Positions 1-64,000 of a stretch of 64,000 bases of DNA are shown piece after piece. Position 1 is the first letter of the stretch. Each line of letters opens with the position of its first letter. This stretch comes from Sciscionella marina DSM 45152 (GTDB lineage Bacteria > Actinomycetota > Actinomycetes > Mycobacteriales > Pseudonocardiaceae), in contig NZ_KB905436.1 of NCBI RefSeq assembly GCF_000379465.1, positions 210,508-274,507 on the forward strand. Reading direction: 5' to 3'. The translations under genes were made by a program, and so were the position numbers. Below the pieces are notes generated by a model. It ran no database searches. It saw only the letters and a list, made by a program, of their open reading frames with translations, and was not told the DNA's origin.

Positions 1-1302
1 GAGCCGTTCCTGCCCTTCCATCGGCTGCACGGCGAGCCCGACCCCGAAGATCGGCGATGTCGCACCGGAACCATCTCGGTCATGGCGGCCGCCCCAGCCG
101 CCGGCCATCCAGTCGTACCACATGAAGTAGTCACGGCCCGCGGTTCGCGCATCGTATCCGCCGATGAGCAGGTATTCGAGGTTGTAGGAGCACGCCATGG
201 CACGCTCGGGAACCACGTGCGACCACAATTCGAAGGTGGCGTTCATGATCTTCTCGTACGGGCCGGAGCAGAATCCGGTCACCGCGTGCGGCCAGCCCGC
301 GTTGACCACGGTGCCCTCCGGGCCGATGTCGATCTCGAGCGCGTTGTAGAAACCGGAGTTCAGTGGGACATCCGGGAAGAAGGTCTTGGTGCCCGCGATG
401 ATTCCGGAGAAAGCCGTGCCATAACCGGCGTTGAGGAAGCTGGCCACGGCCGGGGCGCTGCCGTGCAGGTCGTAGTCGACCTGGTCGCCGGAGATGCTCA
501 ACCGCACCTGGACCGGGACCAGTCCTTCCCCGTGCGCCGGGTCGAAGTCGATGTAGTCGGTGGCCGTCCAGGTTCCGTCCGGAAGTTCGGCGACCCTGGC
601 CCGCACGATGCGTTCCACATAGTCCTGGACCTCTTGCATGGCCTCGACGACCTCGGCCTTGCCGTACTTGGCCACGAGCCGGTGCAGCTCCCGCTCGCAC
701 ACCCCGGTCGCCTCGGCCTGTGCGTGCAGGTCGCCGAGGCTGATCTGCGGGGAGCGGGTGTTGGCCACGAGCAGTCGTGCCACATCCGCGGCCAGTTTGC
801 CGCCGTGCCAGAGGCGAACCGGGGTGATGCGCAGTCCTTCACTGAAATGCGTGGTCGCGTTGACGTCGAAGGAGCCGGGCACGTTCCCGCCGATATCGGC
901 CCAGTGTCCCTTGTTCTGCGCGAAAGCGATCAGCTCGCCTTCGGCGAAGATCGGCCGGATGAAGCTGACATCGTTGAGGTGGGTACCGCCCAGATACGGG
1001 CAGTTCACCGCGAACACATCGCCGGGACCGATGTCCTCGCCGAATTCCTCGAGCACGGCCTTGCACTGGAAATGCAGGGTTCCGACATGGGCAGCGAGGT
1101 CCTGGCTGCCCTGCATCACGGTGTTCCCCCGCGCGTCGCAGAGCGCCGAGGAGAAATCCCGCGCGTAGATCACGAAGGAATAGCAGGTACGCAGGATCTG
1201 CTCGGACATCAGATCGACGGAGGTGGCAAAGGCGTTCTTGAGTACTTCGAAGGTGACCGGGTCCAGTTCGCGCTGACGCGCCGCTTCTCGTGCTGTGCTC
1301 AT
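1..1302 (-). CDS. hyuB: Hydantoinase B/oxoprolinase family subunit (partial)
   Basis: The frame starts with ATG at 1302 and stays open to the left edge, so about 434 N-terminal residues are visible and the C-terminus is missing. It contains the family hallmarks DPVTFEVLKNAF near the start, then a CDARGN segment, a GDVFAVNCPYLGGTHLND segment and GHWADIGG. In this family HyuB works with HyuA to open a cyclic amide (hydantoin, 5-oxoproline or an analogue) at the expense of ATP in the cytoplasm. Its ATG overlaps the hyuA stop codon (ATGA, 1299-1302), so the two are translationally coupled. The exact substrate is unknown; nearby nucleoside genes make a pyrimidine-derived ring a fair guess, not a demonstrated one. 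Confidence 0.9.
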   Translation of the reverse strand, partial: MSTAREAARQRELDPVTFEVLKNAFATSVDLMSEQILRTCYSFVIYARDFSSALCDARGNTVMQGSQDLAAHVGTLHFQCKAVLEEFGEDIGPGDVFAVNCPYLGGTHLNDVSFIRPIFAEGELIAFAQNKGHWADIGGNVPGSFDVNATTHFSEGLRITPVRLWHGGKLAADVARLLVANTRSPQISLGDLHAQAEATGVCERELHRLVAKYGKAEVVEAMQEVQDYVERIVRARVAELPDGTWTATDYIDFDPAHGEGLVPVQVRLSISGDQVDYDLHGSAPAVASFLNAGYGTAFSGIIAGTKTFFPDVPLNSGFYNALEIDIGPEGTVVNAGWPHAVTGFCSGPYEKIMNATFELWSHVVPERAMACSYNLEYLLIGGYDARTAGRDYFMWYDWMAGGWGGRHDRDGSGATSPIFGVGLAVQPMEGQERL

Positions 1303-3344
1303 TTCCTGCCCTCCGCGACATGGATTCGGATGTTGAGCCATTCGTCGATCGTGGCCGGAGTCCCGGGCGGTACGACCGTCGTGGAGTCGAGCTGCTCGAT
1401 GACCGCCGGGCCGAGGATCCGTGTCCCCGCACGCAATTCCGCGCGGTCGTAGACCGGAGTCCGCACCCGGGAACCGTTCTCCTCGAAGTAGGTGCTCCGA
1501 TACATGCGGGGCTCGGGCGGCTGCTGCTCGGTGACCTCGCTGCGTGGGAAACGTGGTTTCGGCGTCGTCCCGGTCGCGCACAACAGCAACTGGTACAGCT
1601 CGACCGGAGTATCGTCACGGCGGAACGAGTACTCCCGCTCGTGTTCCTCGTGAAAGCGTTCCACAGCGGCATCGAGCGCACCCACGCCCGAGCCGACGGG
1701 CACGGTGAGCGAACGCCACTGACCTGCATACCGCATGCTGATCGAACGCTCCAGCCGCATGTCGGAAGCGGCGACCCCTTCATAACGCAGCCGCTCGACC
1801 GCATCGGCCTCGAGTGCGCCGAATTCCGCCTCCAGCCGATCGAGGTCCGTGGTGGCCGCCTCGGACTGGAACATCACGCTCAGGTCGTGGCGGATATCGA
1901 CGAGAAGACAACCCTGTGCCGAGGTGATACCCGGATGCGAAGGCACCACGACGACGGGGATGGCGAGCTCCTTGGCCAGCGCCGCGCCGTGCAGACCACC
2001 GGCCCCACCGAACACGACCAAGGCGAAATCACGCGGATCGTAGCCGCGGCGGATCGAGATCAACCGCACGGCATCGCCCATGTTCGCGTTCGCCACCTGG
2101 AGGATGTCGCTGGCCGCCTCATCGAGGCCGAGACCGAGCGGTTCGGCGACCGCTGCGGTGATCGCCTCCTCGGCCGCGGACCGGTCCAGGCTCATCGCCC
2201 CGCCGACGAGTTCGGTACCGAGCCGGTCGAGTACCAGGCTCGCGTCGGTATTCGTCGGATCCTTGCCGCCGAATCCATAACAGGCGGGCCCGGGATCCGC
2301 ACCGGCCGACGCGGGGCCGTTGCGCAGCGAACCGGCCTCGTCGAGCCAGGCGAGCGAGCCACCACCCGCCCCGATGGTGAGCACTTCGATGCTCGGGAAG
2401 CAGATCGGGAAGCCGTACTCGACGTGCCATTCCTTGGTCACCCTGATCTCGCCGCCGTGCACCAGTGAGATGTCGGTGCTCGTCCCGCCCATGTCCAGCC
2501 CGATCGCATTGGCGTAACCACAGCGTTCGGCCAGATCCTGGACCGCGATGGCGCCGGCCGCGATCCCCGAGGCGGCGAGCCGGACCGGGTACTGCTCGAC
2601 CATGCGCGGGGTCATCGACCCGCCCCCGGAGTGCAACAGCAACAGGTCACCGTCGTAACCGCCACCGGCGAGCTCCTTCTCGAGCCGGTTGACGTACCCG
2701 CTGACCAAGGGGCCGAGCACGGTGTTGGCCACGGTCGTGGAGAACCGGTCGTACTCGAAGATCTCCGGGAGTACCGCGCTCGACGTGGAAACCTGCACCC
2801 CGGGCAGCTCCTCGGCCAGGATCTCGGCCATCCGGCGTTCGTGCCCGGCATTGGCGTAGGAGTTCACGAACGCCACCGCGACCGCCCGCACTTCCTTGCG
2901 CCGCAGCACCCGGGCGACCCGCCTGGCCTCGTTCTCGTCGAGCGGAGTCACCACATCGCCGGTGTAGTTCACCCGCTCGGTGACCTCGTACCGATCGCGG
3001 CGGCGGATGTAAGGCTTGCCGACATCCTGGTAGGCGTCCCACAGGTCGTCCTTGGTGCCGTTGCGTATCTCGAGCACGTCCCGGAAACCGCGGGTGGTCA
3101 CCATCGCAGCGCTCGGGAAGTTCCTGGTGATCAACGCGTTCGTGGCCACCGTCGTCCCGTGCGAGAACAGCGCGACCTCGGCGAGGTCGACCCCGGCGGT
3201 GCGCACCCCGTTCATCACGGCTCGCATCGGGTCGTCCGGGGTCGAGGCGACCTTGGCGACCGCCGTGGACGCGTTCTCGGTATCGAACACGCAGACATCG
3301 GTGAACGTGCCGCCGACATCCACCGCAACTCGGAATTTCCGCAC
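1299..3344 (-). CDS. hyuA: Hydantoinase A/oxoprolinase family ATPase subunit
   Basis: This 681-residue protein has the ASKHA-type phosphate-binding motif GGTFTD at about residues 11-16, a second one (GLDMGGTSTDIS) in the middle, and the family signature GPASAGADPGPACYG. The start is taken as GTG at 3344, because an AGAAAGAGG ribosome-binding site precedes it and the DVGGTFTDV motif then falls at the usual distance from the N-terminus; the frame is open further upstream to 3458, but that would run into the promoter. HyuA supplies the ATP-dependent activation for amide ring opening with HyuB, whose start overlaps its stop codon. It is divergent from the PucR-type regulator, which probably controls it. 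Confidence 0.92.
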   Translation of the reverse strand: MRKFRVAVDVGGTFTDVCVFDTENASTAVAKVASTPDDPMRAVMNGVRTAGVDLAEVALFSHGTTVATNALITRNFPSAAMVTTRGFRDVLEIRNGTKDDLWDAYQDVGKPYIRRRDRYEVTERVNYTGDVVTPLDENEARRVARVLRRKEVRAVAVAFVNSYANAGHERRMAEILAEELPGVQVSTSSAVLPEIFEYDRFSTTVANTVLGPLVSGYVNRLEKELAGGGYDGDLLLLHSGGGSMTPRMVEQYPVRLAASGIAAGAIAVQDLAERCGYANAIGLDMGGTSTDISLVHGGEIRVTKEWHVEYGFPICFPSIEVLTIGAGGGSLAWLDEAGSLRNGPASAGADPGPACYGFGGKDPTNTDASLVLDRLGTELVGGAMSLDRSAAEEAITAAVAEPLGLGLDEAASDILQVANANMGDAVRLISIRRGYDPRDFALVVFGGAGGLHGAALAKELAIPVVVVPSHPGITSAQGCLLVDIRHDLSVMFQSEAATTDLDRLEAEFGALEADAVERLRYEGVAASDMRLERSISMRYAGQWRSLTVPVGSGVGALDAAVERFHEEHEREYSFRRDDTPVELYQLLLCATGTTPKPRFPRSEVTEQQPPEPRMYRSTYFEENGSRVRTPVYDRAELRAGTRILGPAVIEQLDSTTVVPPGTPATIDEWLNIRIHVAEGRK

Positions 3345-3375
3345 GTCAGCACCTCTTTCTCGGGGATACTGTTCC

Positions 3376-3390
3376 GCAACTATGAGTTGC
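3376..3390. promoter_or_regulatory. Palindromic operator candidate between hyuA and pucR-like gene
   Basis: The 79-bp divergent intergenic region contains the perfect inverted repeat GCAACT-ATG-AGTTGC. Its place midway between the hyuA start and the PucR-type gene makes it a likely binding site for that regulator. This is inferred from symmetry and position only. Confidence 0.45.
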
Positions 3391-3423
3391 AGGTCACACT
3401 GGGCGCAATTGTCCGAAGTGAGA

Positions 3424-4965
3424 ATGAGGGTGCTGATCCTTGTGAGTGTGGACAACACGGCGACAAGGTTTCATCTCGTCGACCTGCTTGCCGTCAAGCG
3501 GCTCGGCCTGCGCATGGTCACCGAGGCCGACCCGGAGACACCGATCCTCGGCGCGCACGCCATCGAGATCGACCACCCCGCACGATGGATGAAGCCCGGC
3601 TGGCTGATGCTGACCACCGGGGCCAGGTTCACCGGAGTCGAAGGCTCCGCGCTACTGCAGCGCGAGCTGGTCGACGAGCTGGTCACCGCGGGAGTCGCCG
3701 CGCTCGCCTTCGGCACCGGGATCTCCAGGGAGACCGTTCCCGAGATGCTCGTCGAGCAGGCGGCCCGCCGTGGCCTTCCGCTGCTCTCGGTTCCGCTGGA
3801 GACACCGTTCCTCGAGATCATCGACGTGGTCAGCAAGGCGACCCTCACCAAGGACGTCTACCTGCAGCGGCGCACCGTGCATATCCAGGACTACCTGCTC
3901 GAGTCGCTGACCGAGTCCGACGCGCTCGCCGCGCTCGTGCACCGGCTGGCCGACCTGCTGCGCAGCACGGTCGTACTCTACGACCAGTCGGGCACCATCC
4001 TGGCCTCGTCCGGTCTGGGGCCAACCCAGATCATCCGGACCGAGATCGCGAGCAAACCGAACACCCGCAACAGGTTCACCGTCGGCCGCTGGCAGGTGCT
4101 CACCGATCCGGTGCGCACCGACACCACGCTGCACTGGCTCGCCCTCGCCTCCCGGAGGGCGTCGGTGTCCGAGGAGCTCGCCGAACCGGCGATGGAGGCG
4201 GCGAGACGGTTGGTCACCATGATCGTGCGCTCCCGTGAGGCGGTGCGCACCGAGGACCGGTTGCGCCGGGCGCGGCTACTGCGGATGATCCTCGGCGGTG
4301 ACCGAGGCGATGGACCATACATCTGGGACCGCCTCGAAACACACGGATTCCGGCGCAATGAACCAGTGCGGCTGCTGCTCGCCGAAAGCGGACCGCTCGG
4401 CTCGGGCGGCGCCGCCGACCGGATCGCCGCCGCCGAGAAGCTCGCCCTCGACACCGAGACCCGGCTCGTGCTCGGCGTGCACGAGGAGCACATCGTCGGG
4501 GTGCTGCCCGCCGAGCAGAGCCCGCCGCTGCCGTGGCTGGCCGAACTCCCCTCGCGAGTCCACTGTGGAATCAGTGAACCGTTCGCCGACCTCGCCGAAG
4601 GACCGAAACGGTTGCGCGAAGCCGAACTCGGTCTGCGCGCAGCCAGAAGGCAGGATCGGGAACAGCTCTGTTTCGAAGACATCGGCCTGCTCGACTGGCT
4701 CGTGGCCGCCCGCGAACCGGAAACGGTGCGCGCCAAGGTCACCGAACTGCTGCGGCCGCTCACCGAACACCAGGCGCTGTTCGCCGCGTTGACCGAGTAC
4801 ATTCGGAGCGAGGGGGATATTCGGCGCACTGCCCGCACACTGGGGCTGCATCCCAACTCCGTGCGCTACCGATTGAAACGGGCGAGCATGGTCACCGGAT
4901 ACGACCTCACGGCAGCCACCGAGCTCGCCGAGCTCGCTGTCGCCATCCGGCTGCTCGAGGAATGA
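3424..4965 (+). CDS. PucR-family transcriptional regulator
   Basis: The protein has about 513 residues if translation starts at ATG 3424; in-frame GTG codons at 3442 and 3448 are alternatives. The N-terminal part (roughly residues 10-130) resembles the PucR purine-catabolism domain. The C-terminus carries the PucR-type helix-turn-helix, with DIRRTARTLGLHPNSVRYRL followed by a helical tail that ends at LLEE. Relatives activate purine, hydantoin or amino-acid catabolic genes in response to a pathway compound. It faces hyuAB across a palindrome-containing promoter region, so hyuAB is its likely target. Stop codons follow directly and the next gene is convergent. Confidence 0.88.
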   Translation: MRVLILVSVDNTATRFHLVDLLAVKRLGLRMVTEADPETPILGAHAIEIDHPARWMKPGWLMLTTGARFTGVEGSALLQRELVDELVTAGVAALAFGTGISRETVPEMLVEQAARRGLPLLSVPLETPFLEIIDVVSKATLTKDVYLQRRTVHIQDYLLESLTESDALAALVHRLADLLRSTVVLYDQSGTILASSGLGPTQIIRTEIASKPNTRNRFTVGRWQVLTDPVRTDTTLHWLALASRRASVSEELAEPAMEAARRLVTMIVRSREAVRTEDRLRRARLLRMILGGDRGDGPYIWDRLETHGFRRNEPVRLLLAESGPLGSGGAADRIAAAEKLALDTETRLVLGVHEEHIVGVLPAEQSPPLPWLAELPSRVHCGISEPFADLAEGPKRLREAELGLRAARRQDREQLCFEDIGLLDWLVAAREPETVRAKVTELLRPLTEHQALFAALTEYIRSEGDIRRTARTLGLHPNSVRYRLKRASMVTGYDLTAATELAELAVAIRLLEE

Positions 4966-5179
4966 GGTTCGGCCGAGTTGCCGTCACCGCTTCTGAAAGG
5001 GAAGCTCGCCCGCGTGCCCAGGAATATGAGCCCCACGTAGTCCGTTCGCCAGCCGACCGGCCGACAATACCGGTGATGTGATCATCCACCAGGAATGAAG
5101 GCCCTCCGGTATCGTTCGCGTTTCCCGCGTCTCTGTCCTTTTGACCCAAGACTGAGTTCAAAATTCGGATGCCGCTCGG

Positions 5180-5605
5180 TCAGCGAAGTTCGAAGCCGTG
5201 GGGCAGCAGCACGGTGAGCGGTACACTGATCATTTCTCCTTGCCAGCGGTACACCACCGTAGTGGTGGAGGTGGCGAATTCGCTGAGCAACTGACGGCAT
5301 TGTCCACACGGTGACACGCTGTCCGCCTCGCCGACCACCGCGACCGTCTCGATGCGCTTTGCCCCCTGGGTCACAGCGGCACTGACGGCGGACACTTCGG
5401 CGCAGACGCTGACCGGATAGGAGGCGTTATCGATGTTCGTCCCGGTATGGATCTGCCCGTCGTGGGTGCGCAGCGCGGCGCCGACGCGGAACCTCGAGTG
5501 TGGATGGTAGCTCGTTCGTTGGGCGGAACAGGCGAGGTCGAATAGTTGCCGTTCATCGTGGCTCGGTTCCCGGATCTGCATTGGCGCTCTTCTTTCCGCT
5601 GTCAC
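5180..5605 (-). CDS. cdd: Cytidine deaminase
   Basis: The 141-residue protein has the zinc-binding CAE motif (SVCAEVSAV) and the second zinc ligand pair PCGQC, plus the substrate-binding GTNIDNASYP segment. It should convert cytidine or deoxycytidine (or an analogue) to the uridine form in the cytoplasm. The ATG at 5605 overlaps the TGA of the MFS gene (ATGA), which supports the long start; an internal Met at residue 9 is less likely. Linkage to a transporter and a nucleoside hydrolase suggests a dedicated nucleoside-salvage or catabolic role rather than housekeeping. Its own neighbour downstream is convergent. Confidence 0.93.
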   Translation of the reverse strand: MTAERRAPMQIREPSHDERQLFDLACSAQRTSYHPHSRFRVGAALRTHDGQIHTGTNIDNASYPVSVCAEVSAVSAAVTQGAKRIETVAVVGEADSVSPCGQCRQLLSEFATSTTTVVYRWQGEMISVPLTVLLPHGFELR

Positions 5606-7005
5606 GCTGTCGTATCACGAGGTTCGATGACGAAGGTGAGTCCGAATGCGAGGGCGGCGACAGCGACGGCGAGCCATAACGCGATGGTGAAGCCCTGTTC
5701 GGTGGCTGCCCCGGCGAACGGCGCGGCGACCGCGATGCCGATACCCGCGCCGATACCGAAAGCGGCGCTGTTCAGCCCGGGCAGTACCGCCGGAGCATCG
5801 GGTGGGGTCTGCACGACACCGAGCCCGTCCAGGGTGGTCATCACGAAACCGTTGAACCCGATCCCGAGCGCGGCTACGAGTCCGACGGTGAGCCATTCGT
5901 CGTGGTGCACGATGGCGATCACGATCGTCAGCACGAGGCTCGCCCCCATACCGAGGCGCAGTGTCCGCAACCACCCCGTCCGTCCGGCGATGGTACCCGC
6001 GATGGGGGCGGTGACGGCGCCGAACAGGGCGGCAGGGGTGAGAATCAGCAACGCTGCCATTCCCGGACCGAAGCCGAATCCGGCGTTCGGGTTCTGGGCG
6101 AGTAGCACGGCGATGTAGGTCATGACGGTGAATGTGCCGGCCAAAGCGAGGACTGTGGTGGCAAGGACGGGCCAGACGTGCCGCGAAGCGAGCTGGCGCA
6201 TCGGTACGAGCGGGCTGACACGGCGGTGCTCGACTATCGAGAACAGTGCGGTGGAGAGGAGGAAACCGCCCGACCAGCCGAGTGTGCCGCCCGCAGACCA
6301 GCCCCGATCCGCGGCTGTGGAGAAGATCTCGCTCAGGCATACCAAGCTCGCCCCGAGCAGCAGGGCTCCCCACCAGTCCATGCGTGCGCTGGTGGCGGTG
6401 TGCCCGTCTCGGGGCACGATTCGCCAGGCGCTCGCGACGGCAGCGAGCGAACAGACGAGGATGACGAGGAAGATCGACCGGAATCCGAAGTGTTCGGTGA
6501 TGAGACTCGCGAGGTAGGTGTCGACACCACCGATCCCGCCGTTGATCGCGGAGACAAAGCCGAGCGCGGTGCCGAACAGCCTCGGCAGCAGGTGAGCGGC
6601 CAGCAACAGGTAGGCGAAGCCGAAACTCGCGTTCGATGCACCCTGCAGTACTCGCCCGATCAGCAGGAGCGGGAGATCTTGGGCGAAAAGGCACAGTAGC
6701 GTGCCGACGACCTGGACCGCGAGGGCGACCAGGAGTATCCGGCGGCGACCGAGGTAATCGCTCCACCGGTTGAAGACGAAGCCGAGTACCGCGCCCGCGA
6801 GGAAGAGCGTGGACGGGATCTGGGAAACCGCGCTGATGCTGACGTGTAGCGAGTCGGCGATCGCGGGCAGCACGGGCGACGGCATGGTCGCACTGAGCTG
6901 ATAGGAAAGGACGCTGAGCATCAGGGTGGCGGTCAGCGCCACCGCCCGTTTTCCGCCGAGCCGCTGCCCGCTGCCGGTGTTCGTCTTCGTCGACGATTCA
7001 TGCAC
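5602..7005 (-). CDS. MFS transporter, probable nucleoside/base permease
   Basis: This 467-residue protein has 12-14 hydrophobic segments, the MFS motif A variant RWSDYLGRRR between the second and third helices, and a short charged C-terminus. The fold is clear; the substrate is inferred from co-transcription with cytidine deaminase and divergence from a nucleoside hydrolase. The start is GTG at 7005. A promoter with -10 TAGACA at 7012-7017 would put the transcription start at or next to this GTG, so the message may be leaderless. A GntR-type operator lies just upstream of the -35 element. Confidence 0.85.
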   Translation of the reverse strand: MHESSTKTNTGSGQRLGGKRAVALTATLMLSVLSYQLSATMPSPVLPAIADSLHVSISAVSQIPSTLFLAGAVLGFVFNRWSDYLGRRRILLVALAVQVVGTLLCLFAQDLPLLLIGRVLQGASNASFGFAYLLLAAHLLPRLFGTALGFVSAINGGIGGVDTYLASLITEHFGFRSIFLVILVCSLAAVASAWRIVPRDGHTATSARMDWWGALLLGASLVCLSEIFSTAADRGWSAGGTLGWSGGFLLSTALFSIVEHRRVSPLVPMRQLASRHVWPVLATTVLALAGTFTVMTYIAVLLAQNPNAGFGFGPGMAALLILTPAALFGAVTAPIAGTIAGRTGWLRTLRLGMGASLVLTIVIAIVHHDEWLTVGLVAALGIGFNGFVMTTLDGLGVVQTPPDAPAVLPGLNSAAFGIGAGIGIAVAAPFAGAATEQGFTIALWLAVAVAALAFGLTFVIEPRDTTA

Positions 7006-7011
7006 CGTGCC

Positions 7012-7041
7012 TGTCTAACAGACCGAAACAGCTTCTGGCAA
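7012..7041 (-). promoter_or_regulatory. Promoter of the MFS-cdd unit
   Basis: Read on the minus strand, TTGCCA (7036-7041) and TAGACA (7012-7017) are separated by 18 bp. The aminotransferase operon has the same two hexamers with a 17-bp spacer, which supports both. The predicted start of transcription coincides with the GTG start codon at 7005. Confidence 0.5.
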
Positions 7042-7044
7042 TAC

Positions 7045-7055
7045 CGGTCAGACCA
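7045..7055 (+). promoter_or_regulatory. FadR/GntR-type operator, site 1
   Basis: CGGTCAGACCA contains the perfect palindrome GGTC-A-GACC. It matches the FadR-subfamily GntR pattern (GGT-N3-ACC core) and three other copies at 7133, 13345 and 13387. The flanking TGGCAATAC is also shared with the site at 13345. It lies immediately upstream of the MFS promoter -35 hexamer. Confidence 0.65.
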
Positions 7056-7124
7056 ATACATCGGCACGATCGGCCTCACTGCCAAGGCGCGCCACCGCTG
7101 TGCGCGAGCGCGACAGAGCCCGGG

Positions 7125-7153
7125 TTGACAATTGGTCTTACCTGACATACCAA
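7125..7153 (+). promoter_or_regulatory. Promoter of the nucleoside hydrolase unit
   Basis: A perfect -35 hexamer TTGACA (7125-7130) is followed 17 bp later by a weak -10 TACCAA (7148-7153). This places the transcription start near 7160, upstream of the chosen TTG start at 7187 and downstream of the ATG at 7100, which argues against that ATG. Confidence 0.5.
7133..7143 (-). promoter_or_regulatory. FadR/GntR-type operator, site 2
   Basis: The sequence reads AGGTAAGACCA on the minus strand. It lies between the -35 and -10 hexamers of the nucleoside hydrolase promoter, the classic position for steric repression. It also sits inside a larger ATTGGT...ACCAAT inverted repeat at 7131-7154. Confidence 0.65.
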
Positions 7154-7186
7154 TTTATCGACCCTTCTGCGGCACTGGAGGCCTTC

Positions 7187-8152
7187 TTGCATCGACGACA
7201 CGTTCTGCTCGATACCGATACCGGCGTGGACGACGGTATGGCGGTGATTTATGCGCTCTGCAGGCCAGAACTCGACATCGTCGGGGTGACCACCGTGTTC
7301 GGCAATGTCTCGGTGGATCAGGTCACCCGGAACTCGCTGTTGATTCAGGAGCGGCTCGGGCGCACGGATGTCCCGGTGGCCCGGGGAGCGGCGAAGGGAC
7401 TGCTGCACAACCCGGTGTTCTCCGAGGATATTCACGGCCGGGACGGCATCGGAGAATGCGGTCTACTGCCACGCGGCACAGAGCCGGATTCCCGGACGGC
7501 CGTGCAGCTGATACTCGAGCTGGCCGACGAATACCCCGGCGAACTCGACGTGATCGCTCTCGGGCCACTGACGAACATCGCGATCGCGCTGCTGGTGGAC
7601 CCGACACTGACCGAACGGATCCGGCAGGTGGTGTGGATGGGCGGTGCGATGGCGTGGCCGGGCAATGTCACCGCGGTCGCCGAGGCCGACGTCGCACACG
7701 ATCCCGAGGGCGCGCAGGTGGTACTCGAATCGGGTGTCCCGGTCACTCTCGTACCGCTGGATGTCACCGACACGACGCTGCTACGTGAGCCCGAGCTGGA
7801 CCGGATCCGGTCCAGCTCGTCGGCCTCCGCCGAACTCGTGGCCGCGTTCGCGCCGTTCTACATGCAGGTGTACGGGAAACGGCTCGGCGAGTACGCCTGC
7901 GCGATGCACTCCCCGCTGACCGTGGGAATTCTCGCCAAACCGGAGCTCGTCCGGCGCACCGGTCATTACCCCACCGCCGTCGAGCTCGCCCCCGGGCTCT
8001 CTCGCGGCGCCACCGTCGTCGACCGAAGGCATCGCGCCCCGGAGGAACTCCTGGCCGCCCATACGGCGGAGATCATCGAGGATGTCGACCGAGACGGTTT
8101 CATCGCCGACTTCGTCGCGACGATCACCGGTGCGTCCGGGGCGGACCGGTGA
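7187..8152 (+). CDS. Inosine-uridine-preferring nucleoside hydrolase family protein
   Basis: The N-terminal calcium-binding motif LLDTDTGVDDGMA identifies the IunH family, which cleaves the N-glycosidic bond of ribonucleosides to base and ribose; PLTNIAIAL, another family element, is also present. The chosen start is TTG 7187, because GGAG lies 6 bp upstream and the DTDTGVDD motif then starts at residue 9, as is usual; the protein is then 321 residues long. The GTGA overlap with the next gene couples them. Acting after cytidine deaminase, it would release uracil or a modified base; base specificity cannot be read from the sequence. Confidence 0.9.
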   Translation: MHRRHVLLDTDTGVDDGMAVIYALCRPELDIVGVTTVFGNVSVDQVTRNSLLIQERLGRTDVPVARGAAKGLLHNPVFSEDIHGRDGIGECGLLPRGTEPDSRTAVQLILELADEYPGELDVIALGPLTNIAIALLVDPTLTERIRQVVWMGGAMAWPGNVTAVAEADVAHDPEGAQVVLESGVPVTLVPLDVTDTTLLREPELDRIRSSSSASAELVAAFAPFYMQVYGKRLGEYACAMHSPLTVGILAKPELVRRTGHYPTAVELAPGLSRGATVVDRRHRAPEELLAAHTAEIIEDVDRDGFIADFVATITGASGADR

Positions 8153-9096
8153 CGGGACGCGGGAGGCGCGGACGGAAAACCGTCATGCCTCAACCGAGCT
8201 CTCCCCCCGAAGAGTCGTTCTGCCCCGTTATCGCGGCCAGCACCCTGCCGCTGCCCGCACGGGCACGCGATCAGCTCGATCGCGAGGGGATACTCGCCGA
8301 CCTTCGACAGCTGGCCGGGTTCAGCCATATCGACCTGGTGGATACCTGGATCTCGCCCGCTGGGCTCGATCCGTTACGGCGCGAAATCCTTCGCGAGGCA
8401 CTCGCTGAACTGGAACTGCGGTTGGCAGGCATCTCGGTGATCCGGCGCAGCATCATCGATCCGGTTCACGGCCCGGCGAATGTGGAGCACACCAGGCGGT
8501 CGATCGAGACGGCTGCCGAACTCGGCGCCCCGGTGCTCTCGATCGGTTTCCACCGGCCACTGACCCCGGAACAGCAGCGGTGGCACGGTTTCTGGGCGGT
8601 CCCCGGCGAGGCCGACCCACCCGAATCGTTTCCCGTCGCGGTTCGCCTGCTCGGTGAACTGTGCGAATACGCCGCCGATCGCGGCGTGGCGCTCTCGCTC
8701 GAACTCTATGAGAACACCCTGCTCGGCAGTGGAACCGGTGCGGCACACCTGGTGGAGGAGGTGGGCGCGCCAAACCTCGGCATCAACGCCGATCTGGCGA
8801 ACCTCTACCGGGTGCCCGAACGGCTGACCGAGTCCTGGTCGGAGACGCTGCGTGCGGTGTTGCCGTGGATGAACTACTGGCATGTCAAGAACTATCGCCG
8901 CGCGGACTGCTATCCGGACGGGCCGTTTCTGGCCTGGCCAACCGAACTCGGTGAGGGCGATATCGACTATCGCACGGCGTTCCGGCTCGCCGCCGAGGCG
9001 GATTATCGCGGACCGGTGTGCATCGAGCACTACGGCGGTGACGGCCTGTCCAGCCAGCGTGCCGGACTGGACTACCTGCGGTCCTTGCTCCGGTGA
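8149..9096 (+). CDS. Xylose-isomerase-like TIM-barrel sugar isomerase/epimerase
   Basis: This protein of up to 315 residues belongs to the AP-endonuclease-2/xylose-isomerase-like TIM-barrel superfamily. Visible metal-site elements are LSLELYENT (Glu), LGINADLANLY (Asp), MNYWHVKNY (His) and CIEHYGGDG near the C-terminus. Such enzymes isomerise or epimerise sugars or hydroxy acids with a divalent metal. The GTG at 8149 overlaps the nucleoside hydrolase stop; ATG 8185 is an alternative start with a weaker ribosome-binding site. Placed behind a nucleoside hydrolase, it may process the released sugar, but this is inference. Confidence 0.8.
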   Translation: MTGRGRRGRKTVMPQPSSPPEESFCPVIAASTLPLPARARDQLDREGILADLRQLAGFSHIDLVDTWISPAGLDPLRREILREALAELELRLAGISVIRRSIIDPVHGPANVEHTRRSIETAAELGAPVLSIGFHRPLTPEQQRWHGFWAVPGEADPPESFPVAVRLLGELCEYAADRGVALSLELYENTLLGSGTGAAHLVEEVGAPNLGINADLANLYRVPERLTESWSETLRAVLPWMNYWHVKNYRRADCYPDGPFLAWPTELGEGDIDYRTAFRLAAEADYRGPVCIEHYGGDGLSSQRAGLDYLRSLLR

Positions 9097-9105
9097 ACAT
9101 GGCCG

Positions 9106-9142
9106 AACCGGGGACCGGAATGTCACCGGTACCCGGTTTTTG
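9106..9142. terminator. Bidirectional hairpin terminator between convergent operons
   Basis: A 13-bp stem with one mismatch (AACCGGGGACCGG, 7-nt loop, CCGGTACCCGGTT) is followed by a T run. It lies in the 52-bp gap between the convergent TIM-barrel and M20 genes, so it probably stops transcription from both sides. Confidence 0.75.
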
Positions 9143-9148
9143 GTGAGG

Positions 9149-10450
9149 TCAGCGAGAAAACCAGGATGCCGTCCCGGTGACGAGACGAATGACGCATTCC
9201 TCGATCGAGGCGAGCTCGACCCGTTCGTCCGCGCTGTGTAACCCTTCACCACGGGGACCGAGCACGATCGCGGGCGCCCACCCTCCGCCGTGCACGATCT
9301 TCGCGTCACACACCATGGTTCCCGCACGACTCGGCGCACCCGGGGCATTCACCCCCTGACTCCAGCGGAACGAGTCCACCAGCTCATCACCTACCGGCAG
9401 TTCGGCACCGCGGTGCCCGCCGGGCGGAATCACGACATCGACCTTGGCCTCGTCGTCGCCGACGGCTTCCTCGATCGCGGTGGTGATCGCTTGCGCCGCC
9501 TGTTGCTGGGTCTCGCCGGGCAGTACGCCCATCAGCCCACGCATGGTGGCCGATCCTGGCCGGGTCGCCAGCCATTCGCCACTGCTCACAAATCCGACAT
9601 TGACGAAGCCGGGGAGGTCGTCCGGGTCATAACCGCCCTCGGCGTGAGCGGTCGCCGTGCGCCGATGTTCGAGTTCGGTCAGCGCGGTCAGCACTCGGCC
9701 AAGCGGTGGGATCACCCCGTCGGCCCAGGACCGCCGCAGCATCCCGCCAGCACGGCCGGTGATCGTTACGCTGAACGCCTGGATACCGACATGCCGGTGT
9801 ATCACGCGCAGATCGGTCGGTTCGGTGAACACCACGGCGTCACCGCAGTGCCCGCGCTGCAGGCAGGCAAGCGTTCCGTTGCCACCGGATTCCTCCTCGA
9901 CCACGCTGCACAGGCTGACTTTGCCCGGCCAGGACCAGTGTCCGGCCAAGTACCGGTAGGCGAAGGCGGCGGCGATGAGCCCGCCTTTCATGTCCATGCT
10001 GCCGCGCCCGTGCAGCCAGCCATCGCGCTCTACGGGGGTGAATGGTTCCGTGGACCACGGTTGGCCGTCCGCGGGAACCACGTCCACATGTCCGTTGAGG
10101 ATGAGGTGCGCCCCTTCGGTGTCCCCGTGGCGTATCGCGAGGCATTCCAGTTCGGGCAATACATCCGCGTAGTCGGCATCCCGCTCGATCAACGGCGTCC
10201 AGAGCTGCTGAGCATCGACGGGAGCGCGCAGTCGTTCCACCGCCGCCCAGTCCGGGCGCCAACGATCGACCGCGCTGCCGGTGACCGTTCCCGCGATCTC
10301 CTGAACGAGATCCTGCACGGCGTTCTGTGCGACGGTGCCGGGAAAACTGCGGATCGCCACCGCATCCCCGACCGCCGTGTGCAGCTCGGTACGGCGAGCA
10401 CGCAGCCAGGAACGGATGTCATCGGTGATCTCGGATCGTGTTGCGGACAT
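9149..10450 (-). CDS. M20-family metallo-amidohydrolase (ArgE/DapE/carbamoylase type)
   Basis: The 433-residue protein has the full M20 metal set: GHVDVV (His, Asp), GRGSMDMKGG (Asp), EEES (catalytic Glu and ligand), TEPTDL (ligand) and LHSADERV (His near the C-terminus). M20 enzymes hydrolyse N-acyl or N-carbamoyl amino acids. The start is ATG 10450, with GGAGA 8 bp upstream and 13 bp between it and the previous stop; the open frame to 10483 would overlap that gene without a ribosome-binding site. It is the last gene of the aminotransferase operon. A carbamoylase-like role on a ring-opened product is plausible; a deacetylase role is not excluded. Confidence 0.88.
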   Translation of the reverse strand: MSATRSEITDDIRSWLRARRTELHTAVGDAVAIRSFPGTVAQNAVQDLVQEIAGTVTGSAVDRWRPDWAAVERLRAPVDAQQLWTPLIERDADYADVLPELECLAIRHGDTEGAHLILNGHVDVVPADGQPWSTEPFTPVERDGWLHGRGSMDMKGGLIAAAFAYRYLAGHWSWPGKVSLCSVVEEESGGNGTLACLQRGHCGDAVVFTEPTDLRVIHRHVGIQAFSVTITGRAGGMLRRSWADGVIPPLGRVLTALTELEHRRTATAHAEGGYDPDDLPGFVNVGFVSSGEWLATRPGSATMRGLMGVLPGETQQQAAQAITTAIEEAVGDDEAKVDVVIPPGGHRGAELPVGDELVDSFRWSQGVNAPGAPSRAGTMVCDAKIVHGGGWAPAIVLGPRGEGLHSADERVELASIEECVIRLVTGTASWFSR

Positions 10451-10463
10451 GCGTTTCTCCGTT

Positions 10464-11093
10464 TCAGATGCGGGCGATCGCACGGACCGGCGCCCCGTCG
10501 AGCCCGACCAGCGGCAGTGGAAGGCAGATGAGCTCGAACTGCTCGGGCAGCGCTTCGACGTTCACCAGGCATTCGACCAGCGCCGTCTCCTGGGTGAACA
10601 GTCGCCGGTGCAGCGCCGGATTGGTCTGTTCGTCACCGGGTGACGGGGTGTCGAGACCGATCAGCCGTGGCCCGAACGAGGCGAGATAGGCGATTGCTTC
10701 CTCGGTGAACACCGGCCAGTCACGGTAATAGTCGGCACCAGTCCGAGCGGACCACCCGGTGCGGAACACGAGCCGTTCCGCGTGCGCGAGTACCGCGGCG
10801 TGCTCGCGCAGGGTTTCGGTCCCGATCACGGAGCCCGGCGCCATGGGGCCCAGCGGTATCAGATGCGCGGGACCGACGCAGCGGTCGAGCTCGATCCGAT
10901 CTGCGGTCCGGGCACCGGCGAGGAAGTGCGCCGGTGCGTCGATATGGGTGCCCAGCTGGCTGAACAGCTGAACGTGCGCCATCGCCACACCGTCGTTGTC
11001 CACGGTGCGAAACGGCGTGAAGGCCGCGCCGGGTTCGCCGGGGTAGGCGGCCATTCCCGCGGCGATGGGCATGGTGAGATCGATGATGCTCAC
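10464..11093 (-). CDS. Cyclase-family metal-dependent hydrolase (kynurenine formamidase-like)
   Basis: The 209-residue protein carries the cyclase/KynB metal motif QLGTHIDAPAHFLAG at about residues 46-60, and the N-terminal IDLTMPIAAGMAAYPG element typical of PF04199 proteins. Relatives hydrolyse N-formyl amides, isatin or cyclic amides with a metal-bound water. The GTG start overlaps the stop of the tiny upstream ORF (GTGA at 11090-11093). Together with the M20 enzyme it gives this operon two separate amide-hydrolysing steps. The substrate is unknown. Confidence 0.85.
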   Translation of the reverse strand: MSIIDLTMPIAAGMAAYPGEPGAAFTPFRTVDNDGVAMAHVQLFSQLGTHIDAPAHFLAGARTADRIELDRCVGPAHLIPLGPMAPGSVIGTETLREHAAVLAHAERLVFRTGWSARTGADYYRDWPVFTEEAIAYLASFGPRLIGLDTPSPGDEQTNPALHRRLFTQETALVECLVNVEALPEQFELICLPLPLVGLDGAPVRAIARI

Positions 11094-11170
11094 GGTTTCT
11101 CCTCGCCGAGGCTCGTGATCATCGTTCGCCGGGCCACCGTGTCTTCTGGTTCGACGCCGAATCCGCTCAT
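11090..11170 (-). CDS. Tiny 26-residue ORF coupled at both ends
   Basis: A 26-codon ORF (starts MSGFGVEPEDTV, ends GEEKP) fills the 73-bp gap between the SDR and cyclase genes exactly. Its ATG overlaps the SDR stop (ATGA) and its TGA overlaps the cyclase GTG (GTGA). It has no match to any family I know. It may be a real microprotein, or simply a coupling device that carries ribosomes from one gene to the next. The GAGGAG near its 3' end is also a good ribosome-binding site for the cyclase gene. Confidence 0.4.
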   Translation of the reverse strand: MSGFGVEPEDTVARRTMITSLGEEKP

Positions 11171-11955
11171 ACGAGGCCTCCGGTGAGAGCGAACTCGGCG
11201 TTGGTCGCGGTCAGCCCGCCATCGGCCACGACGAGGCTGCCCGTCATGGCGCGGCTCTCACCACTGGCCAGCATGCCGACGATCGCGGCGATGTCCTCCG
11301 GTTCGGCGATGCGCCCCGCCGGATAGAGCCTCTCCATCTGCGCGCGTGCCGCCTGTGGATCCTCGGCAAGGTCCCACACCCGAGTGGTCAGCGGGGTTCG
11401 AACCGCTCCCGGACACACCGCGTTGACCCGGATACCGCGATCGGCGAAGGCGAGCGCAGCAGTGCGGGTCAGCTGCACGACCGCGCCCTTGCTCACGCAA
11501 TAGGCACCGAGCACCGGATCCGCGGTGAGGCCGAGGATGCTCGCCATGTTGACGATGGCGCCGTCGCACGCCAGTAGCCGGTCGGCCAGCTTGATCGCCC
11601 GGAACATCCCCACGACGTTTGTGTGCAGCACCGCGGAAAACTCCTCGACACTGGTGTCCAGCAGGGGCAGTTCGGGTTGGTGTGCCGCGTTGTTCACCAC
11701 GGCGCGCAGGGTGTGCCCGGACTTCTCGATGTGTTCGGCGACTCGGTTCCAGGTCTCGTCCCCGGTGACACTGCCGACCACTCCGGTGTGCTCACCGGCG
11801 AGATCGTCCGGCAGAGCGGGGGCATCGATGTCCACGCCGATCACCTGCCAGGCTCGCGCGGCGAACCATCGCGCACAGGCAGCCCCGATGCCGGCACGAG
11901 CGCCGGTGATGAGCACGGCGCGGCGGTCGGTTGCCTGGGCATCTGCTTGGTTCAT
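11167..11955 (-). CDS. Short-chain dehydrogenase/reductase
   Basis: This 262-residue classical SDR has the nucleotide-binding motif TGARAGIG at about residues 17-24, NNAA, the Ser/Tyr/Lys catalytic set (NMASILG, YCVSK) and a C-terminal DGG. It should oxidise an alcohol or reduce a carbonyl with NAD(P). Its ATG overlaps the aminotransferase stop (ATGA), and its own stop overlaps the tiny ORF. In the operon it could act on the semialdehyde or hydroxy acid made by the aminotransferase; the substrate cannot be told from sequence. Confidence 0.9.
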   Translation of the reverse strand: MNQADAQATDRRAVLITGARAGIGAACARWFAARAWQVIGVDIDAPALPDDLAGEHTGVVGSVTGDETWNRVAEHIEKSGHTLRAVVNNAAHQPELPLLDTSVEEFSAVLHTNVVGMFRAIKLADRLLACDGAIVNMASILGLTADPVLGAYCVSKGAVVQLTRTAALAFADRGIRVNAVCPGAVRTPLTTRVWDLAEDPQAARAQMERLYPAGRIAEPEDIAAIVGMLASGESRAMTGSLVVADGGLTATNAEFALTGGLV

Positions 11956-13277
11956 GCGGATTCCTCCGGATTCTTCTTCGCTTCGCCGACGGCGAGATGC
12001 AGTGCGGTCAGGAAATCGTCGGAGTCAGTTTCGGTCATCGGCGTCGAAAGGCAGCCTGTGCCACGCGCATTGATGTGCACCCCGCGGGCGAGCAGACCGG
12101 TGCGAATCCGTGCCCACGTCGCGGTGTCGGCGCCGCACCAGGTGCGGTAATCGCGTACCGGAGGACCGGCGAGCGAAATGTTGAACATCGAACCGGAACC
12201 GTTCACCGCGACCGGTACGGCATGTTCGGCGAACACCGCCGCGATACCGCTGCGGAACTTCGCGCCGATCGAGTTCAACGCCTCGATTTCGTCGGGACCG
12301 AAGTCGCGCATGGTGACCAGCCCAGCGGCAAGTCCGACGTTGAACGCGGTGAAAGTGCCGGTCTGCGGGATCCGCGGGGCGAATCCGTCGAAGGCCGTCA
12401 TGATCTCGGCGCGCCCTCCAAAGGCCGCCAACGGCATGCCGCCACCCATGATCTTGCCGAGAGTGACCAGGTCAGGAAACACACCATGCGTTCGCTGGGC
12501 GCCGCCGAGGTCCAGGCGCATACTCTGGATCTCGTCGAGGATCAGCAGCGCCCCGTGCCGGTGCGCGGTCTCGGCGAGAAAGGCGAGGAACCCCGGTTCG
12601 GCGGTGATCAGTCCCGCGTTGCCCAGGAACGGTTCGGCCACCACGGCCGCGATCTCGTCCCCGTGTTCGGCAAACACGCGGGATACGCTCGCCCGATCGT
12701 TGTAGACCGCCACCAGCGTGGACGTCTCCGCAAGGCCGGCACTGTTCGGCTCGCCGCGTCCATAGGTGCCCGCGGCGAGCGGTTCGGCTCCGATGGACTG
12801 TTGTACCTCGTCGCCGCTGCCATGGAATCCACCCTCGAACTTCAGCAGCCGGGGCCGTCCGGTGAACGCCCGCGCCGCTCGCACCGCGAAAATGATCGCC
12901 TCGGTACCGGAAAGCGCGAACCGCAACCGCTGCATGGCAGGGAACCGGCCCGCGAGCAACTCCGCGAACTCGTATTCGCCGGGACATGGCGCCCCGAGCG
13001 CGGATCCTCGCCGCAGCGCCCCGATCGCGGCCTCGACGCTCGGAGCGTGCGCATGCCCATGGATCAGGCTCGTGTAGTTGTTGACCAGGTCGAGATACCG
13101 ATTGCCGTCCACGTCCCAGAGGTATTGCCCCGCCCCGTGCTCGGCGAACACCGGATACGGGGCGTAGGCCAGGGTCTGACGGGAAACACCCGTCGGAATC
13201 CGGTCGAGCGCCCTCCTATATGAGGTTCGCGAACCTGGCGTGCCGGCCCGGAAGGCTTTCACCGGGTTCTTCGTCAT
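11952..13277 (-). CDS. Class III aminotransferase (glutamate-1-semialdehyde aminomutase-like)
   Basis: The 441-residue PLP enzyme has the DEIQSMRLDLGG segment (Asp that binds the pyridine nitrogen) and the Schiff-base lysine in VTLGKIMGGGMPLAAFGG; the GTEAIIFAVRAARA segment is typical of HemL-like members. The start is ATG 13277, with GGAG 5 bp upstream. Non-HemL relatives in such operons transaminate beta-amino acids or omega-amino compounds to semialdehydes. It is the first gene of a coupled operon with an SDR, a tiny ORF, a cyclase-type hydrolase and an M20 enzyme. No heme genes are nearby, so a biosynthetic hemL role is unlikely. Confidence 0.88.
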   Translation of the reverse strand: MTKNPVKAFRAGTPGSRTSYRRALDRIPTGVSRQTLAYAPYPVFAEHGAGQYLWDVDGNRYLDLVNNYTSLIHGHAHAPSVEAAIGALRRGSALGAPCPGEYEFAELLAGRFPAMQRLRFALSGTEAIIFAVRAARAFTGRPRLLKFEGGFHGSGDEVQQSIGAEPLAAGTYGRGEPNSAGLAETSTLVAVYNDRASVSRVFAEHGDEIAAVVAEPFLGNAGLITAEPGFLAFLAETAHRHGALLILDEIQSMRLDLGGAQRTHGVFPDLVTLGKIMGGGMPLAAFGGRAEIMTAFDGFAPRIPQTGTFTAFNVGLAAGLVTMRDFGPDEIEALNSIGAKFRSGIAAVFAEHAVPVAVNGSGSMFNISLAGPPVRDYRTWCGADTATWARIRTGLLARGVHINARGTGCLSTPMTETDSDDFLTALHLAVGEAKKNPEESA

Positions 13278-13312
13278 GGTCACTCCGTTGCAGACGGGAA
13301 CGAGTGGCCTCC

Positions 13313-13341
13313 TGTCTACCAACACCTCTGACTATTGGCAA
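13313..13341 (-). promoter_or_regulatory. Promoter of the aminotransferase operon
   Basis: TTGCCA (13336-13341) and TAGACA (13313-13318) on the minus strand are 17 bp apart. The hexamers and the adjoining operator closely copy the MFS promoter at 7012-7055. Transcription would start near 13306, leaving a short leader that includes the GGAG before ATG 13277. Confidence 0.55.
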
Positions 13342-13344
13342 TAC

Positions 13345-13355
13345 CGGTAAGACCA
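13345..13355 (+). promoter_or_regulatory. FadR/GntR-type operator, site 3
   Basis: CGGTAAGACCA lies directly upstream of the aminotransferase promoter -35. It differs from site 1 at one position, and the preceding TGGCAATAC is identical in both. Confidence 0.65.
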
Positions 13356-13386
13356 TTTACTCTCTTTCACGGCTACATTTGATGTC

Positions 13387-13397
13387 TGGTCATACCG
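13387..13397 (-). promoter_or_regulatory. FadR/GntR-type operator, site 4
   Basis: The minus strand reads CGGTATGACCA, 10 of 11 identical to site 3. It lies about 50 bp upstream of the APC permease start, on the permease side of the divergent region. Confidence 0.6.
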
Positions 13398-13447
13398 GAT
13401 ACGCCCATGTACCAGCAGCCGCATGCCCCACGAACAGGACGGTGACC

Positions 13448-14920
13448 ATGACCGAGACGAGCAAGGGTGCTCTGCACTCCGGCAAACTCGGGACCGGCGG
13501 CCTCGTGCTGTTCGTCCTGGCGTGCGTCACCCCGATGAGCGCGATCGTCTCGATCGTGCCGCTGGGGATCTTCCTCGGCAATGGAGCAGGATTCCCGGGG
13601 GCGGTGATCGTCGCCGGGATCATCATGCTCTGTTTCGCCGTCGGTTTCGTCGCTATGAGCCGCCACATCGCCGACGCAGGCGCGTTTTATGCTTACGTCG
13701 CCCGTGGCCTCGGCAGGCCCGCCGGCGTCGCCGCTTCCTTTTTCGCGTTGCTCGCCTACAACGCCTCGTTCTGGAGTCTCGGCGCGGCGCTCGGCTACTT
13801 CCTCCGCGCGCTGTTCCGGGACACCGGTCTGGACTTGCCTTGGCTTGCCTGGACGATCCTGGCCCTGCTGGTGGTCGCAGTGCTGGGCAGGCGCAGCATC
13901 GATCTCAGTGTCAAAGTCGTCGGGGTGGCGGTCCTGTTGGAGGTCGCGGCAATCGTCGTGGTCGCGGTCGCTATCGTCGCCACCCGTGGCGCGGAGTCGT
14001 TTTCCCTCGCCTCGTTCCGTCCCCCGGTATTGACCTCGGGTTCGGTCGGTATCGCGCTGATGTTCGCCTGCAATATGTTCATCGGCTTCGAGGCAACCGC
14101 CATCTTCCGCCAGGAAAGCCGCGATCCGGGACGCGATGTCCCGCGAGCGACCTACCTCGCTGTCGTCGTGATCGCGGTGTTCTACACGATTGCCGCACTG
14201 ATCCTGATCGGCAGCGTCGGCGGCTCGCATGTCCTGGAGGCGATGCACGGCGATCCCGGCAACTTCGTCTCGGCGTTGACCGAACGTTTCGTCGGCCGAC
14301 CGTGGCGCATCGTCATCCAGGTACTCGTAGTGACGAGCATGTTCGCCGCACTGCTCGGAATCCACAACGCAGCATCCCGGTACTTCTACGCGCTCGGCGG
14401 GGAGGGGTTGCTTCCGCGCAGGCTCGCGCGGGTGCATCCACGATGGAATTCCCCGGCTACGGCAAGCGGATTCCAGATCGCAATCGCGGTGGTGATGATT
14501 GTCGCCTTCGGGCTCGCCGGAGCGGATCCGCTGCTGACCGTCAACACGAGCTTCGTCGGCCTCTCCACGGTTGCCCTGCTCTGCCTGGAGACCGCGGTCG
14601 CCGTGGCCGCCATCGTCTTCTTCTACCGGCGCGGTCATCGAGGCCCGGTCCTGCTCGGCTGTACCGCACTCGGCGCCGTGGGCCTGGCGGCCGTGACCGT
14701 TCTCGCGGTGGCGAACTATTCGGTACTCAGTGGCAGCGGATCCACGGTGATCAACGCACTCCCACTCACGCTGCCGGTCATCGCCGCCGGAGGTATAGGT
14801 TACGCGCTCGTGTTACGCAGACGCAGGCCGCGAACCTACGCCGCCATCGCTGCCACAGAGCCCGTGGAAAAGACGGACGGACCTATCGAGGTGGTGCGGC
14901 CTGACCGGCATGACCGCTGA
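13448..14920 (+). CDS. APC-superfamily amino acid/amine permease
   Basis: This 490-residue integral membrane protein has about 12 hydrophobic segments. The first helix has the broken GTGGLVLFVLACVTPMSA pattern, and GFEATAIFRQESRDPGRDVPRA is a consensus APC loop. It would import an amino acid, amine or related cationic compound across the plasma membrane. The start is ATG 13448 with an AGGACGG site upstream; a GTG two codons earlier is possible. It diverges from the aminotransferase operon across operator sites 3 and 4, and the GntR gene follows 46 bp after it. It probably brings in the substrate of the aminotransferase or hydrolases. Confidence 0.88.
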   Translation: MTETSKGALHSGKLGTGGLVLFVLACVTPMSAIVSIVPLGIFLGNGAGFPGAVIVAGIIMLCFAVGFVAMSRHIADAGAFYAYVARGLGRPAGVAASFFALLAYNASFWSLGAALGYFLRALFRDTGLDLPWLAWTILALLVVAVLGRRSIDLSVKVVGVAVLLEVAAIVVVAVAIVATRGAESFSLASFRPPVLTSGSVGIALMFACNMFIGFEATAIFRQESRDPGRDVPRATYLAVVVIAVFYTIAALILIGSVGGSHVLEAMHGDPGNFVSALTERFVGRPWRIVIQVLVVTSMFAALLGIHNAASRYFYALGGEGLLPRRLARVHPRWNSPATASGFQIAIAVVMIVAFGLAGADPLLTVNTSFVGLSTVALLCLETAVAVAAIVFFYRRGHRGPVLLGCTALGAVGLAAVTVLAVANYSVLSGSGSTVINALPLTLPVIAAGGIGYALVLRRRRPRTYAAIAATEPVEKTDGPIEVVRPDRHDR

Positions 14921-14966
14921 CCTAACATAGCGGTACCGGCACGTCACGAGCAGGAACGGAGCGCAA

Positions 14967-15632
14967 GTGCCACCTAACCAGAAGGAACCGCAGGCGAAGA
15001 GGGTCGCACGGCTCATCATCGAGGACATCAGCAGCGGCAAGTACGCTGTCGGCACCCGTTTGCCGAGCGAGCGGCAACTGGCAGTGGACTTCAGTGTCTC
15101 CCGTCCCGTCATCCGCGAGGCGATCTCCACCATCATCGGCCACGGAATCCTCGAAGCACAAATGGGGCGCGGCATTTTCGTCACCGCGGAGCCCGGCGAA
15201 GGTACCCCCACCGAACAGACGAGTCTGCAAGATGTGATCAACGTGCGCGAGGTGCTCGAGAGCGGTGCCCTGCGGTTGTCCGCGCGCCGCAACAACGAGG
15301 CCAGCATCAAGAAGGTTGCCACGATCCTCGAACAACTCGGTGACGCCGTCGCCGCCCGAGCCGATACCGCCGAATTGGACAGCGCGCTACACACCGCCAT
15401 CGTCGAAGCGAGCGGAAGCGCTACCCTCGCGTCACTTTGGCAGAATCTCCAGCAACAGATCGACGCCACGATTCGCATTTCCCCGCACGGACACACCATG
15501 AGCACCAAGATCTTCACCATGCACCGCACCCTCGCGGAAGGAGTGACCGCAGGGACACTGGACGAAGCCCTCACCGCCTGCGAACAATTGCACGAGCAAA
15601 ACCGCGAGTTCCTGCGCGGACTGCTCGGCTAA
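14967..15632 (+). CDS. FadR-subfamily GntR transcriptional regulator
   Basis: The 221-residue protein has an N-terminal winged helix (GTRLPSERQLAVDFSVSRPV, then the GRGIFV wing) and a C-terminal helical FCD domain. Candidate FCD metal ligands are the Asp and His of DSALHTAIVEAS, the His of MHRTL and the His of CEQLHEQN. The start is GTG 14967 with GGAG about 7 bp upstream. FCD regulators usually repress until a small carboxylate binds. The four GGT-N3-ACC operators in the two nearby divergent promoter regions fit this subfamily well, so it is the likely master regulator of the nucleoside/amine block. Confidence 0.92.
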   Translation: MPPNQKEPQAKRVARLIIEDISSGKYAVGTRLPSERQLAVDFSVSRPVIREAISTIIGHGILEAQMGRGIFVTAEPGEGTPTEQTSLQDVINVREVLESGALRLSARRNNEASIKKVATILEQLGDAVAARADTAELDSALHTAIVEASGSATLASLWQNLQQQIDATIRISPHGHTMSTKIFTMHRTLAEGVTAGTLDEALTACEQLHEQNREFLRGLLG

Positions 15633-16252
15633 GCGAGACTGCCACGGAAATCGTGCTCGAACGCAGCCTGGTCATCGGCATCACCTACGCCGTCCACACG
15701 CGGATGCGAAATACCAGACGAGCCACCAGCACCGAACTCCACACACTTCAAGCCCCAGACACCGAGACTTCACCACCCGACGGCTGAAGATGATCCGGTC
15801 GTGTGTTCAGCAAACCACGCACTTGGTCAACAACGGCGTCGACAGCTGGGCCTTCTGTTCGGGTTGTTCGAACCGAACGTTGCGCCACACTCCGATTCGA
15901 ACCGCAAGCCTTCACCGTATCCTGATCACACGGGGACTTGTGCGGCTAATCAGACAGACCCCGACGTGTCGTGCACACCACGGGTACGTGTCGATGACGA
16001 CCGCCGGAAACACCGTTACCACGGCTGTGGCGCACTCTTCGTAGTTTCGGTTCCCCTCCGGCAGTGTGCGTTAGCGGAAGTGGTCGCGGTCGGCCCATCT
16101 GAACATCCGGCGCTTGCTTCCTGCGCACCCGCTCGACCGGTTGAGCGGATTGGTCCGTTGAGCCATACGAGGGGAACGCTGCGGATCGGGTAAGAGAATT
16201 CCAGACGAGGTCCGGAGCCCGGTTGCCTTTCTCGGTACGGCTGGAGGGCCCG
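15633..16252. other. 620-bp intergenic region, no gene recognised
   Basis: Short open frames here overlap each other on both strands and have no family resemblance or convincing ribosome-binding sites. I see no clear promoter, hairpin terminator or RNA gene. Confidence 0.5.
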
Positions 16253-17632
16253 TCACCGGATGCGATGGACCGCGAATCTCGAGCGGGTGCTATCGAACCT
16301 GTCCTTTCCGAGCACCACGTACCGCTTCGAAGCGGCGATCACCTTGCCGGGCAGGCGGCCGAGCGAGTTGCCCGCCTCGTCGTAGCACGCCGATTCGCCG
16401 GTTTCCGGGCCCTCCACGAAGATCCGGCCTCCAGCCAACGCACTGACCTCGTCGCCTGGCACCTCCTTCGCCGACAACGTCTGCCCGCCCGTGGGAGCAC
16501 GCACCACAGACAGCCGCTGGCGCCGGTCCGTGGTGCGCAGACACGCGACCGTGTCGCGGTCACCGGCGCAGACGCCGGAGTCCGGTGCGACCGCAAGCCG
16601 GTTACCGCTGTCTGCGTCGAGGAACACGGTGCGCTGCGGGCTGTTCCGCCCCTGCACGGCCACCGGCACGATCGAGCCGTGTGTCGCCCACGAATTGGTG
16701 TGTGCCGCCGATTGGGAGGGCAGGTAACGGTCGGCCAGGGTCCATCGTTGCGCGCCGGTGGACAGATCGAGCGCCACGACATGCGGCCGCGATCCGGGCC
16801 AGACGCGCGTACCACAGCCGGCCACCACGTTCCCGGCGACGATCTCGGGAAGAAGACCGTCCTCCGTATTCTTGGTCCAGCGGACGCGTCCGGTGTCGAG
16901 GTCGACCGCGGTAAGGCGCACCTCCGTCTCCGCGTTGCACTCACCGGCGTCCCAGCGCTGCGCGAACACCAGAGTCGATCCGCTGACCTGCCATTCGCGC
17001 AGACCGAGCACGTGGTCGTGGCTGCCGGGTCCAGGCAGCTCGGCGACGGGGACCGCTCGCTTCACCTGCCCGTTCGCGGAGAGCACGACGAGTCTGTCCT
17101 TGTGGTTCGGGGCACCATGCGGATCGTGGTACTGCACCACGATCGACCAGTCCTCGTCCGATCCGGTCACGTGCAGCCGGTGACTCGGATCGGAGAACAC
17201 CGCGCCGTGCAGGCCGGGCACCGGCTCGCCGAAGCTCAGCGCCCACCGTTGCGTGCCGCTGTCCGCGTCGAGCACCGCGATCCGTGTGCTGGACTCGTCC
17301 TCCTCGTCGGCGCCGAGAGCGACGATGGCGTCGCCATGTACCTCCACCTGTTCGGCTCTGGCGACCGAACCGTGCCGGATACTCTCCCAGGGGTCAGGTG
17401 CCAGGTTCAGTGCCGGCACGCGCGGCGGGTGATCGGCGAACGGCGTCGGTCTGCCCGTGCTGCTGCGCGGGCTCTCCGTCTGCCGGTCCGCGCTCGGGCC
17501 GCAGCCGGTGAGCACGGCCAGCAGCACAGTGACAGCGGTCAGCAGGATCGCTCGGGGAACGCCACGCACCGCCGCAGTGCGCGAAAACCCGCGTCCGACC
17601 GTGTTCATCGGCTGCCACGCATCGTCCGGCAT
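16253..17632 (-). CDS. PQQ-like beta-propeller lipoprotein
   Basis: This protein of about 459 residues starts with a signal peptide and a lipobox LLAVLTGC (Cys at about residue 44), so it should be anchored outside the plasma membrane. The body carries repeated propeller strands of the form VLDADSGTQRW, AVDLDTGRVRW, ALDLSTGAQRW and FLDADSGNR, typical of PQQ-binding-like (BamB/Ser-Thr-kinase sensor type) propellers without an enzyme signature. The start is ATG 17632, 4 bp after the upstream stop; an internal Met at 17608 is possible. It is probably co-transcribed with the membrane protein upstream. The role is unknown. Confidence 0.8.
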   Translation of the reverse strand: MPDDAWQPMNTVGRGFSRTAAVRGVPRAILLTAVTVLLAVLTGCGPSADRQTESPRSSTGRPTPFADHPPRVPALNLAPDPWESIRHGSVARAEQVEVHGDAIVALGADEEDESSTRIAVLDADSGTQRWALSFGEPVPGLHGAVFSDPSHRLHVTGSDEDWSIVVQYHDPHGAPNHKDRLVVLSANGQVKRAVPVAELPGPGSHDHVLGLREWQVSGSTLVFAQRWDAGECNAETEVRLTAVDLDTGRVRWTKNTEDGLLPEIVAGNVVAGCGTRVWPGSRPHVVALDLSTGAQRWTLADRYLPSQSAAHTNSWATHGSIVPVAVQGRNSPQRTVFLDADSGNRLAVAPDSGVCAGDRDTVACLRTTDRRQRLSVVRAPTGGQTLSAKEVPGDEVSALAGGRIFVEGPETGESACYDEAGNSLGRLPGKVIAASKRYVVLGKDRFDSTRSRFAVHRIR

Positions 17633-17636
17633 CCCC

Positions 17637-18401
17637 TCAGGTCCCAGCGCCACGGAAGCTGTTCGCGATCTTCTCCAGGTTGTGCACGGATTCCGCGCCC
17701 GGCACTTCCTGGTCGGCGACGACGAGGAAGATCGCTCCGCCCGGCCGGTCCGCGTTCGACCACGAACGGGCGAGCACGAGCGTCGCAGGCGATTGACAGG
17801 TGCCGGGAGCAGCAGACCGAACCTCTGCCGGGAGGACGGCAACCAGATCGTCTTCGGACTTGTTCAGCTTGCCCCAGTTGATCTTCGGTTTCGTCGAACC
17901 GAGCGTCTTCCGAATATATCGTTCGGCTTCCTCGCGTACGGCCTTGGACGCCGGTTTGATGTCCGTACGTGTCGTGATCACCCTGCCGAGCAGCGAATTC
18001 GCATGCCCTGCACAGTATCCGGGCCGGTAGACGGCATCCTGGAATGCGCTGCCGTTCGACCCGTGCCGATCCCTGCGCGTCCAGCCGGGGGGTACGTCGT
18101 AGCTGGCCGTCCACGCGGTCACTGTCGTCCAGCCAGGGATATGGGCAGAGTCGTGGGTCGAGGACGAGGTGCTCGGCGCGGCGCTCGGGGGCGTACTCCG
18201 TGCGGTATTCCGTGCGCTGGTCGGTGTGGTGGTCGGTGTCGGGCTGCCCGCCACCTCGCCCCCTGCGCCGCCGAGCCACACCGACACGGCGATCACCGCG
18301 GCGGCCACCAGCACCACCACGGAACCGATCGCGATCCAGCGCTTCCGGCGTCCGCGCTGCGGGGAGCCGGGTACAGAAGGGATGGACATCCTCGTGATCA
18401 C
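17637..18401 (-). CDS. Membrane-anchored exported protein of unknown function
   Basis: The protein has up to 254 residues: a short basic N-terminus, one membrane helix at about residues 22-44, a Ser/Thr/Pro-rich linker (residues 50-85), then an extracellular domain of about 165 residues with two cysteines (PGYCAGH, GTCQSP) that could form a disulfide. The layout matches Mycobacterium/Pseudonocardiales secreted proteins of the DUF8017 kind, but I do not assign it firmly. Start is GTG 18401 or ATG 18389. Only 4 bp separate it from the propeller lipoprotein, so the two may form a cell-envelope pair. Confidence 0.7.
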   Translation of the reverse strand: MITRMSIPSVPGSPQRGRRKRWIAIGSVVVLVAAAVIAVSVWLGGAGGEVAGSPTPTTTPTSARNTARSTPPSAAPSTSSSTHDSAHIPGWTTVTAWTASYDVPPGWTRRDRHGSNGSAFQDAVYRPGYCAGHANSLLGRVITTRTDIKPASKAVREEAERYIRKTLGSTKPKINWGKLNKSEDDLVAVLPAEVRSAAPGTCQSPATLVLARSWSNADRPGGAIFLVVADQEVPGAESVHNLEKIANSFRGAGT

Positions 18402-19074
18402 TCTCGCTGGTCATGTTCCGGTCGACCCGCCGGAACGATCATCGTCACGGCAGGCGGTCAGGCCCGTGGAACGCCGCGGAGCACCGCACGTCCCACGGCC
18501 GCCAGCCTGGCAATACCCCACACGCGAGACCAGCCGATTGCGCCGCGACGCAAAAGGTTCGCCGTACGGCAGCATGCCGGTACACCTGGTCACCAAGTGG
18601 CCGCCGCGCACCCGCGACGGCGTGCGGGAAGCCGGGTGCCCACACAGCTCTCCTTGGCGATCAAGAAGACCGCCACTCAAGCCGAGGCTGGCAGGGTGCG
18701 GTCGTCACGGGGCCACACCGCACTGCCGACAATCGCCCCTCACTCGGGCGAACCTCTAGCTCCCCGTCCGAACGACCCTGGTTCCGCCCCAAGCCGACCG
18801 ACCACCGTGCACCTTCCCGCTCTACTCTTGCTTGGCGGCACGGTCCGCTGGTCAGGGCATCCTTTGGGCAGGCGGGCTGACCGCGACAGCGGCGGAGTGC
18901 ATCGTGCCCGCGCGAGGGCACCGTCGCCCCATTTCCACGTTGTGTCCCATTAGCGACAGTTGACGGAAAAACGCCAAATGTCATATTGTTTTCGGCAAAT
19001 ATTTCGCTCGACAGCAGGCCAGCACATCGCGGTGTGGGATCGCTGCCCCGCCGTTTCCAGGGAAGGGGAAGCCG
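18402..19074. other. 670-bp intergenic region with a promoter near its right end
   Basis: No convincing gene is visible. The only distinct element is an AT-richer stretch at about 18955-19015 that holds the promoter listed separately; the remainder is GC-rich with short shadow frames. Confidence 0.5.
18960..18987 (+). promoter_or_regulatory. Promoter of the ArsR-type regulator gene
   Basis: TTGACG (18960-18965) and CATATT (18982-18987) are 16 bp apart in a locally AT-rich stretch. Transcription would start near 18995, about 80 bp before ATG 19075, which has a GGGAAGGGGA ribosome-binding site. Confidence 0.5.
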
Positions 19075-20079
19075 ATGCTGCGGCTGGTTTTCGACCGAGA
19101 GGACCTGCAGCGCGTCCGGCTCGCTCAGGCACCCGATCCGATGTGGGAACTGACCCTGAGCCTGCACCGGGTCCGGGACACCGCGATCGATCCGCGGCAC
19201 GCGGACTGGCAGCGAAGAGTGCGCTCCTTGGCCATAGACGACGATCAGCTACGCACCTGCCTCGGTCTACTGTTCACTCTGGTCCCACCACGGGGGAATT
19301 TCCCGGACTTCCTCACTCCGGCAAGGCTGATCACTGAACTCGACGCGGGATGCGAGGCGATCGCCGGAACCTCACGAACCCGGCTGGAACGCGATCTGGA
19401 CTCCGTATTCGCAGCAGGGCGGGTGCCGAGCTGGGTACGACGGCTCGCCGAGGGCGACCTGGAGCAGCTGCATGCCACGGTGGCCGCGCTCCGCACCGCG
19501 TTCGGTGCGCTCGTCACACCTCGGTGGCACACCATCGAACAGGACGTGACAGCCGATCGCGGCCACCGAATGCACACGCTGGTGCGCAGCGGGGTCGGTG
19601 CGATGCTCGCCGAACTCCCTGGCGTGCGCGGCTGGGACGGCTGCGTACTGGAGATGCCGTATTTCCTGCCGCAGACCGTTCATCTCGCCGGACGCGGGCT
19701 CACCCTGATCCCGAGCGCGTCTTGCATCGGCAAACCGGTCACCTTCATCGACCCCGAACTGCCTCCGGTGCTTGTCTTCCCCATCCAGCCGAGCATCGCG
19801 AACGGACCTCCCGGCATACCGGGTCAGCACTTGATCACACTGCTCGGGAAGACCAGAGCGGAATGCCTGTCCGCCCTGCATGTTCCTCGGAACACCGGAG
19901 AACTGGCGGTCTATCTGAGCCTGTCCCCGAGCGCGGTCAGCAGACAGACCACGGCGCTCCGCGACGCCGGGCTGATTACCAGCACCCGACTGGGCGGATC
20001 GGTCCAGCACCAGCTCACCCAGCTCGGTGTTGGCCTTCTGGCCGGACGGATACCGGGCGTGCCCAACGAGTCCCGATGA
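19075..20079 (+). CDS. ArsR-type winged-helix regulator with N-terminal DUF5937-like domain
   Basis: This 334-residue protein resembles the long actinomycete ArsR-like regulators, with a large N-terminal domain of about 240 residues and a C-terminal winged helix. The helix-turn-helix is visible as NTGELAVYLSLSPSAVSRQT followed by LRDAGLITSTRLGGSVQHQL near residues 280-315. The ATG has a strong ribosome-binding site. It is followed after 124 bp by the type VII secretion target gene. No ligand-binding cysteines of the metal-sensing ArsR group are evident. Its target is unknown. Confidence 0.8.
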   Translation: MLRLVFDREDLQRVRLAQAPDPMWELTLSLHRVRDTAIDPRHADWQRRVRSLAIDDDQLRTCLGLLFTLVPPRGNFPDFLTPARLITELDAGCEAIAGTSRTRLERDLDSVFAAGRVPSWVRRLAEGDLEQLHATVAALRTAFGALVTPRWHTIEQDVTADRGHRMHTLVRSGVGAMLAELPGVRGWDGCVLEMPYFLPQTVHLAGRGLTLIPSASCIGKPVTFIDPELPPVLVFPIQPSIANGPPGIPGQHLITLLGKTRAECLSALHVPRNTGELAVYLSLSPSAVSRQTTALRDAGLITSTRLGGSVQHQLTQLGVGLLAGRIPGVPNESR

Positions 20080-20203
20080 GTCAACCTTTTCCCCTGTAGC
20101 GCAATAGTGTGGTGAAAGCATCACCGAACACCCCATTCTCCCGATACCGAGAAGCACGAGGAGACCATTCTCGGATCAACCGAAGACGAAACTGGGGTGA
20201 GTG

Positions 20204-21355
20204 ATGAGTTTTTCCGTCGAACCGGCTTCCATTTCCGCCTACGCCGGTGTCCTGGATGCACAAAGTGAGCACAACACGCGTGCGGCCGAATACGTGCACG
20301 AGCACGTTCAGGTCTCGAGCGGATCGAACGGGGTAATCATCGATGCAGAGAACGCGAACCCCGGATTCCTCGACATCATGGCCCATTCCCTCGACCGTGC
20401 TACCGAATTTCTCACCGAGCTGTCGGCCTCGATGGATGACACCGCCCGAATGTACAAGAACACGGACATCGAGGCGGCCGCCCAGCTCGACAGCACCTAC
20501 GCGCCGATCGGGCCGCCCGGGTTCGGTGCCGGCGAGGTCACGGTCAGCGGAGCACCGACCGAGCGCGAAGACCCGACAAGCCTGCTGGTCCCACCGGATC
20601 CGGTGGGGGAATTCGACATCGGCCCGTTCGCCGAACTGGGCAATGTGACCAGCGTCAGCTGGTGGATCAATGCGCTGATAAAAGAAGAATTCGACGTCGA
20701 CATCATGAACAAGGCCGTCGAGTGGCTGGTGTGCGACTGGCAGGCTTTCGCACGAGCGGCCAACGGATGCGTCAACCTCGCCGAATACAGCAAATCCGTG
20801 TTCGTGAACTATTCCGAATGGCGGAGTATGACCACGCACTGGTCCGGAAATGCCGCCAATGCCGCTTACGAATACCTGGGAGCGACTTCACAGATTTTCT
20901 ACGCCGAGCCTACGAACCAGACCTGCTCGCCGCCGGACCGGAACGCACCGGAAACCGACCCCATGGTTCAGGGTGGTGAAATCGTGCTCAACTTTCATTT
21001 CCTGTTCACCGAACTGGGTAAGAAGTACTCCGAGCTCGCGGTCGCTGCGTCGAACACGACCCAGTCGGTGAATGCAGTGCTCGGCAATATCGCCGACATG
21101 GCTATCTGGGGCATGATATCGGCCGCTGTGGGGGCGGTGACCTCGTGGTCGCTCGTTGCCGGCGGGATCGGAGCCGCAATAACCGGCATGGCCCTTACTT
21201 CGATCGGAAACGATATTCTGACTGTCATCGGACTGGTCAACCAACTGACCGCAGCCGTACAGAGCTTCAGCATCCTTGACATCGACGCCGGTTCCCCGCT
21301 CGATGCACTCGGCGCGCTGGAGATGCCACTCATCTTCCACCATCCCGCCGCTTGA
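20204..21355 (+). CDS. WXG-motif type VII secretion target protein
   Basis: The 383-residue protein starts with a helical EspC/ESX-target-like region (residues 1-90, SVEPASISAYAGVLDAQ onward). A linker rich in Pro and acidic residues follows, then a second helical unit with a WSG turn (THWSGNAANAAYEYL, around residue 210), the WXG hallmark. The C-terminal third has hydrophobic Gly/Ala segments (SLVAGGIGAAITGMAL) that could insert in a membrane. This fits a substrate of an ESX-type secretion machine, none of whose core genes is in the window. A GTG directly before the ATG is an alternative start. Confidence 0.75.
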   Translation: MSFSVEPASISAYAGVLDAQSEHNTRAAEYVHEHVQVSSGSNGVIIDAENANPGFLDIMAHSLDRATEFLTELSASMDDTARMYKNTDIEAAAQLDSTYAPIGPPGFGAGEVTVSGAPTEREDPTSLLVPPDPVGEFDIGPFAELGNVTSVSWWINALIKEEFDVDIMNKAVEWLVCDWQAFARAANGCVNLAEYSKSVFVNYSEWRSMTTHWSGNAANAAYEYLGATSQIFYAEPTNQTCSPPDRNAPETDPMVQGGEIVLNFHFLFTELGKKYSELAVAASNTTQSVNAVLGNIADMAIWGMISAAVGAVTSWSLVAGGIGAAITGMALTSIGNDILTVIGLVNQLTAAVQSFSILDIDAGSPLDALGALEMPLIFHHPAA

Positions 21356-21379
21356 ACCGAGACAGAACGGGAGACCGCG

Positions 21380-21871
21380 ATGAACGAGCACACCACAGGG
21401 GCGATCTTCTCGCCGAATCTGCGCCGCAGAATCCTCGAAGCTTTGAAGAACAACAGGAAAGACGCGACAATCGCCGAGATGGCTTCCGAAATCCTCAACG
21501 GAAACATCACGCCGCACCAGGCCCTGTCGATACCGGCGTATGCCGAAGCCGTCTATCAGCATGCGCGAAACGAACTGGACAAGGCCCGCGGTCGAGAACC
21601 CCGGACCGAGACCGACAGCGCACCGCCCGATTCACCGATCGGCGCCGAGAACCGCACCGCTGTTCAGGAGCCGCCCGCCCAGGATACGCTCGACAACCTG
21701 TTCCCCGGGGTGGCGTCGCTGGACGAGGTACCGGACATCGGCATCGACAACACACTGCCACCGCGATCGATCCGAGAACGGGGGCAAGACCTGGCGGGCT
21801 CTCACGGAGCATCCGAGCACTTCTCGGCCGCACGTCCACCGAGGACCAGCAAGACCCGCGCCAATCCATGA
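21380..21871 (+). CDS. Small hydrophilic protein downstream of the ESX target, 3' end possibly replaced
   Basis: A 163-residue reading frame starts 24 bp after the ESX target. The first 65 residues are helical and charged (FSPNLRRRILEALKNNRKDA), followed by a disordered Pro/Glu-rich region. From about residue 135 its sequence overlaps, in another frame, the start of the serine recombinase pseudogene, so the natural C-terminus was probably lost when the element inserted. Its partnership with the secretion target (chaperone or co-substrate) is inferred from proximity only. Confidence 0.5.
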   Translation: MNEHTTGAIFSPNLRRRILEALKNNRKDATIAEMASEILNGNITPHQALSIPAYAEAVYQHARNELDKARGREPRTETDSAPPDSPIGAENRTAVQEPPAQDTLDNLFPGVASLDEVPDIGIDNTLPPRSIRERGQDLAGSHGASEHFSAARPPRTSKTRANP

Positions 21872-23065
21872 TCCGGCAACTGCACTCCCGCAAGGGCGCC
21901 ATCGCAGATTCCTGGGTGATCGTGTCCCCTTTCTACGATGTCGAGTCCGGCCGCATGGACCTCGAAGCCTGTGGCCACAAAACCAACGACGAACGCTTCG
22001 ACATTCCCGATCTCCCACGACGGCGGAATCTCCGACCTTCTCGACGAAGCCACCCGAGAAAACCGCCGTTTCGATGTGGTGCTCGCCGAAAGCATGGCCC
22101 GCGTCGCGCTACCGAGCGAAGGTCTTCAAACACCCCAACCCCACCAAAGGCCGCACCAAATCCCGCCTCGAACCCGACGTCGCGTAAGGCGAGACCGTCA
22201 CCCGGATCGCGCTGTGGCGCTACTACGAAAACTCGGCGGCGGTGCCATCACCGACCGACTCGACGCCGACCTGACCAAATACCCGCCACCCGAACCCACG
22301 ATCCCGGGACGCGCACGCGGCTACTGGAGCAAATCCAGCGTCTTCGACATCCTCCACAATCCCAAATACACCGGATACCGAATCTTCAACCGACGAGCCA
22401 CCCGCGCACCCCGCGGCACGTACAACGACCCGCGCAAATGGGTCCGGTCCCACGAACCCCTCATCCCCAAACCAAATGCACCTACCTCTACCGCGGGCGT
22501 GTGCTCTGCCCCTGCGGCCACCGAAGGCAAGGTGCCCGCAACCACGGCAGCAACTACCACCGCTGCTACCCAAGCCAAAACAACCGCGAACGCCCCCGAC
22601 ATCACCCGCGAACACCCACGCACGATCCACATCCGCGAAGACGAACTCACCGAAGCCATCCTCGCCATCTACACCGAACGCCTCGACCGCACCCTCATCG
22701 AGATCAAGGCACGGCAGCACCGCATCCGCCGCCAAGCCCAGATCGGTGACCCCGACGACCCCTTCACGCGCGACCTTCGCGAGGACTGCAACCAACTCGA
22801 AAACGAAAAGAACACCACGCTGCTAGAGCTCGCCGAACTCGACGCAGCCCAACAATCGCCCCAGAAAAGCCAACCGAAAAAGACCAGGAGATCCTCGACG
22901 CCCTGCCCTATCTCGTCGCCAACCTCAGCGACGCCCCCGAAGAACTACTGCTCGAACTCTTCGACATCACACAACTCCGTGTCGAGCTTCACAACGACCC
23001 CCAGAAAGCCACCATCACCATCACCATGCCTGAAGACCACGCCCCTACCATCAGCAGCACCGTAG
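21780..23065 (+). pseudogene. Large serine recombinase, frameshifted and deleted
   Basis: Pieces of a phage/ICE-type large serine recombinase occur in order but in different frames. The catalytic segment LLGRTSTEDQQDP (with the active Ser) and SPFYDVESGRMDLEACGH comes first, then the RDGGI-type stretch SHDGGISDLLDEATRENRRF. Next is the recombinase domain (SSVFDILHNPKYTGYRIFNR), a zinc ribbon LYRGRVLCPCGHR...YHRCY in another frame, and a Lys/Arg/Glu-rich coiled coil ending near 23065. At least three frame changes and a missing central segment rule out a working enzyme. Confidence 0.8.
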
Positions 23066-23087
23066 AGAGGATCAACAACATGGACGA

Positions 23088-23131
23088 CACACGAAAAACG
23101 CCTGCTCAGAGAGCAGGCGCTGTTTCGTGTG
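23088..23131. terminator. Long double-arm hairpin downstream of the recombinase remnant
   Basis: The outer arms CACACGAAA / TTTCGTGTG and inner arms CGCCTGCTC / GAGCAGGCG (3-nt loop AGA) are both perfect. This large stem-loop probably acts as a transcription terminator on either strand and marks the end of the recombinase pseudogene. Confidence 0.6.
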
Positions 23132-23369
23132 CATCTGGTACGTACCCCCGACCCGATTCAAACTACTTCCACGCAAGCTGGCCGACGCCGTGATCTGCGG
23201 TTTCCTGTGGTTAAGGGGATCGCACGGCACCGTCGTGACCGCAGGACCCGTGATGCCTTGTGATCGCAGCAACACGACCTGTGAGATTCGTTGTGATTGA
23301 CGTAAAGCACCCATCCGACGCTCGGCCACTGGGTTAGCACGACACCCCACGAGCCGGAGGTGCGCTGTG

Positions 23370-24092
23370 ATGTCGTTGCCGCGTACCGGCCACTCGTTGT
23401 CGCTGTGGATCCAATGCACCTGTACCGCACTCGTCGCGCTCGGCGCCGCCTATGCCTCGTTCCGGCACGGCCGCGAGTTCGCGCTACGGTTCGGCGCGGA
23501 CACGACCACGGCGACGATCTGGCCACTGATCGTCGACGGGTTGGTGATCACAGCCACCGTCGAACTCTGGAAACCTCGTGGCCCGCAGGATGGTCAACGG
23601 TGGGCCGCCTGGCTCGCCTTCACCCTCGGGATCGGACTGTCCCTGACAGCGAACATCGCCGCCTCCCCCACCCCATCAGTCTGCGGAGTCGCAGTCGCCG
23701 CCTGCCCACCCCTGGCGCTGCTGCTCGCGGTCGAACTCCTCAACCGCGCCCTCAAACGCCACCGCATGAACGTCGAGGCGATCAGTCCGGAACTACCGCC
23801 ACCCGAACCAACGGAGAAGGCCGCCGTGCCTGCCGATAGTGCCGACACGAGCACAGCCACCACATCGGACGCCGCGTCCGCTCAACCGAGCGCGGAGCAA
23901 CGCATGTGGGACTACTACCTCACCCAACACGCCCGCGGCCGCACCCCCACCGGCGCCGAACTCGACCGCCACGCCGGAACCAACAACTACGGTCGCCGAG
24001 TACTCCGCCAATGGCGCACCAAAGGAATCCTCCTGTCTCTGCAAGCATCCCAACCGACTCGATCCAACCCACTCGCACCGAGACCGACGTAA
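23370..24092 (+). CDS. DUF2637 membrane protein of integrative conjugative elements
   Basis: The 240-residue protein opens with four hydrophobic segments and contains ATIWPLIVDGLVITATVELW, typical of DUF2637 (SpdB-like) proteins carried by actinomycete integrative and conjugative elements. The C-terminal part (MWDYYLTQHARGRTPTGAEL) resembles a small winged-helix domain found at the end of such proteins. GGAGG precedes the GTG/ATG pair at 23367/23370; ATG 23370 is used. It is intact, but stands alone between a dead recombinase and a truncated metabolic gene, so it is likely a relic of a lost element. Confidence 0.75.
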   Translation: MSLPRTGHSLSLWIQCTCTALVALGAAYASFRHGREFALRFGADTTTATIWPLIVDGLVITATVELWKPRGPQDGQRWAAWLAFTLGIGLSLTANIAASPTPSVCGVAVAACPPLALLLAVELLNRALKRHRMNVEAISPELPPPEPTEKAAVPADSADTSTATTSDAASAQPSAEQRMWDYYLTQHARGRTPTGAELDRHAGTNNYGRRVLRQWRTKGILLSLQASQPTRSNPLAPRPT

Positions 24093-25284
24093 TATCTCAA
24101 GGTCTCGGCCGTCAACGGGCGATCTCGGCGTACCCCGACGCCACAGACCACCTCGGCCGGGAGCGACCGGCGCGCCGAGCAGGAGGCCAGTGCGGAGCAG
24201 GCGCCCGGACCGGCACCGGAGCCCGAACCGCTGTCCCGGCCACCGGCCCGGCCAGCCACGACCACGACGCCCGGAACGCCGGAACCCGCGCCCCCACCGG
24301 CGGCGTTCCGCGCTCCCGAAAACACGCGCGAGGTCCCCTATGCCACGCCCCGGGCCCGCAGACTCGCCTCCGAACACGGCATCGACCTGGCCTCGCTGAC
24401 CCCTGCCGGCACGGACGGCGGGCTCCGGCAACGGGACGTGCTCGCCGTCATGGCGGCCGGACAGGAGAGCACGCAGCGCCCGGTTCCGCCCGCGCGGGAG
24501 GATCCGCCGTCCGATGCGCCGCTGGCAGCGCGGTCCCGGCCCTCGCCGGTCCTCTCAGGCACACGGGCCACCACGGAGAAGGCGAGCCGGGTCCGCCAGA
24601 CGATCGCGCGGCGCACGCGGGAATCGCTGCTGAGTTCGGCGCAGCTGACTCAGGTGTTCGAGGTCGATTTCACCAGGGTCGCCCGGGTACGCGACCAGGC
24701 CAAGGCGAGCTTCCTCGCGCGCGAGGGTGTCAAACTGACCTTCCTGCCGTTTCTCGCGAAAGCCGCGGTCGAGGCACTCGGACAACATCCGGCGCTCAAC
24801 GCGTACCTGCACGAGGAGATCAAGGAGATCACCTACTTCGACCAGGTCGGTCTCGCCGTCGCGGTGGACACCGACAAGGGGCTGCTCTCACCCGTCGTCC
24901 CCGACGCGGGCCGGATGAACCTCGCTGGTCTTGCCCGTGCGATCGCCGACATCGCCACCCGCACGCGGACCGGTCAGGTCACCCCGGACGAGCTCTCCGG
25001 GGGCACCTTCACGGTGACCAACCTCGGCAGCAACGGCGCCCTGTTCGATACTCCGATCATCAACCAGCCACAGTCCGCGATCCTCGGTCTCGGTTCGCTC
25101 GTCAGACGACCGGTCGTAGCGACCGGACCCGAGGGACAGGAGACGATCGCGATCCGCACGATGGCCCTACCTCGCATTGACCTACGACCATCGCCTCATC
25201 GATGGCGCGGACGCGGGCCGATTCCTGACCACGCTCAAGCGGCGCCTACAAGAGGGGCAATTCCACGAAGAACTAGGCTTGTAG
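24093..25284 (+). pseudogene. Dihydrolipoyl acyltransferase (E2), 5'-truncated and frameshifted
   Basis: The fragment begins inside the Pro/Ala/Glu linker, without any lipoyl domain, directly after the DUF2637 gene. It keeps the E3-binding domain (YATPRARRLASEHGIDLASL) and most of the catalytic domain (FLAKAAVEALGQHPALNAYL, SGGTFTVTNLGSNGALFDTP). A single extra C in the run at 25165-25167 shifts the frame; without it the protein would continue [19 protein letters not shown] to a normal EELGL end, including the catalytic His and Asp. Two independent defects mark it as a pseudogene of the sucB/odhB type, unless the C is a sequencing error. Confidence 0.8.
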
Positions 25285-25358
25285 TCACCAGCCACGGGCG
25301 ACGCTTCCACCCGTTCGGCGCCATCGAACGTGACCGGATTCGGGCAGCCCGGCGCTCT

Positions 25359-25730
25359 GTGCCGTTCGCTCGGCCGTCCGTCTGGGCCAATATCGCCGTC
25401 CGGCTCGTGGTCTACACCTTCGCCGCCGTCCTGATCGTCTCGTTCCAGCGTGGACGCCGTCGGGCTCGTACCGCTCCCACGGTTCTGCTCACCGTGATCG
25501 GGCCGGCCTCACTGGTGGTGCCTGCCGTACTCGCCATGGCCGCTGGGCAGACCGTCGCGCGGGCGCTCAGCGATGGCGGCGAACTGGGCTGGGCATTCAT
25601 AGCGGTGCGGCTGACCCACATCTGCTGCGTCGTGGCCGCCTCCGTGCTGATGTTCACCACCAGCGCGAACCGCTACTTTGCCGTGGACAGACACAACTGG
25701 GCGATCGCCGTCGGCGCGGACGCGCGATGA
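25359..25730 (+). CDS. Small hypothetical membrane protein
   Basis: An open stretch in one frame, with the GC-rich third positions of the host, encodes about 123 residues from GTG 25359 with three clear hydrophobic segments (VVYTFAAVLIVSF, VLLTVIGPASLVVPAVLAM, LTHICCVVAASVLMF). The same frame is read through from the out-of-frame end of the E2 pseudogene, so the upstream limit is uncertain. It may be an intact small membrane protein or the end of a longer one. I do not recognise the family. Confidence 0.45.
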   Translation: MPFARPSVWANIAVRLVVYTFAAVLIVSFQRGRRRARTAPTVLLTVIGPASLVVPAVLAMAAGQTVARALSDGGELGWAFIAVRLTHICCVVAASVLMFTTSANRYFAVDRHNWAIAVGADAR

Positions 25731-26083
25731 GGCGCCGTAGCGCACGGCTGTGACCGAGCGCGCAGCGACCAGTGAACCCGACGGGACCGCAGCCGTCGGC
25801 GGTATCGATCTCGCTTCGCCCCGGCGGCCCGACCGTCATCGGCGCGGCCGACCCGCCTGGCATGGTGAGCCTCCCCGCTACCCGGGACGCTCCGCAGCCT
25901 GTTGCCCCTCTGGGGAGCCGCGTTCCCGCGCGGTGATTCCCGCATCCGCGCGGCGCGGCGGCCGGACCGTTCATCGAGGTACCGCACGCGCTGGGCGAAT
26001 TCGCGCAGCGCGTGCAGGTCATCCCGGCCGGGCCGTCATCGTCGGATGGCGCGCGAGATACCGCGGAAACGGCGACCCTCCGC
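25731..26083. other. 350-bp region without a recognisable gene
   Basis: Overlapping frames on both strands have no family resemblance. It lies in the decayed zone and probably holds remnants. Confidence 0.4.
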
Positions 26084-26605
26084 TCAGGGTCGCGCCGCGA
26101 TACGGCACCAGGAACCGATCAGCCTTCCGGCGAGTCGGGCGGCAGCCGCTCGCCCGCCGGTGAGGTCTCCCGGTAGCCATGTTCGGATCCGCTCGGCGCG
26201 CAGTTCCACCGCCCGGCTGCCGACCGCGAGCGGACTGGCATCCACTGTGGTCAGCGAAACCGCGGCCAGCTCACCGAAGGGGGCGTTGTCGAAGCCGACA
26301 ACGGACAGTTCCCTGGCACCGAGAGTCCCGGGCGCAACGCTCGATGAGCATCCCGAGTGAAGGCCGTCTATCGAAGCGAACGCCGCCGTCAGGCGCTGCG
26401 CAGCGGGCGGATCGAGCAGCTCACGCAGCGTCCTTCTGCCATCGTCTGCTGTCGGGGAACCGGGAAGGCAACGGTTCCGGTACATCCAGTCCGTGCTCGG
26501 CGGGTTGCCCGGCATAGCCCGCGACGCAGGAGACCAAAGGACCGCCTTCCACCACACCCGGGGCGAGCCGTGGCGGTACCGGTCCAGTGCTATGGCGTCA
26601 ATCAC
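26084..26605 (-). pseudogene. LacI-family regulator, C-terminal remnant
   Basis: The minus-strand frame contains the LacI/PurR ligand-binding-domain segment ARELSVVGFDNAPFGELA, followed by AVSLTTVDASPLAVGSRAVEL, a typical order near the end of such regulators. The expected partner segment (sugar-binding core) upstream is only faintly visible (AAFASIDGLHSG), and there is no DNA-binding domain. It is a decayed fragment. Confidence 0.5.
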
Positions 26606-26784
26606 AAGAAAATGCGATCGAGATCACATCATGATCTCCTTGTAGGATGATTCTCGTGGCTTCCGGGCCCGCAAAGTCGCAAAAAGGAGAGTGGCGTCAA
26701 GCATCTCCCCGGTCGTGCGAGGGCCGTCCCCGGCCAGGAGCACGATTCCGGCCCCCGCTTGCTGCTCGCCGTCGTGACGGAGGC

Positions 26785-26967
26785 TTCTTTTCGCTGCTGC
26801 AGAAGAACGTCTTGGATACCCAAAGGTGGAATACCCAGGAAGAACTGCGGCTGGCGATCGCCACCCGGACCAAGACCAAGTACAACCGCCGACGCGGACA
26901 ACGCCGCCTGGGCAAGCTCACCCCAGTCGAGTTTGAGACAATCTACGAAGCTGCAAACGCAGCCTAA
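26785..26967 (+). pseudogene. IS3-family transposase OrfB, C-terminal remnant
   Basis: The last 60 residues match the IS3-family OrfB end: FFSLLQKNVLDTQRWNTQEE, then RRRGQRRLGKLTPVEFETIY. The DDE catalytic core upstream is missing. The following CCAAACCGGCGGCAGACTC up to about 27010 may be the right end of the element. Confidence 0.75.
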
Positions 26968-27018
26968 ACCATCAACCCCGAGTGTCAACCAAACCGGCGG
27001 CAGACTCCTGGCACTCCC

Positions 27019-27705
27019 TCATCGCGGCTTCAGTGAGGAGATCAACCATTTTCCGGACTGGTTCCGCATCTCCACTTCCACACGACTACCGTTTAGCTGC
27101 GGCCGCTGAATCCCATCGCCTTCCGTCGTCTGATTGAGGAAAACCAACAGCTTCACGTCCTCGGGATCAGCCGACACGACCGAGGTGTCGGCGACCTGCG
27201 CATTGGTCACCGCATGTCGCTTCTTCGAAGCGTCTATCACGACATTTTTCATCAGCGACTCGTACTGCTTACCGAACTCGGTAGTCAGCACATCCTGGGT
27301 ATTTTTCGTATCATTCTGAATAGTCCGATAATCATACGACAGTGCCGTCGGCACGTTCTTCTTGGCGACCGCAACCGCCGCCGCGCGCGACTCTTCGCTG
27401 GCGTTCTGCTGCACCTTGTACCACGCGAGCCAGCCAACAAAACCGCCCAGCAACACCGCCGCGATCACCATCACGACAAAAAACTTCCTCGAACGACGCT
27501 CCACCAGATTCCGCGCTTGCCGGAGGCTATCTCGCCACACGAACTTCAGCCGCGGTTTTCCCGCTTCGTCGTCTTCCCGGTCGACTACCGGATCGGCCCG
27601 ATCAGACGATTCCACTTCCCTCGGGTAAGGAGTCGGAACGTGACGCCGTCCAGACCTTGCCGGTGCCTCCTCCTTTTTGATATCCGTCTGTGCGGCCAAC
27701 TTCAT
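27019..27705 (-). CDS. Mce-associated membrane protein (Mas)
   Basis: The 228-residue protein has a charged cytoplasmic N-terminus of about 75 residues, one membrane helix (FFVVMVIAAVLLGGFVGWLA) and a periplasmic domain with AAAVAVAKKNVPTALSYDYR and SRVEVEMRNQSGKWLISSLK, the layout of Mas proteins that end Mce operons. In mycobacteria such proteins stabilise the Mce complex. ATG 27705 is chosen because GGAG lies 4 bp upstream; an ATG directly before it is too close to that site. It is the last gene of the operon and abuts the IS3 remnant. Confidence 0.85.
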   Translation of the reverse strand: MKLAAQTDIKKEEAPARSGRRHVPTPYPREVESSDRADPVVDREDDEAGKPRLKFVWRDSLRQARNLVERRSRKFFVVMVIAAVLLGGFVGWLAWYKVQQNASEESRAAAVAVAKKNVPTALSYDYRTIQNDTKNTQDVLTTEFGKQYESLMKNVVIDASKKRHAVTNAQVADTSVVSADPEDVKLLVFLNQTTEGDGIQRPQLNGSRVEVEMRNQSGKWLISSLKPR

Positions 27706-27712
27706 CATCTCC

Positions 27713-28408
27713 TCAGGGAACAAACTGCACATTGGAGGCAAGCCACCGGTCGTCTACCTTTGTCATCATCACCTTCAGCCGATATTCACGAGCCGAGCCC
27801 TTCTTGTTCGAGTCGTTTTTCACAGTCGAGTGCGCCGCAACCAATACTGTCGCATTACTCGAACCGGAAGATTCGATCCCCGCGGCATCGATACCTCCGT
27901 CCGAGGTGACATGCTGTCCGTCGATCATCTTCAAATAAGTCTCCTTCTCGGCGCCGAAGCTCTGCTTGAACTGCCCCGTGGCGCCCTCCATCAACTTGTC
28001 CGCCCCGGCCTTTGCCTGACCTGGGCGGATCGTCAACAGATTCAGCACCTCATTCCTCGCAGCATCCACAGCCTCGGATCGGTCACCGGAGCGCCCCACA
28101 CCGTTCAGAACCGATATACCGAGAACAACCGCCCCTGCCAGCAAGACCGCGACAAGAACCAGCCCCGTGACGACCTTCCACGACCGGACGTGTCCAGATG
28201 CGCTCACCTCATCCCGCTCCTCGGACGAGGACGGTCCGTCCAGCTCATCGTCCTCCGCGCTATCGCCGTCCTGCGAAACGTCTCGCAGGCGTGCGACCCG
28301 ATCTCCATCAGGCTCATCAACCGGAGCTGCTGACTGAGCCTGCGGCTCCTCGATCGACTCTTCCGATTCCCTCATGGGCTTATCGGCCGTAGCAATATGC
28401 TTTGCCAA
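27713..28408 (-). CDS. Mce-associated membrane protein (Mas)
   Basis: The 231-residue protein has an acidic N-terminal tail, one membrane helix (KVVTGLVLVAVLLAGAVVLG) and a Mas-type external domain ending LKVMMTKVDDRWLASNVQFV. The start is TTG 28408, because AAGGAGGAG lies 6-7 bp upstream; this places the first 37 bp inside the end of mceF. It pairs with the next Mas protein, and both probably sit next to the Mce tube in the membrane. Confidence 0.85.
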   Translation of the reverse strand: MAKHIATADKPMRESEESIEEPQAQSAAPVDEPDGDRVARLRDVSQDGDSAEDDELDGPSSSEERDEVSASGHVRSWKVVTGLVLVAVLLAGAVVLGISVLNGVGRSGDRSEAVDAARNEVLNLLTIRPGQAKAGADKLMEGATGQFKQSFGAEKETYLKMIDGQHVTSDGGIDAAGIESSGSSNATVLVAAHSTVKNDSNKKGSAREYRLKVMMTKVDDRWLASNVQFVP

Positions 28409-29748
28409 TTCGACTCCTCCTTGCCGTGCGCTGGCGTACCGATCCCGCCTACCGCATAAAGAGCACCATCCGGTGCCTCGGCTGTCCCTGACGACGGCGA
28501 ATAGTCACCGACACCAACCGCCTTGTCCCTGCCGTTACCACTAGCACCTGCTGCGGTGCCAGCTTGCCTGTAGCGTTGCTCATAAGCTGAACCAAGGCAG
28601 TCTTTCGTGTTCGGAGCACGCTGCCCGTCTCCGGCCATGCATTTCAGGTTCCGCGCTCCCCGCACGACGGTCTGCGCCTGATGCTGCAGTTTGCAGTACA
28701 GGTTGGGCTGAACCGGCGGAGTGTAAAGACTTGCCGGTGGCAGCTGCTTCCCCGGCGGAAGAAACCCCTTCGTGCAAGGCGTCGTCGCCTGAACCTGCGT
28801 CCGCAGGTCCAACCGCAAATGCCCATCGGTTTTCTCACTCGCCGACAGGAACGCCGTGGTCATCCTCGGATACAGCACCAGTAGCTGCTCGACCGACGGA
28901 TTGTAGGTCACCAAGGTCTGGCCCACATTGACCAGATCCGAAAGAAGTATCGGCAGGGTCGGTTTCAAATCCTGGAAGAGCCCATCGACCTGCTCGGCGG
29001 CGGGCGCACCGTGGTCAAGCAATTTCCGCAAGTCACCATCGCTCTGCCATACCCGATCGCCGAATGACGACAAGCTGTTCGCCAGCGACCGGATGTTGGA
29101 CGCCGTGTCCGTCTGTGTCTTCAACAGCGGCCCGGCACGCCTGATGAGGTCTTTCGTCGGACCGACGTTGTCCTGTGCCGTGCGGATCAACTGTTCAGCA
29201 TTGTTCAGGCTCCGAGACAATGCCGGCCCCGTACCACGAAACGCCTTCGTCAACTCGTCCAACGCCGTCCGCAGGCTCTGCTTCGGCACCGACTCCAACA
29301 GCTGGTTGGCCGACTCAAGCACCGACCCGATACTAACCGGTACATTGGTCCTATTCATCGCCACGTCCGCACCGTCTGCCAGTGCTGGCCCCGACGGATC
29401 CTTTCCAGGGACGAAATCGACGTACTGTATTCCGATCGCCGACTCACTGTGTATCTCAGCGGTGCTCGAGGCCGGAATGCGATAACTGTTGTCCAACAGC
29501 ATGCGCACCCGTACCCCATCTTTCTCCGGTGCAACCTCGGTCACCCGCCCCACCTCGGTCCCCTCATAGGAAACCTTCGTGCCCGAAGTCAGTCCCGCAG
29601 CATCGGCGAAACGGGCTGTCACCGTCTTCTCACCGAACCCGAGGAGCTGCGGCACTTGCCCATACACCAGCGTTATCACCATCAACACGACCAAACCGGC
29701 TGCGCCGAAGATCAAGAGCTGGAACCGGACGAATCTGCTTATCATCAA
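28372..29748 (-). CDS. mceF: MceF-type substrate-binding protein
   Basis: The 458-residue protein has an N-terminal membrane helix (LLIFGAAGLVVLMVITLVYG), the MlaD/Mce domain (VTARFADAAGLTSGTKVSYE), a long helical stretch (residues 150-300), and a cysteine-containing C-terminal tail rich in Pro, Gly and Ala. MceA-F form a hexameric tube that guides lipid from the outer envelope to the YrbE permease. Its start overlaps the mceE stop (ATGA). It is the sixth Mce protein in the row. Confidence 0.93.
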   Translation of the reverse strand: MMISRFVRFQLLIFGAAGLVVLMVITLVYGQVPQLLGFGEKTVTARFADAAGLTSGTKVSYEGTEVGRVTEVAPEKDGVRVRMLLDNSYRIPASSTAEIHSESAIGIQYVDFVPGKDPSGPALADGADVAMNRTNVPVSIGSVLESANQLLESVPKQSLRTALDELTKAFRGTGPALSRSLNNAEQLIRTAQDNVGPTKDLIRRAGPLLKTQTDTASNIRSLANSLSSFGDRVWQSDGDLRKLLDHGAPAAEQVDGLFQDLKPTLPILLSDLVNVGQTLVTYNPSVEQLLVLYPRMTTAFLSASEKTDGHLRLDLRTQVQATTPCTKGFLPPGKQLPPASLYTPPVQPNLYCKLQHQAQTVVRGARNLKCMAGDGQRAPNTKDCLGSAYEQRYRQAGTAAGASGNGRDKAVGVGDYSPSSGTAEAPDGALYAVGGIGTPAHGKEESNWQSILLRPISP

Positions 29749-30959
29749 TGGCCTCCCAGCGACCCGAGCAGACCACCCAACAAACCGCCACCGCCGTCCT
29801 TGTGCTGGTCGCCCGCACCGGGGCTCGGCGGCGCTGGAGTCGGAGCGGGGTTCGTATCCTGCTTCTTCTTGCCACCTAGACCTTGAAGCGGACCGGTCAG
29901 CAGGCTACCGACCTCGCTGCCGACTCCGCCCACCAAGCCCTTGATCGCCTGCGGAGAGACGAAGGCCAGTTCATCCCTCTTCAACTGCTCGTTGGACAAA
30001 TCGATCGTCAAGTAGAGGTTCGTGAAATCGCCCCGAACAGCCGTCTCTTTCGGCGCATCCTCCATACGAACAGGAAACGGTCCACTGGCGATGATGTTCG
30101 TTGCCTTCACCAATGAATCACCCGAATCCGCAAGACTCCTGGAAACATTCTTGAGATGATTCAGGTTGTCCACGAGCGGCCGTTGCAGGTTTCTGAATAC
30201 ATCATCGGACTGATCGGAGAATTTACCGATATTATTCAACGCATCCGTGATCTGCGGACGCTCCTGATCGAGGACGCTCAGCGCACGTGGCAGCTCGGAC
30301 AAGGTCTTCTTGATCGTCTGCGTGTGCGCCGCACCCTGCTTACCGAGTTCATTCAGTCCGTCCAGAGCATGTACGATACTCGACTTCTGCCGATCGGCAC
30401 TCGAAACGAGGTCGTTGATCTTGTGCAACGCATCCCTCGCTACGTTTTCACGTCCACCCAACGCATTGTTGACTTCTGACGTGATCGTGCTCAGGTTCTG
30501 AAGTCCACCGCCATTGAGGAGGTTTGACGCGCCAGCCAACGTCTCCTCGGTGTCCGGGTACGCCTTCGTGCGCGAAAGCGGGATGCTGCCGCCATCGGCT
30601 AATCGGCCCACCGGCGCCTCACCGGGCGGCGGGCCGAGCTCGATATGGCTGGACCCCAGTAGACTGGTCTGGCCAATCTTGGCGACAGCGTTTTTCGGCA
30701 AGATGACATTCCGATTCAATCGCACAGTAGCCAACGCATGCCAGTGATCCGGCCTCATTCCCGTCACGGCTCCGACGACAACATTATTGTCCATGACTTG
30801 AGCGTTCGAGAAAACATTGTTCAGGTTCTCGAACTCGATGTTGACCGTATACGATCCATCGCCATCGCCCTCGCCGCCTGGCCAGACGCCGTCTCCTGCC
30901 GAACAGCCTGCGACCATGATCGCCGCAACGAGGAACACTGCGCACTTCGCGACCCTCAT
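29745..30959 (-). CDS. mceE: MceE-type lipoprotein
   Basis: The 404-residue protein starts with a lipoprotein signal (FLVAAIMVAGC, Cys at about residue 19), as expected for the MceE/LprK position. The Mce domain follows (VNIEFENLNNVFSNAQVMDN), then a helical region and a Pro-rich C-terminal tail with GGGGLLGGLLGSLGG. It would anchor the Mce tube through lipid rather than a helix. The gap from the mceD stop is 2 bp. Confidence 0.93.
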   Translation of the reverse strand: MRVAKCAVFLVAAIMVAGCSAGDGVWPGGEGDGDGSYTVNIEFENLNNVFSNAQVMDNNVVVGAVTGMRPDHWHALATVRLNRNVILPKNAVAKIGQTSLLGSSHIELGPPPGEAPVGRLADGGSIPLSRTKAYPDTEETLAGASNLLNGGGLQNLSTITSEVNNALGGRENVARDALHKINDLVSSADRQKSSIVHALDGLNELGKQGAAHTQTIKKTLSELPRALSVLDQERPQITDALNNIGKFSDQSDDVFRNLQRPLVDNLNHLKNVSRSLADSGDSLVKATNIIASGPFPVRMEDAPKETAVRGDFTNLYLTIDLSNEQLKRDELAFVSPQAIKGLVGGVGSEVGSLLTGPLQGLGGKKKQDTNPAPTPAPPSPGAGDQHKDGGGGLLGGLLGSLGGH

Positions 30960-30961
30960 CG

Positions 30962-32197
30962 CTACTTTCCCGCCTTCGGTTTGAGCAGACCGCCCAGAAC
31001 TCCGGGCACGTCAGGCTTGGGCAATATCTGGTTAGGACCAACGTTCACCTGCGGTGGTGTCCCGTTCAACGGAAGCGTCGGGTTCACGTTCACCGGTGGA
31101 TGGTCCAACTGCAGCAGATTGAGCAATGGCCCAGCATACTTCTTACAGAGATTCATCGCCTCGTTCAGGGGCTTCTCAGTCACCGTCTGAATAGCGGAAC
31201 AGACGAACTCGGACGGGTTTTTCAGGTTCGGCACATCCAGGCTCCCAGTGAAGGAACCATCACGGCCCGAGTAAATTCCGTAGAAGTTCCCGAACACCGT
31301 CGGCGCGACGTGCAATGCTTGCTCCAGGCTCTCCTTCTGCTTAGCAATCGAACTCGACACGTCCGCCATCTGCCCCACGGCCTGCTTTGCCTCAGCTCGA
31401 TGCTGCTTCAGAAACGCCGTCACGTCCTCGGCCGCGGAGTCCAGCCCCCGCAGCGCTACCGCCAATTGGTCCTTATTGTCGTCGAGTACGCCGGACACCG
31501 AATCCAGTCGTCGCATAAATTGCTCAATTTGGTCATCACTCGTACCGATCGCCCGTACGAAGACCTGAAGATTTCGTACGCTTCCGAACAGGTCGCTCCT
31601 CCCATCGGACAAGGTCTGCATCGCCTGCGAGACTTGCTCGACCGTCTGATGGAAGTTTTGCCCCTGCCCTTTGTACTTCGCTGCCGCATTCAGCAAGCTA
31701 TTCAACGAACCGTTCTTGTTCGCTCCGTTCGGACCGAGCGCGTCCGTCAACTGGCTCAACTGTTTCTTCACGTCATCGAATTCCACCGGGACCGCCGTTC
31801 GATCCTCGGATATTACGGCGCCATCAGCCAACTTCGGGCCGTTGACGCGCCCAGGAGTGAGCTGTATATACCTCACGCTCAACAGCGCCGGTGACACAAT
31901 AGCGGCACGCGCGTCTCTATCCGCCGCATACTTACTATCGTAGTGGAACCGAACGGCCGCGCGACCCGGCTGCGGCGTGATCGAGTCGATGGTTCCCACC
32001 TTCAAGCCCCTGATACGAACCTCATCGCCGGCGTACAGTCCCTTGGTGTTCGAAAAGTAGGCCGTCACATTGGTGTTCTGACCCTGAAACCAGACCACCA
32101 TGGCTGCGGCTACCGCAAGGACGACAACGGTCAAAGCCGTCACGACACGCACGCCCCTACCGCCGGCCGTATTCTTAAGGACCGATACGAATCTCAT
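30962..32197 (-). CDS. mceD: MceD-type substrate-binding protein
   Basis: The 411-residue protein has a membrane helix (VVTALTVVVLAVAAAMVVWF), an Mce domain (VTAYFSNTKGLYAGDEVRIR), a helical barrel region (about residues 120-290) and a Pro-rich tail (NVNPTLPLNGTPPQVNVGP). Start overlaps the mceC stop. It is a subunit of the Mce lipid-transport tube. Confidence 0.92.
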   Translation of the reverse strand: MRFVSVLKNTAGGRGVRVVTALTVVVLAVAAAMVVWFQGQNTNVTAYFSNTKGLYAGDEVRIRGLKVGTIDSITPQPGRAAVRFHYDSKYAADRDARAAIVSPALLSVRYIQLTPGRVNGPKLADGAVISEDRTAVPVEFDDVKKQLSQLTDALGPNGANKNGSLNSLLNAAAKYKGQGQNFHQTVEQVSQAMQTLSDGRSDLFGSVRNLQVFVRAIGTSDDQIEQFMRRLDSVSGVLDDNKDQLAVALRGLDSAAEDVTAFLKQHRAEAKQAVGQMADVSSSIAKQKESLEQALHVAPTVFGNFYGIYSGRDGSFTGSLDVPNLKNPSEFVCSAIQTVTEKPLNEAMNLCKKYAGPLLNLLQLDHPPVNVNPTLPLNGTPPQVNVGPNQILPKPDVPGVLGGLLKPKAGK

Positions 32198-33240
32198 TTC
32201 GTTCCTCCCGGCTCGGCGGGACCAGTCGCTCCCGGAGCGATCGTACGGTCCGGGGGTGTGTACTGCCCGGGAAGCGGCGTTATATTCGTCAAGGCCAGAT
32301 TACTGATGAAGGCGTCCCAGAAGGGCCCGGATGCCAACGCCTCACCCAGTGTTTGCGCTACTGGCCCGGCCTTTTGAATTGCTGACGCGATACTACCTTC
32401 GTTTCTCCGTAAAACGTCGAGGACGCTGTTCAAATGCTGTAAAGCCGGGCCGAGCTGATCCTTGTTGTCTTTCACCAAGCCGCTAACCTGCTGAGCAACC
32501 GAGTCCATATTAACGATAAGGGCGTGGATCTCGGCCTTTCGACTCTGAAGCTCATCCAAAAGCGCACCACCATCGGTGAACAACTTGTTCAGTTGAATAT
32601 TGCGACTCGCCAAAATACCTGACACACCGTTCGCGCCGCGGAACAGGTCACGCACCTTTGAGTCACGCGAGGATACGGATTGAGACAGCCTCGTCAAGCC
32701 TTGCAGCGCCGGCCTCAGTTCACCTGGAGCACCCCCGAACGCGGAGGAGATCGCATCGAATGAACTAGCCAACTTCTTCTTGTCGATATCACCGGCAAGC
32801 GTGCTGACATTGCCGAGTTGCGATGTGATGTCATAGGGGACAGTCGTTCGCGATTGTGGGATCAACGCATCCGACGCCAGCTGACCTGATCCGGAAGGCG
32901 TCACTTCCAGATACTTCTTGCCCAGTAGCGTCTCGGTCTTGATCGCCGCTGATGTGTGCTGCCCCAACCTTCCGACTTCATTCGAGGTGATAGCGAAGTC
33001 CACAACGATCGAGTCGTCCGTCAAGTCGATGTCCTGAACCTTGCCGACCGTCACTCCGCCGATACGCACTTGCGACCCGACTTCGAGACCCGCCACATCG
33101 GTGAAGGCGGCACGATAAACCTCTGCGCCCAACAACTTGGGGAAGGCGTCGAAGTTGAACAAAACCCCGAGCACGAGGCCGACAACCGCAAGGCTCACGA
33201 CCGCTACCCGAACCGGACTCATTTCACGGAAGCTCTTCAT
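32194..33240 (-). CDS. mceC: MceC-type substrate-binding protein
   Basis: The 348-residue protein has a membrane helix (VRVAVVSLAVVGLVLGVLF), an Mce domain (YRAAFTDVAGLEVGSQVRIG) and a long helical region with repeated heptads (residues 150-310). The short tail ends TGPAEPGGTK. Start overlaps the mceB stop (ATGA). Subunit of the Mce tube. Confidence 0.92.
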   Translation of the reverse strand: MKSFREMSPVRVAVVSLAVVGLVLGVLFNFDAFPKLLGAEVYRAAFTDVAGLEVGSQVRIGGVTVGKVQDIDLTDDSIVVDFAITSNEVGRLGQHTSAAIKTETLLGKKYLEVTPSGSGQLASDALIPQSRTTVPYDITSQLGNVSTLAGDIDKKKLASSFDAISSAFGGAPGELRPALQGLTRLSQSVSSRDSKVRDLFRGANGVSGILASRNIQLNKLFTDGGALLDELQSRKAEIHALIVNMDSVAQQVSGLVKDNKDQLGPALQHLNSVLDVLRRNEGSIASAIQKAGPVAQTLGEALASGPFWDAFISNLALTNITPLPGQYTPPDRTIAPGATGPAEPGGTK

Positions 33241-34283
33241 GGTTTACCTGGCCTTCCGCAACGATCAGTCGGATGCATCAACCAAGGCGTATAGATACTC
33301 TTGTCACCCACACCGCTCAACCTGACCCGGATGCCGCAAGCATATGCATTCGTAAATGATCCTCGGTTCCCGATCCTGTCGAATACGGTATAAAACACCG
33401 GCAGCAATTGAAGTGACTTTTCGAGGTACCCCTTGTCGGCGTCCACATTTTTTAGCAGTCTGCCGGATTGATTGATCGTCTCTTTCAACGGCGGCCTGGC
33501 CGTCTTGAGTGTGTCGGTCAGGGTTCCGGTCAGATCGGCGACTTTTCCTAGTGACTGCCCTATCGGTTTCCTGTCGGAAGCCAAGCCGCTAACCAGTGCT
33601 TGTAGCTTGTTCAACAGCATAGAGAACTCCCCGCCATGCTGGTTGACAGTTCCGAGCACCGTGTTGAGGTTATCGATCACCTTACCGATGAGCTGATCGT
33701 GCCCCGCCAGATTGTTCGTCAGTGAGCCAAGATGTGCGAGTAATCCCTGGACCGTTTGCCCTTGTCCCTGGAACACCGCGATCAGTTCTCCGGCGACGGC
33801 GTTCACTTGTTTCGGTTGCAGACCTTGAAAAAGCGGCTGGAAACCATTGAGCAATGTATCAAGGTCCAATGCAGGCTTTGTACGTCCGACCGGTATAGTG
33901 GCGCCGACTTTCATAGGGGTCTGCACACCGGAACCCCTAGTGAGGTCAAGGTAACGGTCGCCAGTGAGGTTACGATACCGAATATTGGCATGAACGCTTT
34001 CGGGAAGATACTGACCTTGTTCGATACTAAATGCGACAGTGGGTTTGCCATCGTGGAGCTCGATATCTTCGACACTTCCGACTTTGACACCCGCAATTTC
34101 CACCGCATTGCCCGCGGAAAGTCCCATCACGTTGCCGAAAGCAGCCTTGTACTGTTTTGTGCTACCGAAGGTCGTTTGAGACAACTGGACGGCCAGAGCA
34201 GCAAGCACGAGGGCGCAGATCACGGCCAAAATAGACAATCTGGTCAGATCGCCGCGGATCGCTATAGCGGATTTTCGCGTCAC
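33237..34283 (-). CDS. mceB: MceB-type substrate-binding protein
   Basis: The 348-residue protein has a membrane helix (LSILAVICALVLAALAVQL), an Mce domain (YKAAFGNVMGLSAGNAVEIA) and a helical region. The C-terminus (NAYACGIRVRLSGVG...DRCGRP) carries the two conserved cysteines seen in MceB proteins. Start overlaps the mceA stop. Confidence 0.92.
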   Translation of the reverse strand: MTRKSAIAIRGDLTRLSILAVICALVLAALAVQLSQTTFGSTKQYKAAFGNVMGLSAGNAVEIAGVKVGSVEDIELHDGKPTVAFSIEQGQYLPESVHANIRYRNLTGDRYLDLTRGSGVQTPMKVGATIPVGRTKPALDLDTLLNGFQPLFQGLQPKQVNAVAGELIAVFQGQGQTVQGLLAHLGSLTNNLAGHDQLIGKVIDNLNTVLGTVNQHGGEFSMLLNKLQALVSGLASDRKPIGQSLGKVADLTGTLTDTLKTARPPLKETINQSGRLLKNVDADKGYLEKSLQLLPVFYTVFDRIGNRGSFTNAYACGIRVRLSGVGDKSIYTPWLMHPTDRCGRPGKP

Positions 34284-35443
34284 TTCGGTCCCCCAGAGCC
34301 AGGGATACCCTCACTACTGTCAGGATCTTCCATACCTGCCCCCGGAACCTCCATACCCGCACCCGGTATCTTGTATTTCGGCGCCGGGCCGTTTACGCCA
34401 GCCATCGGAAGACCGAGGCAAGCCGGTCCGCTATGCGTGTCCTGACGCGGAAGGTTTTGGGGATAACGGTAGGGTTCCTTCCCTGGAAGAAACCCTACCA
34501 TCACGCGGGCCCCCGGACCGTACTTGCGTGATCCCATAATCTGAGTGAGCCGTTTTTGCGACTTATCCATACCCTGGAAGAGACACGGATACTCCGGCGC
34601 ATACTTGTCCAGGAGACGACTGGTCGGAAGAAGGAGATTCAAGCTGTCGACCAGGTTCTTACCATTACTGGCAAGCAGATTTCCTCCATCTTGTCCAGTG
34701 GCGCCGAGTTGGCGGAGGAAGCCATCGACTGACGGTCGCTTATCCACAAGCGTGTTTCCAATATTCGTCCCCTTGTCCAGGAGATTGAATAGCGGGCGCG
34801 CAAGGCTTGCGTAGAGACCAGCTACGTCTCCGAGCCTGTTGAGATCGTTCGTCGCGGAGCTTATCTCGGGGTTTATGTCTGCGAGATACCGATCCACCTG
34901 GGCCAAGACATTGCCCAACTGCCCGCCCTTGCCCTGCAATGCGGTGGACATACTGTTCAGAAGAGTATTCACCTGCGATGGCTTCGCCGTGCTGAGCACG
35001 TCGGTCAGGTTCTGGAACACCTTGTTCACCTCGACCCCAACGTGATCAGCGGTCAGTACAGTCCCATCCCGGACTGGTCGACCAGCGTTCGTGGCGGGGG
35101 CGGAAAGGCTGATAAATTTGTTCCCGAACGCCGTTTCCGGACTGATCGAAGCGCTTGCATTCTGCGGTACCAGATGTGAGTCCTGGCTCTGGATCGCCAA
35201 ATCCAGTGCGGCCCCCTGGTCTGTCAACTGCACACCCTTGACGGTACCGATCACGACGCCGTGCATTTTCACGGAGTTGCTGGGCGCCATCATCAGTCCA
35301 GCGCGATCCGTCATGAGACGTACAGAGACGGTCGAAGCGAACGCGTTGTTCATCAGTGCAAGCGTGAGCGAAATTATGCCCACGAACGCAACGAGCATGC
35401 CGGCCCCGGTAATCCTTGCGCCGTAGTCCTTCATGATGGCCAT
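34280..35443 (-). CDS. mceA: MceA-type substrate-binding protein
   Basis: The 387-residue protein has a membrane helix (GAGMLVAFVGIISLTLALM), an Mce domain (VSVRLMTDRAGLMMAPSNSV) and a helical region. The C-terminal tail carries the short repeat IPGAGMEVPGAGMEDP followed by GIPGSGGPK, probably flexible and exposed at the tip of the tube. It follows yrbEB after 7 bp. First of the six Mce proteins. Confidence 0.92.
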   Translation of the reverse strand: MAIMKDYGARITGAGMLVAFVGIISLTLALMNNAFASTVSVRLMTDRAGLMMAPSNSVKMHGVVIGTVKGVQLTDQGAALDLAIQSQDSHLVPQNASASISPETAFGNKFISLSAPATNAGRPVRDGTVLTADHVGVEVNKVFQNLTDVLSTAKPSQVNTLLNSMSTALQGKGGQLGNVLAQVDRYLADINPEISSATNDLNRLGDVAGLYASLARPLFNLLDKGTNIGNTLVDKRPSVDGFLRQLGATGQDGGNLLASNGKNLVDSLNLLLPTSRLLDKYAPEYPCLFQGMDKSQKRLTQIMGSRKYGPGARVMVGFLPGKEPYRYPQNLPRQDTHSGPACLGLPMAGVNGPAPKYKIPGAGMEVPGAGMEDPDSSEGIPGSGGPK

Positions 35444-35450
35444 GGTTTGC

Positions 35451-36299
35451 TTACCCCGAAATGTGCAGAGTTTTCGTGCCGCCCCAAAGCGCCATGGCGA
35501 CCAGCAGATTGACTGTCGATATCGAGATCAGCGAGGCGCGCACTGCTCGCCCCACAGCTTCTCCAACTCCTGCCGGACCGCCCGTGGCAGTATAGCCGTA
35601 GTAGCAGTGCACTAAGATCACCACTATCGCGAGCGCGATAGCCTGGACGAACGAGTAAAGTAAATCGATAGGCTGAAGAAACGTATAAAAATAGTGATCA
35701 TATGCGCCCGAGGACACGTGATAGAACAGCACGGTGACCGCTTTATAACCGACATAACTCAGTATAACCGAGGCTGCATACAATGGAATCACGGTGACGA
35801 ACCCGGCTACGAGCCGGGTTGATACGAGATAAGGGAGAGACCGTATCCCCATCGTTTCCAAGGCATCTATCTCTTCATTGATACGCATTGATCCGAGTTG
35901 GGCAGTGATTCCCGTGCCTACTGTCGCCGCCAAGCCGGCACCCGCGATGAGAGGTGCGGCCAACCTGGTATTGATAAACGCAGAAGCGAATCCGGACAGC
36001 GCCGTCAGCCCAACTTGGTTTAGTCCGTAGTATGCTTGCACACCAGCGTTGGTTGCGGCGAAGAACGTGAGGAACCCGGTGATTGCCACCGATCCGCCTA
36101 CCAGGGCCAATGCTCCGCTACCCATACCGACCTCGGCGATGAGCCGTAATTGCTCTCGTTTATATCGAACAATGACCCGGTAGACCCACTTGAACACATT
36201 GCCGTAGAAGATCCCCTGGCGTCCGATCGCATCCAATGTACGCCCGGGGGCCTTGAGCACAGAGGCTATATGCTCTTTTACCGCAGTCTTGTTCGCCAT
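35451..36299 (-). CDS. yrbEB: YrbEB-type Mce permease (MlaE family)
   Basis: The 282-residue integral membrane protein has 5-6 hydrophobic segments and the MlaE-type coupling segment LGSMRINEEIDALETMGIRS. It pairs with YrbEA as the permease of the Mce ABC transporter. The start is ATG 36299 with GAGG 7 bp upstream; the open frame extends to 36479, but that would overlap yrbEA deeply. Confidence 0.93.
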   Translation of the reverse strand: MANKTAVKEHIASVLKAPGRTLDAIGRQGIFYGNVFKWVYRVIVRYKREQLRLIAEVGMGSGALALVGGSVAITGFLTFFAATNAGVQAYYGLNQVGLTALSGFASAFINTRLAAPLIAGAGLAATVGTGITAQLGSMRINEEIDALETMGIRSLPYLVSTRLVAGFVTVIPLYAASVILSYVGYKAVTVLFYHVSSGAYDHYFYTFLQPIDLLYSFVQAIALAIVVILVHCYYGYTATGGPAGVGEAVGRAVRASLISISTVNLLVAMALWGGTKTLHISG

Positions 36300-36325
36300 G
36301 CCAGTCCTCGCGTCATTTCGTATTT

Positions 36326-37174
36326 CTAAGTTCGTGATCCTACAATGCCGAGCGTATATGGTAGAGATGTAAGAAAGAGATTCGCCACGAACAGCACGAC
36401 AAAGGAGGCAACGACGGTCTCGTTCACAGCGTTGCCAACCGCTTTCGGTCCTCCCTTGACCGACAGCCCACGGTAACAAGCGACCAATCCGGCAAGTAGT
36501 CCGAACACAATGGCTTTCACTTCGCCGACGATGAGGTCGGGCACTCCCACCAGAAGATTCAGATTAGCAATGAAAGATCCGGAGGCCGCTCCCTGTAGGC
36601 CGACCGAGAACAAGTATCCTCCGCCGAGTCCGATGAGGATCACGATCGAATTCAACAGCATGGCGACGAACGTCGAGGCCAGAGTTCTGGGCACGACGAG
36701 CCGATGGACCGGATCGATTCCCAGGACCTGCATAGCGTCGATCTCTTCCCTGATCGTGCGAGCGCCGAGATCAGCACATATGGCGGTTCCACCGGCACCG
36801 GAAACGACCAGGGTCGTGACGATCGGACCGATCTGGGTTACGGTCGCGAACGCCGTGCCCGAACCACTGAGATCCATCCCTCCGATATTTTGCAAGACAT
36901 TGTTGAATTGAAAAATGACGAGACAAGTGAATGGTATCCCCACGAAAATTGCAGGCCCGACACTGACTCGTGAGATGAACCAAGACTGCTGTACGAACTC
37001 TTTCCACTGGATAGGCGGCTTGAACATGACCCGCACGGTCTGCAGCGAAAGCGCGAAGAACCCGCCGGCGGCGGCAAGAACTTTGGACAGGACCGAATTC
37101 GACCTGGAGCCGCCTACTTTTCCGCCCTTGCGCACTTCCTTGACTGTCGCTGACCGCTGCGCTGAGCTCGTCAT
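36326..37174 (-). CDS. yrbEA: YrbEA-type Mce permease (MlaE family)
   Basis: The 282-residue integral membrane protein has the MlaE segment LGARTIREEIDAMQVLGIDP and the GPIVTTLVVSGAGGTA helix. A basic N-terminus of about 30 residues precedes the core. Start overlaps the ATPase stop (ATGA). Together with YrbEB it forms the membrane gate that receives lipid from the Mce tube. Confidence 0.93.
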   Translation of the reverse strand: MTSSAQRSATVKEVRKGGKVGGSRSNSVLSKVLAAAGGFFALSLQTVRVMFKPPIQWKEFVQQSWFISRVSVGPAIFVGIPFTCLVIFQFNNVLQNIGGMDLSGSGTAFATVTQIGPIVTTLVVSGAGGTAICADLGARTIREEIDAMQVLGIDPVHRLVVPRTLASTFVAMLLNSIVILIGLGGGYLFSVGLQGAASGSFIANLNLLVGVPDLIVGEVKAIVFGLLAGLVACYRGLSVKGGPKAVGNAVNETVVASFVVLFVANLFLTSLPYTLGIVGSRT

Positions 37175-38280
37175 CGGCTGTATCCAACCCGCTCAGTAGT
37201 GATGGTCGTCTCGCTGCTGTAGTCGACAGTTCCGCTGATATGACCGTCCTCGCGCTGATGTGAGTTCATCGGCGCGGCGTCGAGACCATAGCGCCGTAGC
37301 TCGTCCGGCTCCATCGAACCGATAATTGCTTTTTGCGCGCCGGGCGGTAGTGATCCCAGTGAGCTCATGACGCGGTCTTTTCGCCGTATTTCGGCGCTCC
37401 GCTCGGGCAAGCCCGGTGTCGGCTTGATCTGCGGTGCCACACCACGCACATCGTCTGTGCCGCCGTCATGGTGGCCGGCATCCAGATGCTCCCGCTCTCG
37501 CTGTATCTGCGCGGTGTCTTTTTCCTCCGACATGCCGATCGGCCCCACACGGCGACCGTTCAAAAACTGTTCGACGGCCGGTTCTTCGGATGTGAGGAGC
37601 AGCTCTCGCGATCCGAACATGACGAGCTCTTTGCGGAACAGCATCCCGATGTTGTCCGGCAAGGTCCTCGCCACGTTAATGTTGTGCGTCACCACAAGGA
37701 TGGTCGCGTCTATTTGTGCGTTGAGGTCCACCAGGAGTTGCGACAGATACGCCGTTCTCACTGGGTCAAGCCCGGAATCTGGCTCATCGCAGAGGATGAT
37801 TTGCGGATCTAGCACGAGCGCCCGTGCTAGACCAGCACGCTTCCGCATACCTCCTGATATTTCGCCAGGGAGCTTGCCGTCCGCACCAGCGAGGCCTGTC
37901 ATCTCGAGTTTTTCCGAGACGATCCGCTTGATTTCGGACTCGGACTTACGGGTGTGCTCACGTAGCGGGAAGGCGACGTTGTCATAGAGATTCATTGACC
38001 CGAACAGCGCGCCATCTTGAAAGAGCACACCGAACAGCTTCCGGATTTCGTACAAGTCTTTTTCTGAACAACGCACCACATCGGTGCCGTCCACCGAGCA
38101 ACTCCCCAATTCCGGGCGTAGCAGTCCGATGACCGACTTCAGGAAAACTGACTTTCCTGTACCGGACGGACCGAGAAGGGCACTTACTTCGCCGGGTGGA
38201 AGCGTGAGGGTGACGTCTCGCCAGATGTTTTGGTTGCCGAAGGACTTCGTCAGGCCGTCGACCACGACTTCAACACCCAC
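37171..38280 (-). CDS. mceG: Mce ABC transporter ATPase (MceG/Mkl/MlaF type)
   Basis: The 369-residue ATPase has Walker A GPSGTGKS, Q-loop GVLFQDGALFGSM, signature ISGGMRKRAGLARAL, Walker B ILCDEPDSGLDP and the switch His in VVTHN. A C-terminal extension of about 110 residues is rich in charged residues and is characteristic of Mkl proteins. The start is GTG 38280 with AAAGGAG 5 bp upstream. In mycobacteria the ATPase is encoded away from the mce operons; here it is the first gene of the operon. Confidence 0.94.
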   Translation of the reverse strand: MGVEVVVDGLTKSFGNQNIWRDVTLTLPPGEVSALLGPSGTGKSVFLKSVIGLLRPELGSCSVDGTDVVRCSEKDLYEIRKLFGVLFQDGALFGSMNLYDNVAFPLREHTRKSESEIKRIVSEKLEMTGLAGADGKLPGEISGGMRKRAGLARALVLDPQIILCDEPDSGLDPVRTAYLSQLLVDLNAQIDATILVVTHNINVARTLPDNIGMLFRKELVMFGSRELLLTSEEPAVEQFLNGRRVGPIGMSEEKDTAQIQREREHLDAGHHDGGTDDVRGVAPQIKPTPGLPERSAEIRRKDRVMSSLGSLPPGAQKAIIGSMEPDELRRYGLDAAPMNSHQREDGHISGTVDYSSETTITTERVGYSR

Positions 38281-38588
38281 GGCTGCTCCTTTCGTTCGTG
38301 GCGGCCGTGTTGCTCACTACGTGTCCGTGAAATACAGCCGTAGATAAACCGGGCGGCCAGCTCAGCCGCAGTTCATTCGCGCGGAAATAGCCTGACAAGG
38401 CGGCTGTCGTGCTCATGCTGGCGATCTCTCGGAATCGACGCTTGTCTCGCGGTTTTCCCGTTTCCGGTCTATCGGTCTGTTGCGGTCAGTGCCTACACCA
38501 CGCGATCTTGTGGATCGGGATGCCCGCCGACGCCGCAACGACGTCTCTAGGCTTTACCCGAGCGAGGCTGCATTGCCGACGTCACAGG

Positions 38589-38617
38589 ATCGTAGTGTCG
38601 GTCATCTTTTAAGTCAA
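38589..38617 (-). promoter_or_regulatory. Promoter of the mce operon
   Basis: On the minus strand TTGACT (38612-38617) and TACGAT (38589-38594) are exactly 17 bp apart. Transcription would start near 38582, giving a leader of about 300 nt before GTG 38280. Confidence 0.6.
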
Positions 38618-38628
38618 CAGTCGTTCAC
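38613..38628 (+). promoter_or_regulatory. TetR-type operator candidate at the mce promoter
   Basis: GTCAACAGTCGTTCAC matches the palindrome at 58037 in 13 of 16 positions and covers the -35 element of the mce promoter. Binding would block RNA polymerase. A second symmetry, CAGT-CGTTC-ACTG, is present in the same stretch, so the exact centre is uncertain. Confidence 0.45.
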
Positions 38629-39371
38629 TGATTCTCTTGCGCCGTGGTCCCGATGTTGAATCAAGGTTGCCCTGATATGGAAGCCTTTGGGCTGCTTGTT
38701 ACTGTCACTGCCGGAACGGTCGTTCCTGTATCTGTCTACCTACGCTCATTAGACGGACACCAGGTATCGCCCGTCTCGTTTCGGACGCGGAAGGGATGCC
38801 ATTGATGGGTTCGACCGGTACGGTAGCCGGGCGTCCGTACTGCGCCATTGACCCGAACACACGTAGACCTGAGTCGTGCTGCCAGCCGCTTGGAACGCCC
38901 GCCGTGGATGACTAATATAACATTCTACTGGGGTACGAAGTACGGACACCGTCGGCAGGTCCATGACCGGGGCCGGCTTCGTACCTGATGGATTCGTTCC
39001 CGGCTCTGGCGACAGAGCGCGGGTTGTTGAAGCGCGGTGTTCGTTCGGGATCGTCGAGGTGCCTCGACGGACGCCGCCTCTTGCCAGCTCTTTGGAGGTA
39101 GTCTTTCTCGGTCCGTTCGTCGATTTCATCCCCTGCGCTAGGCCGTCTGGACCGTCATCCCTCGCGCCGTACAGACACATCGAGTTCCCTGTGCCTCGTG
39201 CCTGTGCGGCGAGTTTCCCGGTCACCCGTGAAGGCATGGGCCGCCGGGGACGCGTCGTCCTTCTGGATATCGTGGGGATTCGCGTGATTCGATGGGACCG
39301 TCAGGCCGATCGAGCCCTGGACAGCACATGATGGTCCGCAGTCGTGCGAAGTCCAGGAACGCCACGCCGGG

Positions 39372-40877
39372 TCAGCGCGCCGGCGCGTCCTCCTCTTGTT
39401 TGTGGAGTCCTACCTCACGAGCCCTGCGGAACAGTTCGGGCATGCCGACTTCCGGATCACCGACGACGTCTCGGGCCCATTCCGCCAGGGTCGCCAACGC
39501 CGGGCTGCCGGCCTCGGAAACCGGTGCCAGAGGCAATGCGCCGTCAAATATCTCTCCTGTGCCCGCATCGACGGTGATTCGCTGCCCAGCAAGGCGCTCC
39601 AGCGTCCCCGCGCCGCAACCGACCACGCAGGGCGTGCCCAGTTCGCGGCTCACGACCGCCGCGTGCGAAGTGCTCCCGCCGACCTCGGTGACGACTGCCT
39701 TCGCCGCGATCATTCCGGCTACATCGTCCGGATCGGTATGCGGGCGAGCCAACACGACATCGACGGAGGATTCCGCTTGCGCGCAGGCGGAATCGACGTC
39801 GGTGACGACCACACCGGTGGCAAGGCCCGGACAGGCGGTCTCACCACGCGCGAGCACGACGGCTTCGGCACGGCTTTCGGGTGTGATCCGCGGCCGTCGC
39901 AGTGCGGCGACCTGATCGTCGGTGATCCGCCACAGCGCCTCGTGGCGTGTGATGAGGCCGGATTCGTGCAGCGAGACCGCGAGCCGCACCGCGGCGTCCG
40001 GCGAGCGTTTCGCCGCACGGGACTGCAGCAGCCAGAGCGTGCCCGACTCCACGGTGAACTCGATATCCTGTACGTCCTTGGCGAGCTGCTCCAGTTTCCG
40101 CGCTGCGGCGAGCAGCTCCTCGTGCACGCGCGGTTGAGTCCGCGCCAACGTGTCCACGGCAAGCGGGTCGGACCGACCGGATACGACATCCTCACCCTGA
40201 CCGCGCGGCAGCCATTCGCCGTAGGCCGCCTCGTCACCGGTCAGCGGATTGCGTGAGAACAGCACCCCGGTCCCGGACAAGTCGTCGAGGTTGCCGAAGA
40301 CCATCGCCTGCACGATGACCGCCGTGCCGGCTTCATCAGCGATCCCGTGGTGACGCCGGTAGGAAATCGCACGGGAAGAGTTCCACGAGCCGAACACGGC
40401 ACCGACGGCTTCGAGTAGCTGTTCCCACGGCTCGGGACTCGGAGCTCGGCCGACAACACGTTCGTATTGCTCCCGGAACCGCCGCGCCGTGTCCGCGGCA
40501 TGGTCGGCATCCCCGGTGAGTTCAGCGATTCCGCGCTCGACCTCGGCATTGATACCGAGATTGAGCACGGTGTCCATCATCCCTGGCATGCTGCGCGCCG
40601 CACCGGAACGCACCGAAACCAGCAGCGGCCGGGCCGGATCCCCGAAACCTCGCCCGATACGCTCCTCGAGTCTGCTCAGCGCGTGCCGGAGCTCGGCCGA
40701 AACGCCGATGGGAAGCGTGCCGCCCGCCGCGTGAAACTGTCCACAGACCTCGGTCGTGAGGACGAAAGCGGGCGGAACAGGCAATCCGGCATTCATCATG
40801 AGATTGAGGCTGTACGCCTTGCCTCCCACGACATCACGCTCCAGAAACGGATGCTCGCCCAGCCAGATCACGCTCAT
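39372..40877 (-). CDS. PEP-synthase-like ATP-grasp protein with phosphohistidine domain
   Basis: The 501-residue protein has an N-terminal PPDK/PEP-synthase ATP-binding domain (ERDVVGGKAYSLNLMMNAGL, SVRSGAARSMPGMMDTVLNL) to about residue 320. A swivelling phosphohistidine domain follows (GGSTSHAAVVSRELGTPCVV, His in TSHAAVV). The C-terminal PEP/pyruvate TIM barrel is absent. ATP would phosphorylate the His, which then passes phosphate to an acceptor. The acceptor probably comes with the sister protein encoded at 41519. Start ATG 40877, with GGAGAGG upstream. Rifampin phosphotransferase and phenylphosphate synthase are the nearest functional models. Confidence 0.82.
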   Translation of the reverse strand: MSVIWLGEHPFLERDVVGGKAYSLNLMMNAGLPVPPAFVLTTEVCGQFHAAGGTLPIGVSAELRHALSRLEERIGRGFGDPARPLLVSVRSGAARSMPGMMDTVLNLGINAEVERGIAELTGDADHAADTARRFREQYERVVGRAPSPEPWEQLLEAVGAVFGSWNSSRAISYRRHHGIADEAGTAVIVQAMVFGNLDDLSGTGVLFSRNPLTGDEAAYGEWLPRGQGEDVVSGRSDPLAVDTLARTQPRVHEELLAAARKLEQLAKDVQDIEFTVESGTLWLLQSRAAKRSPDAAVRLAVSLHESGLITRHEALWRITDDQVAALRRPRITPESRAEAVVLARGETACPGLATGVVVTDVDSACAQAESSVDVVLARPHTDPDDVAGMIAAKAVVTEVGGSTSHAAVVSRELGTPCVVGCGAGTLERLAGQRITVDAGTGEIFDGALPLAPVSEAGSPALATLAEWARDVVGDPEVGMPELFRRAREVGLHKQEEDAPAR

Positions 40878-40893
40878 CTCGACACCTCTCCGA

Positions 40894-41508
40894 TCAGATC
40901 GCGCGGCCCGCAGCCGCTTCCTCGGCACGGGTCCGACCGAGCAAGCCGATCAGCTCCTCGTGCAGTTCGAACCAAACCGTGTGGTAACTGTCGATGAGCG
41001 GACGGGCAATGAATGTATGATCGCCGGACACGATGCGGTCGAGGGCGTTTTCGAACCGCCCCGGGTACGGTTTGAGCCTGTCCGCCAACGCGACGATCCC
41101 ATTCAGCAGTGGGGCAAAACGCGTGTGCAGTTCCCCGAGCCGATGGACGACCTGCTCGTCGTATTCCTGATCCAGATGGTCGTTGGGCGTTTCGGGGTCC
41201 TTCATCTGCCATGCAGTGATGATCGCCTTGAACTCACTGTTGTATTCATCGAACGATGAGTATTCGGCCGCCAAGGCGTTCCCGTCCACCTCCGCCGCTT
41301 CCGCCGCGATGAGCTCAGCGACCCGTTGCTTGCCTTCAGCAGTGATCCGGAAGGCCGAGTTCACGGCTCCACTCACCAAGGCGCTCCCGGCCAGTTGCTC
41401 CAGTCTCTGCGATGCTTCCGACGGGGATACACCGGCGACCGCCGCGGCAGCCTCGGCCGTACATCTTCCCTTGAAGCGGACCGCCTGCAATATCGACAGC
41501 TCCGACAC
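40894..41508 (-). CDS. Winged-helix-like protein between the split dikinase genes
   Basis: The 204-residue protein begins with a MarR/winged-helix-like domain (LQAVRFKGRCTAEAAAAVAG, then SPSEASQRLEQLAGSALVSG and an FRITAEGKQRVAEL wing). An acidic helical C-terminal domain of about 130 residues follows. The GTG start at 41508 has GAGGAGGAG upstream and follows the previous stop by 10 bp. It is either a regulator or, given its fixed place between two dikinase halves, a structural subunit. I cannot decide between these from sequence. Confidence 0.7.
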   Translation of the reverse strand: MSELSILQAVRFKGRCTAEAAAAVAGVSPSEASQRLEQLAGSALVSGAVNSAFRITAEGKQRVAELIAAEAAEVDGNALAAEYSSFDEYNSEFKAIITAWQMKDPETPNDHLDQEYDEQVVHRLGELHTRFAPLLNGIVALADRLKPYPGRFENALDRIVSGDHTFIARPLIDSYHTVWFELHEELIGLLGRTRAEEAAAGRAI

Positions 41509-41518
41509 CGTCTCCTCC

Positions 41519-43147
41519 TCAGCCGGTCTGGGATGCGTGTTCGCGTTCGAGCACTTCCACATCTCCGCTGTCTCCATCGACTCGCACGTAGTCACCGGTG
41601 CGCAGGACACGGGTCCCTTCCTTTGTGTTGACCACGCAGGGAATCCCGAGCTCACGTGCGACCACGGCCGCATGGCTGAGCTGGCCGCCGATATCGACCA
41701 CGAGTGCCTTGGACAAGAACAGCACCGAAGCCCAGCTCGGATCCGTGGTCGCGGCCACGATGATCTCGTCGGGTTCGACCTCGGCGAAGTCGGGATCGTT
41801 GACGACCCGGACCACCCCTTCGACGACACCCCGGCTGACCCCCATGCCACTGATCATGACCGTGCCACCGGACGTGGAGTCGCTCGAAGGTCCCGCCGAG
41901 ATCGGCTCGGGGGTGCCCTGCCAGACCACGGGCAGCTCCATCGACAGGTAACGCATCCGCTGTTCCTGACGCGTCGAGATGAGATCGCGCGCGTTCGGTG
42001 GAAGCTCGACGGCCACCTCGTCGGCGGTCAGGTACAGGATGTCTTCCGGGTCGCCAAGCAGATCCCGATCAGCCAGCAGGACACCGATGCGACGCGCCGC
42101 TGCCCTGGCCACATCGAGCGAACGCAGGAACGTCACCTTGCCCACCCCGCGCAGTGGAACATTCTTGCGTGCCAGCGACAATACGGCCTTCGCGCCCGCA
42201 CGCCTGCCCCGCGGCAGCGCGGCCAAGAGCTCGGCCTCGGCTTCCTCACGCTCATCAGAACGTCGCGCCGCCGCGGCCAGTGGATCATGCTCGTCCGTCC
42301 GCCCTCGGTATTGCTCGGCCAGCCGCAACACGGGTGAGGGATCCTCCCGCCACACCCGGCCCGCGATATCTCCCTCCAACGGACCGTGGTAGCCATGTCG
42401 CCGGAGGAACTCCTCGAGCCCGATTTCTCCGTGTGCCAGTCCCCAGAGATCATCGACGATCTCGGTCTCCGCGTGCGATCCCTGCCCACCCATCAGCGCG
42501 CTCCCCGACTCTCCCATCCCGGCTTTCTCGATGAGCGCGAGCAACTGATCATAAACCGGCTGTACTCCGATGAACATGCCATGCGATTGCAGCTCGACAG
42601 CGCGATCGAACCGCCTGCGGGCGGAAGTGAACTGAGCTCGCGCCTCTGCCAATCCGAGCCGTGGCGTCCGCTCGACCTCACGCGCCCACCACGGCGCGAC
42701 CTCCGCCGACTCGCGCAACATCCGTTTGCGGACCGTCACGAAGGCCCGCGGTAACTTCACCGCCGCTATCGGATACCGGCGCCTTGTCGGAGCGGCCACG
42801 AATCCGGGGGGAACCATCCCGAGGAACTGCGTGGCAATCGCCTCTCCGCTACTGCCCGGGAGCCGGTCGCCCATGGCACACAGGAAATCGACACGCGCGG
42901 CGACTCTGCCATAGAATATGTTGATCACGCGTTCCTGATCGCGTTCCGGGATCGCGGCCGCTGCCCGCGGCAATGCGCCCATCTCCACGAAGGCGGACCG
43001 TGCGGCGAGTTCCGAGGCCGGACCCCATACCGACCACCCCAGCGGCGTCAGCACGCCCGGCATCGCCTCACCGAGATTCGTGGTGCTGTAATACGAGGAC
43101 GGGTCCGCCGCAGAGTGCAGCACGTCCCCCTGACTTTCTGTCATCAT
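41519..43147 (-). CDS. PEP-utilising enzyme with substrate-binding and phosphohistidine domains
   Basis: The 542-residue protein has an N-terminal TPLGWSVWGPASELA segment, typical of the substrate-binding part of rifampin-phosphotransferase-like enzymes. A helical middle follows, then a C-terminal phosphohistidine domain (GGQLSHAAVVARELGIPCVV, His in LSHAAVV). It lacks the ATP-grasp domain, which is supplied by the protein from 39372. The three genes 41519, 40894 and 39372 form one operon with 10-16 bp gaps. Start is ATG 43147 or the following ATG. Confidence 0.8.
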   Translation of the reverse strand: MMTESQGDVLHSAADPSSYYSTTNLGEAMPGVLTPLGWSVWGPASELAARSAFVEMGALPRAAAAIPERDQERVINIFYGRVAARVDFLCAMGDRLPGSSGEAIATQFLGMVPPGFVAAPTRRRYPIAAVKLPRAFVTVRKRMLRESAEVAPWWAREVERTPRLGLAEARAQFTSARRRFDRAVELQSHGMFIGVQPVYDQLLALIEKAGMGESGSALMGGQGSHAETEIVDDLWGLAHGEIGLEEFLRRHGYHGPLEGDIAGRVWREDPSPVLRLAEQYRGRTDEHDPLAAAARRSDEREEAEAELLAALPRGRRAGAKAVLSLARKNVPLRGVGKVTFLRSLDVARAAARRIGVLLADRDLLGDPEDILYLTADEVAVELPPNARDLISTRQEQRMRYLSMELPVVWQGTPEPISAGPSSDSTSGGTVMISGMGVSRGVVEGVVRVVNDPDFAEVEPDEIIVAATTDPSWASVLFLSKALVVDIGGQLSHAAVVARELGIPCVVNTKEGTRVLRTGDYVRVDGDSGDVEVLEREHASQTG

Positions 43148-43219
43148 CTGGCCCCACTCACTCGTACCGTAGCGACACTGCGCCGACGATCACCCTTGGG
43201 CCGGCGCCACGAATACTGC

Positions 43220-43633
43220 TCAGAGCAGATCATCACGGCCAATGTCTTTGAGATAGGCCTTGTATTGCGCATACGCGGGCGTGAGGACGGGAAGTAGACC
43301 GAGCATCTTGGTCAGGTTCCCGCTCGTCTTGACCTTTCGTTTCGCCAGCGAAATCGGAAGGTTGAGGTCACCGAGCCAGAACTTATGGCCGTCATCGCCC
43401 GACATCGACAACGCCACCTCCGTATCGGCGGCCGTAGCCTCGGCGCCCGTGAGGACCCTTACCGGATCGCCGGTCGCGTCGATGACGAGCGTCCCACTCG
43501 GATCATGATAGTCGACCCGGAATGAAGTGTTCGCTTTCACGAATTTCGGACCTAACTCGGGATCCGACGTCACTTTGCCGAGAAAAGGTTCGACGATGCC
43601 AAACATCTCATCAGCCGACTGGAAGATCGCCAT
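43220..43633 (-). CDS. SCP2 sterol-binding domain protein
   Basis: The 137-residue protein consists of one SCP2-type lipid-binding domain, with VDYHDPSGTLVIDATGDPVR and the KFWLGDLNLPISLAKRKVKT helix-strand region, and TSGNLTKMLGLLPVLTP at the end. Such proteins carry sterols or acyl-CoAs in the cytoplasm. It stands between the dikinase operon and a ferredoxin gene on the same strand, and fits a lipid catabolic pathway. Confidence 0.85.
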   Translation of the reverse strand: MAIFQSADEMFGIVEPFLGKVTSDPELGPKFVKANTSFRVDYHDPSGTLVIDATGDPVRVLTGAEATAADTEVALSMSGDDGHKFWLGDLNLPISLAKRKVKTSGNLTKMLGLLPVLTPAYAQYKAYLKDIGRDDLL

Positions 43634-43694
43634 AACAGATCCCTTCGATCCGCGAAATCATTTGTTTCGTCCGTGCAGCGCCGAAGCCGCGGGA

Positions 43695-43889
43695 TCAACC
43701 CTCTATCTTGATCGCGGCGACCGGGCAGACCGTGACCGCTCGTTCAGCTTTTCCGCGAAGTTCTTCAGGCGGCTCCTCGTCGAGTACCGTCACCTCGTCG
43801 GCATCATCCTCGAGGTCGAAGAGTTCGGGCACCTCGACGACGCAGTCTCCATGCATATCGCAGCGCGACTTATCCACGATGATTCTCAC
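43695..43889 (-). CDS. [3Fe-4S] ferredoxin
   Basis: The 64-residue protein has CDMHGDC near the N-terminus and a C-terminal CPVAAI, which is the three-cysteine pattern of the small [3Fe-4S] ferredoxins that serve actinomycete cytochrome P450s. The middle is acidic. It lies about 60 bp upstream of the SCP2 gene on the same strand. Its natural partner reductase is probably the FAD enzyme at 46589; no P450 or other oxygenase it could serve is in the window. Confidence 0.9.
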   Translation of the reverse strand: MRIIVDKSRCDMHGDCVVEVPELFDLEDDADEVTVLDEEPPEELRGKAERAVTVCPVAAIKIEG

Positions 43890-43934
43890 TGCCGCTCCTT
43901 CATAGTCCGCTCAAGGCCGACCGGTCTAGCCAGT

Positions 43935-44828
43935 CTAATCCTTGCTGTGCGCTTTCACTCGCGAATTCGCCTCGAGATCCCCACCATCCTCGGGCTTGCC
44001 GGCAACGCTTTCCTCGTACGCGGCCCGCGCCTTCGTGTCTGCTTGCAGCAGCAGTTTGTCGGCATTGGTGAGCCTTGCAAGAAAATCACGTAGCCGGTAC
44101 GGCATTCCGCACATCGCCAAGGACATCACGCCCATGACCTTGGGAACCCAAATCACGAATCGTGGTTTGCGCAGACCGTCGACGATGGCATTCGCCACCT
44201 CGTCCGGAGTCACCTTGGACAACCCTTTGACATCGGCGAGCCCCGCACCGAGGTCGGTTTTCACCACCGCCGGCCCGACGACCGAGACATTGATACCCGT
44301 GCCGTGCAGCTCCAGCGACAGCGCATGGGAAAACCCGACGACGCCGTGCTTCGAGCCACTGTAGGTTGCTCCACCGCCGCCGGCGACCCAGCCTGCGCCG
44401 GAGCTGACATTGACGATATGTCCCTTACCGCCCCGTCGCTTCAGCCGCCGCACGGCTTCCTTGCTGCTCCACAGCACCGCATGCAGGTTGATCCCGAGCA
44501 CCCGTGCCGCGGTCGCATCGGACTCCTCCTCGAACGGCCCAATCGGCATGATCCCGGCGTTGTTGATCAGGATGTCGACCGGTCCGAGGCGCTGTTCTAC
44601 CTCATCGAAGACCCGGGCGAATGCGGTGTGGTCGAGTACATCGAGCGGCAGTCCGATCGCACCTGTTCCGATCTCGGCGGCGGCTTTCTCAACGTCCGCA
44701 CCATTGAGGTCCACCAACGCTACCTTCGCGCCGGCTCTCGCCAGCGCCCCGGCAGTAGCCCGGCCGACGCCACGCGCCGCCCCCGTCACGAGTGCCACCT
44801 TGCCAACCACGGAGGCCTGTCGACCCAT
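43935..44828 (-). CDS. Short-chain dehydrogenase/reductase
   Basis: The 297-residue SDR has TGAARGVG, NNAGIMPIG and the catalytic YSGSK, with a C-terminal extension (MPYRLRDFLARLTNADKLLL) typical of lipid-linked mycobacterial SDRs. The start is ATG 44828 with AAAGGAG 8 bp upstream. It probably oxidises a hydroxyl of the lipid substrate or a beta-oxidation intermediate. It lies upstream of the ferredoxin on the same strand. Confidence 0.88.
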   Translation of the reverse strand: MGRQASVVGKVALVTGAARGVGRATAGALARAGAKVALVDLNGADVEKAAAEIGTGAIGLPLDVLDHTAFARVFDEVEQRLGPVDILINNAGIMPIGPFEEESDATAARVLGINLHAVLWSSKEAVRRLKRRGGKGHIVNVSSGAGWVAGGGGATYSGSKHGVVGFSHALSLELHGTGINVSVVGPAVVKTDLGAGLADVKGLSKVTPDEVANAIVDGLRKPRFVIWVPKVMGVMSLAMCGMPYRLRDFLARLTNADKLLLQADTKARAAYEESVAGKPEDGGDLEANSRVKAHSKD

Positions 44829-45411
44829 GTTTATTACTCCTTTGCCTGTGTGCGGCGAGCGACCACCCGAGCAACTCGTTCCTGGCTCGGCACATCCGGC
44901 ATGGCCACGGCCGCGCGGTACCCGGAAGGCCTGCGCCTTAGACACTTCGCCGATACTGCGCGCGAATACCTTGACCATGCTGCTTGCATACCGTGCGCCA
45001 TCCCTGGCAGCGGATAGCGACGGGATCCTTCGGAGAGCCCAACGGTTTCCGCGGCCGAGCCGCCACACCCTGAACATCGCTCAGCCGCACAAGCCCGATG
45101 GTCATGTCGGGATTCATTTCTAGTGACCTCTCAGCACACCAATGTCACCGACCTCGCCTGGCGAAGTCGCACTCGTCGCTGTTGCACGTGACACAGAAGC
45201 TACCTCGCGGGAGGTCGATACGCAACCTTTCGTTAACCATGGCCTTTCCGTCAATCTTCCAAAAACTGCCTGCAATATTGGTATAAAGTGGCCACCATGA
45301 GCATCCGAAGTTAACACTCGTTCTCTCATGAGTAGGCTGAACTGCCTCAACAGCGCAGTAGGACGCCGGTGCGCGTCACTGTGAGGGCCGCGAGACTAGG
45401 GAGCACTGGAC
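44829..45411. other. 580-bp divergent intergenic region (SDR / TetR)
   Basis: No gene is seen. GTTAACACTCGTTCTC at 45310-45325 weakly resembles the palindromes at 58037 and 38613, and TATAAA near 45291 may be part of a promoter. Either strand could be served. Confidence 0.4.
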
Positions 45412-46014
45412 GTGACTCGGTCGCAACGCAGGCATGGGGCCTCGAGGGCACACCAGATTCTCACCGTGGCAACGAGACTGTTCTCCGAGCGAGGCTACGA
45501 AGCAGTCGGCGTGGACGAGATCGGCACCGAGGCCGGCGTGACCGGGCCCGCCGTCTACCGCTACTTCCAGGGCAAGGACGAGATACTCGCGACACTGTTC
45601 GACCAGGCCATCGACGGCGCACTACGTGCGACAAGCGGACGATTCGACACTCCGGCAGAGGAGCTCGACTACCGTGTCCGCGCACATGCCCAGCATGTGC
45701 TCCGTGAGCACAAGTTGGCGATCATCTGGATCCGCGAGGGCCGCTCGCTGTCTACGGCGCACCGTCAACGACTGAACAGGCGTGAACGCCAATACCTCGA
45801 GTTGTGGGTGGAATGCCTGGAACAATGCTATCCGATCCTCACCGAGCACGAGGCGCGAGATGCTGCGGCGATGGCCCTTGGCACGCTCAATGCGGTCGCC
45901 CTCTGGCCATCGGGTGCGCTACCCAGCGAACGCATGGACACGGACCTCGCTGATTTCGTGCTGGCCGGTCTGCAATCGCTGTACGCGAAGCCAAGACTCG
46001 CGCGAGCACCGTGA
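45412..46014 (+). CDS. TetR-family transcriptional regulator
   Basis: The 200-residue protein has a TetR N-terminal helix-turn-helix (ATRLFSERGYEAVGVDEIGT then VTGPAVYRYFQGKDEIL) and a helical ligand-binding domain ending AVALWPSGALPSERM. Start GTG 45412 with GGGAG 8 bp upstream. It stands in the middle of the lipid catabolic region and is the only TetR protein here, so it is the best candidate for the palindromes at 38613, 46238 and 58037. Confidence 0.9.
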   Translation: MTRSQRRHGASRAHQILTVATRLFSERGYEAVGVDEIGTEAGVTGPAVYRYFQGKDEILATLFDQAIDGALRATSGRFDTPAEELDYRVRAHAQHVLREHKLAIIWIREGRSLSTAHRQRLNRRERQYLELWVECLEQCYPILTEHEARDAAAMALGTLNAVALWPSGALPSERMDTDLADFVLAGLQSLYAKPRLARAP

Positions 46015-46588
46015 CGGGCCACCAGACCACCGTCACGCGCGGCAAAACAGCCGAGATGCAAGTTATCGTTCACCTACGATATCATCAATAGCGCGCACCC
46101 CGAACCAGGCAGAAAGGCGCAGCATCGTGCGCCCCGTAAGAAAGTATACGTAGTTCATATAGCCAAGTTCGACCCGCCTGCCAGGCCTGCCCGGAATACG
46201 ATCAGAGTCACCCTGAAGCGGTATAGGCGTTTTCTACGTAAACGATCGGTAACACTATATGCCGGTCATGCGCTACGCTGTGGAGCGTAAGGGCCGTGGC
46301 AGGCGACGACGGAGGACGCCGGTGCTGTGGAGGACGAGCGGAGACCTGCACGAATGATCCGGTCCGTCCGATACGGCCGGGAAGTCACGTACCCCGCAAG
46401 GTGGCGCGTCGATACTTGTCGAAGTGCATCGGGTCTCGTAGGAACAACGGTGTTTCCGGGCGGAACAGCCGTACGGTGGTTCGAACCCCCGGAAGCGGAT
46501 CGACGGAACGACTACGCGCGCCGGGACGAACAGCAGCCAGCAGTGAAACGCACGGCGCGGTGGTATCAAAAGCGATGAAGGTGGGCCG
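46015..46588. other. 570-bp intergenic region with operator-like sites
   Basis: No gene is supported. It contains the palindrome at 46238-46253 and a TCGTTCAC half site at 46066-46073, both upstream of the ferredoxin reductase. Short frames here are shadows. Confidence 0.45.
46238..46253 (+). promoter_or_regulatory. TetR-type operator candidate upstream of ferredoxin reductase
   Basis: GTAAACGATCGGTAAC is an imperfect 16-bp palindrome. Its reverse complement shares the 12-bp CGATCGTTTACG with the site at 58037 once the next flanking base is included. Confidence 0.5.
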
Positions 46589-47752
46589 GTGCACAAGGTA
46601 GTGATCGTGGGAGCAGGACTCGCGGGGCATCGAGCGGCGTGCGAGCTGCGCAAACAAGGCTACGACGACGAGATCACGATGGTCGGCGATGAGCCGCACC
46701 CACCCTACGACCGTCCACCGCTGTCCAAACAGGTACTCGAAGGCACGATGGAACACCGCGATCTGTTCTTTCCCTCCGAGGATCTGCACGTCACCTGGAA
46801 GCTCGGGGAACCGGCTACCGGACTCGATCCACTCCGCAAAATGGTCCGGGTGGGGGCCGGAGCGGAACTCCCCTACGATGGGCTGATCATCGCGACGGGC
46901 CGAGGTGCACGAGAATGGCCCGGCGATCTCGGCGGACTTGACGGCTTCTACACGCTGCGCTCCTTCGATCATTGCCGGCGCCTCAAGGACAACCTGCTCG
47001 ACCAGCCGCGGGTGGCTATTGTCGGAGCGGGATTCATCGGCTGCGAAGTCGCGGCGACGCTCCGCGGACGCGGAGTCGAGCAGGTGACCGTCATCGACGT
47101 GGCCGGTTACCCCATGGCTGGACTCGGACCGGAAGTCGGTCGCCATGCGGCCGGTATCCATACCGAGGAAGGCGTTCGCTTTCGCCTGGGAACGACTGTC
47201 ACCGGTTTCGAAGGCAATGGCCGGGTCGAACGGGTTCTGCTCTGCGAGGGACCGCCGGTGGACACGGATCTGGTACTTTTCGCACTCGGGTCCGCACCGA
47301 GCTCGGACTGGTTGGCCGACTCAGGTCTCCGCTTACAGGACGGGAATGTGGTCTGTGACGAAAACCTGTTCGCGATCGGTTACGAGAACATCACCGTAGC
47401 GGGGGACATCGCGAGCTTCCCTCATCCGCACATCGACGGGCTGACGCGGGTCGAGCACTGGTCGGCGGCACGCGAGATGGGAACACTTGCGGCGGCGAAC
47501 CTGATCGGCGAGCCGGGACAACGGACGCCGTTCCGCGCCGTTCCGACGTTCTGGTCGAATCAATACAACCTCAAGATCAAATCCGCTGGCTTCATCAACC
47601 AAGCCGACTCCTTCACCGTCATCGAGGAGGACTCCGCGCGACGTTCGCTTGTCGTAGAGGCGCGACGGGGCGGCCGGCTCGTCGGTGCCGTCACGGTCAA
47701 CAAGAACAAGAAGATCATCGAATACACCCGCGAACTCGCCGCAGCGGGCTGA
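46589..47752 (+). CDS. NAD(P)H-dependent FAD ferredoxin reductase
   Basis: The 387-residue protein has the FAD-binding VVIVGAGLAGHRAACELR at its start, the NAD-binding VAIVGAGFIGCEVAATLRGR in the middle and a TVAGDIASF segment. This is the arrangement of BphA4/putidaredoxin-reductase-type enzymes that pass electrons to ferredoxins of P450s or Rieske oxygenases. Start GTG 46589 with a GAAGGTGGG site upstream. The likely partner is the [3Fe-4S] ferredoxin encoded at 43695 on the other strand. Confidence 0.9.
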   Translation: MHKVVIVGAGLAGHRAACELRKQGYDDEITMVGDEPHPPYDRPPLSKQVLEGTMEHRDLFFPSEDLHVTWKLGEPATGLDPLRKMVRVGAGAELPYDGLIIATGRGAREWPGDLGGLDGFYTLRSFDHCRRLKDNLLDQPRVAIVGAGFIGCEVAATLRGRGVEQVTVIDVAGYPMAGLGPEVGRHAAGIHTEEGVRFRLGTTVTGFEGNGRVERVLLCEGPPVDTDLVLFALGSAPSSDWLADSGLRLQDGNVVCDENLFAIGYENITVAGDIASFPHPHIDGLTRVEHWSAAREMGTLAAANLIGEPGQRTPFRAVPTFWSNQYNLKIKSAGFINQADSFTVIEEDSARRSLVVEARRGGRLVGAVTVNKNKKIIEYTRELAAAG

Positions 47753-47846
47753 CGACCTCGCCGGTGGGCCCGCCTAGGCTGCCGGATGAGACACGGTCCA
47801 GCCGAAATACCGGCCCATTGACCGCCCCACGGTACCGGGAGCACAC

Positions 47847-48815
47847 ATGACCGAACAGAACCAGGAACTGTACGCGCCGCAGCAGGGCTTCGTCGCCCCG
47901 CGCGCCGAGGACGAGTTCCTGCATACCGGCGGGGATCCGAGCGATTACACGATCTCGGAGACCTCCTACCTCGGCTTCAACATCCCCGAGTCCGGTATCA
48001 ACGGCGAGATCTATCATTGGTACCATCCCAACCTCGGTATCGCCAGCGGTGGCCTCCTTCTCTTTCAGGGGCACAAGCAGCAGACCGCCGAGGCCGATTA
48101 CCTCGACTACCGCAACTTTCAACCGCTTCCGCAAAGCGACCTGCACGAGCATTCCTACCCGACTGGAGTACGAATCCGGGTGGTGCAGCCCCTCCAAGAG
48201 ATCGAGGTGCGATTCAGATCTCCGGACGGAGCTACCAGCCTGGACCTGACCAGCACAGCGATCATGCCGGCGGCCGGACGTGCCGACGGCAAGCACTTCG
48301 CCCAAGCGATGCGGTCCACCGGAGAACTAGTGCTAGACGGCGAAAAGCATACTATCGACAGCTTCTTCACCCGGGACCGTTCATACCTTTCCCCCAGGCC
48401 CGAGGGCCCGCATGCCATACCGCCGTTGACATGGGGTGCCGCGGTCTTCAATCAAGAGCTCGCCATTCACTTCGTCGCGCATGATTCTCTTTCGCTTTCC
48501 GACGAGCAGCTGCGCTGGGGATACGTGTGGCGTCATGGCGAGCTCCGGCGACCGGTGCGGATCAGGCAGCAGACCTTTCGCGCGGAAGACGGCGTCACCC
48601 CGCACGCCGCCGATGTGGAGATCGAAGACGAGGCCGGCGAACTCTATCGACTACGAGGCCGTAGCATCGCTCGGATGCCGATGTCGTTCTGGCCCAACAT
48701 GGTGACGAACCTGATGTTGATGAGATATGAGTCCGAAGACGGTTCGGTCAGCTTCGGCGAATACCAAGATGTCGTATTCAATTCATTCCTACGCTCAGCG
48801 CGCCGGCAACAGTGA
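47847..48815 (+). CDS. DUF7064/7065-type lipocalin-like protein
   Basis: The 322-residue soluble protein is rich in beta strands and aromatic residues (EIYHWYHPNLGIASGGLLLF, DSFFTRDRSYLSPRP, LRWGYVWRHGEL). It resembles the two-domain lipocalin-like proteins that occur near steroid and aromatic catabolic genes (AttH/CrtC-like superfamily); this is a distant match judged by layout. It follows the ferredoxin reductase by 94 bp on the same strand. No catalytic residues can be assigned. Confidence 0.6.
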   Translation: MTEQNQELYAPQQGFVAPRAEDEFLHTGGDPSDYTISETSYLGFNIPESGINGEIYHWYHPNLGIASGGLLLFQGHKQQTAEADYLDYRNFQPLPQSDLHEHSYPTGVRIRVVQPLQEIEVRFRSPDGATSLDLTSTAIMPAAGRADGKHFAQAMRSTGELVLDGEKHTIDSFFTRDRSYLSPRPEGPHAIPPLTWGAAVFNQELAIHFVAHDSLSLSDEQLRWGYVWRHGELRRPVRIRQQTFRAEDGVTPHAADVEIEDEAGELYRLRGRSIARMPMSFWPNMVTNLMLMRYESEDGSVSFGEYQDVVFNSFLRSARRQQ

Positions 48816-49262
48816 GTCGGCCCGAGGTAGCTAACTACCTCCCTCGAGTACCGCGTCCATACCGTTGGTCGAATGTCACTATCTGCGCACGGCGTCGGCT
48901 CGCTTGCGTACTCAGATGGTCATTCGCCAGTCGGCCATGAGCGCGCCGCGCGGCGAGAAGTATTCCGATCTTGACGTATTTTCCAAGCGACTCTGCTCGG
49001 GGCCGCGACTGCGAAGCCGGAGAGACCACGCCTTTGCGAATTCTTGTTTCCCGGATACCTCCGGGCGCCGAAGCCGGTTTCTCGTCCGAAGACCTCAGCA
49101 TCTACCTGGCCGATGTTGAACGACAGCTCCGCGGACTGCACCCAAGGTGGCGACGACATCGCCTCGATCCTGAAGGGCAGCGCCGGTCGGCACACTACTC
49201 TCCCGCGCCGACAAACGCGTTCCCTCCGATGCCGAGCTCGCCAGAGGGCAACCCGAGGCCGC
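48816..49262. other. 450-bp intergenic region between convergent genes
   Basis: No gene, strong hairpin or promoter is recognised. Open frames here have atypical composition. Confidence 0.5.
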
Positions 49263-51089
49263 TCACGCGTAGAGATTCTTGATCTGTTCGGCGTACTTCG
49301 ACTGCACCTCCCGGCGCCGGATCTTGCCGGTCGGTGTCAGCTCGTCCCCGCCTGGAGACCACACCGAACGGATCAGCACGAAATCCTTGATCTGTTCGTT
49401 CCTGTTCAGCGTCTCGTTCGCCCGTTGCACCGCCTCCGAGACTTCAGCGCACATCCTCGGTGAAGCGACCACCTCCTCGTACGCCTTACCCTCCAGCCCC
49501 AGCCTGTATGCCTCGGTCGCAGCCGCCTCAGGATCAACGGTGATGAGTGCCGTGACGTATCGCCGACCATCACCGATCGCGACGACTTGGTCGATCAGCG
49601 AGGACTGGTCCTTGACCGCCGACTCGATCGTGGCCGGCGACATGTTCTTGCCGGCGGAATTGATGATGATCTCCTTTTTACGATCCACGATGCTGACGAA
49701 ACCGTCCTCGTCGATGGCCGCAATATCACCGGTATGCAGCCATCCGTCCGGTTCCAGGACCTCTCGTGCCGCGTCCTCCTGCTTGCGGTAGCCGAGGAAA
49801 GTCGAGTCACTCCTGAGCAGCAGCTCGCCGTCCTGCGCGACTCGTGCCTCCACGCCAGGAAGCGGACGGCCGACCGTTGCCGTCTTGAAGTTGTCGATCT
49901 GATTGAAAAGAACCAGCGAGGCTTCCGTTGAACCGTAGGCATCGAGCATCGGGATACCGACCGCCCGGAAGAACAAGGACAGCTCGCGTCCAGCCGGTGC
50001 GCCACCCACGAAGGCGGAGACCACGTTGTCGAGCCCTACTCGCCCGAGGAGCGGACGGAGCAGATGCAGATCCTCTTGATGCTCAGCGGCCATCTTCGCG
50101 ACGTCCTGCTCCGACACTCCCGACCCGCGCTCACAGGCGCGGGCCCATCGCATGCCCCGGTCGATGACGCGGCGCATCCGCTCCTGGAGCTGCGGATCGC
50201 TCTCGGCCTCGACCAGCCCCTCCACGGCAACCCGCAGCTTCTCCCACAACCGAGGCACCGAAAAGAACGCATCGGGGTGTGCGGCAGCCAGCGCCCGCGG
50301 GAGCAATGCCATATCGGGACACTCGGTGATCGTCGCACCGTGCATCAACGCCATGTAGTGCACCGTGACTCGCCCACCGGCGTGGGCCAGCGGAAGGAAC
50401 GAGACCAAGCTTTCCCGTGGGATCGGAAGTCCCGCCGCCAATGACCGCTGGTTGCACATGACGCCACGATGGGACCACTCCGCTCCCTTCGGCGGTCCCG
50501 TGGTCCCGGAAGTATAGATCAACGTCGCGAGATCATCCGGCTTGATCGACCTCCACGCTGATTCGAAATCGAATTCGGCCGCACCCGAGCCCTCGATATC
50601 CGCCACATGACAAGTCCGCTCATCTGCCTCTCCATCGACAACGACCACTCGCCGCACGGTTACGTCTTGACTGTCGACGGCTTCCAGCACCTTCTGCCTG
50701 AACTCCTGGTTGGTGAACACGATTTTCGCATCGGAGTTCCGCAGCTGATGCGCGATCTGCACAGCAGGAGAACTGTTGAAGACCGCGAACGGGACCGCCC
50801 CGATATGAGCCGCGGCGTAGTCGACGATATGGCACTCGATACTGTTCGGAAGCACAAGTGCAAGTGCGTCACCGTGTTCGAGGCCGTGCGCCGCCAACCC
50901 CGCGGCCACTTTCTCGACCCGTGCGGCGAGCTCGCGCCATGTCAGGGCTACTGAGCCGTCTATGTTCCGCAGCGCGAGGCGATCCGGTCGCTGTCGCACA
51001 ATCCGCTGAAAGGCCTCAGGGACGGTCTCCGCCTCCAATGGAGGGCCTTCCAGGTCCGGACCGGAGATCAGGGTGGTTGAGGAATCCAT
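49263..51089 (-). CDS. Long-chain fatty-acid-CoA ligase (FadD type)
   Basis: The 608-residue adenylate-forming enzyme has the P-loop-like LIYTSGTTGPPKGAEWSH motif, LDAYGSTEA, GWLHTGDIAAIDEDG and the DRKKEIIINSAGKNMSP hinge. It activates a long-chain or steroid-type carboxylic acid with ATP and CoA. The start is ATG 51089 with AAGGAG 9 bp upstream; the frame extends to 51185 without a better start. It follows the CoA-transferase-type gene on the same strand. Confidence 0.93.
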   Translation of the reverse strand: MDSSTTLISGPDLEGPPLEAETVPEAFQRIVRQRPDRLALRNIDGSVALTWRELAARVEKVAAGLAAHGLEHGDALALVLPNSIECHIVDYAAAHIGAVPFAVFNSSPAVQIAHQLRNSDAKIVFTNQEFRQKVLEAVDSQDVTVRRVVVVDGEADERTCHVADIEGSGAAEFDFESAWRSIKPDDLATLIYTSGTTGPPKGAEWSHRGVMCNQRSLAAGLPIPRESLVSFLPLAHAGGRVTVHYMALMHGATITECPDMALLPRALAAAHPDAFFSVPRLWEKLRVAVEGLVEAESDPQLQERMRRVIDRGMRWARACERGSGVSEQDVAKMAAEHQEDLHLLRPLLGRVGLDNVVSAFVGGAPAGRELSLFFRAVGIPMLDAYGSTEASLVLFNQIDNFKTATVGRPLPGVEARVAQDGELLLRSDSTFLGYRKQEDAAREVLEPDGWLHTGDIAAIDEDGFVSIVDRKKEIIINSAGKNMSPATIESAVKDQSSLIDQVVAIGDGRRYVTALITVDPEAAATEAYRLGLEGKAYEEVVASPRMCAEVSEAVQRANETLNRNEQIKDFVLIRSVWSPGGDELTPTGKIRRREVQSKYAEQIKNLYA

Positions 51090-51224
51090 TTCGCACTGCT
51101 CCTTGCGCACGCCCCGGACAACGGTGGCCTCGAGGCTGGCATGTATCGGCGATTCGAGTTTATGAGCTACACCGTCGCTGTACAAGCTGGACCTTCAGCG
51201 GGAGAACGTCCCCTTCTGGTCCCA

Positions 51225-52325
51225 TTACGACTCCTTTTCTCGCCACTCGGCGAGAATCGCGCCGTATTCGACGCGCTGCAACGCCGAAGGCAACGGGTCT
51301 GGCTGCTCGCCCGAGCGTCTCGGCGCCGGTGCTGCAACTGGCATACCCGAGTCTCCTGTACGTACGGTTCCACGACTCGCGAGATGCGGATGGCTCCGAG
51401 CCTCCGAGAACGAGAGCACCGGAGTCACGCACGCGTCGGTGCCCTGGAAAAGTCGGGCCCATTCGTCACGGCTCCGCGACTTGAACACGTCAGCGAGCAG
51501 TTCACGCAAAACCGGCCATCGTGTCCGATCCGCCTGTACCGGCAGCCACCCGTCGTCTAGCCCCAGTCCACGGATCAGCTCGGCAAAAAACTGCGGTTCT
51601 AAGGCCCCGACCGCGACATACCGGCCGTCCGCACATTCGTATACGCCATAGAACGGGGCACCTCCGTCGATCAGATTGGAACCACGGGCTTCGCGCCAAC
51701 CACCTGTCTCCAACATCGACAGAACCGGCTGCTCGAGCGCCGTGATCCCGTCCACCATCGCGACATCCAACACCGTTCCCTGGCCCGTCCGATACCTCTC
51801 CAGCAATGCCGAGAGGATACCTGTCACGAGAAACATCGAGCCACCGCCGAAGTCGCCGACCAAGTTCAGCGGAACGACCGGAGGCCCTCCTGGATGCCCG
51901 ATCGCATCGAGGGCTCCGGTCACCGACAGGTAATTGATGTCGTGACCGGCTCGTTCGGCGAGCGGTCCGGTCTGTCCCCAGCCGGTCATCCGCGCATAGA
52001 TCAGCGAAGGATTGACCCGAGCACAATCTTCCGGTCCGACGCCGAGCTTCTCGCAGATTCCAGGGCGATTTCCTTCCACCAGCACGTCCGCGTGCGAAAC
52101 CAATTCCAATACGGATCTGCGTCCTTCCGCGGACTTGAGGTCCGCTTCGAACTGTCTGCGTCCCCGCATGGTCATGTCCTCGATGTCGGCAAAGGGAGCG
52201 TCACCAGCCGGGCGGCCTACGCGCACGACGTCCGCACCAAGGTCCGCCATGATCATCATGGCGTGTGTCACCGGACCAATGGCGCCCAGCTCCACGATTC
52301 TGATTCCATCCAGTGGTGTGACCAA
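51225..52325 (-). CDS. Family III CoA-transferase, alpha-methylacyl-CoA racemase-like
   Basis: The 366-residue protein belongs to the CaiB/BaiF family. It has the catalytic GHDINYLSVTGALDAIG segment (His) and VGDFGGGSM (Asp), both in the AMACR pattern. Such racemases invert the 2-methyl centre of branched acyl-CoAs so that beta-oxidation can proceed. It lies upstream of fadD and downstream of the propeller gene on the same strand. A true CoA transferase role is possible, but its motifs look more like the racemase. Confidence 0.82.
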   Translation of the reverse strand: MVTPLDGIRIVELGAIGPVTHAMMIMADLGADVVRVGRPAGDAPFADIEDMTMRGRRQFEADLKSAEGRRSVLELVSHADVLVEGNRPGICEKLGVGPEDCARVNPSLIYARMTGWGQTGPLAERAGHDINYLSVTGALDAIGHPGGPPVVPLNLVGDFGGGSMFLVTGILSALLERYRTGQGTVLDVAMVDGITALEQPVLSMLETGGWREARGSNLIDGGAPFYGVYECADGRYVAVGALEPQFFAELIRGLGLDDGWLPVQADRTRWPVLRELLADVFKSRSRDEWARLFQGTDACVTPVLSFSEARSHPHLASRGTVRTGDSGMPVAAPAPRRSGEQPDPLPSALQRVEYGAILAEWREKES

Positions 52326-52541
52326 CCGTTTCCAATCATCTGGCCTCGCGTAAGGGCGTTGAATACCCGCGCCCTTCCGCGGAAGACCTACTCTTCGCGC
52401 TCACGGGACCAGCTGATCTTGGCCGGCTTTACGGTCACCTCAGTCCCGCAAGTGCGTGTTGTTTCCCCGGAACCACCGCCACGGAAAACCCGGTTCGCGG
52501 TATCCCCGATCCGCGTTGCGGCGACCGAATTGCACCTCGGT

Positions 52542-53585
52542 TCAAGAAAGGTCCAGCCGACCGATGCGGTTCGTCACCAGTTCGGTGAACCACACGGCAT
52601 TTCCAGGGCCGAATCGTATCTCCTCGGGGAAAGCACCCGGTATCGTCGGGATCGCTGTCTCGCTGATCTTGCCATTGGACGGATCGAGTTCTCCGATCTT
52701 GTTGGCAAGCCCTTCGTCGAAGTAGATGTTTCCATCTGGCGATTTTGTCACCGATACTGGACCGGACAGCGGCGTGGGTACGGTGTGTTCGGTGATCTTC
52801 TTCGTCGCGAGATCGATCTGGCCGATCTTGTTCCCGGTGAACTCAGTGAACCACAGACTGCCATGTGACTCCGCTCGCAGTACGAAAGGAGTGGCCAGCG
52901 GGGTCGGCAAGGTGAACTCGGACACCTTCTTCGTCTTGACGTCCAAGCGGCCGATCTTGTTCCCGGTGAATTCCGGGAACCAAATCCCACCATCGGATGC
53001 AGCGAAAACGCCGATCGGGGACGCAGCGATCGTCGGCACGCTGTATTCGGTGATCTTACCGGTCGACAGGTCGAACCGGCCGATTTTGTTGCTCGCCGGC
53101 TCGGCGAAGTACATCGCGTGATCCGGCCCCGGGAAGATGTCCTCAACCATCGACGCTCGAGTCGGTACGCGCCAAGTCTCGACCTTCTTCGTCCTGGGGT
53201 CGATACGCCCGATCTGATTGCTGACCGCGTTGGTGAACCAGACACGGCCGTCTGGTCCGTTGTTGATTCCACACAGGAACGAGATCGGCTGCGGCAATGG
53301 CAGTCGAAGATGTGGTGCGACCTCGAGCGAGGTCGGTATATCGAATTCTTCGAGTTTACCGGTTTTGGGATCGACTCTCGCAATCTTGTGCGCGAGAACT
53401 TCGGCCACCCACGAAGCTCCGTCTGGACCGTCGACCAGGTTGCATGGCCCGGACAACGGGGTGCGTGAATTGTAGAACGTAAACGGAGATGACTCAGCAG
53501 CGGCAGCCGAAATCGAGCCGAACACGCTAATAATTATCAATAAAATGCCGAGGCGAAAAAGGTGATAAAGCTTGATTTTACACAC
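52542..53585 (-). CDS. Secreted Vgb-like beta-propeller protein
   Basis: The 347-residue protein has a signal peptide (LFRLGILLIIISVFGSISAA) and about seven repeats of GPDGxxWFTE / NKIGRLD type (GNKIGRLDVKTKKVSEFTLP, SNKIGRFDLSTGKITEYSVP), as in virginiamycin B lyase-like propellers. The catalytic His residues of Vgb are not evident. GTG 53585 with AGAGAGG upstream is preferred; ATG 53609 is possible. It is an odd member of an intracellular lipid pathway and may bind a ligand or carrier outside the cell. Confidence 0.75.
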   Translation of the reverse strand: MCKIKLYHLFRLGILLIIISVFGSISAAAAESSPFTFYNSRTPLSGPCNLVDGPDGASWVAEVLAHKIARVDPKTGKLEEFDIPTSLEVAPHLRLPLPQPISFLCGINNGPDGRVWFTNAVSNQIGRIDPRTKKVETWRVPTRASMVEDIFPGPDHAMYFAEPASNKIGRFDLSTGKITEYSVPTIAASPIGVFAASDGGIWFPEFTGNKIGRLDVKTKKVSEFTLPTPLATPFVLRAESHGSLWFTEFTGNKIGQIDLATKKITEHTVPTPLSGPVSVTKSPDGNIYFDEGLANKIGELDPSNGKISETAIPTIPGAFPEEIRFGPGNAVWFTELVTNRIGRLDLS

Positions 53586-53609
53586 GGACGGACACCTCTC
53601 TGTCTCCAT

Positions 53610-54019
53610 TCCGAGAAAAACCGAATCAATGATTTACTAACCAATACACTACAGACGGTGAATGACCGGTATCCCCGTATACCGTAACACAGAAGTGCAC
53701 TCAACAGCAACCTGCTCACGATTTTGCATCCACGATCTCTTCTCGACTCGAGCTCTCTGGATGAGTTCGAAAGCGCACCGTCCCACAACGGTCGCGAGCT
53801 CACCGCCCACGCAATACGCAATCAGGTCTCGCTGATCCTCCTGGTGTCCGCGCACCTATCGGATCCAGTCGACAGCTCGTCAGCACGAGCAAGGCGCAGA
53901 GCGGACTCTGCCGCACGTGGCTGGCCCACCGTGATAGCGAACTTCTTTCTCGTCAAAAAGACTGTCTGCGCCGGACAGGATATTGAGATTCCGCCGCTAT
54001 GGCGGGATCCGTATGAATT
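53610..54019. other. 410-bp intergenic region
   Basis: It lies between the propeller gene and the dehydrogenase on the same strand and probably holds the propeller promoter in the AT-richer part (53520-53660). No gene is supported. Confidence 0.4.
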
Positions 54020-55177
54020 CTATCCGCGCTGGTTGAAACGCCGCCCAAGGTACTCGGCGGTGATACGGGACCGTTGGATCGCCGGCGTTCCGCCCGCCAG
54101 CGCCCAGCCGTGAGCATCCCGGTGCAGCCGCTCGACCTCATATTCCGCCGAGTAGCCGTATCCACCGTGTAGCTGCATCGCCATGTCCGAGACTTGCTTC
54201 GCCATCTCATTCGCGAAGCACTTCGCCACCGAAGCATCCAGCGCAGACGGCGCTCCGGTGCCCGCGCTCGCTGCCGCCTGATAGACAAGCATGCGAGCTG
54301 CGCGCACCTGCATCACCATATCGGCAAGGCCGGCCTGCACCAGCTGGAATTCAGCGATCTCCTTACCGAACTGCCGGCGCTCTTGGACATACTGGGCTGT
54401 CCTGTCCAGACTCGCCTGACCGATAGCGAGTGACATCGTCGAATTCCCGAGGCGTTCTATGGAAAAAGCAGTGAAAAGTTTTCGGAATCCACCCTTGTCA
54501 ACGATGATGTCGCGCACAGGCACACGGACATTGTCGAAGAACATGTCGGCGGATCCGACTCCTCGGTGTCCCATGAGATGTTCTTGCGGACCGAACGTCA
54601 GACCGGCCGCTTCCTTATCCACCAGCACGGCGCCCATTCCCGCGGCGCCTGCATCTGTCCCGAAACGGACGTACACCAGGTATTTCTCCGCATGGCCCGC
54701 TCCCGAACACCAGCGCTTCGTCCCATTGATGACCACCTCGTCGCCTTCTACGCACGCGCTGGTCGCCACGTCGGTGGCAGCCGAACCCGCATCAGGTTCC
54801 GAGATCGACACCGCGATGGTGATGTCACCGCTCGCGACAGCCGGAAGGATTCGGCCGCGCTGTTCCTCGGTGCCGAACAGATGAATGACCCTAGCCGGCC
54901 CGGCCGAAGCCTCGAACACAGGCCAACCGGAAAGCGGATTTACCTTAGCCAGTTCCTCGATGACGAGCAGGGCATCGAGCAGCGGTCGGCCACCACCCCC
55001 GTATTCCTCCGGTAAGGTCAGCCCCAGCAAGCCGAGTTCGCCGAGTTTACGGCGCTCTTCCACGGGAAAGAATGTACGGTTCTCGTCCCACTGCCTGGCC
55101 TTCGATGCGAAGCGATCGGCAGCCACCCGAGCGGCGAGGTCACTGAGGTCACGTCGTTCTTCGGTAAGCTCGAACAC
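54020..55177 (-). CDS. Acyl-CoA dehydrogenase
   Basis: The 385-residue flavoenzyme has AVSISEPDAGSAATDVA (FAD/substrate loop), FGKEIAEFQLVQAGLADMVM and QLHGGYGYSAEYEVERLHRD near the C-terminus. It should introduce the alpha,beta-double bond in an acyl-CoA. It is downstream of the SnoaL-like gene and the monooxygenase on the same strand and is likely in one unit with them. Confidence 0.92.
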   Translation of the reverse strand: MFELTEERRDLSDLAARVAADRFASKARQWDENRTFFPVEERRKLGELGLLGLTLPEEYGGGGRPLLDALLVIEELAKVNPLSGWPVFEASAGPARVIHLFGTEEQRGRILPAVASGDITIAVSISEPDAGSAATDVATSACVEGDEVVINGTKRWCSGAGHAEKYLVYVRFGTDAGAAGMGAVLVDKEAAGLTFGPQEHLMGHRGVGSADMFFDNVRVPVRDIIVDKGGFRKLFTAFSIERLGNSTMSLAIGQASLDRTAQYVQERRQFGKEIAEFQLVQAGLADMVMQVRAARMLVYQAAASAGTGAPSALDASVAKCFANEMAKQVSDMAMQLHGGYGYSAEYEVERLHRDAHGWALAGGTPAIQRSRITAEYLGRRFNQRG

Positions 55178-55240
55178 GGTCTTCTCCTCGTATTCAGCGA
55201 TGAGACAGTCGGGTTGCCCACGGCCGATCAGGCACGGTAC

Positions 55241-55666
55241 TCACGAGGAGGTACCCATACCATGCCTCGCGACCGCGGTGGTATCCCAGTAGAAGGCGCG
55301 GATCTCTTGGACCAGACCGTCTTGGAACGTCCAGAGTTCGAGCGCGGACATCGGCAGGCCGTCCGCGGTACCGGGGACCCGCCACTCGAAATCGATATGG
55401 GCGACCACTCGATCGCCTCCGTCGATCAGGTCGGTCAACCGAATGTTCACAGCCCCCGCCGGCGCATCCGCCGACACCATACGTGAGAAGATCTTCGCCA
55501 GGCGGGCCGAGCCGCTGATCGTTCCTCCGTGGGGAAGCGAATCTGGATACACCAGCCGTACTTGTTCCGTGAATCGCTCACGAACGATCCCCTCGAGCAT
55601 GTACGAGTTTCTGTCGGACAAGGCGCGGTAAAAGTCACCCACTACTTCTCCGTTGTCACCGCTCAT
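55241..55666 (-). CDS. SnoaL-like polyketide cyclase/NTF2-fold protein
   Basis: A 141-residue single-domain protein with the NTF2/SnoaL layout: FYRALSDRNSYMLEGIVRE at the start, IRLTDLIDGGDRVVAHIDFE and MSALELWTFQDGLVQEIRAF. Members act as isomerases, hydratases or cyclases on hydrophobic substrates. GTG 55669 and ATG 55666 are both possible, with AGGAG 5-8 bp upstream. It lies between the monooxygenase and the dehydrogenase. Confidence 0.8.
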   Translation of the reverse strand: MSGDNGEVVGDFYRALSDRNSYMLEGIVRERFTEQVRLVYPDSLPHGGTISGSARLAKIFSRMVSADAPAGAVNIRLTDLIDGGDRVVAHIDFEWRVPGTADGLPMSALELWTFQDGLVQEIRAFYWDTTAVARHGMGTSS

Positions 55667-55777
55667 CACGAATCTCCTCGTCTTTCGTTGCTCGCCCGGC
55701 GTGGAACACCCGACTGGGTTTCTTCAATTAGCTCAACTCTCATCCATCGAATGCCGACCTCTGGTCCCGGAGCCGGA

Positions 55778-57709
55778 TTAGTGTTCTAGAATGTAATCGC
55801 CCAAATCGGCGTGACGGGTACGTTCCCAGTAGTCGATATACTTCCATGGGCTGCTCACAACGACTCGACCTGCATCATTTCGATAATAAGTCCGCATTCC
55901 CGGATGCACCCAGATAGAGCGCGAAAGGGCATCGTCGAGTTCCTTGTTGTAATCCCAGAAGACATCCGAACGAACTTCTGCGGAAGAGACACCGTGTTCG
56001 AACATCCGGGAAAGCAGGTCCATCACGTATCGAACCTGGAATTCGGTCGATATCACCGCGCTTCCACCATGACCGGCGTTTGTATTCGGTCCGTTGATGA
56101 TGAATAAATTCGGAAAGTCCGGAACCGTTATCCCCAAGTAGGCGCGCGCGTCATCTTCCCCCCACATCTCGCGCAGAGCCCGGCCGGACCGGCCACGTAT
56201 TTGCATCGGCCACAGGAATTGCAGGGTCTTGAACCCGGTCGCGAAGACGACGACATCGGCGTCGAACTCTTCACCGGACTCTGCGATGACGGACCCGGCC
56301 CGAACTTCACTGACCGCTTCGGTCACGAGACGTACGTCCTCGCGCCGTAGCGTCCGATACCAGCCATTGTCGATGAGTGGCCGCTTACCGTAAGGCGGGT
56401 AGTTCGGGGTGCAGGCCTCGATGAGGTCGGTCCTGCCCGCCAATTCGGACTCGATGTAGCCGGTGAGAAAACGCCGATGGCTTTCGTTCGCGGCGTTGAT
56501 CGAACGCTCGGGATGCGGCCATTCGGGATCGATCTGCAGCTGCGGGTGCAGGCGGTCACTGAAATTCCACAGCAGCCGAAGCCGGTACCAGGCAGCGTAG
56601 AACGGCACCTCCTCCATGACAAGACGCACGTTCTCTGGTACTTCCCTGTGATAGTTGGGATGCGGAATGGCCCAGTGGTTTGAGCGCTGGAAAACGGTGA
56701 CGCTTTCGGCCGCTTCCGCGATCGAAGGGACCAACTGCATCGCGCTCGCACCATTGCCGATAACCGCGACACGCTTGCCCGTGACATCGACGTCATCGCG
56801 CCATTGAGCCGTGTGCATGGCAGGTCCGGAAAAGTCAGAGAGTCCCGGTAGATCGGGAATGAATGGGCGATTGACCATCCCTACTGCTGTCACCAGCGCC
56901 GAGGGTTCGATGAGTTCCTCTGTTCCGTCCGTATCACGCGTCAGGATCCGCCAACTCTGGTTTCCCTCGTCGTATTCGGCGCTCACGACTTCCGTGTTGA
57001 AGCGAATGTTGTCTCGGACTGTGTATTCGTCGGCGAGGCGCTCCAAGTACTCGTAGACGTGGTCACGTTTCGCGAAGTAGCGGGGCCATCGGGGGTTTTG
57101 GGCGAACGAGAAACAGTACAGGTGACTGGGGGTGTCGACACCACAGCCGGGATAGGTGTTTTCCAGCCATGTCCCGCCGACCGATGCGTTTTTCTCCACG
57201 ACAAGGTAGTCGATTCCGGCCTGTTGGAGTTTGATGGCTGTGCACAGACCCGAGATGCCCGCGCCGATGACCAGTACGCGGAATCCCGTTCCCGGGGTGG
57301 TCTTCGGCATATCGACATCGCGGCCCACGAGCCCCAGCTCTTCCGACAGGAGCGGCCCGTACTCGGACGGAACCTCCTCCACGATGGCAGTCTCGAGCAT
57401 CTCTGCAACGCGTTCAGGAGCGAGCTGCGCGGGCGATACCGCTCCCTGGCGGTATGCCGTAACCGCTTTGAGTACGGCATCTCTTATCTCTTGCTGGATA
57501 TTCTCGGGAAGTTCGCCGGAGTCGTTGTCGTCCAGTGGCTTGCCACGCTTGGGGCAATATGGTTCGGACAGCCACTTATCCTCGCCAGTCAGGTGTGCCA
57601 GCACCATGACAAGGGTGGGGATATTCGCCTCGTCAAGCGCCGCGCGCAACCGGTCCTCGCTGCCTTGCGCGCGTGTGTTTCCGCTATCGGCGGAAACCAT
57701 ATCGGACAT
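55778..57709 (-). CDS. Type I Baeyer-Villiger monooxygenase (HAPMO-like)
   Basis: The 643-residue enzyme has about 130 extra N-terminal residues before the FAD-binding VLVIGAGISGLCTAIKL, then GGTWLENTYPGCGVDTPSHL, the BVMO fingerprint FSGPAMHTAQW and the second Rossmann motif VAVIGNGASAMQL. The N-terminal extension is typical of 4-hydroxyacetophenone-monooxygenase-type BVMOs. It should insert oxygen next to a ketone with NADPH and O2, turning it into an ester or lactone. Start ATG 57709. It heads the unit that includes the SnoaL-like protein and the dehydrogenase. Confidence 0.9.
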   Translation of the reverse strand: MSDMVSADSGNTRAQGSEDRLRAALDEANIPTLVMVLAHLTGEDKWLSEPYCPKRGKPLDDNDSGELPENIQQEIRDAVLKAVTAYRQGAVSPAQLAPERVAEMLETAIVEEVPSEYGPLLSEELGLVGRDVDMPKTTPGTGFRVLVIGAGISGLCTAIKLQQAGIDYLVVEKNASVGGTWLENTYPGCGVDTPSHLYCFSFAQNPRWPRYFAKRDHVYEYLERLADEYTVRDNIRFNTEVVSAEYDEGNQSWRILTRDTDGTEELIEPSALVTAVGMVNRPFIPDLPGLSDFSGPAMHTAQWRDDVDVTGKRVAVIGNGASAMQLVPSIAEAAESVTVFQRSNHWAIPHPNYHREVPENVRLVMEEVPFYAAWYRLRLLWNFSDRLHPQLQIDPEWPHPERSINAANESHRRFLTGYIESELAGRTDLIEACTPNYPPYGKRPLIDNGWYRTLRREDVRLVTEAVSEVRAGSVIAESGEEFDADVVVFATGFKTLQFLWPMQIRGRSGRALREMWGEDDARAYLGITVPDFPNLFIINGPNTNAGHGGSAVISTEFQVRYVMDLLSRMFEHGVSSAEVRSDVFWDYNKELDDALSRSIWVHPGMRTYYRNDAGRVVVSSPWKYIDYWERTRHADLGDYILEH

Positions 57710-57850
57710 CGCACTCGATCCCTTCGAACTCAGCACACCCGGCGCTCACCAGAGCCGACATCGGTATCAGGCCCGAACGCCGGGTACCAGTAAGACCCGT
57801 TCGCGGCGTACCCATCCGCGCACCCCTGCGCGAACGGCGATCGGACACTT

Positions 57851-57871
57851 TATGAGTCGTTGCGTCTCATA
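57851..57871. promoter_or_regulatory. 21-bp operator palindrome overlapping the BVMO promoter
   Basis: The sequence reads TATGAG-T-CG-TTG-CG-T-CTCATA, a symmetric palindrome with 6-bp arms. It overlaps the -10 hexamer and start of the BVMO promoter. It is a distinct sequence from the GTnAnCGA palindromes and may bind a second regulator. Confidence 0.5.
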
Positions 57872-57897
57872 ATCGCATGGCGGGCCTGGGCCGTCAA
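57869..57897 (-). promoter_or_regulatory. Promoter of the BVMO unit
   Basis: On the minus strand TTGACG (57892-57897) and GATTAT (57869-57874) are 17 bp apart. Transcription would start near 57862. A TCGTTCAC half site lies just upstream at 57913-57920. Confidence 0.5.
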
Positions 57898-58036
57898 GTT
57901 CACGATGAGCTATCGTTCACTCTGCTAGACAGTATCGTTCGACGCGTTCGCTGCCATTCGTCGCTGAACAGTCACGATAGGCCAGACGCTACCGCTCCTC
58001 GAGGGCTCGACCGCATTGAGGTCGCCCACGTAGTAG

Positions 58037-58052
58037 GTCAACGATCGTTTAC
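58037..58052 (+). promoter_or_regulatory. TetR-type operator candidate in the BVMO/ACAD divergent region
   Basis: GTCAACGATCGTTTAC is a 16-bp palindrome with one mismatch. It is the best copy of the motif that recurs at 46238 and 38613. It overlaps TTTACG (58049-58054), a possible -35 for the dehydrogenase gene with TAAGCT 17 bp further on. Confidence 0.55.
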
Positions 58053-58172
58053 GCAAAGTCCACGGTTTGCTAAGCTGCGCGAGTTCCGTCGATCATGATT
58101 CGGACCCGTCCACGGTGTTCGTTTCCCTGACGGACGTCGACCAGTCGAAACCGCACAAGCGATCGGAAGAGG

Positions 58173-59294
58173 ATGCGCCGTACCGTCTTCGGCGAGCAGC
58201 ACGAACAATTCCGCCTGCTCGTTCGCGAGTTCGTACTGGACGAGATCGTCCCGGAGTACCCCAGTTGGCAGGAAGAAGGCAAGCCGAGCAGGCGCTTTTG
58301 GCACCGTGCCGGTGAGCTGGGCATTCTCGGTATCGGTGCGCCGCCTGAGCACGGCGGTCTCCCCGGATCGAGCTTCCTGCACAGCGCGGTAATCACCGAG
58401 GAGATCCAGCGCGCGTTCCTCGCGCTTGGCGGCCTGCGCGTACACACCGACATCTGTATGCCGTATTTCCACCGCTACGCCGACCATGCCCAACAAGCGC
58501 GCTGGATCCCGGAACTGACCTCCGGGACGGCGGTGCCCGCGCTGGCGCTTTCGGAACCCGGGGCGGGGTCGGATTTGAAAGCGATGTCAACCCGTGCGGT
58601 TCGCGTCGGAGACCACTATGTTGTCAACGGAGCGAAGACATTCATCTCCAACGGCGCCGCTGCCGATCTCATCATCCTGGCGGTCAAGACCGATCCACAG
58701 GCGGGGAAAAATGGCATCAGTCTGCTTGTCGTCGAATCGGATACTCCAGGATTTCAGCGGGGCAGGCGTCTGGACAAACTCGGACTCAAAGCACAAGATC
58801 TGGCGGAGCTCTCATTCACCGATATGCGGGTGCCGGTAGCGAACCGGTTGGGCGAGGAGAACAACGGCTTCACTTACCTCACAGCCAATCTCGCCCAGGA
58901 GCGCCTGTCGATCGCCGTGAACTCACAGGCCTCGGCGGCTGCGGTTCTCGACCACGCGGTCCACGCCGTCGGCGACACACGGCGGGAACAGCACACGAAG
59001 TTCGAGCTCGCCTCCTGCGCCACCGAAGTGGCGGCCGGGCAAGCACTCGCCGACCACGGTCTGCTCGAGCACGAGGCCGGCACGCTCACCCCGGCTGACG
59101 CGGCCATGGTGAAGCTGTACTGCACCCAGCTACAAGGACGAGTCACGCAGCGATGCTTACAGGTGCTCGGCCCGCGCGCCTACCGGAGTAGCGATCCAGT
59201 AGGGCAGGCCGTCCTCGACGGACGCGTCAGCCGCATCTACGGTGGCTCCGACGAAGTCATGAAGATCATCATCAGTCAATCACTCGGCCTGTGA
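58173..59294 (+). CDS. Acyl-CoA dehydrogenase
   Basis: The 373-residue flavoenzyme has LALSEPGAGSDLKAMST, HYVVNGAKTFISNGAAADLI and the C-terminal VSRIYGGSDEVMKIIISQSL. All standard family motifs are present. ATG 58173 follows GGAAGAGG closely. It is alone on the plus strand, divergent from the monooxygenase, with the operator at 58037 upstream. Confidence 0.93.
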   Translation: MRRTVFGEQHEQFRLLVREFVLDEIVPEYPSWQEEGKPSRRFWHRAGELGILGIGAPPEHGGLPGSSFLHSAVITEEIQRAFLALGGLRVHTDICMPYFHRYADHAQQARWIPELTSGTAVPALALSEPGAGSDLKAMSTRAVRVGDHYVVNGAKTFISNGAAADLIILAVKTDPQAGKNGISLLVVESDTPGFQRGRRLDKLGLKAQDLAELSFTDMRVPVANRLGEENNGFTYLTANLAQERLSIAVNSQASAAAVLDHAVHAVGDTRREQHTKFELASCATEVAAGQALADHGLLEHEAGTLTPADAAMVKLYCTQLQGRVTQRCLQVLGPRAYRSSDPVGQAVLDGRVSRIYGGSDEVMKIIISQSLGL

Positions 59295-59375
59295 TGCGGA
59301 TCGAGGTGTCACGCCGCGCGCTGCGTATCCCGACCATCCTCTCGACGACGAGCCAGGGCCCGGATCCGCGGATCG

Positions 59376-60866
59376 TTACTCGGTACCGAGCAGGGCACGC
59401 AACTCATGTTTGACGACTTTTCCGGCCGCGTTACGCGGAATCTCGGCCAGGATGAGCTCACGCGGTAGCTTGTAATCGGCGATCAGCTCCGCGCAGTGCG
59501 ACCGGATCCGGTCCAGCGTCAGCCCCGCATCCCCGCGAACCGCTACCACCGCCACCACGGTCTCCCCGTATTCCCGATGGGGTTGACCAAGAACCGCGCA
59601 GTCGAGAACATCCGGATGCGCGGCGATGGCGTTCTCCACTTCGACCGAGTACACGTTCCGCCCTCCTGTGATGATGACGTCTTTGAGCCGGTCGACGATC
59701 GTCAGATACCCGTCGACGTCCACGCGGACAAGGTCCCCGGTCCGCAGCCAACCCCCACGCAGTGCCGTAGCGCTCGCTTCCGGCAGGCCCCAGTAGCCCT
59801 TCATCACGCTCTCACCCCGCAGGATCAGCTCGCCGACCGCACCGGGCCCGATATCCTGATCGTGCTCGTCGACGATCCTGGCTTCGAAGTAAGGAAACGC
59901 CTGCACCCCCGTCGCATCGGGCCTTGCGTGCACCTGATCCGCGGTAGCGTAGATGCCGGCGGGCCCGGCTTCTGTCTGCCCGGCCTGCTGGATCAGCTTG
60001 ACCCGAGGCAGGACACTCAACAAGCGCCGCACGGCCGACGCGGGCATCGGAGCCGCACCGAAAAACGCGATCCGCCACGCGCCGAGATCCCGTCTCGACA
60101 CGTCCGCGTGTTCGAGCATCAGCTGGTACATGGTCGGGACCCCGAGCAGGACAGTGACACGTTCGCTTTCCAGCGTCCGCAATGCCTGTCCCGCCTCGAA
60201 ACGCTCGTGCACGATCTGGGTCCCGCCGACAAGCAGCATCGCAGTGGACATGGTGATGCCCGAGCCGTGATACAGCGGTGTCAGGTGCAGATACCGGTCC
60301 AGCTCGCTCAGCCCACCGAGCGGTAGCTGCGCCAAACCGGCCCAGATCGCCCGGTGGTGGTCGAGCAGCACACCTTTGGGCTTGCCGGTCGTACCCGAGG
60401 TGTAGAGAATAAGGGCGTCATCGGATTCCCGTACGTCCTCGCCCAGCTCGGCGGCTCGTGCACGGCGGCAGGAGCGCAGTTCACCGAGCCCGATCGCCGC
60501 GGCCGACAGCTCTCCCATCGCGGCGAACGCTTTCTCCCGCGAGCCGGAATCGTGCACGAGCAGCCGCGCCCCGCAGTCGTTCACGATGAAAGCGATCTCC
60601 GGCACCGCCAGCCGTGTGTTGACCGGTACGAGCACGGCACCGAGTCGCAGCACAGCATACGCGGCGACGAGGTACTCGTCGCTGTTCGCTGCCATGAGCC
60701 CACATCGGTCCCCGTGTCTGAGACCGTGTTCGGCAAGCACGGCCGCTGCCGCGTCGACCCGAAGATCGAGTTCTCGCCAGCTCAACCGTCCCGGACCGAA
60801 AACGAGTGCCTCGCGCTCGGGAACTCGCCGCGCGTTCGAGCGTACGAGTCCGGCGATCGTCGTCAT
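59376..60866 (-). CDS. Acyl-CoA synthetase (FadD type)
   Basis: The 496-residue adenylate-forming enzyme has LILYTSGTTGKPKGVLLDHH, QQAGQTEAGPAGIY, GWLRTGDLVRVDVDG and DRLKDVIITGGRNVYSVEVE, with the catalytic Lys in NAAGKVVKHEL. It differs in length and motif spacing from the 608-residue ligase at 49263, so it may activate a shorter or later acid of the pathway. It is convergent with the dehydrogenase at 58173. The IS110 element begins about 100 bp upstream. Confidence 0.92.
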   Translation of the reverse strand: MTTIAGLVRSNARRVPEREALVFGPGRLSWRELDLRVDAAAAVLAEHGLRHGDRCGLMAANSDEYLVAAYAVLRLGAVLVPVNTRLAVPEIAFIVNDCGARLLVHDSGSREKAFAAMGELSAAAIGLGELRSCRRARAAELGEDVRESDDALILYTSGTTGKPKGVLLDHHRAIWAGLAQLPLGGLSELDRYLHLTPLYHGSGITMSTAMLLVGGTQIVHERFEAGQALRTLESERVTVLLGVPTMYQLMLEHADVSRRDLGAWRIAFFGAAPMPASAVRRLLSVLPRVKLIQQAGQTEAGPAGIYATADQVHARPDATGVQAFPYFEARIVDEHDQDIGPGAVGELILRGESVMKGYWGLPEASATALRGGWLRTGDLVRVDVDGYLTIVDRLKDVIITGGRNVYSVEVENAIAAHPDVLDCAVLGQPHREYGETVVAVVAVRGDAGLTLDRIRSHCAELIADYKLPRELILAEIPRNAAGKVVKHELRALLGTE

Positions 60867-60970
60867 ACCTTGTCCAACCCTTCAAGCGCGGGTTTGATCT
60901 GGTCATTCGTAGGATCGGAGGGCCCGGGGGCTGCGGGTATGGCTGTCATTGCTGAGCCGTTCGATGGCTT

Positions 60971-62320
60971 AAAGGACTTGGCCGCCCGGAGCCCCGTGAC
61001 GACTCGACCGCCAATTGGGATACGCGATGTGATCGCTGCTGTAGGACAACGTCGGCGAGGTCGTCTGCGGGATCACATGTGACAGCGAGTTGGCGGAGGT
61101 GACCGTGCCCGAACTGTGGGCTGGAGTGGATATCGGCAAGACCCACCATCACTGCGTGGTGATCAACGCGGACGGTCAGCGGTTGCTGTCCCGTCGCATT
61201 CTCAACGATGAGAAGGCATTGCTGGAGCTGATCGGTGACGTCGAGGCTCTGTCGCAGGACGTGTTGTGGACGGTGGATCTCAACCACGGTGGCGCGGCGT
61301 TGCTGATCGGGCTGCTGCTCAACCACGGCCAGCCGGTTGCCTACCTCACCGGCTTGGCTGTGTACCGGGCCTCGGGCACCTACCGGGGTGAGGGCAAGAC
61401 CGATTGTGGGCATGATGCTTTTGTCATCGCTGACCAGGCCCGTGTTCGTCGGGACATTGGCCTGCTGCGACCAGGCGACGAGATCGCCGTGGACCTGCGC
61501 ACCTTGACCACCCGTCGCCTGGACGTGGTCTTCGACCGCACCCGGCAGATCAACCGTCTGCGCGCCCAGTTGCTGGAGATCTTCCCCGCCTTGGAACGTG
61601 CGGTGGAGCTGACGCGTAAGGGACCGGTGCTGTTGCTGACCGGATTCCAGACCCCCGGCGCGATCCGCCGTGCTGGCGCCAATCGCATCGAGAGCTGGCT
61701 GCGTACCCGCAAAGTCCGGGGAGCCGCTGCCCTGGCCAAAGTGGCGGTGGAGGCTGCCCAGGCTCAGCACACAACGCTGCCCGGCCAGAGGTTGGCGGCC
61801 ACGATGGTGGCGCGCCTCGCGAAGGGGGTGATGAATCTTGATGAAGAGATCGCCGAACTTGATTCCCTCATCGAGGCACGGTTTCGTCAGCATCCACACG
61901 CTGAAGTGATCCGCAGCTTGCCCGGCATGGGTACCAACCTGGCTGCGGAGTTCCTGGCCGCCACCGGCGGTGACATGACTACCTTCGACAGCGTCGATCG
62001 CTTGGCCGGTTTCGCCGGCCTGGCGCCCAGGCCCCGCGACTCCGGCCGCGTCAGCGGCAACCTGCACCGCCCCAGGCGATATCACCGGGGACTGCTGCGC
62101 AGTATGTATCTGTCGTCCATGGTCAGCCTGCAATGCTGCGCGGCGTCGAAGGCATATTACCAGCGCAAACGACATGAAGGTAAGGGGCACAAGCAAGCAC
62201 TGCTCGCGCTGGCACGCCGCAGACTCAACGTTCTGTGGGCGATGATCCGTGACGGGAAGTGCTACCACGCTTCACCTCCCGTCACTGCGGTGGCTTGACA
62301 TCCTGATTGGGAAGTCCTTT
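60971..62320 (+). mobile_element. IS110-family insertion sequence
   Basis: The element carries one intact transposase gene. AAAGGACTT (60971-60979) and AAGTCCTTT (62312-62320) are perfect inverted copies, and TGGCTT occurs just outside each (60966 and 62291), so these are taken as approximate ends. IS110 elements often lack long terminal repeats, so the borders may be off by several bases. It lies between the acyl-CoA synthetase and the third dehydrogenase. Confidence 0.7.
61105..62298 (+). CDS. IS110-family transposase (DEDD)
   Basis: The 397-residue transposase has an N-terminal RuvC-like DEDD domain (AGVDIGKTHHHCVVI, then GKTDCGHDAFVIADQARV) and the C-terminal Tnp20 domain (IRSLPGMGTNLAAEFLAATG, RLAGFAGLAPRPRDSGRVSG with its catalytic Ser). 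The frame is open from TTG 61090, but GTG 61105 has GGAGG 5 bp upstream. No frameshift or stop is seen, so it may still be active. Confidence 0.92.
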   Translation: MPELWAGVDIGKTHHHCVVINADGQRLLSRRILNDEKALLELIGDVEALSQDVLWTVDLNHGGAALLIGLLLNHGQPVAYLTGLAVYRASGTYRGEGKTDCGHDAFVIADQARVRRDIGLLRPGDEIAVDLRTLTTRRLDVVFDRTRQINRLRAQLLEIFPALERAVELTRKGPVLLLTGFQTPGAIRRAGANRIESWLRTRKVRGAAALAKVAVEAAQAQHTTLPGQRLAATMVARLAKGVMNLDEEIAELDSLIEARFRQHPHAEVIRSLPGMGTNLAAEFLAATGGDMTTFDSVDRLAGFAGLAPRPRDSGRVSGNLHRPRRYHRGLLRSMYLSSMVSLQCCAASKAYYQRKRHEGKGHKQALLALARRRLNVLWAMIRDGKCYHASPPVTAVA

Positions 62321-62347
62321 CTGCCCGCGCCATCGCGGCCAGACGCA

Positions 62348-63439
62348 TCACAGGCCAAGGTTCGCGGCCAGCGCTTCTTTTGCCGCGCGGGTACCACCGC
62401 CGTGCAACCGGAGATAACGCGCATCGGCGAAGGCCGCCGCGATCGAGTACTCCCGCATGTAGCCGTAACCACCGTGCAGCTGAAGCCCCTGATCACTGGC
62501 CAGAGCGAAAAGGTCGGCACAGCGGAGCCGCGCCGCCTCGGCCTGGTGGACGCTAAGCCGGTTCTCTGCCCGGTCGACCGCGCAGGTCCGCAGATAGGCG
62601 CTGGTGACAAGCAGTTCCGCGCTGATCTCGGCGAGGGCATACCGGGTGTTCTGGAAATCCGCGAGCGGCCTGGAGAACACAGACCGCTCGCGGACGTAGT
62701 TGAGCGTCGTAGCCAGGGCCGCACGTGCTCCCGCCACCGCGATGTGCGCCAGAGCGAGCTGATCATCGGCCCGCAGGCTGGCCAGCGTCGCGGTGGACAC
62801 CGCTTGTACGGCCTCGGACTCGACGAAGACACCGTCCAGTTCGATAGTGCCCATATCGGCCCCGGGAACTGCCAGCGAGTCCTTGATCGCGATCGACCGG
62901 ACTCCAGCCGTTTCCCTGGGTATGGCTACGACACGGGCCGCGCCCTCGTCGATCCCGACGGGAACGAACAACAGCCCCGATCTCGTGGCACTCACCACTG
63001 ACTCGAGGGTACCGTCAATCCGCACGCCGGTCCCCGCGCTGCTCAGCCTGATGCCCTCCGCGCCATCCCCGGCGAATGCCGCCAGTACTGTCCCCGTGAC
63101 CATCGGTGGAAGCCACCGCTCGCGTAACGTGTGGCTGCCATGATTCGCCAGGTACGGGACGGCAACCGAACCATGCGCGGCGAACGCGAGCGCGAGCCCT
63201 GTCTGCCCCGCTTCCGCCAGTTCCTCGGCCACCACCAGCGAATGCGCGATATCCGATATCCCCGAACCGCCGTATTCCTCCGGCGCGCAGATACCCAGGT
63301 AGCCGTTCTCCCCCGCCACACCGAAAACATCCGCGGGCACCGAACCGGAGGCAGCGATGCTATCGGCGTGCGGAAGCACTTCCCGCCCGACGAAAGACCG
63401 AAGGCTCTCCCTGAAGACCACGAACTCGTCCTCATCCAT
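62348..63439 (-). CDS. Acyl-CoA dehydrogenase family protein, divergent
   Basis: The 363-residue protein has the general fold of acyl-CoA dehydrogenases, with GICAPEEYGGSGISDIAHSL near the start and QLHGGYGYMREYSIAAAFAD and YLRLHGGGTRAAKEAL at the end. The middle loop that normally reads TEPGAGSD is replaced by AFAGDGAEGIRLS, and the next strand by TLESVVSATRSGL. This resembles the weaker FAD-binding partner in heteromeric dehydrogenases of steroid pathways. Start ATG 63439 with GGGAGGG upstream. It follows the enoyl-CoA hydratase by 22 bp. Confidence 0.8.
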   Translation of the reverse strand: MDEDEFVVFRESLRSFVGREVLPHADSIAASGSVPADVFGVAGENGYLGICAPEEYGGSGISDIAHSLVVAEELAEAGQTGLALAFAAHGSVAVPYLANHGSHTLRERWLPPMVTGTVLAAFAGDGAEGIRLSSAGTGVRIDGTLESVVSATRSGLLFVPVGIDEGAARVVAIPRETAGVRSIAIKDSLAVPGADMGTIELDGVFVESEAVQAVSTATLASLRADDQLALAHIAVAGARAALATTLNYVRERSVFSRPLADFQNTRYALAEISAELLVTSAYLRTCAVDRAENRLSVHQAEAARLRCADLFALASDQGLQLHGGYGYMREYSIAAAFADARYLRLHGGGTRAAKEALAANLGL

Positions 63440-63461
63440 CGGATTTCCCTCCCTACCGTGA

Positions 63462-64000
63462 TCAGGCATCGGTCCAGACCGGTTCTCGCTTTTCGGCGAA
63501 GGCGCGGGCCCCTTCGGCGGCATCCGCCGAGGAACGAATTCGCTCGGCGTACGGGGCTTGCCGGCTGAAAGCCTCGTCGCTCGGCCAGCCGGCGGACTCC
63601 TCGAGCACGCGTTTGGCTGTCCGGACCGCCAGCGGAGCGTTGCCAGCGATCACCGCAGCGAGCCGTCGCGCTTCTCGAACGGCTAGTCCTGGCGTCACGA
63701 CATGGTTCACCAGCCCGAGTTCGGCCGCACGAGCGGCATCGATCGGATTGCCGGTCAGGAGTAACTCCATCGCGATGGACCGGGGAATCCTGCGGGGCAA
63801 CCGGAACGCTCCGCCTGCGGTAGCCACCATCCCCCTCCGCACCTCGGGGAGCGCGAACTGGACGCCCTCGGCGCAGACAATCAGATCGCAAGCCAGTATG
63901 AGTTCGAATCCACCCCCGAACGCCTTGCCTTCAACCGCGGCGACCAAAGGCTTCTCCGGAGGGCGCTCGGCGATACCGAACGCTCCACGCGTACTGGTGA
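63462..64000 (-). CDS. Enoyl-CoA hydratase/isomerase family protein (partial)
   Basis: The frame is open to the right edge, so the N-terminus is missing; about 179 residues are visible. It has the oxyanion-hole segment VAAVEGKAFGGGFELILACD, the FALPEVRRGMVATAGG segment with a Glu at a catalytic position, and the C-terminal GARAFAEKREPVW. Crotonases hydrate or isomerise enoyl-CoA. It is 22 bp upstream of the divergent dehydrogenase in the same unit. Confidence 0.92.
   Translation of the reverse strand, partial: TSTRGAFGIAERPPEKPLVAAVEGKAFGGGFELILACDLIVCAEGVQFALPEVRRGMVATAGGAFRLPRRIPRSIAMELLLTGNPIDAARAAELGLVNHVVTPGLAVREARRLAAVIAGNAPLAVRTAKRVLEESAGWPSDEAFSRQAPYAERIRSSADAAEGARAFAEKREPVWTDA

Follow-up and report, generated by a model that had tools for sequence, protein, structure and literature searches.

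The analysed stretch of the Sciscionella marina DSM 45152 genome (64,000 nucleotides of contig NZ_KB905436.1, hereafter the window) carries a tight triplet of minus-strand genes, which we designate P3, P2 and P1. P3 (41519 to 43147) encodes a 542 aa protein with a substrate-binding domain like that of rifampin phosphotransferase (RPH) at approximately residues 1 to 420, as well as a phosphohistidine (swivel) domain at approximately 425 to 534. P2 (40894 to 41508) has a GTG start and encodes 204 aa, predicted to form a MarR-like winged helix and a C-terminal helical bundle. P1 (39372 to 40877) encodes a 501 aa, barrel-less VadK-type kinase with a PPDK-type ATP-grasp domain and a phosphohistidine (swivel) domain. 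The open reading frames lie exactly where the original prediction placed them, with refined starts. The P1 frame is open from a GTG at 40928, and the most likely starts are the ATG at 40877 for P1 and the GTG at 41508 for P2, since each is located directly past the preceding stop with a good ribosome-binding site.

Directly upstream of P3 is a gene for an SCP2-like (sterol carrier) protein (43220 to 43633, minus strand; PF02036, 22.5 bits against a cut-off of 21.3), a possible carrier of the substrate. Further upstream is a short-chain dehydrogenase (SDR; 43935 to 45077, minus strand; adh_short, 176 bits), which is matched from residue 93 and probably starts near residue 83 of its reading frame. 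A gene for a DUF7064 protein lies on the plus strand at 47847 to 48815 (PF23212, 57 bits). Downstream of P1, some 1.1 kb away, is a minus-strand Mce lipid-import locus (28372 to 38280) encoding an ABC ATPase, two MlaE/YrbE permeases and MlaD/Mce proteins, with profile matches to ABC_tran, MlaD, Mce4_CUP1 and MlaE. The P1-P2-P3 set recurs in Mycobacterium, Nocardia, Nocardioides, Pseudonocardia, Gordonia, Halopolyspora and Diaphorobacter, and is therefore far above chance. The neighborhoods of P3 in other genomes are again rich in catabolic genes, and the result named in advance as evidence against a lipid-linked role, neighbors that lack lipid genes and point elsewhere, was not obtained.

The P1 kinase

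In profile searches, P1 matches PPDK_N (153 bits) and PEP-utilizers (80 bits), and scores 715.8 bits against NF004531 (PRK05878), the VadK/Rv1127c family model, which has a curated cut-off of 456. By its sequence, P1 is a member of the Mycobacterium tuberculosis VadK/Rv1127c family of barrel-less, PPDK-derived kinases, with which it shares a PPDK-type ATP-grasp domain, a His domain and no barrel. The PPDK type is assigned from the score of 450 bits against TIGR01828, compared to 123 bits against TIGR01418. The locus had been described as encoding a PEP-synthase-type ATP protein, and while the ATP-grasp and His domains are present, P1 is of the VadK/Rv1127c family and not of the PpsB/HpeI kind. 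Across the 8.5-Mb genome, P1 is the sole protein carrying a PPDK_N domain.

P1 resembles PEP synthase and pyruvate phosphate dikinase in having an ATP-grasp domain and a swivel His, however, the C-terminal PF02896 (PEP/pyruvate barrel) domain is missing. We found no PF02896 match in P1 or P3, or elsewhere in or near the operon, in agreement with the barrel-less system originally proposed. The two matches in the genome are both on another contig, one in a 560-aa frame that is probably PTS enzyme I and one in a short 323-aa frame. A barrel gene nearby that would complete the enzyme was looked for and none was found, and a full PPDK or PEP synthase assembled from a separate barrel gene was rejected.

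The catalytic histidine, H405 (codon 39663 to 39665, minus strand; motif GGSTSHAA), and R90 are both invariant in a 17-row alignment in which P1 is approximately 50% identical to the mycobacterial sequences. Every P1 sequence that extends far enough retains H405 and its surroundings, GG-x-x-S-H-A-A, whatever its genomic context. Matched by motif, H405 and R90 are the counterparts of VadK His422 and of Arg106 in the VadK ATP site, and His422 has been shown to be autophosphorylated (PMC13400623).

The P2 winged-helix protein

Domain searches with P2 gave HTH matches below threshold only. The predicted model (pLDDT 95.8) has a MarR-like winged-helix fold over residues 1 to 74 (Z ~12, rmsd 1.5 by structure comparison), a fold shared with MarR-type regulators, as had been anticipated for the middle protein. 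Two histidines, H176 and H183, are invariant and located on one helix of the predicted bundle. A single structural match is confined to the bundle (3t6g, Z 11.6; VIA-align), but helical arrangements commonly reach such values, and we base no conclusion on it.

With a single exception, in which the two genes are 3.9 kb apart, P2 adjoins P1 in every VadK-type locus. The P2 gene lies alongside mycobacterial VadK-family members as it does in S. marina, and accompanies VadK-type kinases whichever acceptor is present. It is fused in frame to a VadK-type kinase in two loci (L091 and L181) and to an AMP-binding protein in a third (L034). Because P2 tracks P1 with any type of acceptor and is found in these fusions, we disfavor the reading of P2 as a plain regulator of lipid genes, and we infer that it serves the donor as a structural or adaptor subunit and is not merely an operon regulator. 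The lipid-catabolism setting that had been noted for the operon is retained in that catabolic neighbors recur around P3. The winged-helix protein itself follows the kinase, and neither the acceptor nor the lipid genes. The DNA-binding fold of P2 is classical, and a role as a transcription factor could still apply. By position, Rv1126c, whose gene shares an operon with that of VadK, would be the P2-type protein of M. tuberculosis; it was coexpressed with VadK for solubility and removed by a 2 M NaCl wash (PMC13400623).

The RPH-like protein P3

P3 has a PEP-utilizers match (82 bits, residues 458 to 528) and no ATP-grasp domain. The catalytic histidine of P3, H492 (codon 41672 to 41674, minus strand; motif GGQLSHAA), is invariant in 39 aligned relatives. 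With H405 of P1, this gives the two His domains that had been predicted, both of which are conserved in relatives. For two structure predictions, plasmid-record rows were left out of the sequence rows. The model of P3 (pLDDT 91.9) has RPH (5fbt) as its best whole-chain fold match (E 8e-22, TMq 0.70), covering the rifampin-binding and swivel domains. The part of P3 initially called substrate-domain-like is therefore present, but it is RPH-like over the whole length of the protein and not generic. Together with the PPDK_N and PEP-utilizers domains of P1, this upholds the initial description of a split system resembling RPH and PEP synthase.

RPH is a single chain of ATP-grasp, substrate and swivel domains, whereas here the ATP-grasp domain is on a separate protein of another subfamily. 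Some relatives of P3 are fused to an RPH-type ATP-grasp (PPDK_N) domain, each with a single His domain, which suggests that P3 needs such a partner. Since P1 is the only PPDK_N protein and P3 has no ATP-grasp domain of its own, there is no other known kind of donor for P3. As RPH is the closest solved fold, P3 could be an RPH-type enzyme that detoxifies an antibiotic by phosphorylation and whose ATP-grasp domain has become detached. We consider this very improbable, given that P3 and RPH are only about 18% identical over the structural alignment, that the neighbors of P3 are catabolic and not resistance genes, and that P3 copies multiply within catabolic islands. The S. marina locus itself shows no sign of a role in resistance.

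In other genomes, the genes around P3 include P450s, SDRs, acyl-CoA dehydrogenases and enoyl-CoA hydratases. Seventeen loci of the set contain an SDR, and a relative of the DUF7064/DUF7065 kind is present in 24 of the 40 loci with P3, in many cases as its immediate neighbor. From these neighbors, which point to a compound class only, the substrate of P3 would be a hydrophobic molecule with a hydroxyl group. In the literature we looked for annotated catabolic clusters containing this triad and found nothing beyond HpeHI and its kin.

Distribution of the three genes

Standalone P3 genes are present in 24 genomes, 18 of which also have a VadK-type gene scoring above 600 bits; the two genomes where P3 is found only as a fusion have none. 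Most of the six standalone-P3 genomes missing a clear VadK-type gene are fragmentary MAGs; an isolate of Actinomycetospora is also among them, and it encodes other PPDK_N proteins. Nocardioides sp. Root190 has one PPDK_N protein, which is of the VadK type, with three P3 genes beside it. M. triplex has about eight standalone P3 genes compared to one VadK-type kinase and one ATP-grasp frame with an internal stop. P1-P2 pairs are also found without any P3 nearby. Together this shows that P3-type acceptors are optional and multi-copy relative to P1-P2. The locus had been interpreted as one enzyme split in three, an interpretation we replace with a donor pair and an exchangeable, often multi-copy acceptor.

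The P1-P2 pairs that lack a nearby P3 would also fit a different model, where P1-P2 regulates metabolic enzymes, or the winged-helix protein, as a VadK-like kinase, and P3 is an unconnected enzyme encoded in the same operon. VadK has been proposed to regulate methylcitrate-cycle enzymes, which it reportedly binds to tune the cycle (PMC13400623), and the MarR-like DNA-binding fold of P2 is in keeping with regulation. However, transcription of the methylcitrate cycle is reportedly not regulated by VadK (PMC13400623), P3 has no ATP-binding domain and no alternative donor of such a kind in the genome, and linkage of P3 to P1-P2 is seen time and again in Actinomycetota and also in Diaphorobacter. 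We therefore view the regulatory model as quite unlikely.

A proposed phosphoryl relay

We favor, at a probability of roughly 0.6, a model where P1 and P2 form a shared VadK-family phosphoryl donor and P3 is a substrate-specific acceptor and transferase, with the phosphoryl group passing from ATP to the P1 His, to the P3 His and then to a hydrophobic hydroxyl. ATP would be bound in the PPDK-type ATP-grasp domain of P1, which would phosphorylate itself at His405 of its swivel domain. His492 of P3 would then receive the phosphoryl group, and the P3 swivel domain that carries this residue would turn to the RPH-like pocket, where a small hydrophobic molecule would be phosphorylated on its hydroxyl. 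The substrate may be imported for catabolism, as the Mce importer, the SCP2-like carrier, and the SDR and acyl-CoA genes lie around the operon. In this scheme we infer the His-to-His transfer and what P2 does, as well as the substrate and the class of product. In a bolder variant of the general-donor reading, H176 and H183 of P2 could carry the phosphoryl group between P1 and P3.

The characterized two-component dikinases HpeHI (hydroxyphenylethanones), CreHI (4-cresol) and PpsAB (phenol) are alike in dividing the ATP-binding and the substrate-binding/His parts between two polypeptides, in their RPH-like substrate part and in their catabolic setting (PMC12167813). The analogy to phenylphosphate synthase, drawn before this analysis, is thus reasonable as a working principle (PMC12167813), although it does not extend to P1. 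The ATP subunit of these enzymes is a bare ATP-grasp domain with a PEP-synthase-like nucleotide motif, whereas P1 is PPDK-type with a His of its own, and P1-P3 therefore falls outside their definition despite working in a like manner. Also unlike these systems, P1 is accompanied by a conserved third protein, P2, and one donor can be found beside several acceptors. The definition of these dikinases further includes turnover of ATP to AMP and phosphate with a phenolic substrate.

HpeHI, CreHI and PpsAB work with a single His, on the substrate subunit (PMC12167813), which raises the possibility that the P1 His is off the path. The ATP-grasp domain of P1 would then charge the P3 His directly without a relay, as in HpeHI, and the P1 His would be vestigial or would stabilize or regulate P1; the single His domain of the fused P3 relatives fits such an arrangement. 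We judge direct charging to be unlikely, because a vestigial site would not be conserved, with its motif, in all P1 sequences that reach this position, as the P1 His is, and VadK phosphorylates the equivalent His (PMC13400623). P1 has kept its His although P3 has its own, which we count for the relay.

Mycobacterial VadK and Rv2047c

Relative to VadK/Rv1127c, the S. marina operon adds P3 as an RPH-like acceptor. In M. tuberculosis, Rv2047c (NF004520), which is in an operon with pks12, is homologous to P3 in its C-terminal part, which has the swivel His and a version of the substrate-domain motif, and has an epimerase-like N-terminal part where P3 has its own N-terminal half. The VadK-P2 pair divergently adjoins a pks12-like/rv2047c-like operon in several mycobacteria, and VadK and Rv2047c co-occur in 51 of 53 genomes. 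This adjacency and co-occurrence suggest that VadK may feed Rv2047c in mycoketide phosphorylation. For mannosyl-phosphomycoketide synthesis, a 2012 review names no gene for the reduction and phosphorylation steps (PMC3318773). We put at slightly below even odds a broader reading where VadK-type kinases and their winged-helix partners supply RPH-like acceptors in general with phosphoryl groups from ATP, as a soluble hub comparable to the PTS, and where, in tuberculosis-type mycobacteria, Rv2047c is the acceptor and VadK, Rv1126c and Rv2047c are the missing kinase system that phosphorylates mycoketide, the Pks12 product.

The likeness to the PEP:sugar PTS (enzyme I, HPr) is an analogy only, in that a general His-phosphorylated donor would feed several substrate-specific acceptors; the PTS uses PEP, a barrel, HPr and membrane components, whereas P1-P3 use ATP, have none of these and are not orthologous. 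If the proposed relay is correct, it would constitute a modular phosphotransferase system where one ATP-charged donor serves several substrate-specific acceptors. Such a one-donor, many-acceptor design is known from the PEP-driven sugar PTS, and we know of no report of it for ATP-driven small-molecule dikinases. VadK, a kinase required for M. tuberculosis virulence, would gain a specific chemical partner, and the reduction and phosphorylation steps in the synthesis of mannosyl-phosphomycoketide would have candidate genes. Further, the dozens of acceptors in environmental Actinomycetota would likely be kinases of hydrophobic alcohols or phenols.

A kinase, a probable acceptor and a winged-helix partner

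The three genes are transcribed on the minus strand behind an SDR gene (45077-43935) and an SCP2-like gene (43633-43220), in the order P3 (43147-41519), P2 (41508-40894) and P1 (40877-39372), and an Mce lipid-import locus on the same strand (38280-28372) begins about 1.1 kb beyond P1. The three are packed stop to start, with AGGAGGAG between the P3 TGA and the P2 GTG start and GGAGAGG between the P2 TGA and the P1 ATG. The starts originally predicted for P1 and P2 were most likely too far upstream.

A Pfam search of P1 finds an ATP-grasp domain (PPDK_N) and a swivel phosphohistidine domain (PEP-utilizers) and no PEP/pyruvate barrel, as the original prediction had held. P1 scores 715.8 bits against NF004531, the curated Rv1127c family model (cut-off 456), 450 against TIGR01828 (PPDK) and 123 against TIGR01418 (PEP synthase), and PPDKs are its best solved relatives. 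Judged by sequence, P1 is a member of the M. tuberculosis Rv1127c family. Rv1127c was recently renamed VadK; it autophosphorylates His422, and growth on propionate requires this histidine and the ATP site (PMC13400623). The equivalent P1 residue, His405, is invariant in 17 aligned relatives and found in all P1 sequences complete to that point. A profile search of the 8.5-Mb genome found PPDK_N in P1 only.

P3 ends in a PEP-utilizers swivel domain, and the P3 sequence aligns with rifampin phosphotransferase (RPH) over the last 300 residues of that enzyme. Its AlphaFold model (pLDDT 91.9, pTM 0.92) matches RPH 5fbt over the whole chain (E 8e-22, TMq 0.70), and H492 is invariant in 39 relatives. 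On plasmids of Rhodococcus sp. ZPP and R. koreensis the P3 homologue follows a complete PPDK_N domain in a single chain, which shows the kind of partner that P3 needs. P3 loci occur in Pseudonocardia, Mycobacterium, Mycolicibacterium, Nocardia, Gordonia, Nocardioides, Actinomycetospora, Sporichthya and Halopolyspora, and in some MAGs of other groups.

The middle gene was expected to encode a winged-helix-like protein, and the P2 model (pLDDT 95.8) bears this out: a winged helix, MarR-like over residues 1-74 (Z ~12 in a structure search), is joined to a helical bundle. Among 47 relatives, eleven positions vary little or not at all; they include H176 and H183, which lie on one helix, are invariant in 47/47 and are possibly a phosphoryl-carrier site. 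Across the part of the order that was sampled, each VadK-type gene scoring above 600 bits has P2 no more than about 125 bp away, with one exception (3.9 kb), and two loci (L091, L181) have in-frame P1-P2 fusions. A P2 homologue also directly precedes a longer form of PPDK, about 845 aa (L062 848-4023; L066 746-3969), whose barrel is weak or unrecognisable: PF02896 scores 27 bits in one of the two and gives no match in the second. P2 therefore goes with the PPDK-derived kinase, not with P3. On Rhodococcus plasmid pLW3 (L034, 14863-17034), an AMP-binding protein resembling acyl-CoA ligases carries a P2 homologue fused to its C-terminus; an acyl-CoA dehydrogenase lies on one side of this fusion and P1 on the other. 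Coexpression with its operonic partner Rv1126c is reported to improve VadK solubility, and 2 M NaCl served to separate the pair (PMC13400623); from its gene position we infer that Rv1126c is a P2.

Partners, neighbours and the probable phosphoryl route

Four loci (L101, L109, L118, L124) have one P1-P2 pair with two to three full-length P3, and Nocardioides sp. Root190 encodes one PPDK_N protein and three P3. Counting P3 as standalone or fused by open-frame length, a VadK-type gene above 600 bits is found in 18 of the 24 genomes with standalone P3 and in 0/2 with fused P3 only. With one kinase to several P3 per locus or genome, P1 likely donates to more than a single P3. Standalone, HpeI-like ATP-grasp ORFs (350-366 aa frames) were also seen on P3-bearing contigs of M. 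triplex G326 (C2:364818-365714, with an internal TAG, and C2:357313-358899) and of G341 (C24:20556-21458).

SDRs (17 loci), P450s (13) and acyl-CoA dehydrogenases (9) recur near P3, as do luciferase-like oxidoreductases, enoyl-CoA hydratases, APH/EcKL-type kinases and thiolases. A DUF7064/DUF7065 gene is present in 24/40 P3 loci, often touching P3; such genes are few in the window genome, and one of them lies at 47847-48815. These recurrent neighbours indicate a class of substrate, hydrophobic compounds that are broken down, rather than one particular molecule.

We propose that the phosphoryl group probably passes from ATP through P1-His405 and P3-His492 to a hydroxyl. ATP would first phosphorylate His405, as others showed for VadK (PMC13400623). 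We infer the transfer to His492 because both histidines are present and conserved; the main rival is that the P1 ATP-grasp charges P3 directly. On the two-histidine route, His492 would then phosphorylate a hydroxyl in the RPH-like pocket, a step shown by others for HpeH-type proteins, from a two-component dikinase (PMC12167813). The P1-P2-P3 system is real and well conserved, and it is no plain member of any characterised system: P1 falls in the VadK donor family, P3 resembles RPH/HpeH, and an uncharacterised winged-helix partner joins them.

VadK and Rv2047c in mycobacteria

This arrangement has an interesting consequence for VadK. NF004520, the Rv2047c family model, matches P3 residues 319-535 at 121 bits; Rv2047c-like proteins retain the swivel His and a form of the P3 substrate-domain motif (GHRGPGEVEM against HGYHGPLEGD). 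VadK-P2 lies by a pks12-like and rv2047c-like operon at L177 (2251-19425), L178 (1964-19072) and L180 (1456-18535), and likewise at L179, where the gene caller missed the kinase and a family search places it at G442:C308:10196-11572, and at L181. At L177-L180 an NF004520-like gene and a two-KS PKS of 4.1-4.4 thousand residues are divergent from VadK-P2; we take this to be the length of Pks12, the likeness being one of length and order. The order agrees with the reported pks12-rv2047c operon (PMC7058343), and this adjacency in several mycobacterial genomes suggests a joint role. The mycoketide kinase and reductase were unidentified as of a 2012 review (PMC3318773).

In the mycobacterial genus (118 genomes), 51/53 genomes that bear NF004520 also have VadK, if pseudogenes and fragments are counted, versus about 8/65 that lack NF004520 (Fisher p ~6e-22, uncorrected for relatedness). 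A tree puts most of the pks12-adjacent VadK in one group with the VadK of the other mycobacteria. In published transposon data rv1127c, rv2047c and pks12 have an identical profile, needed with mycobactin and not with heme, which mmpL5, mmpS5, mmpL11, rv0455c, murI and irtB share. Rv2047c is broken in two reduced 3.3-Mb mycobacterial genomes, G410 (C1:1388463-1389074 and C1:2023608-2026190) and G445 (C1:1723802-1726134); VadK is broken as well in G410 and intact in G445. Besides G445, the exceptions are G388, with Rv2047c and no PPDK_N proteins, and G423, with pks12-rv2047c and no VadK but with other PPDK_N proteins; given these three, VadK may have other partners too.
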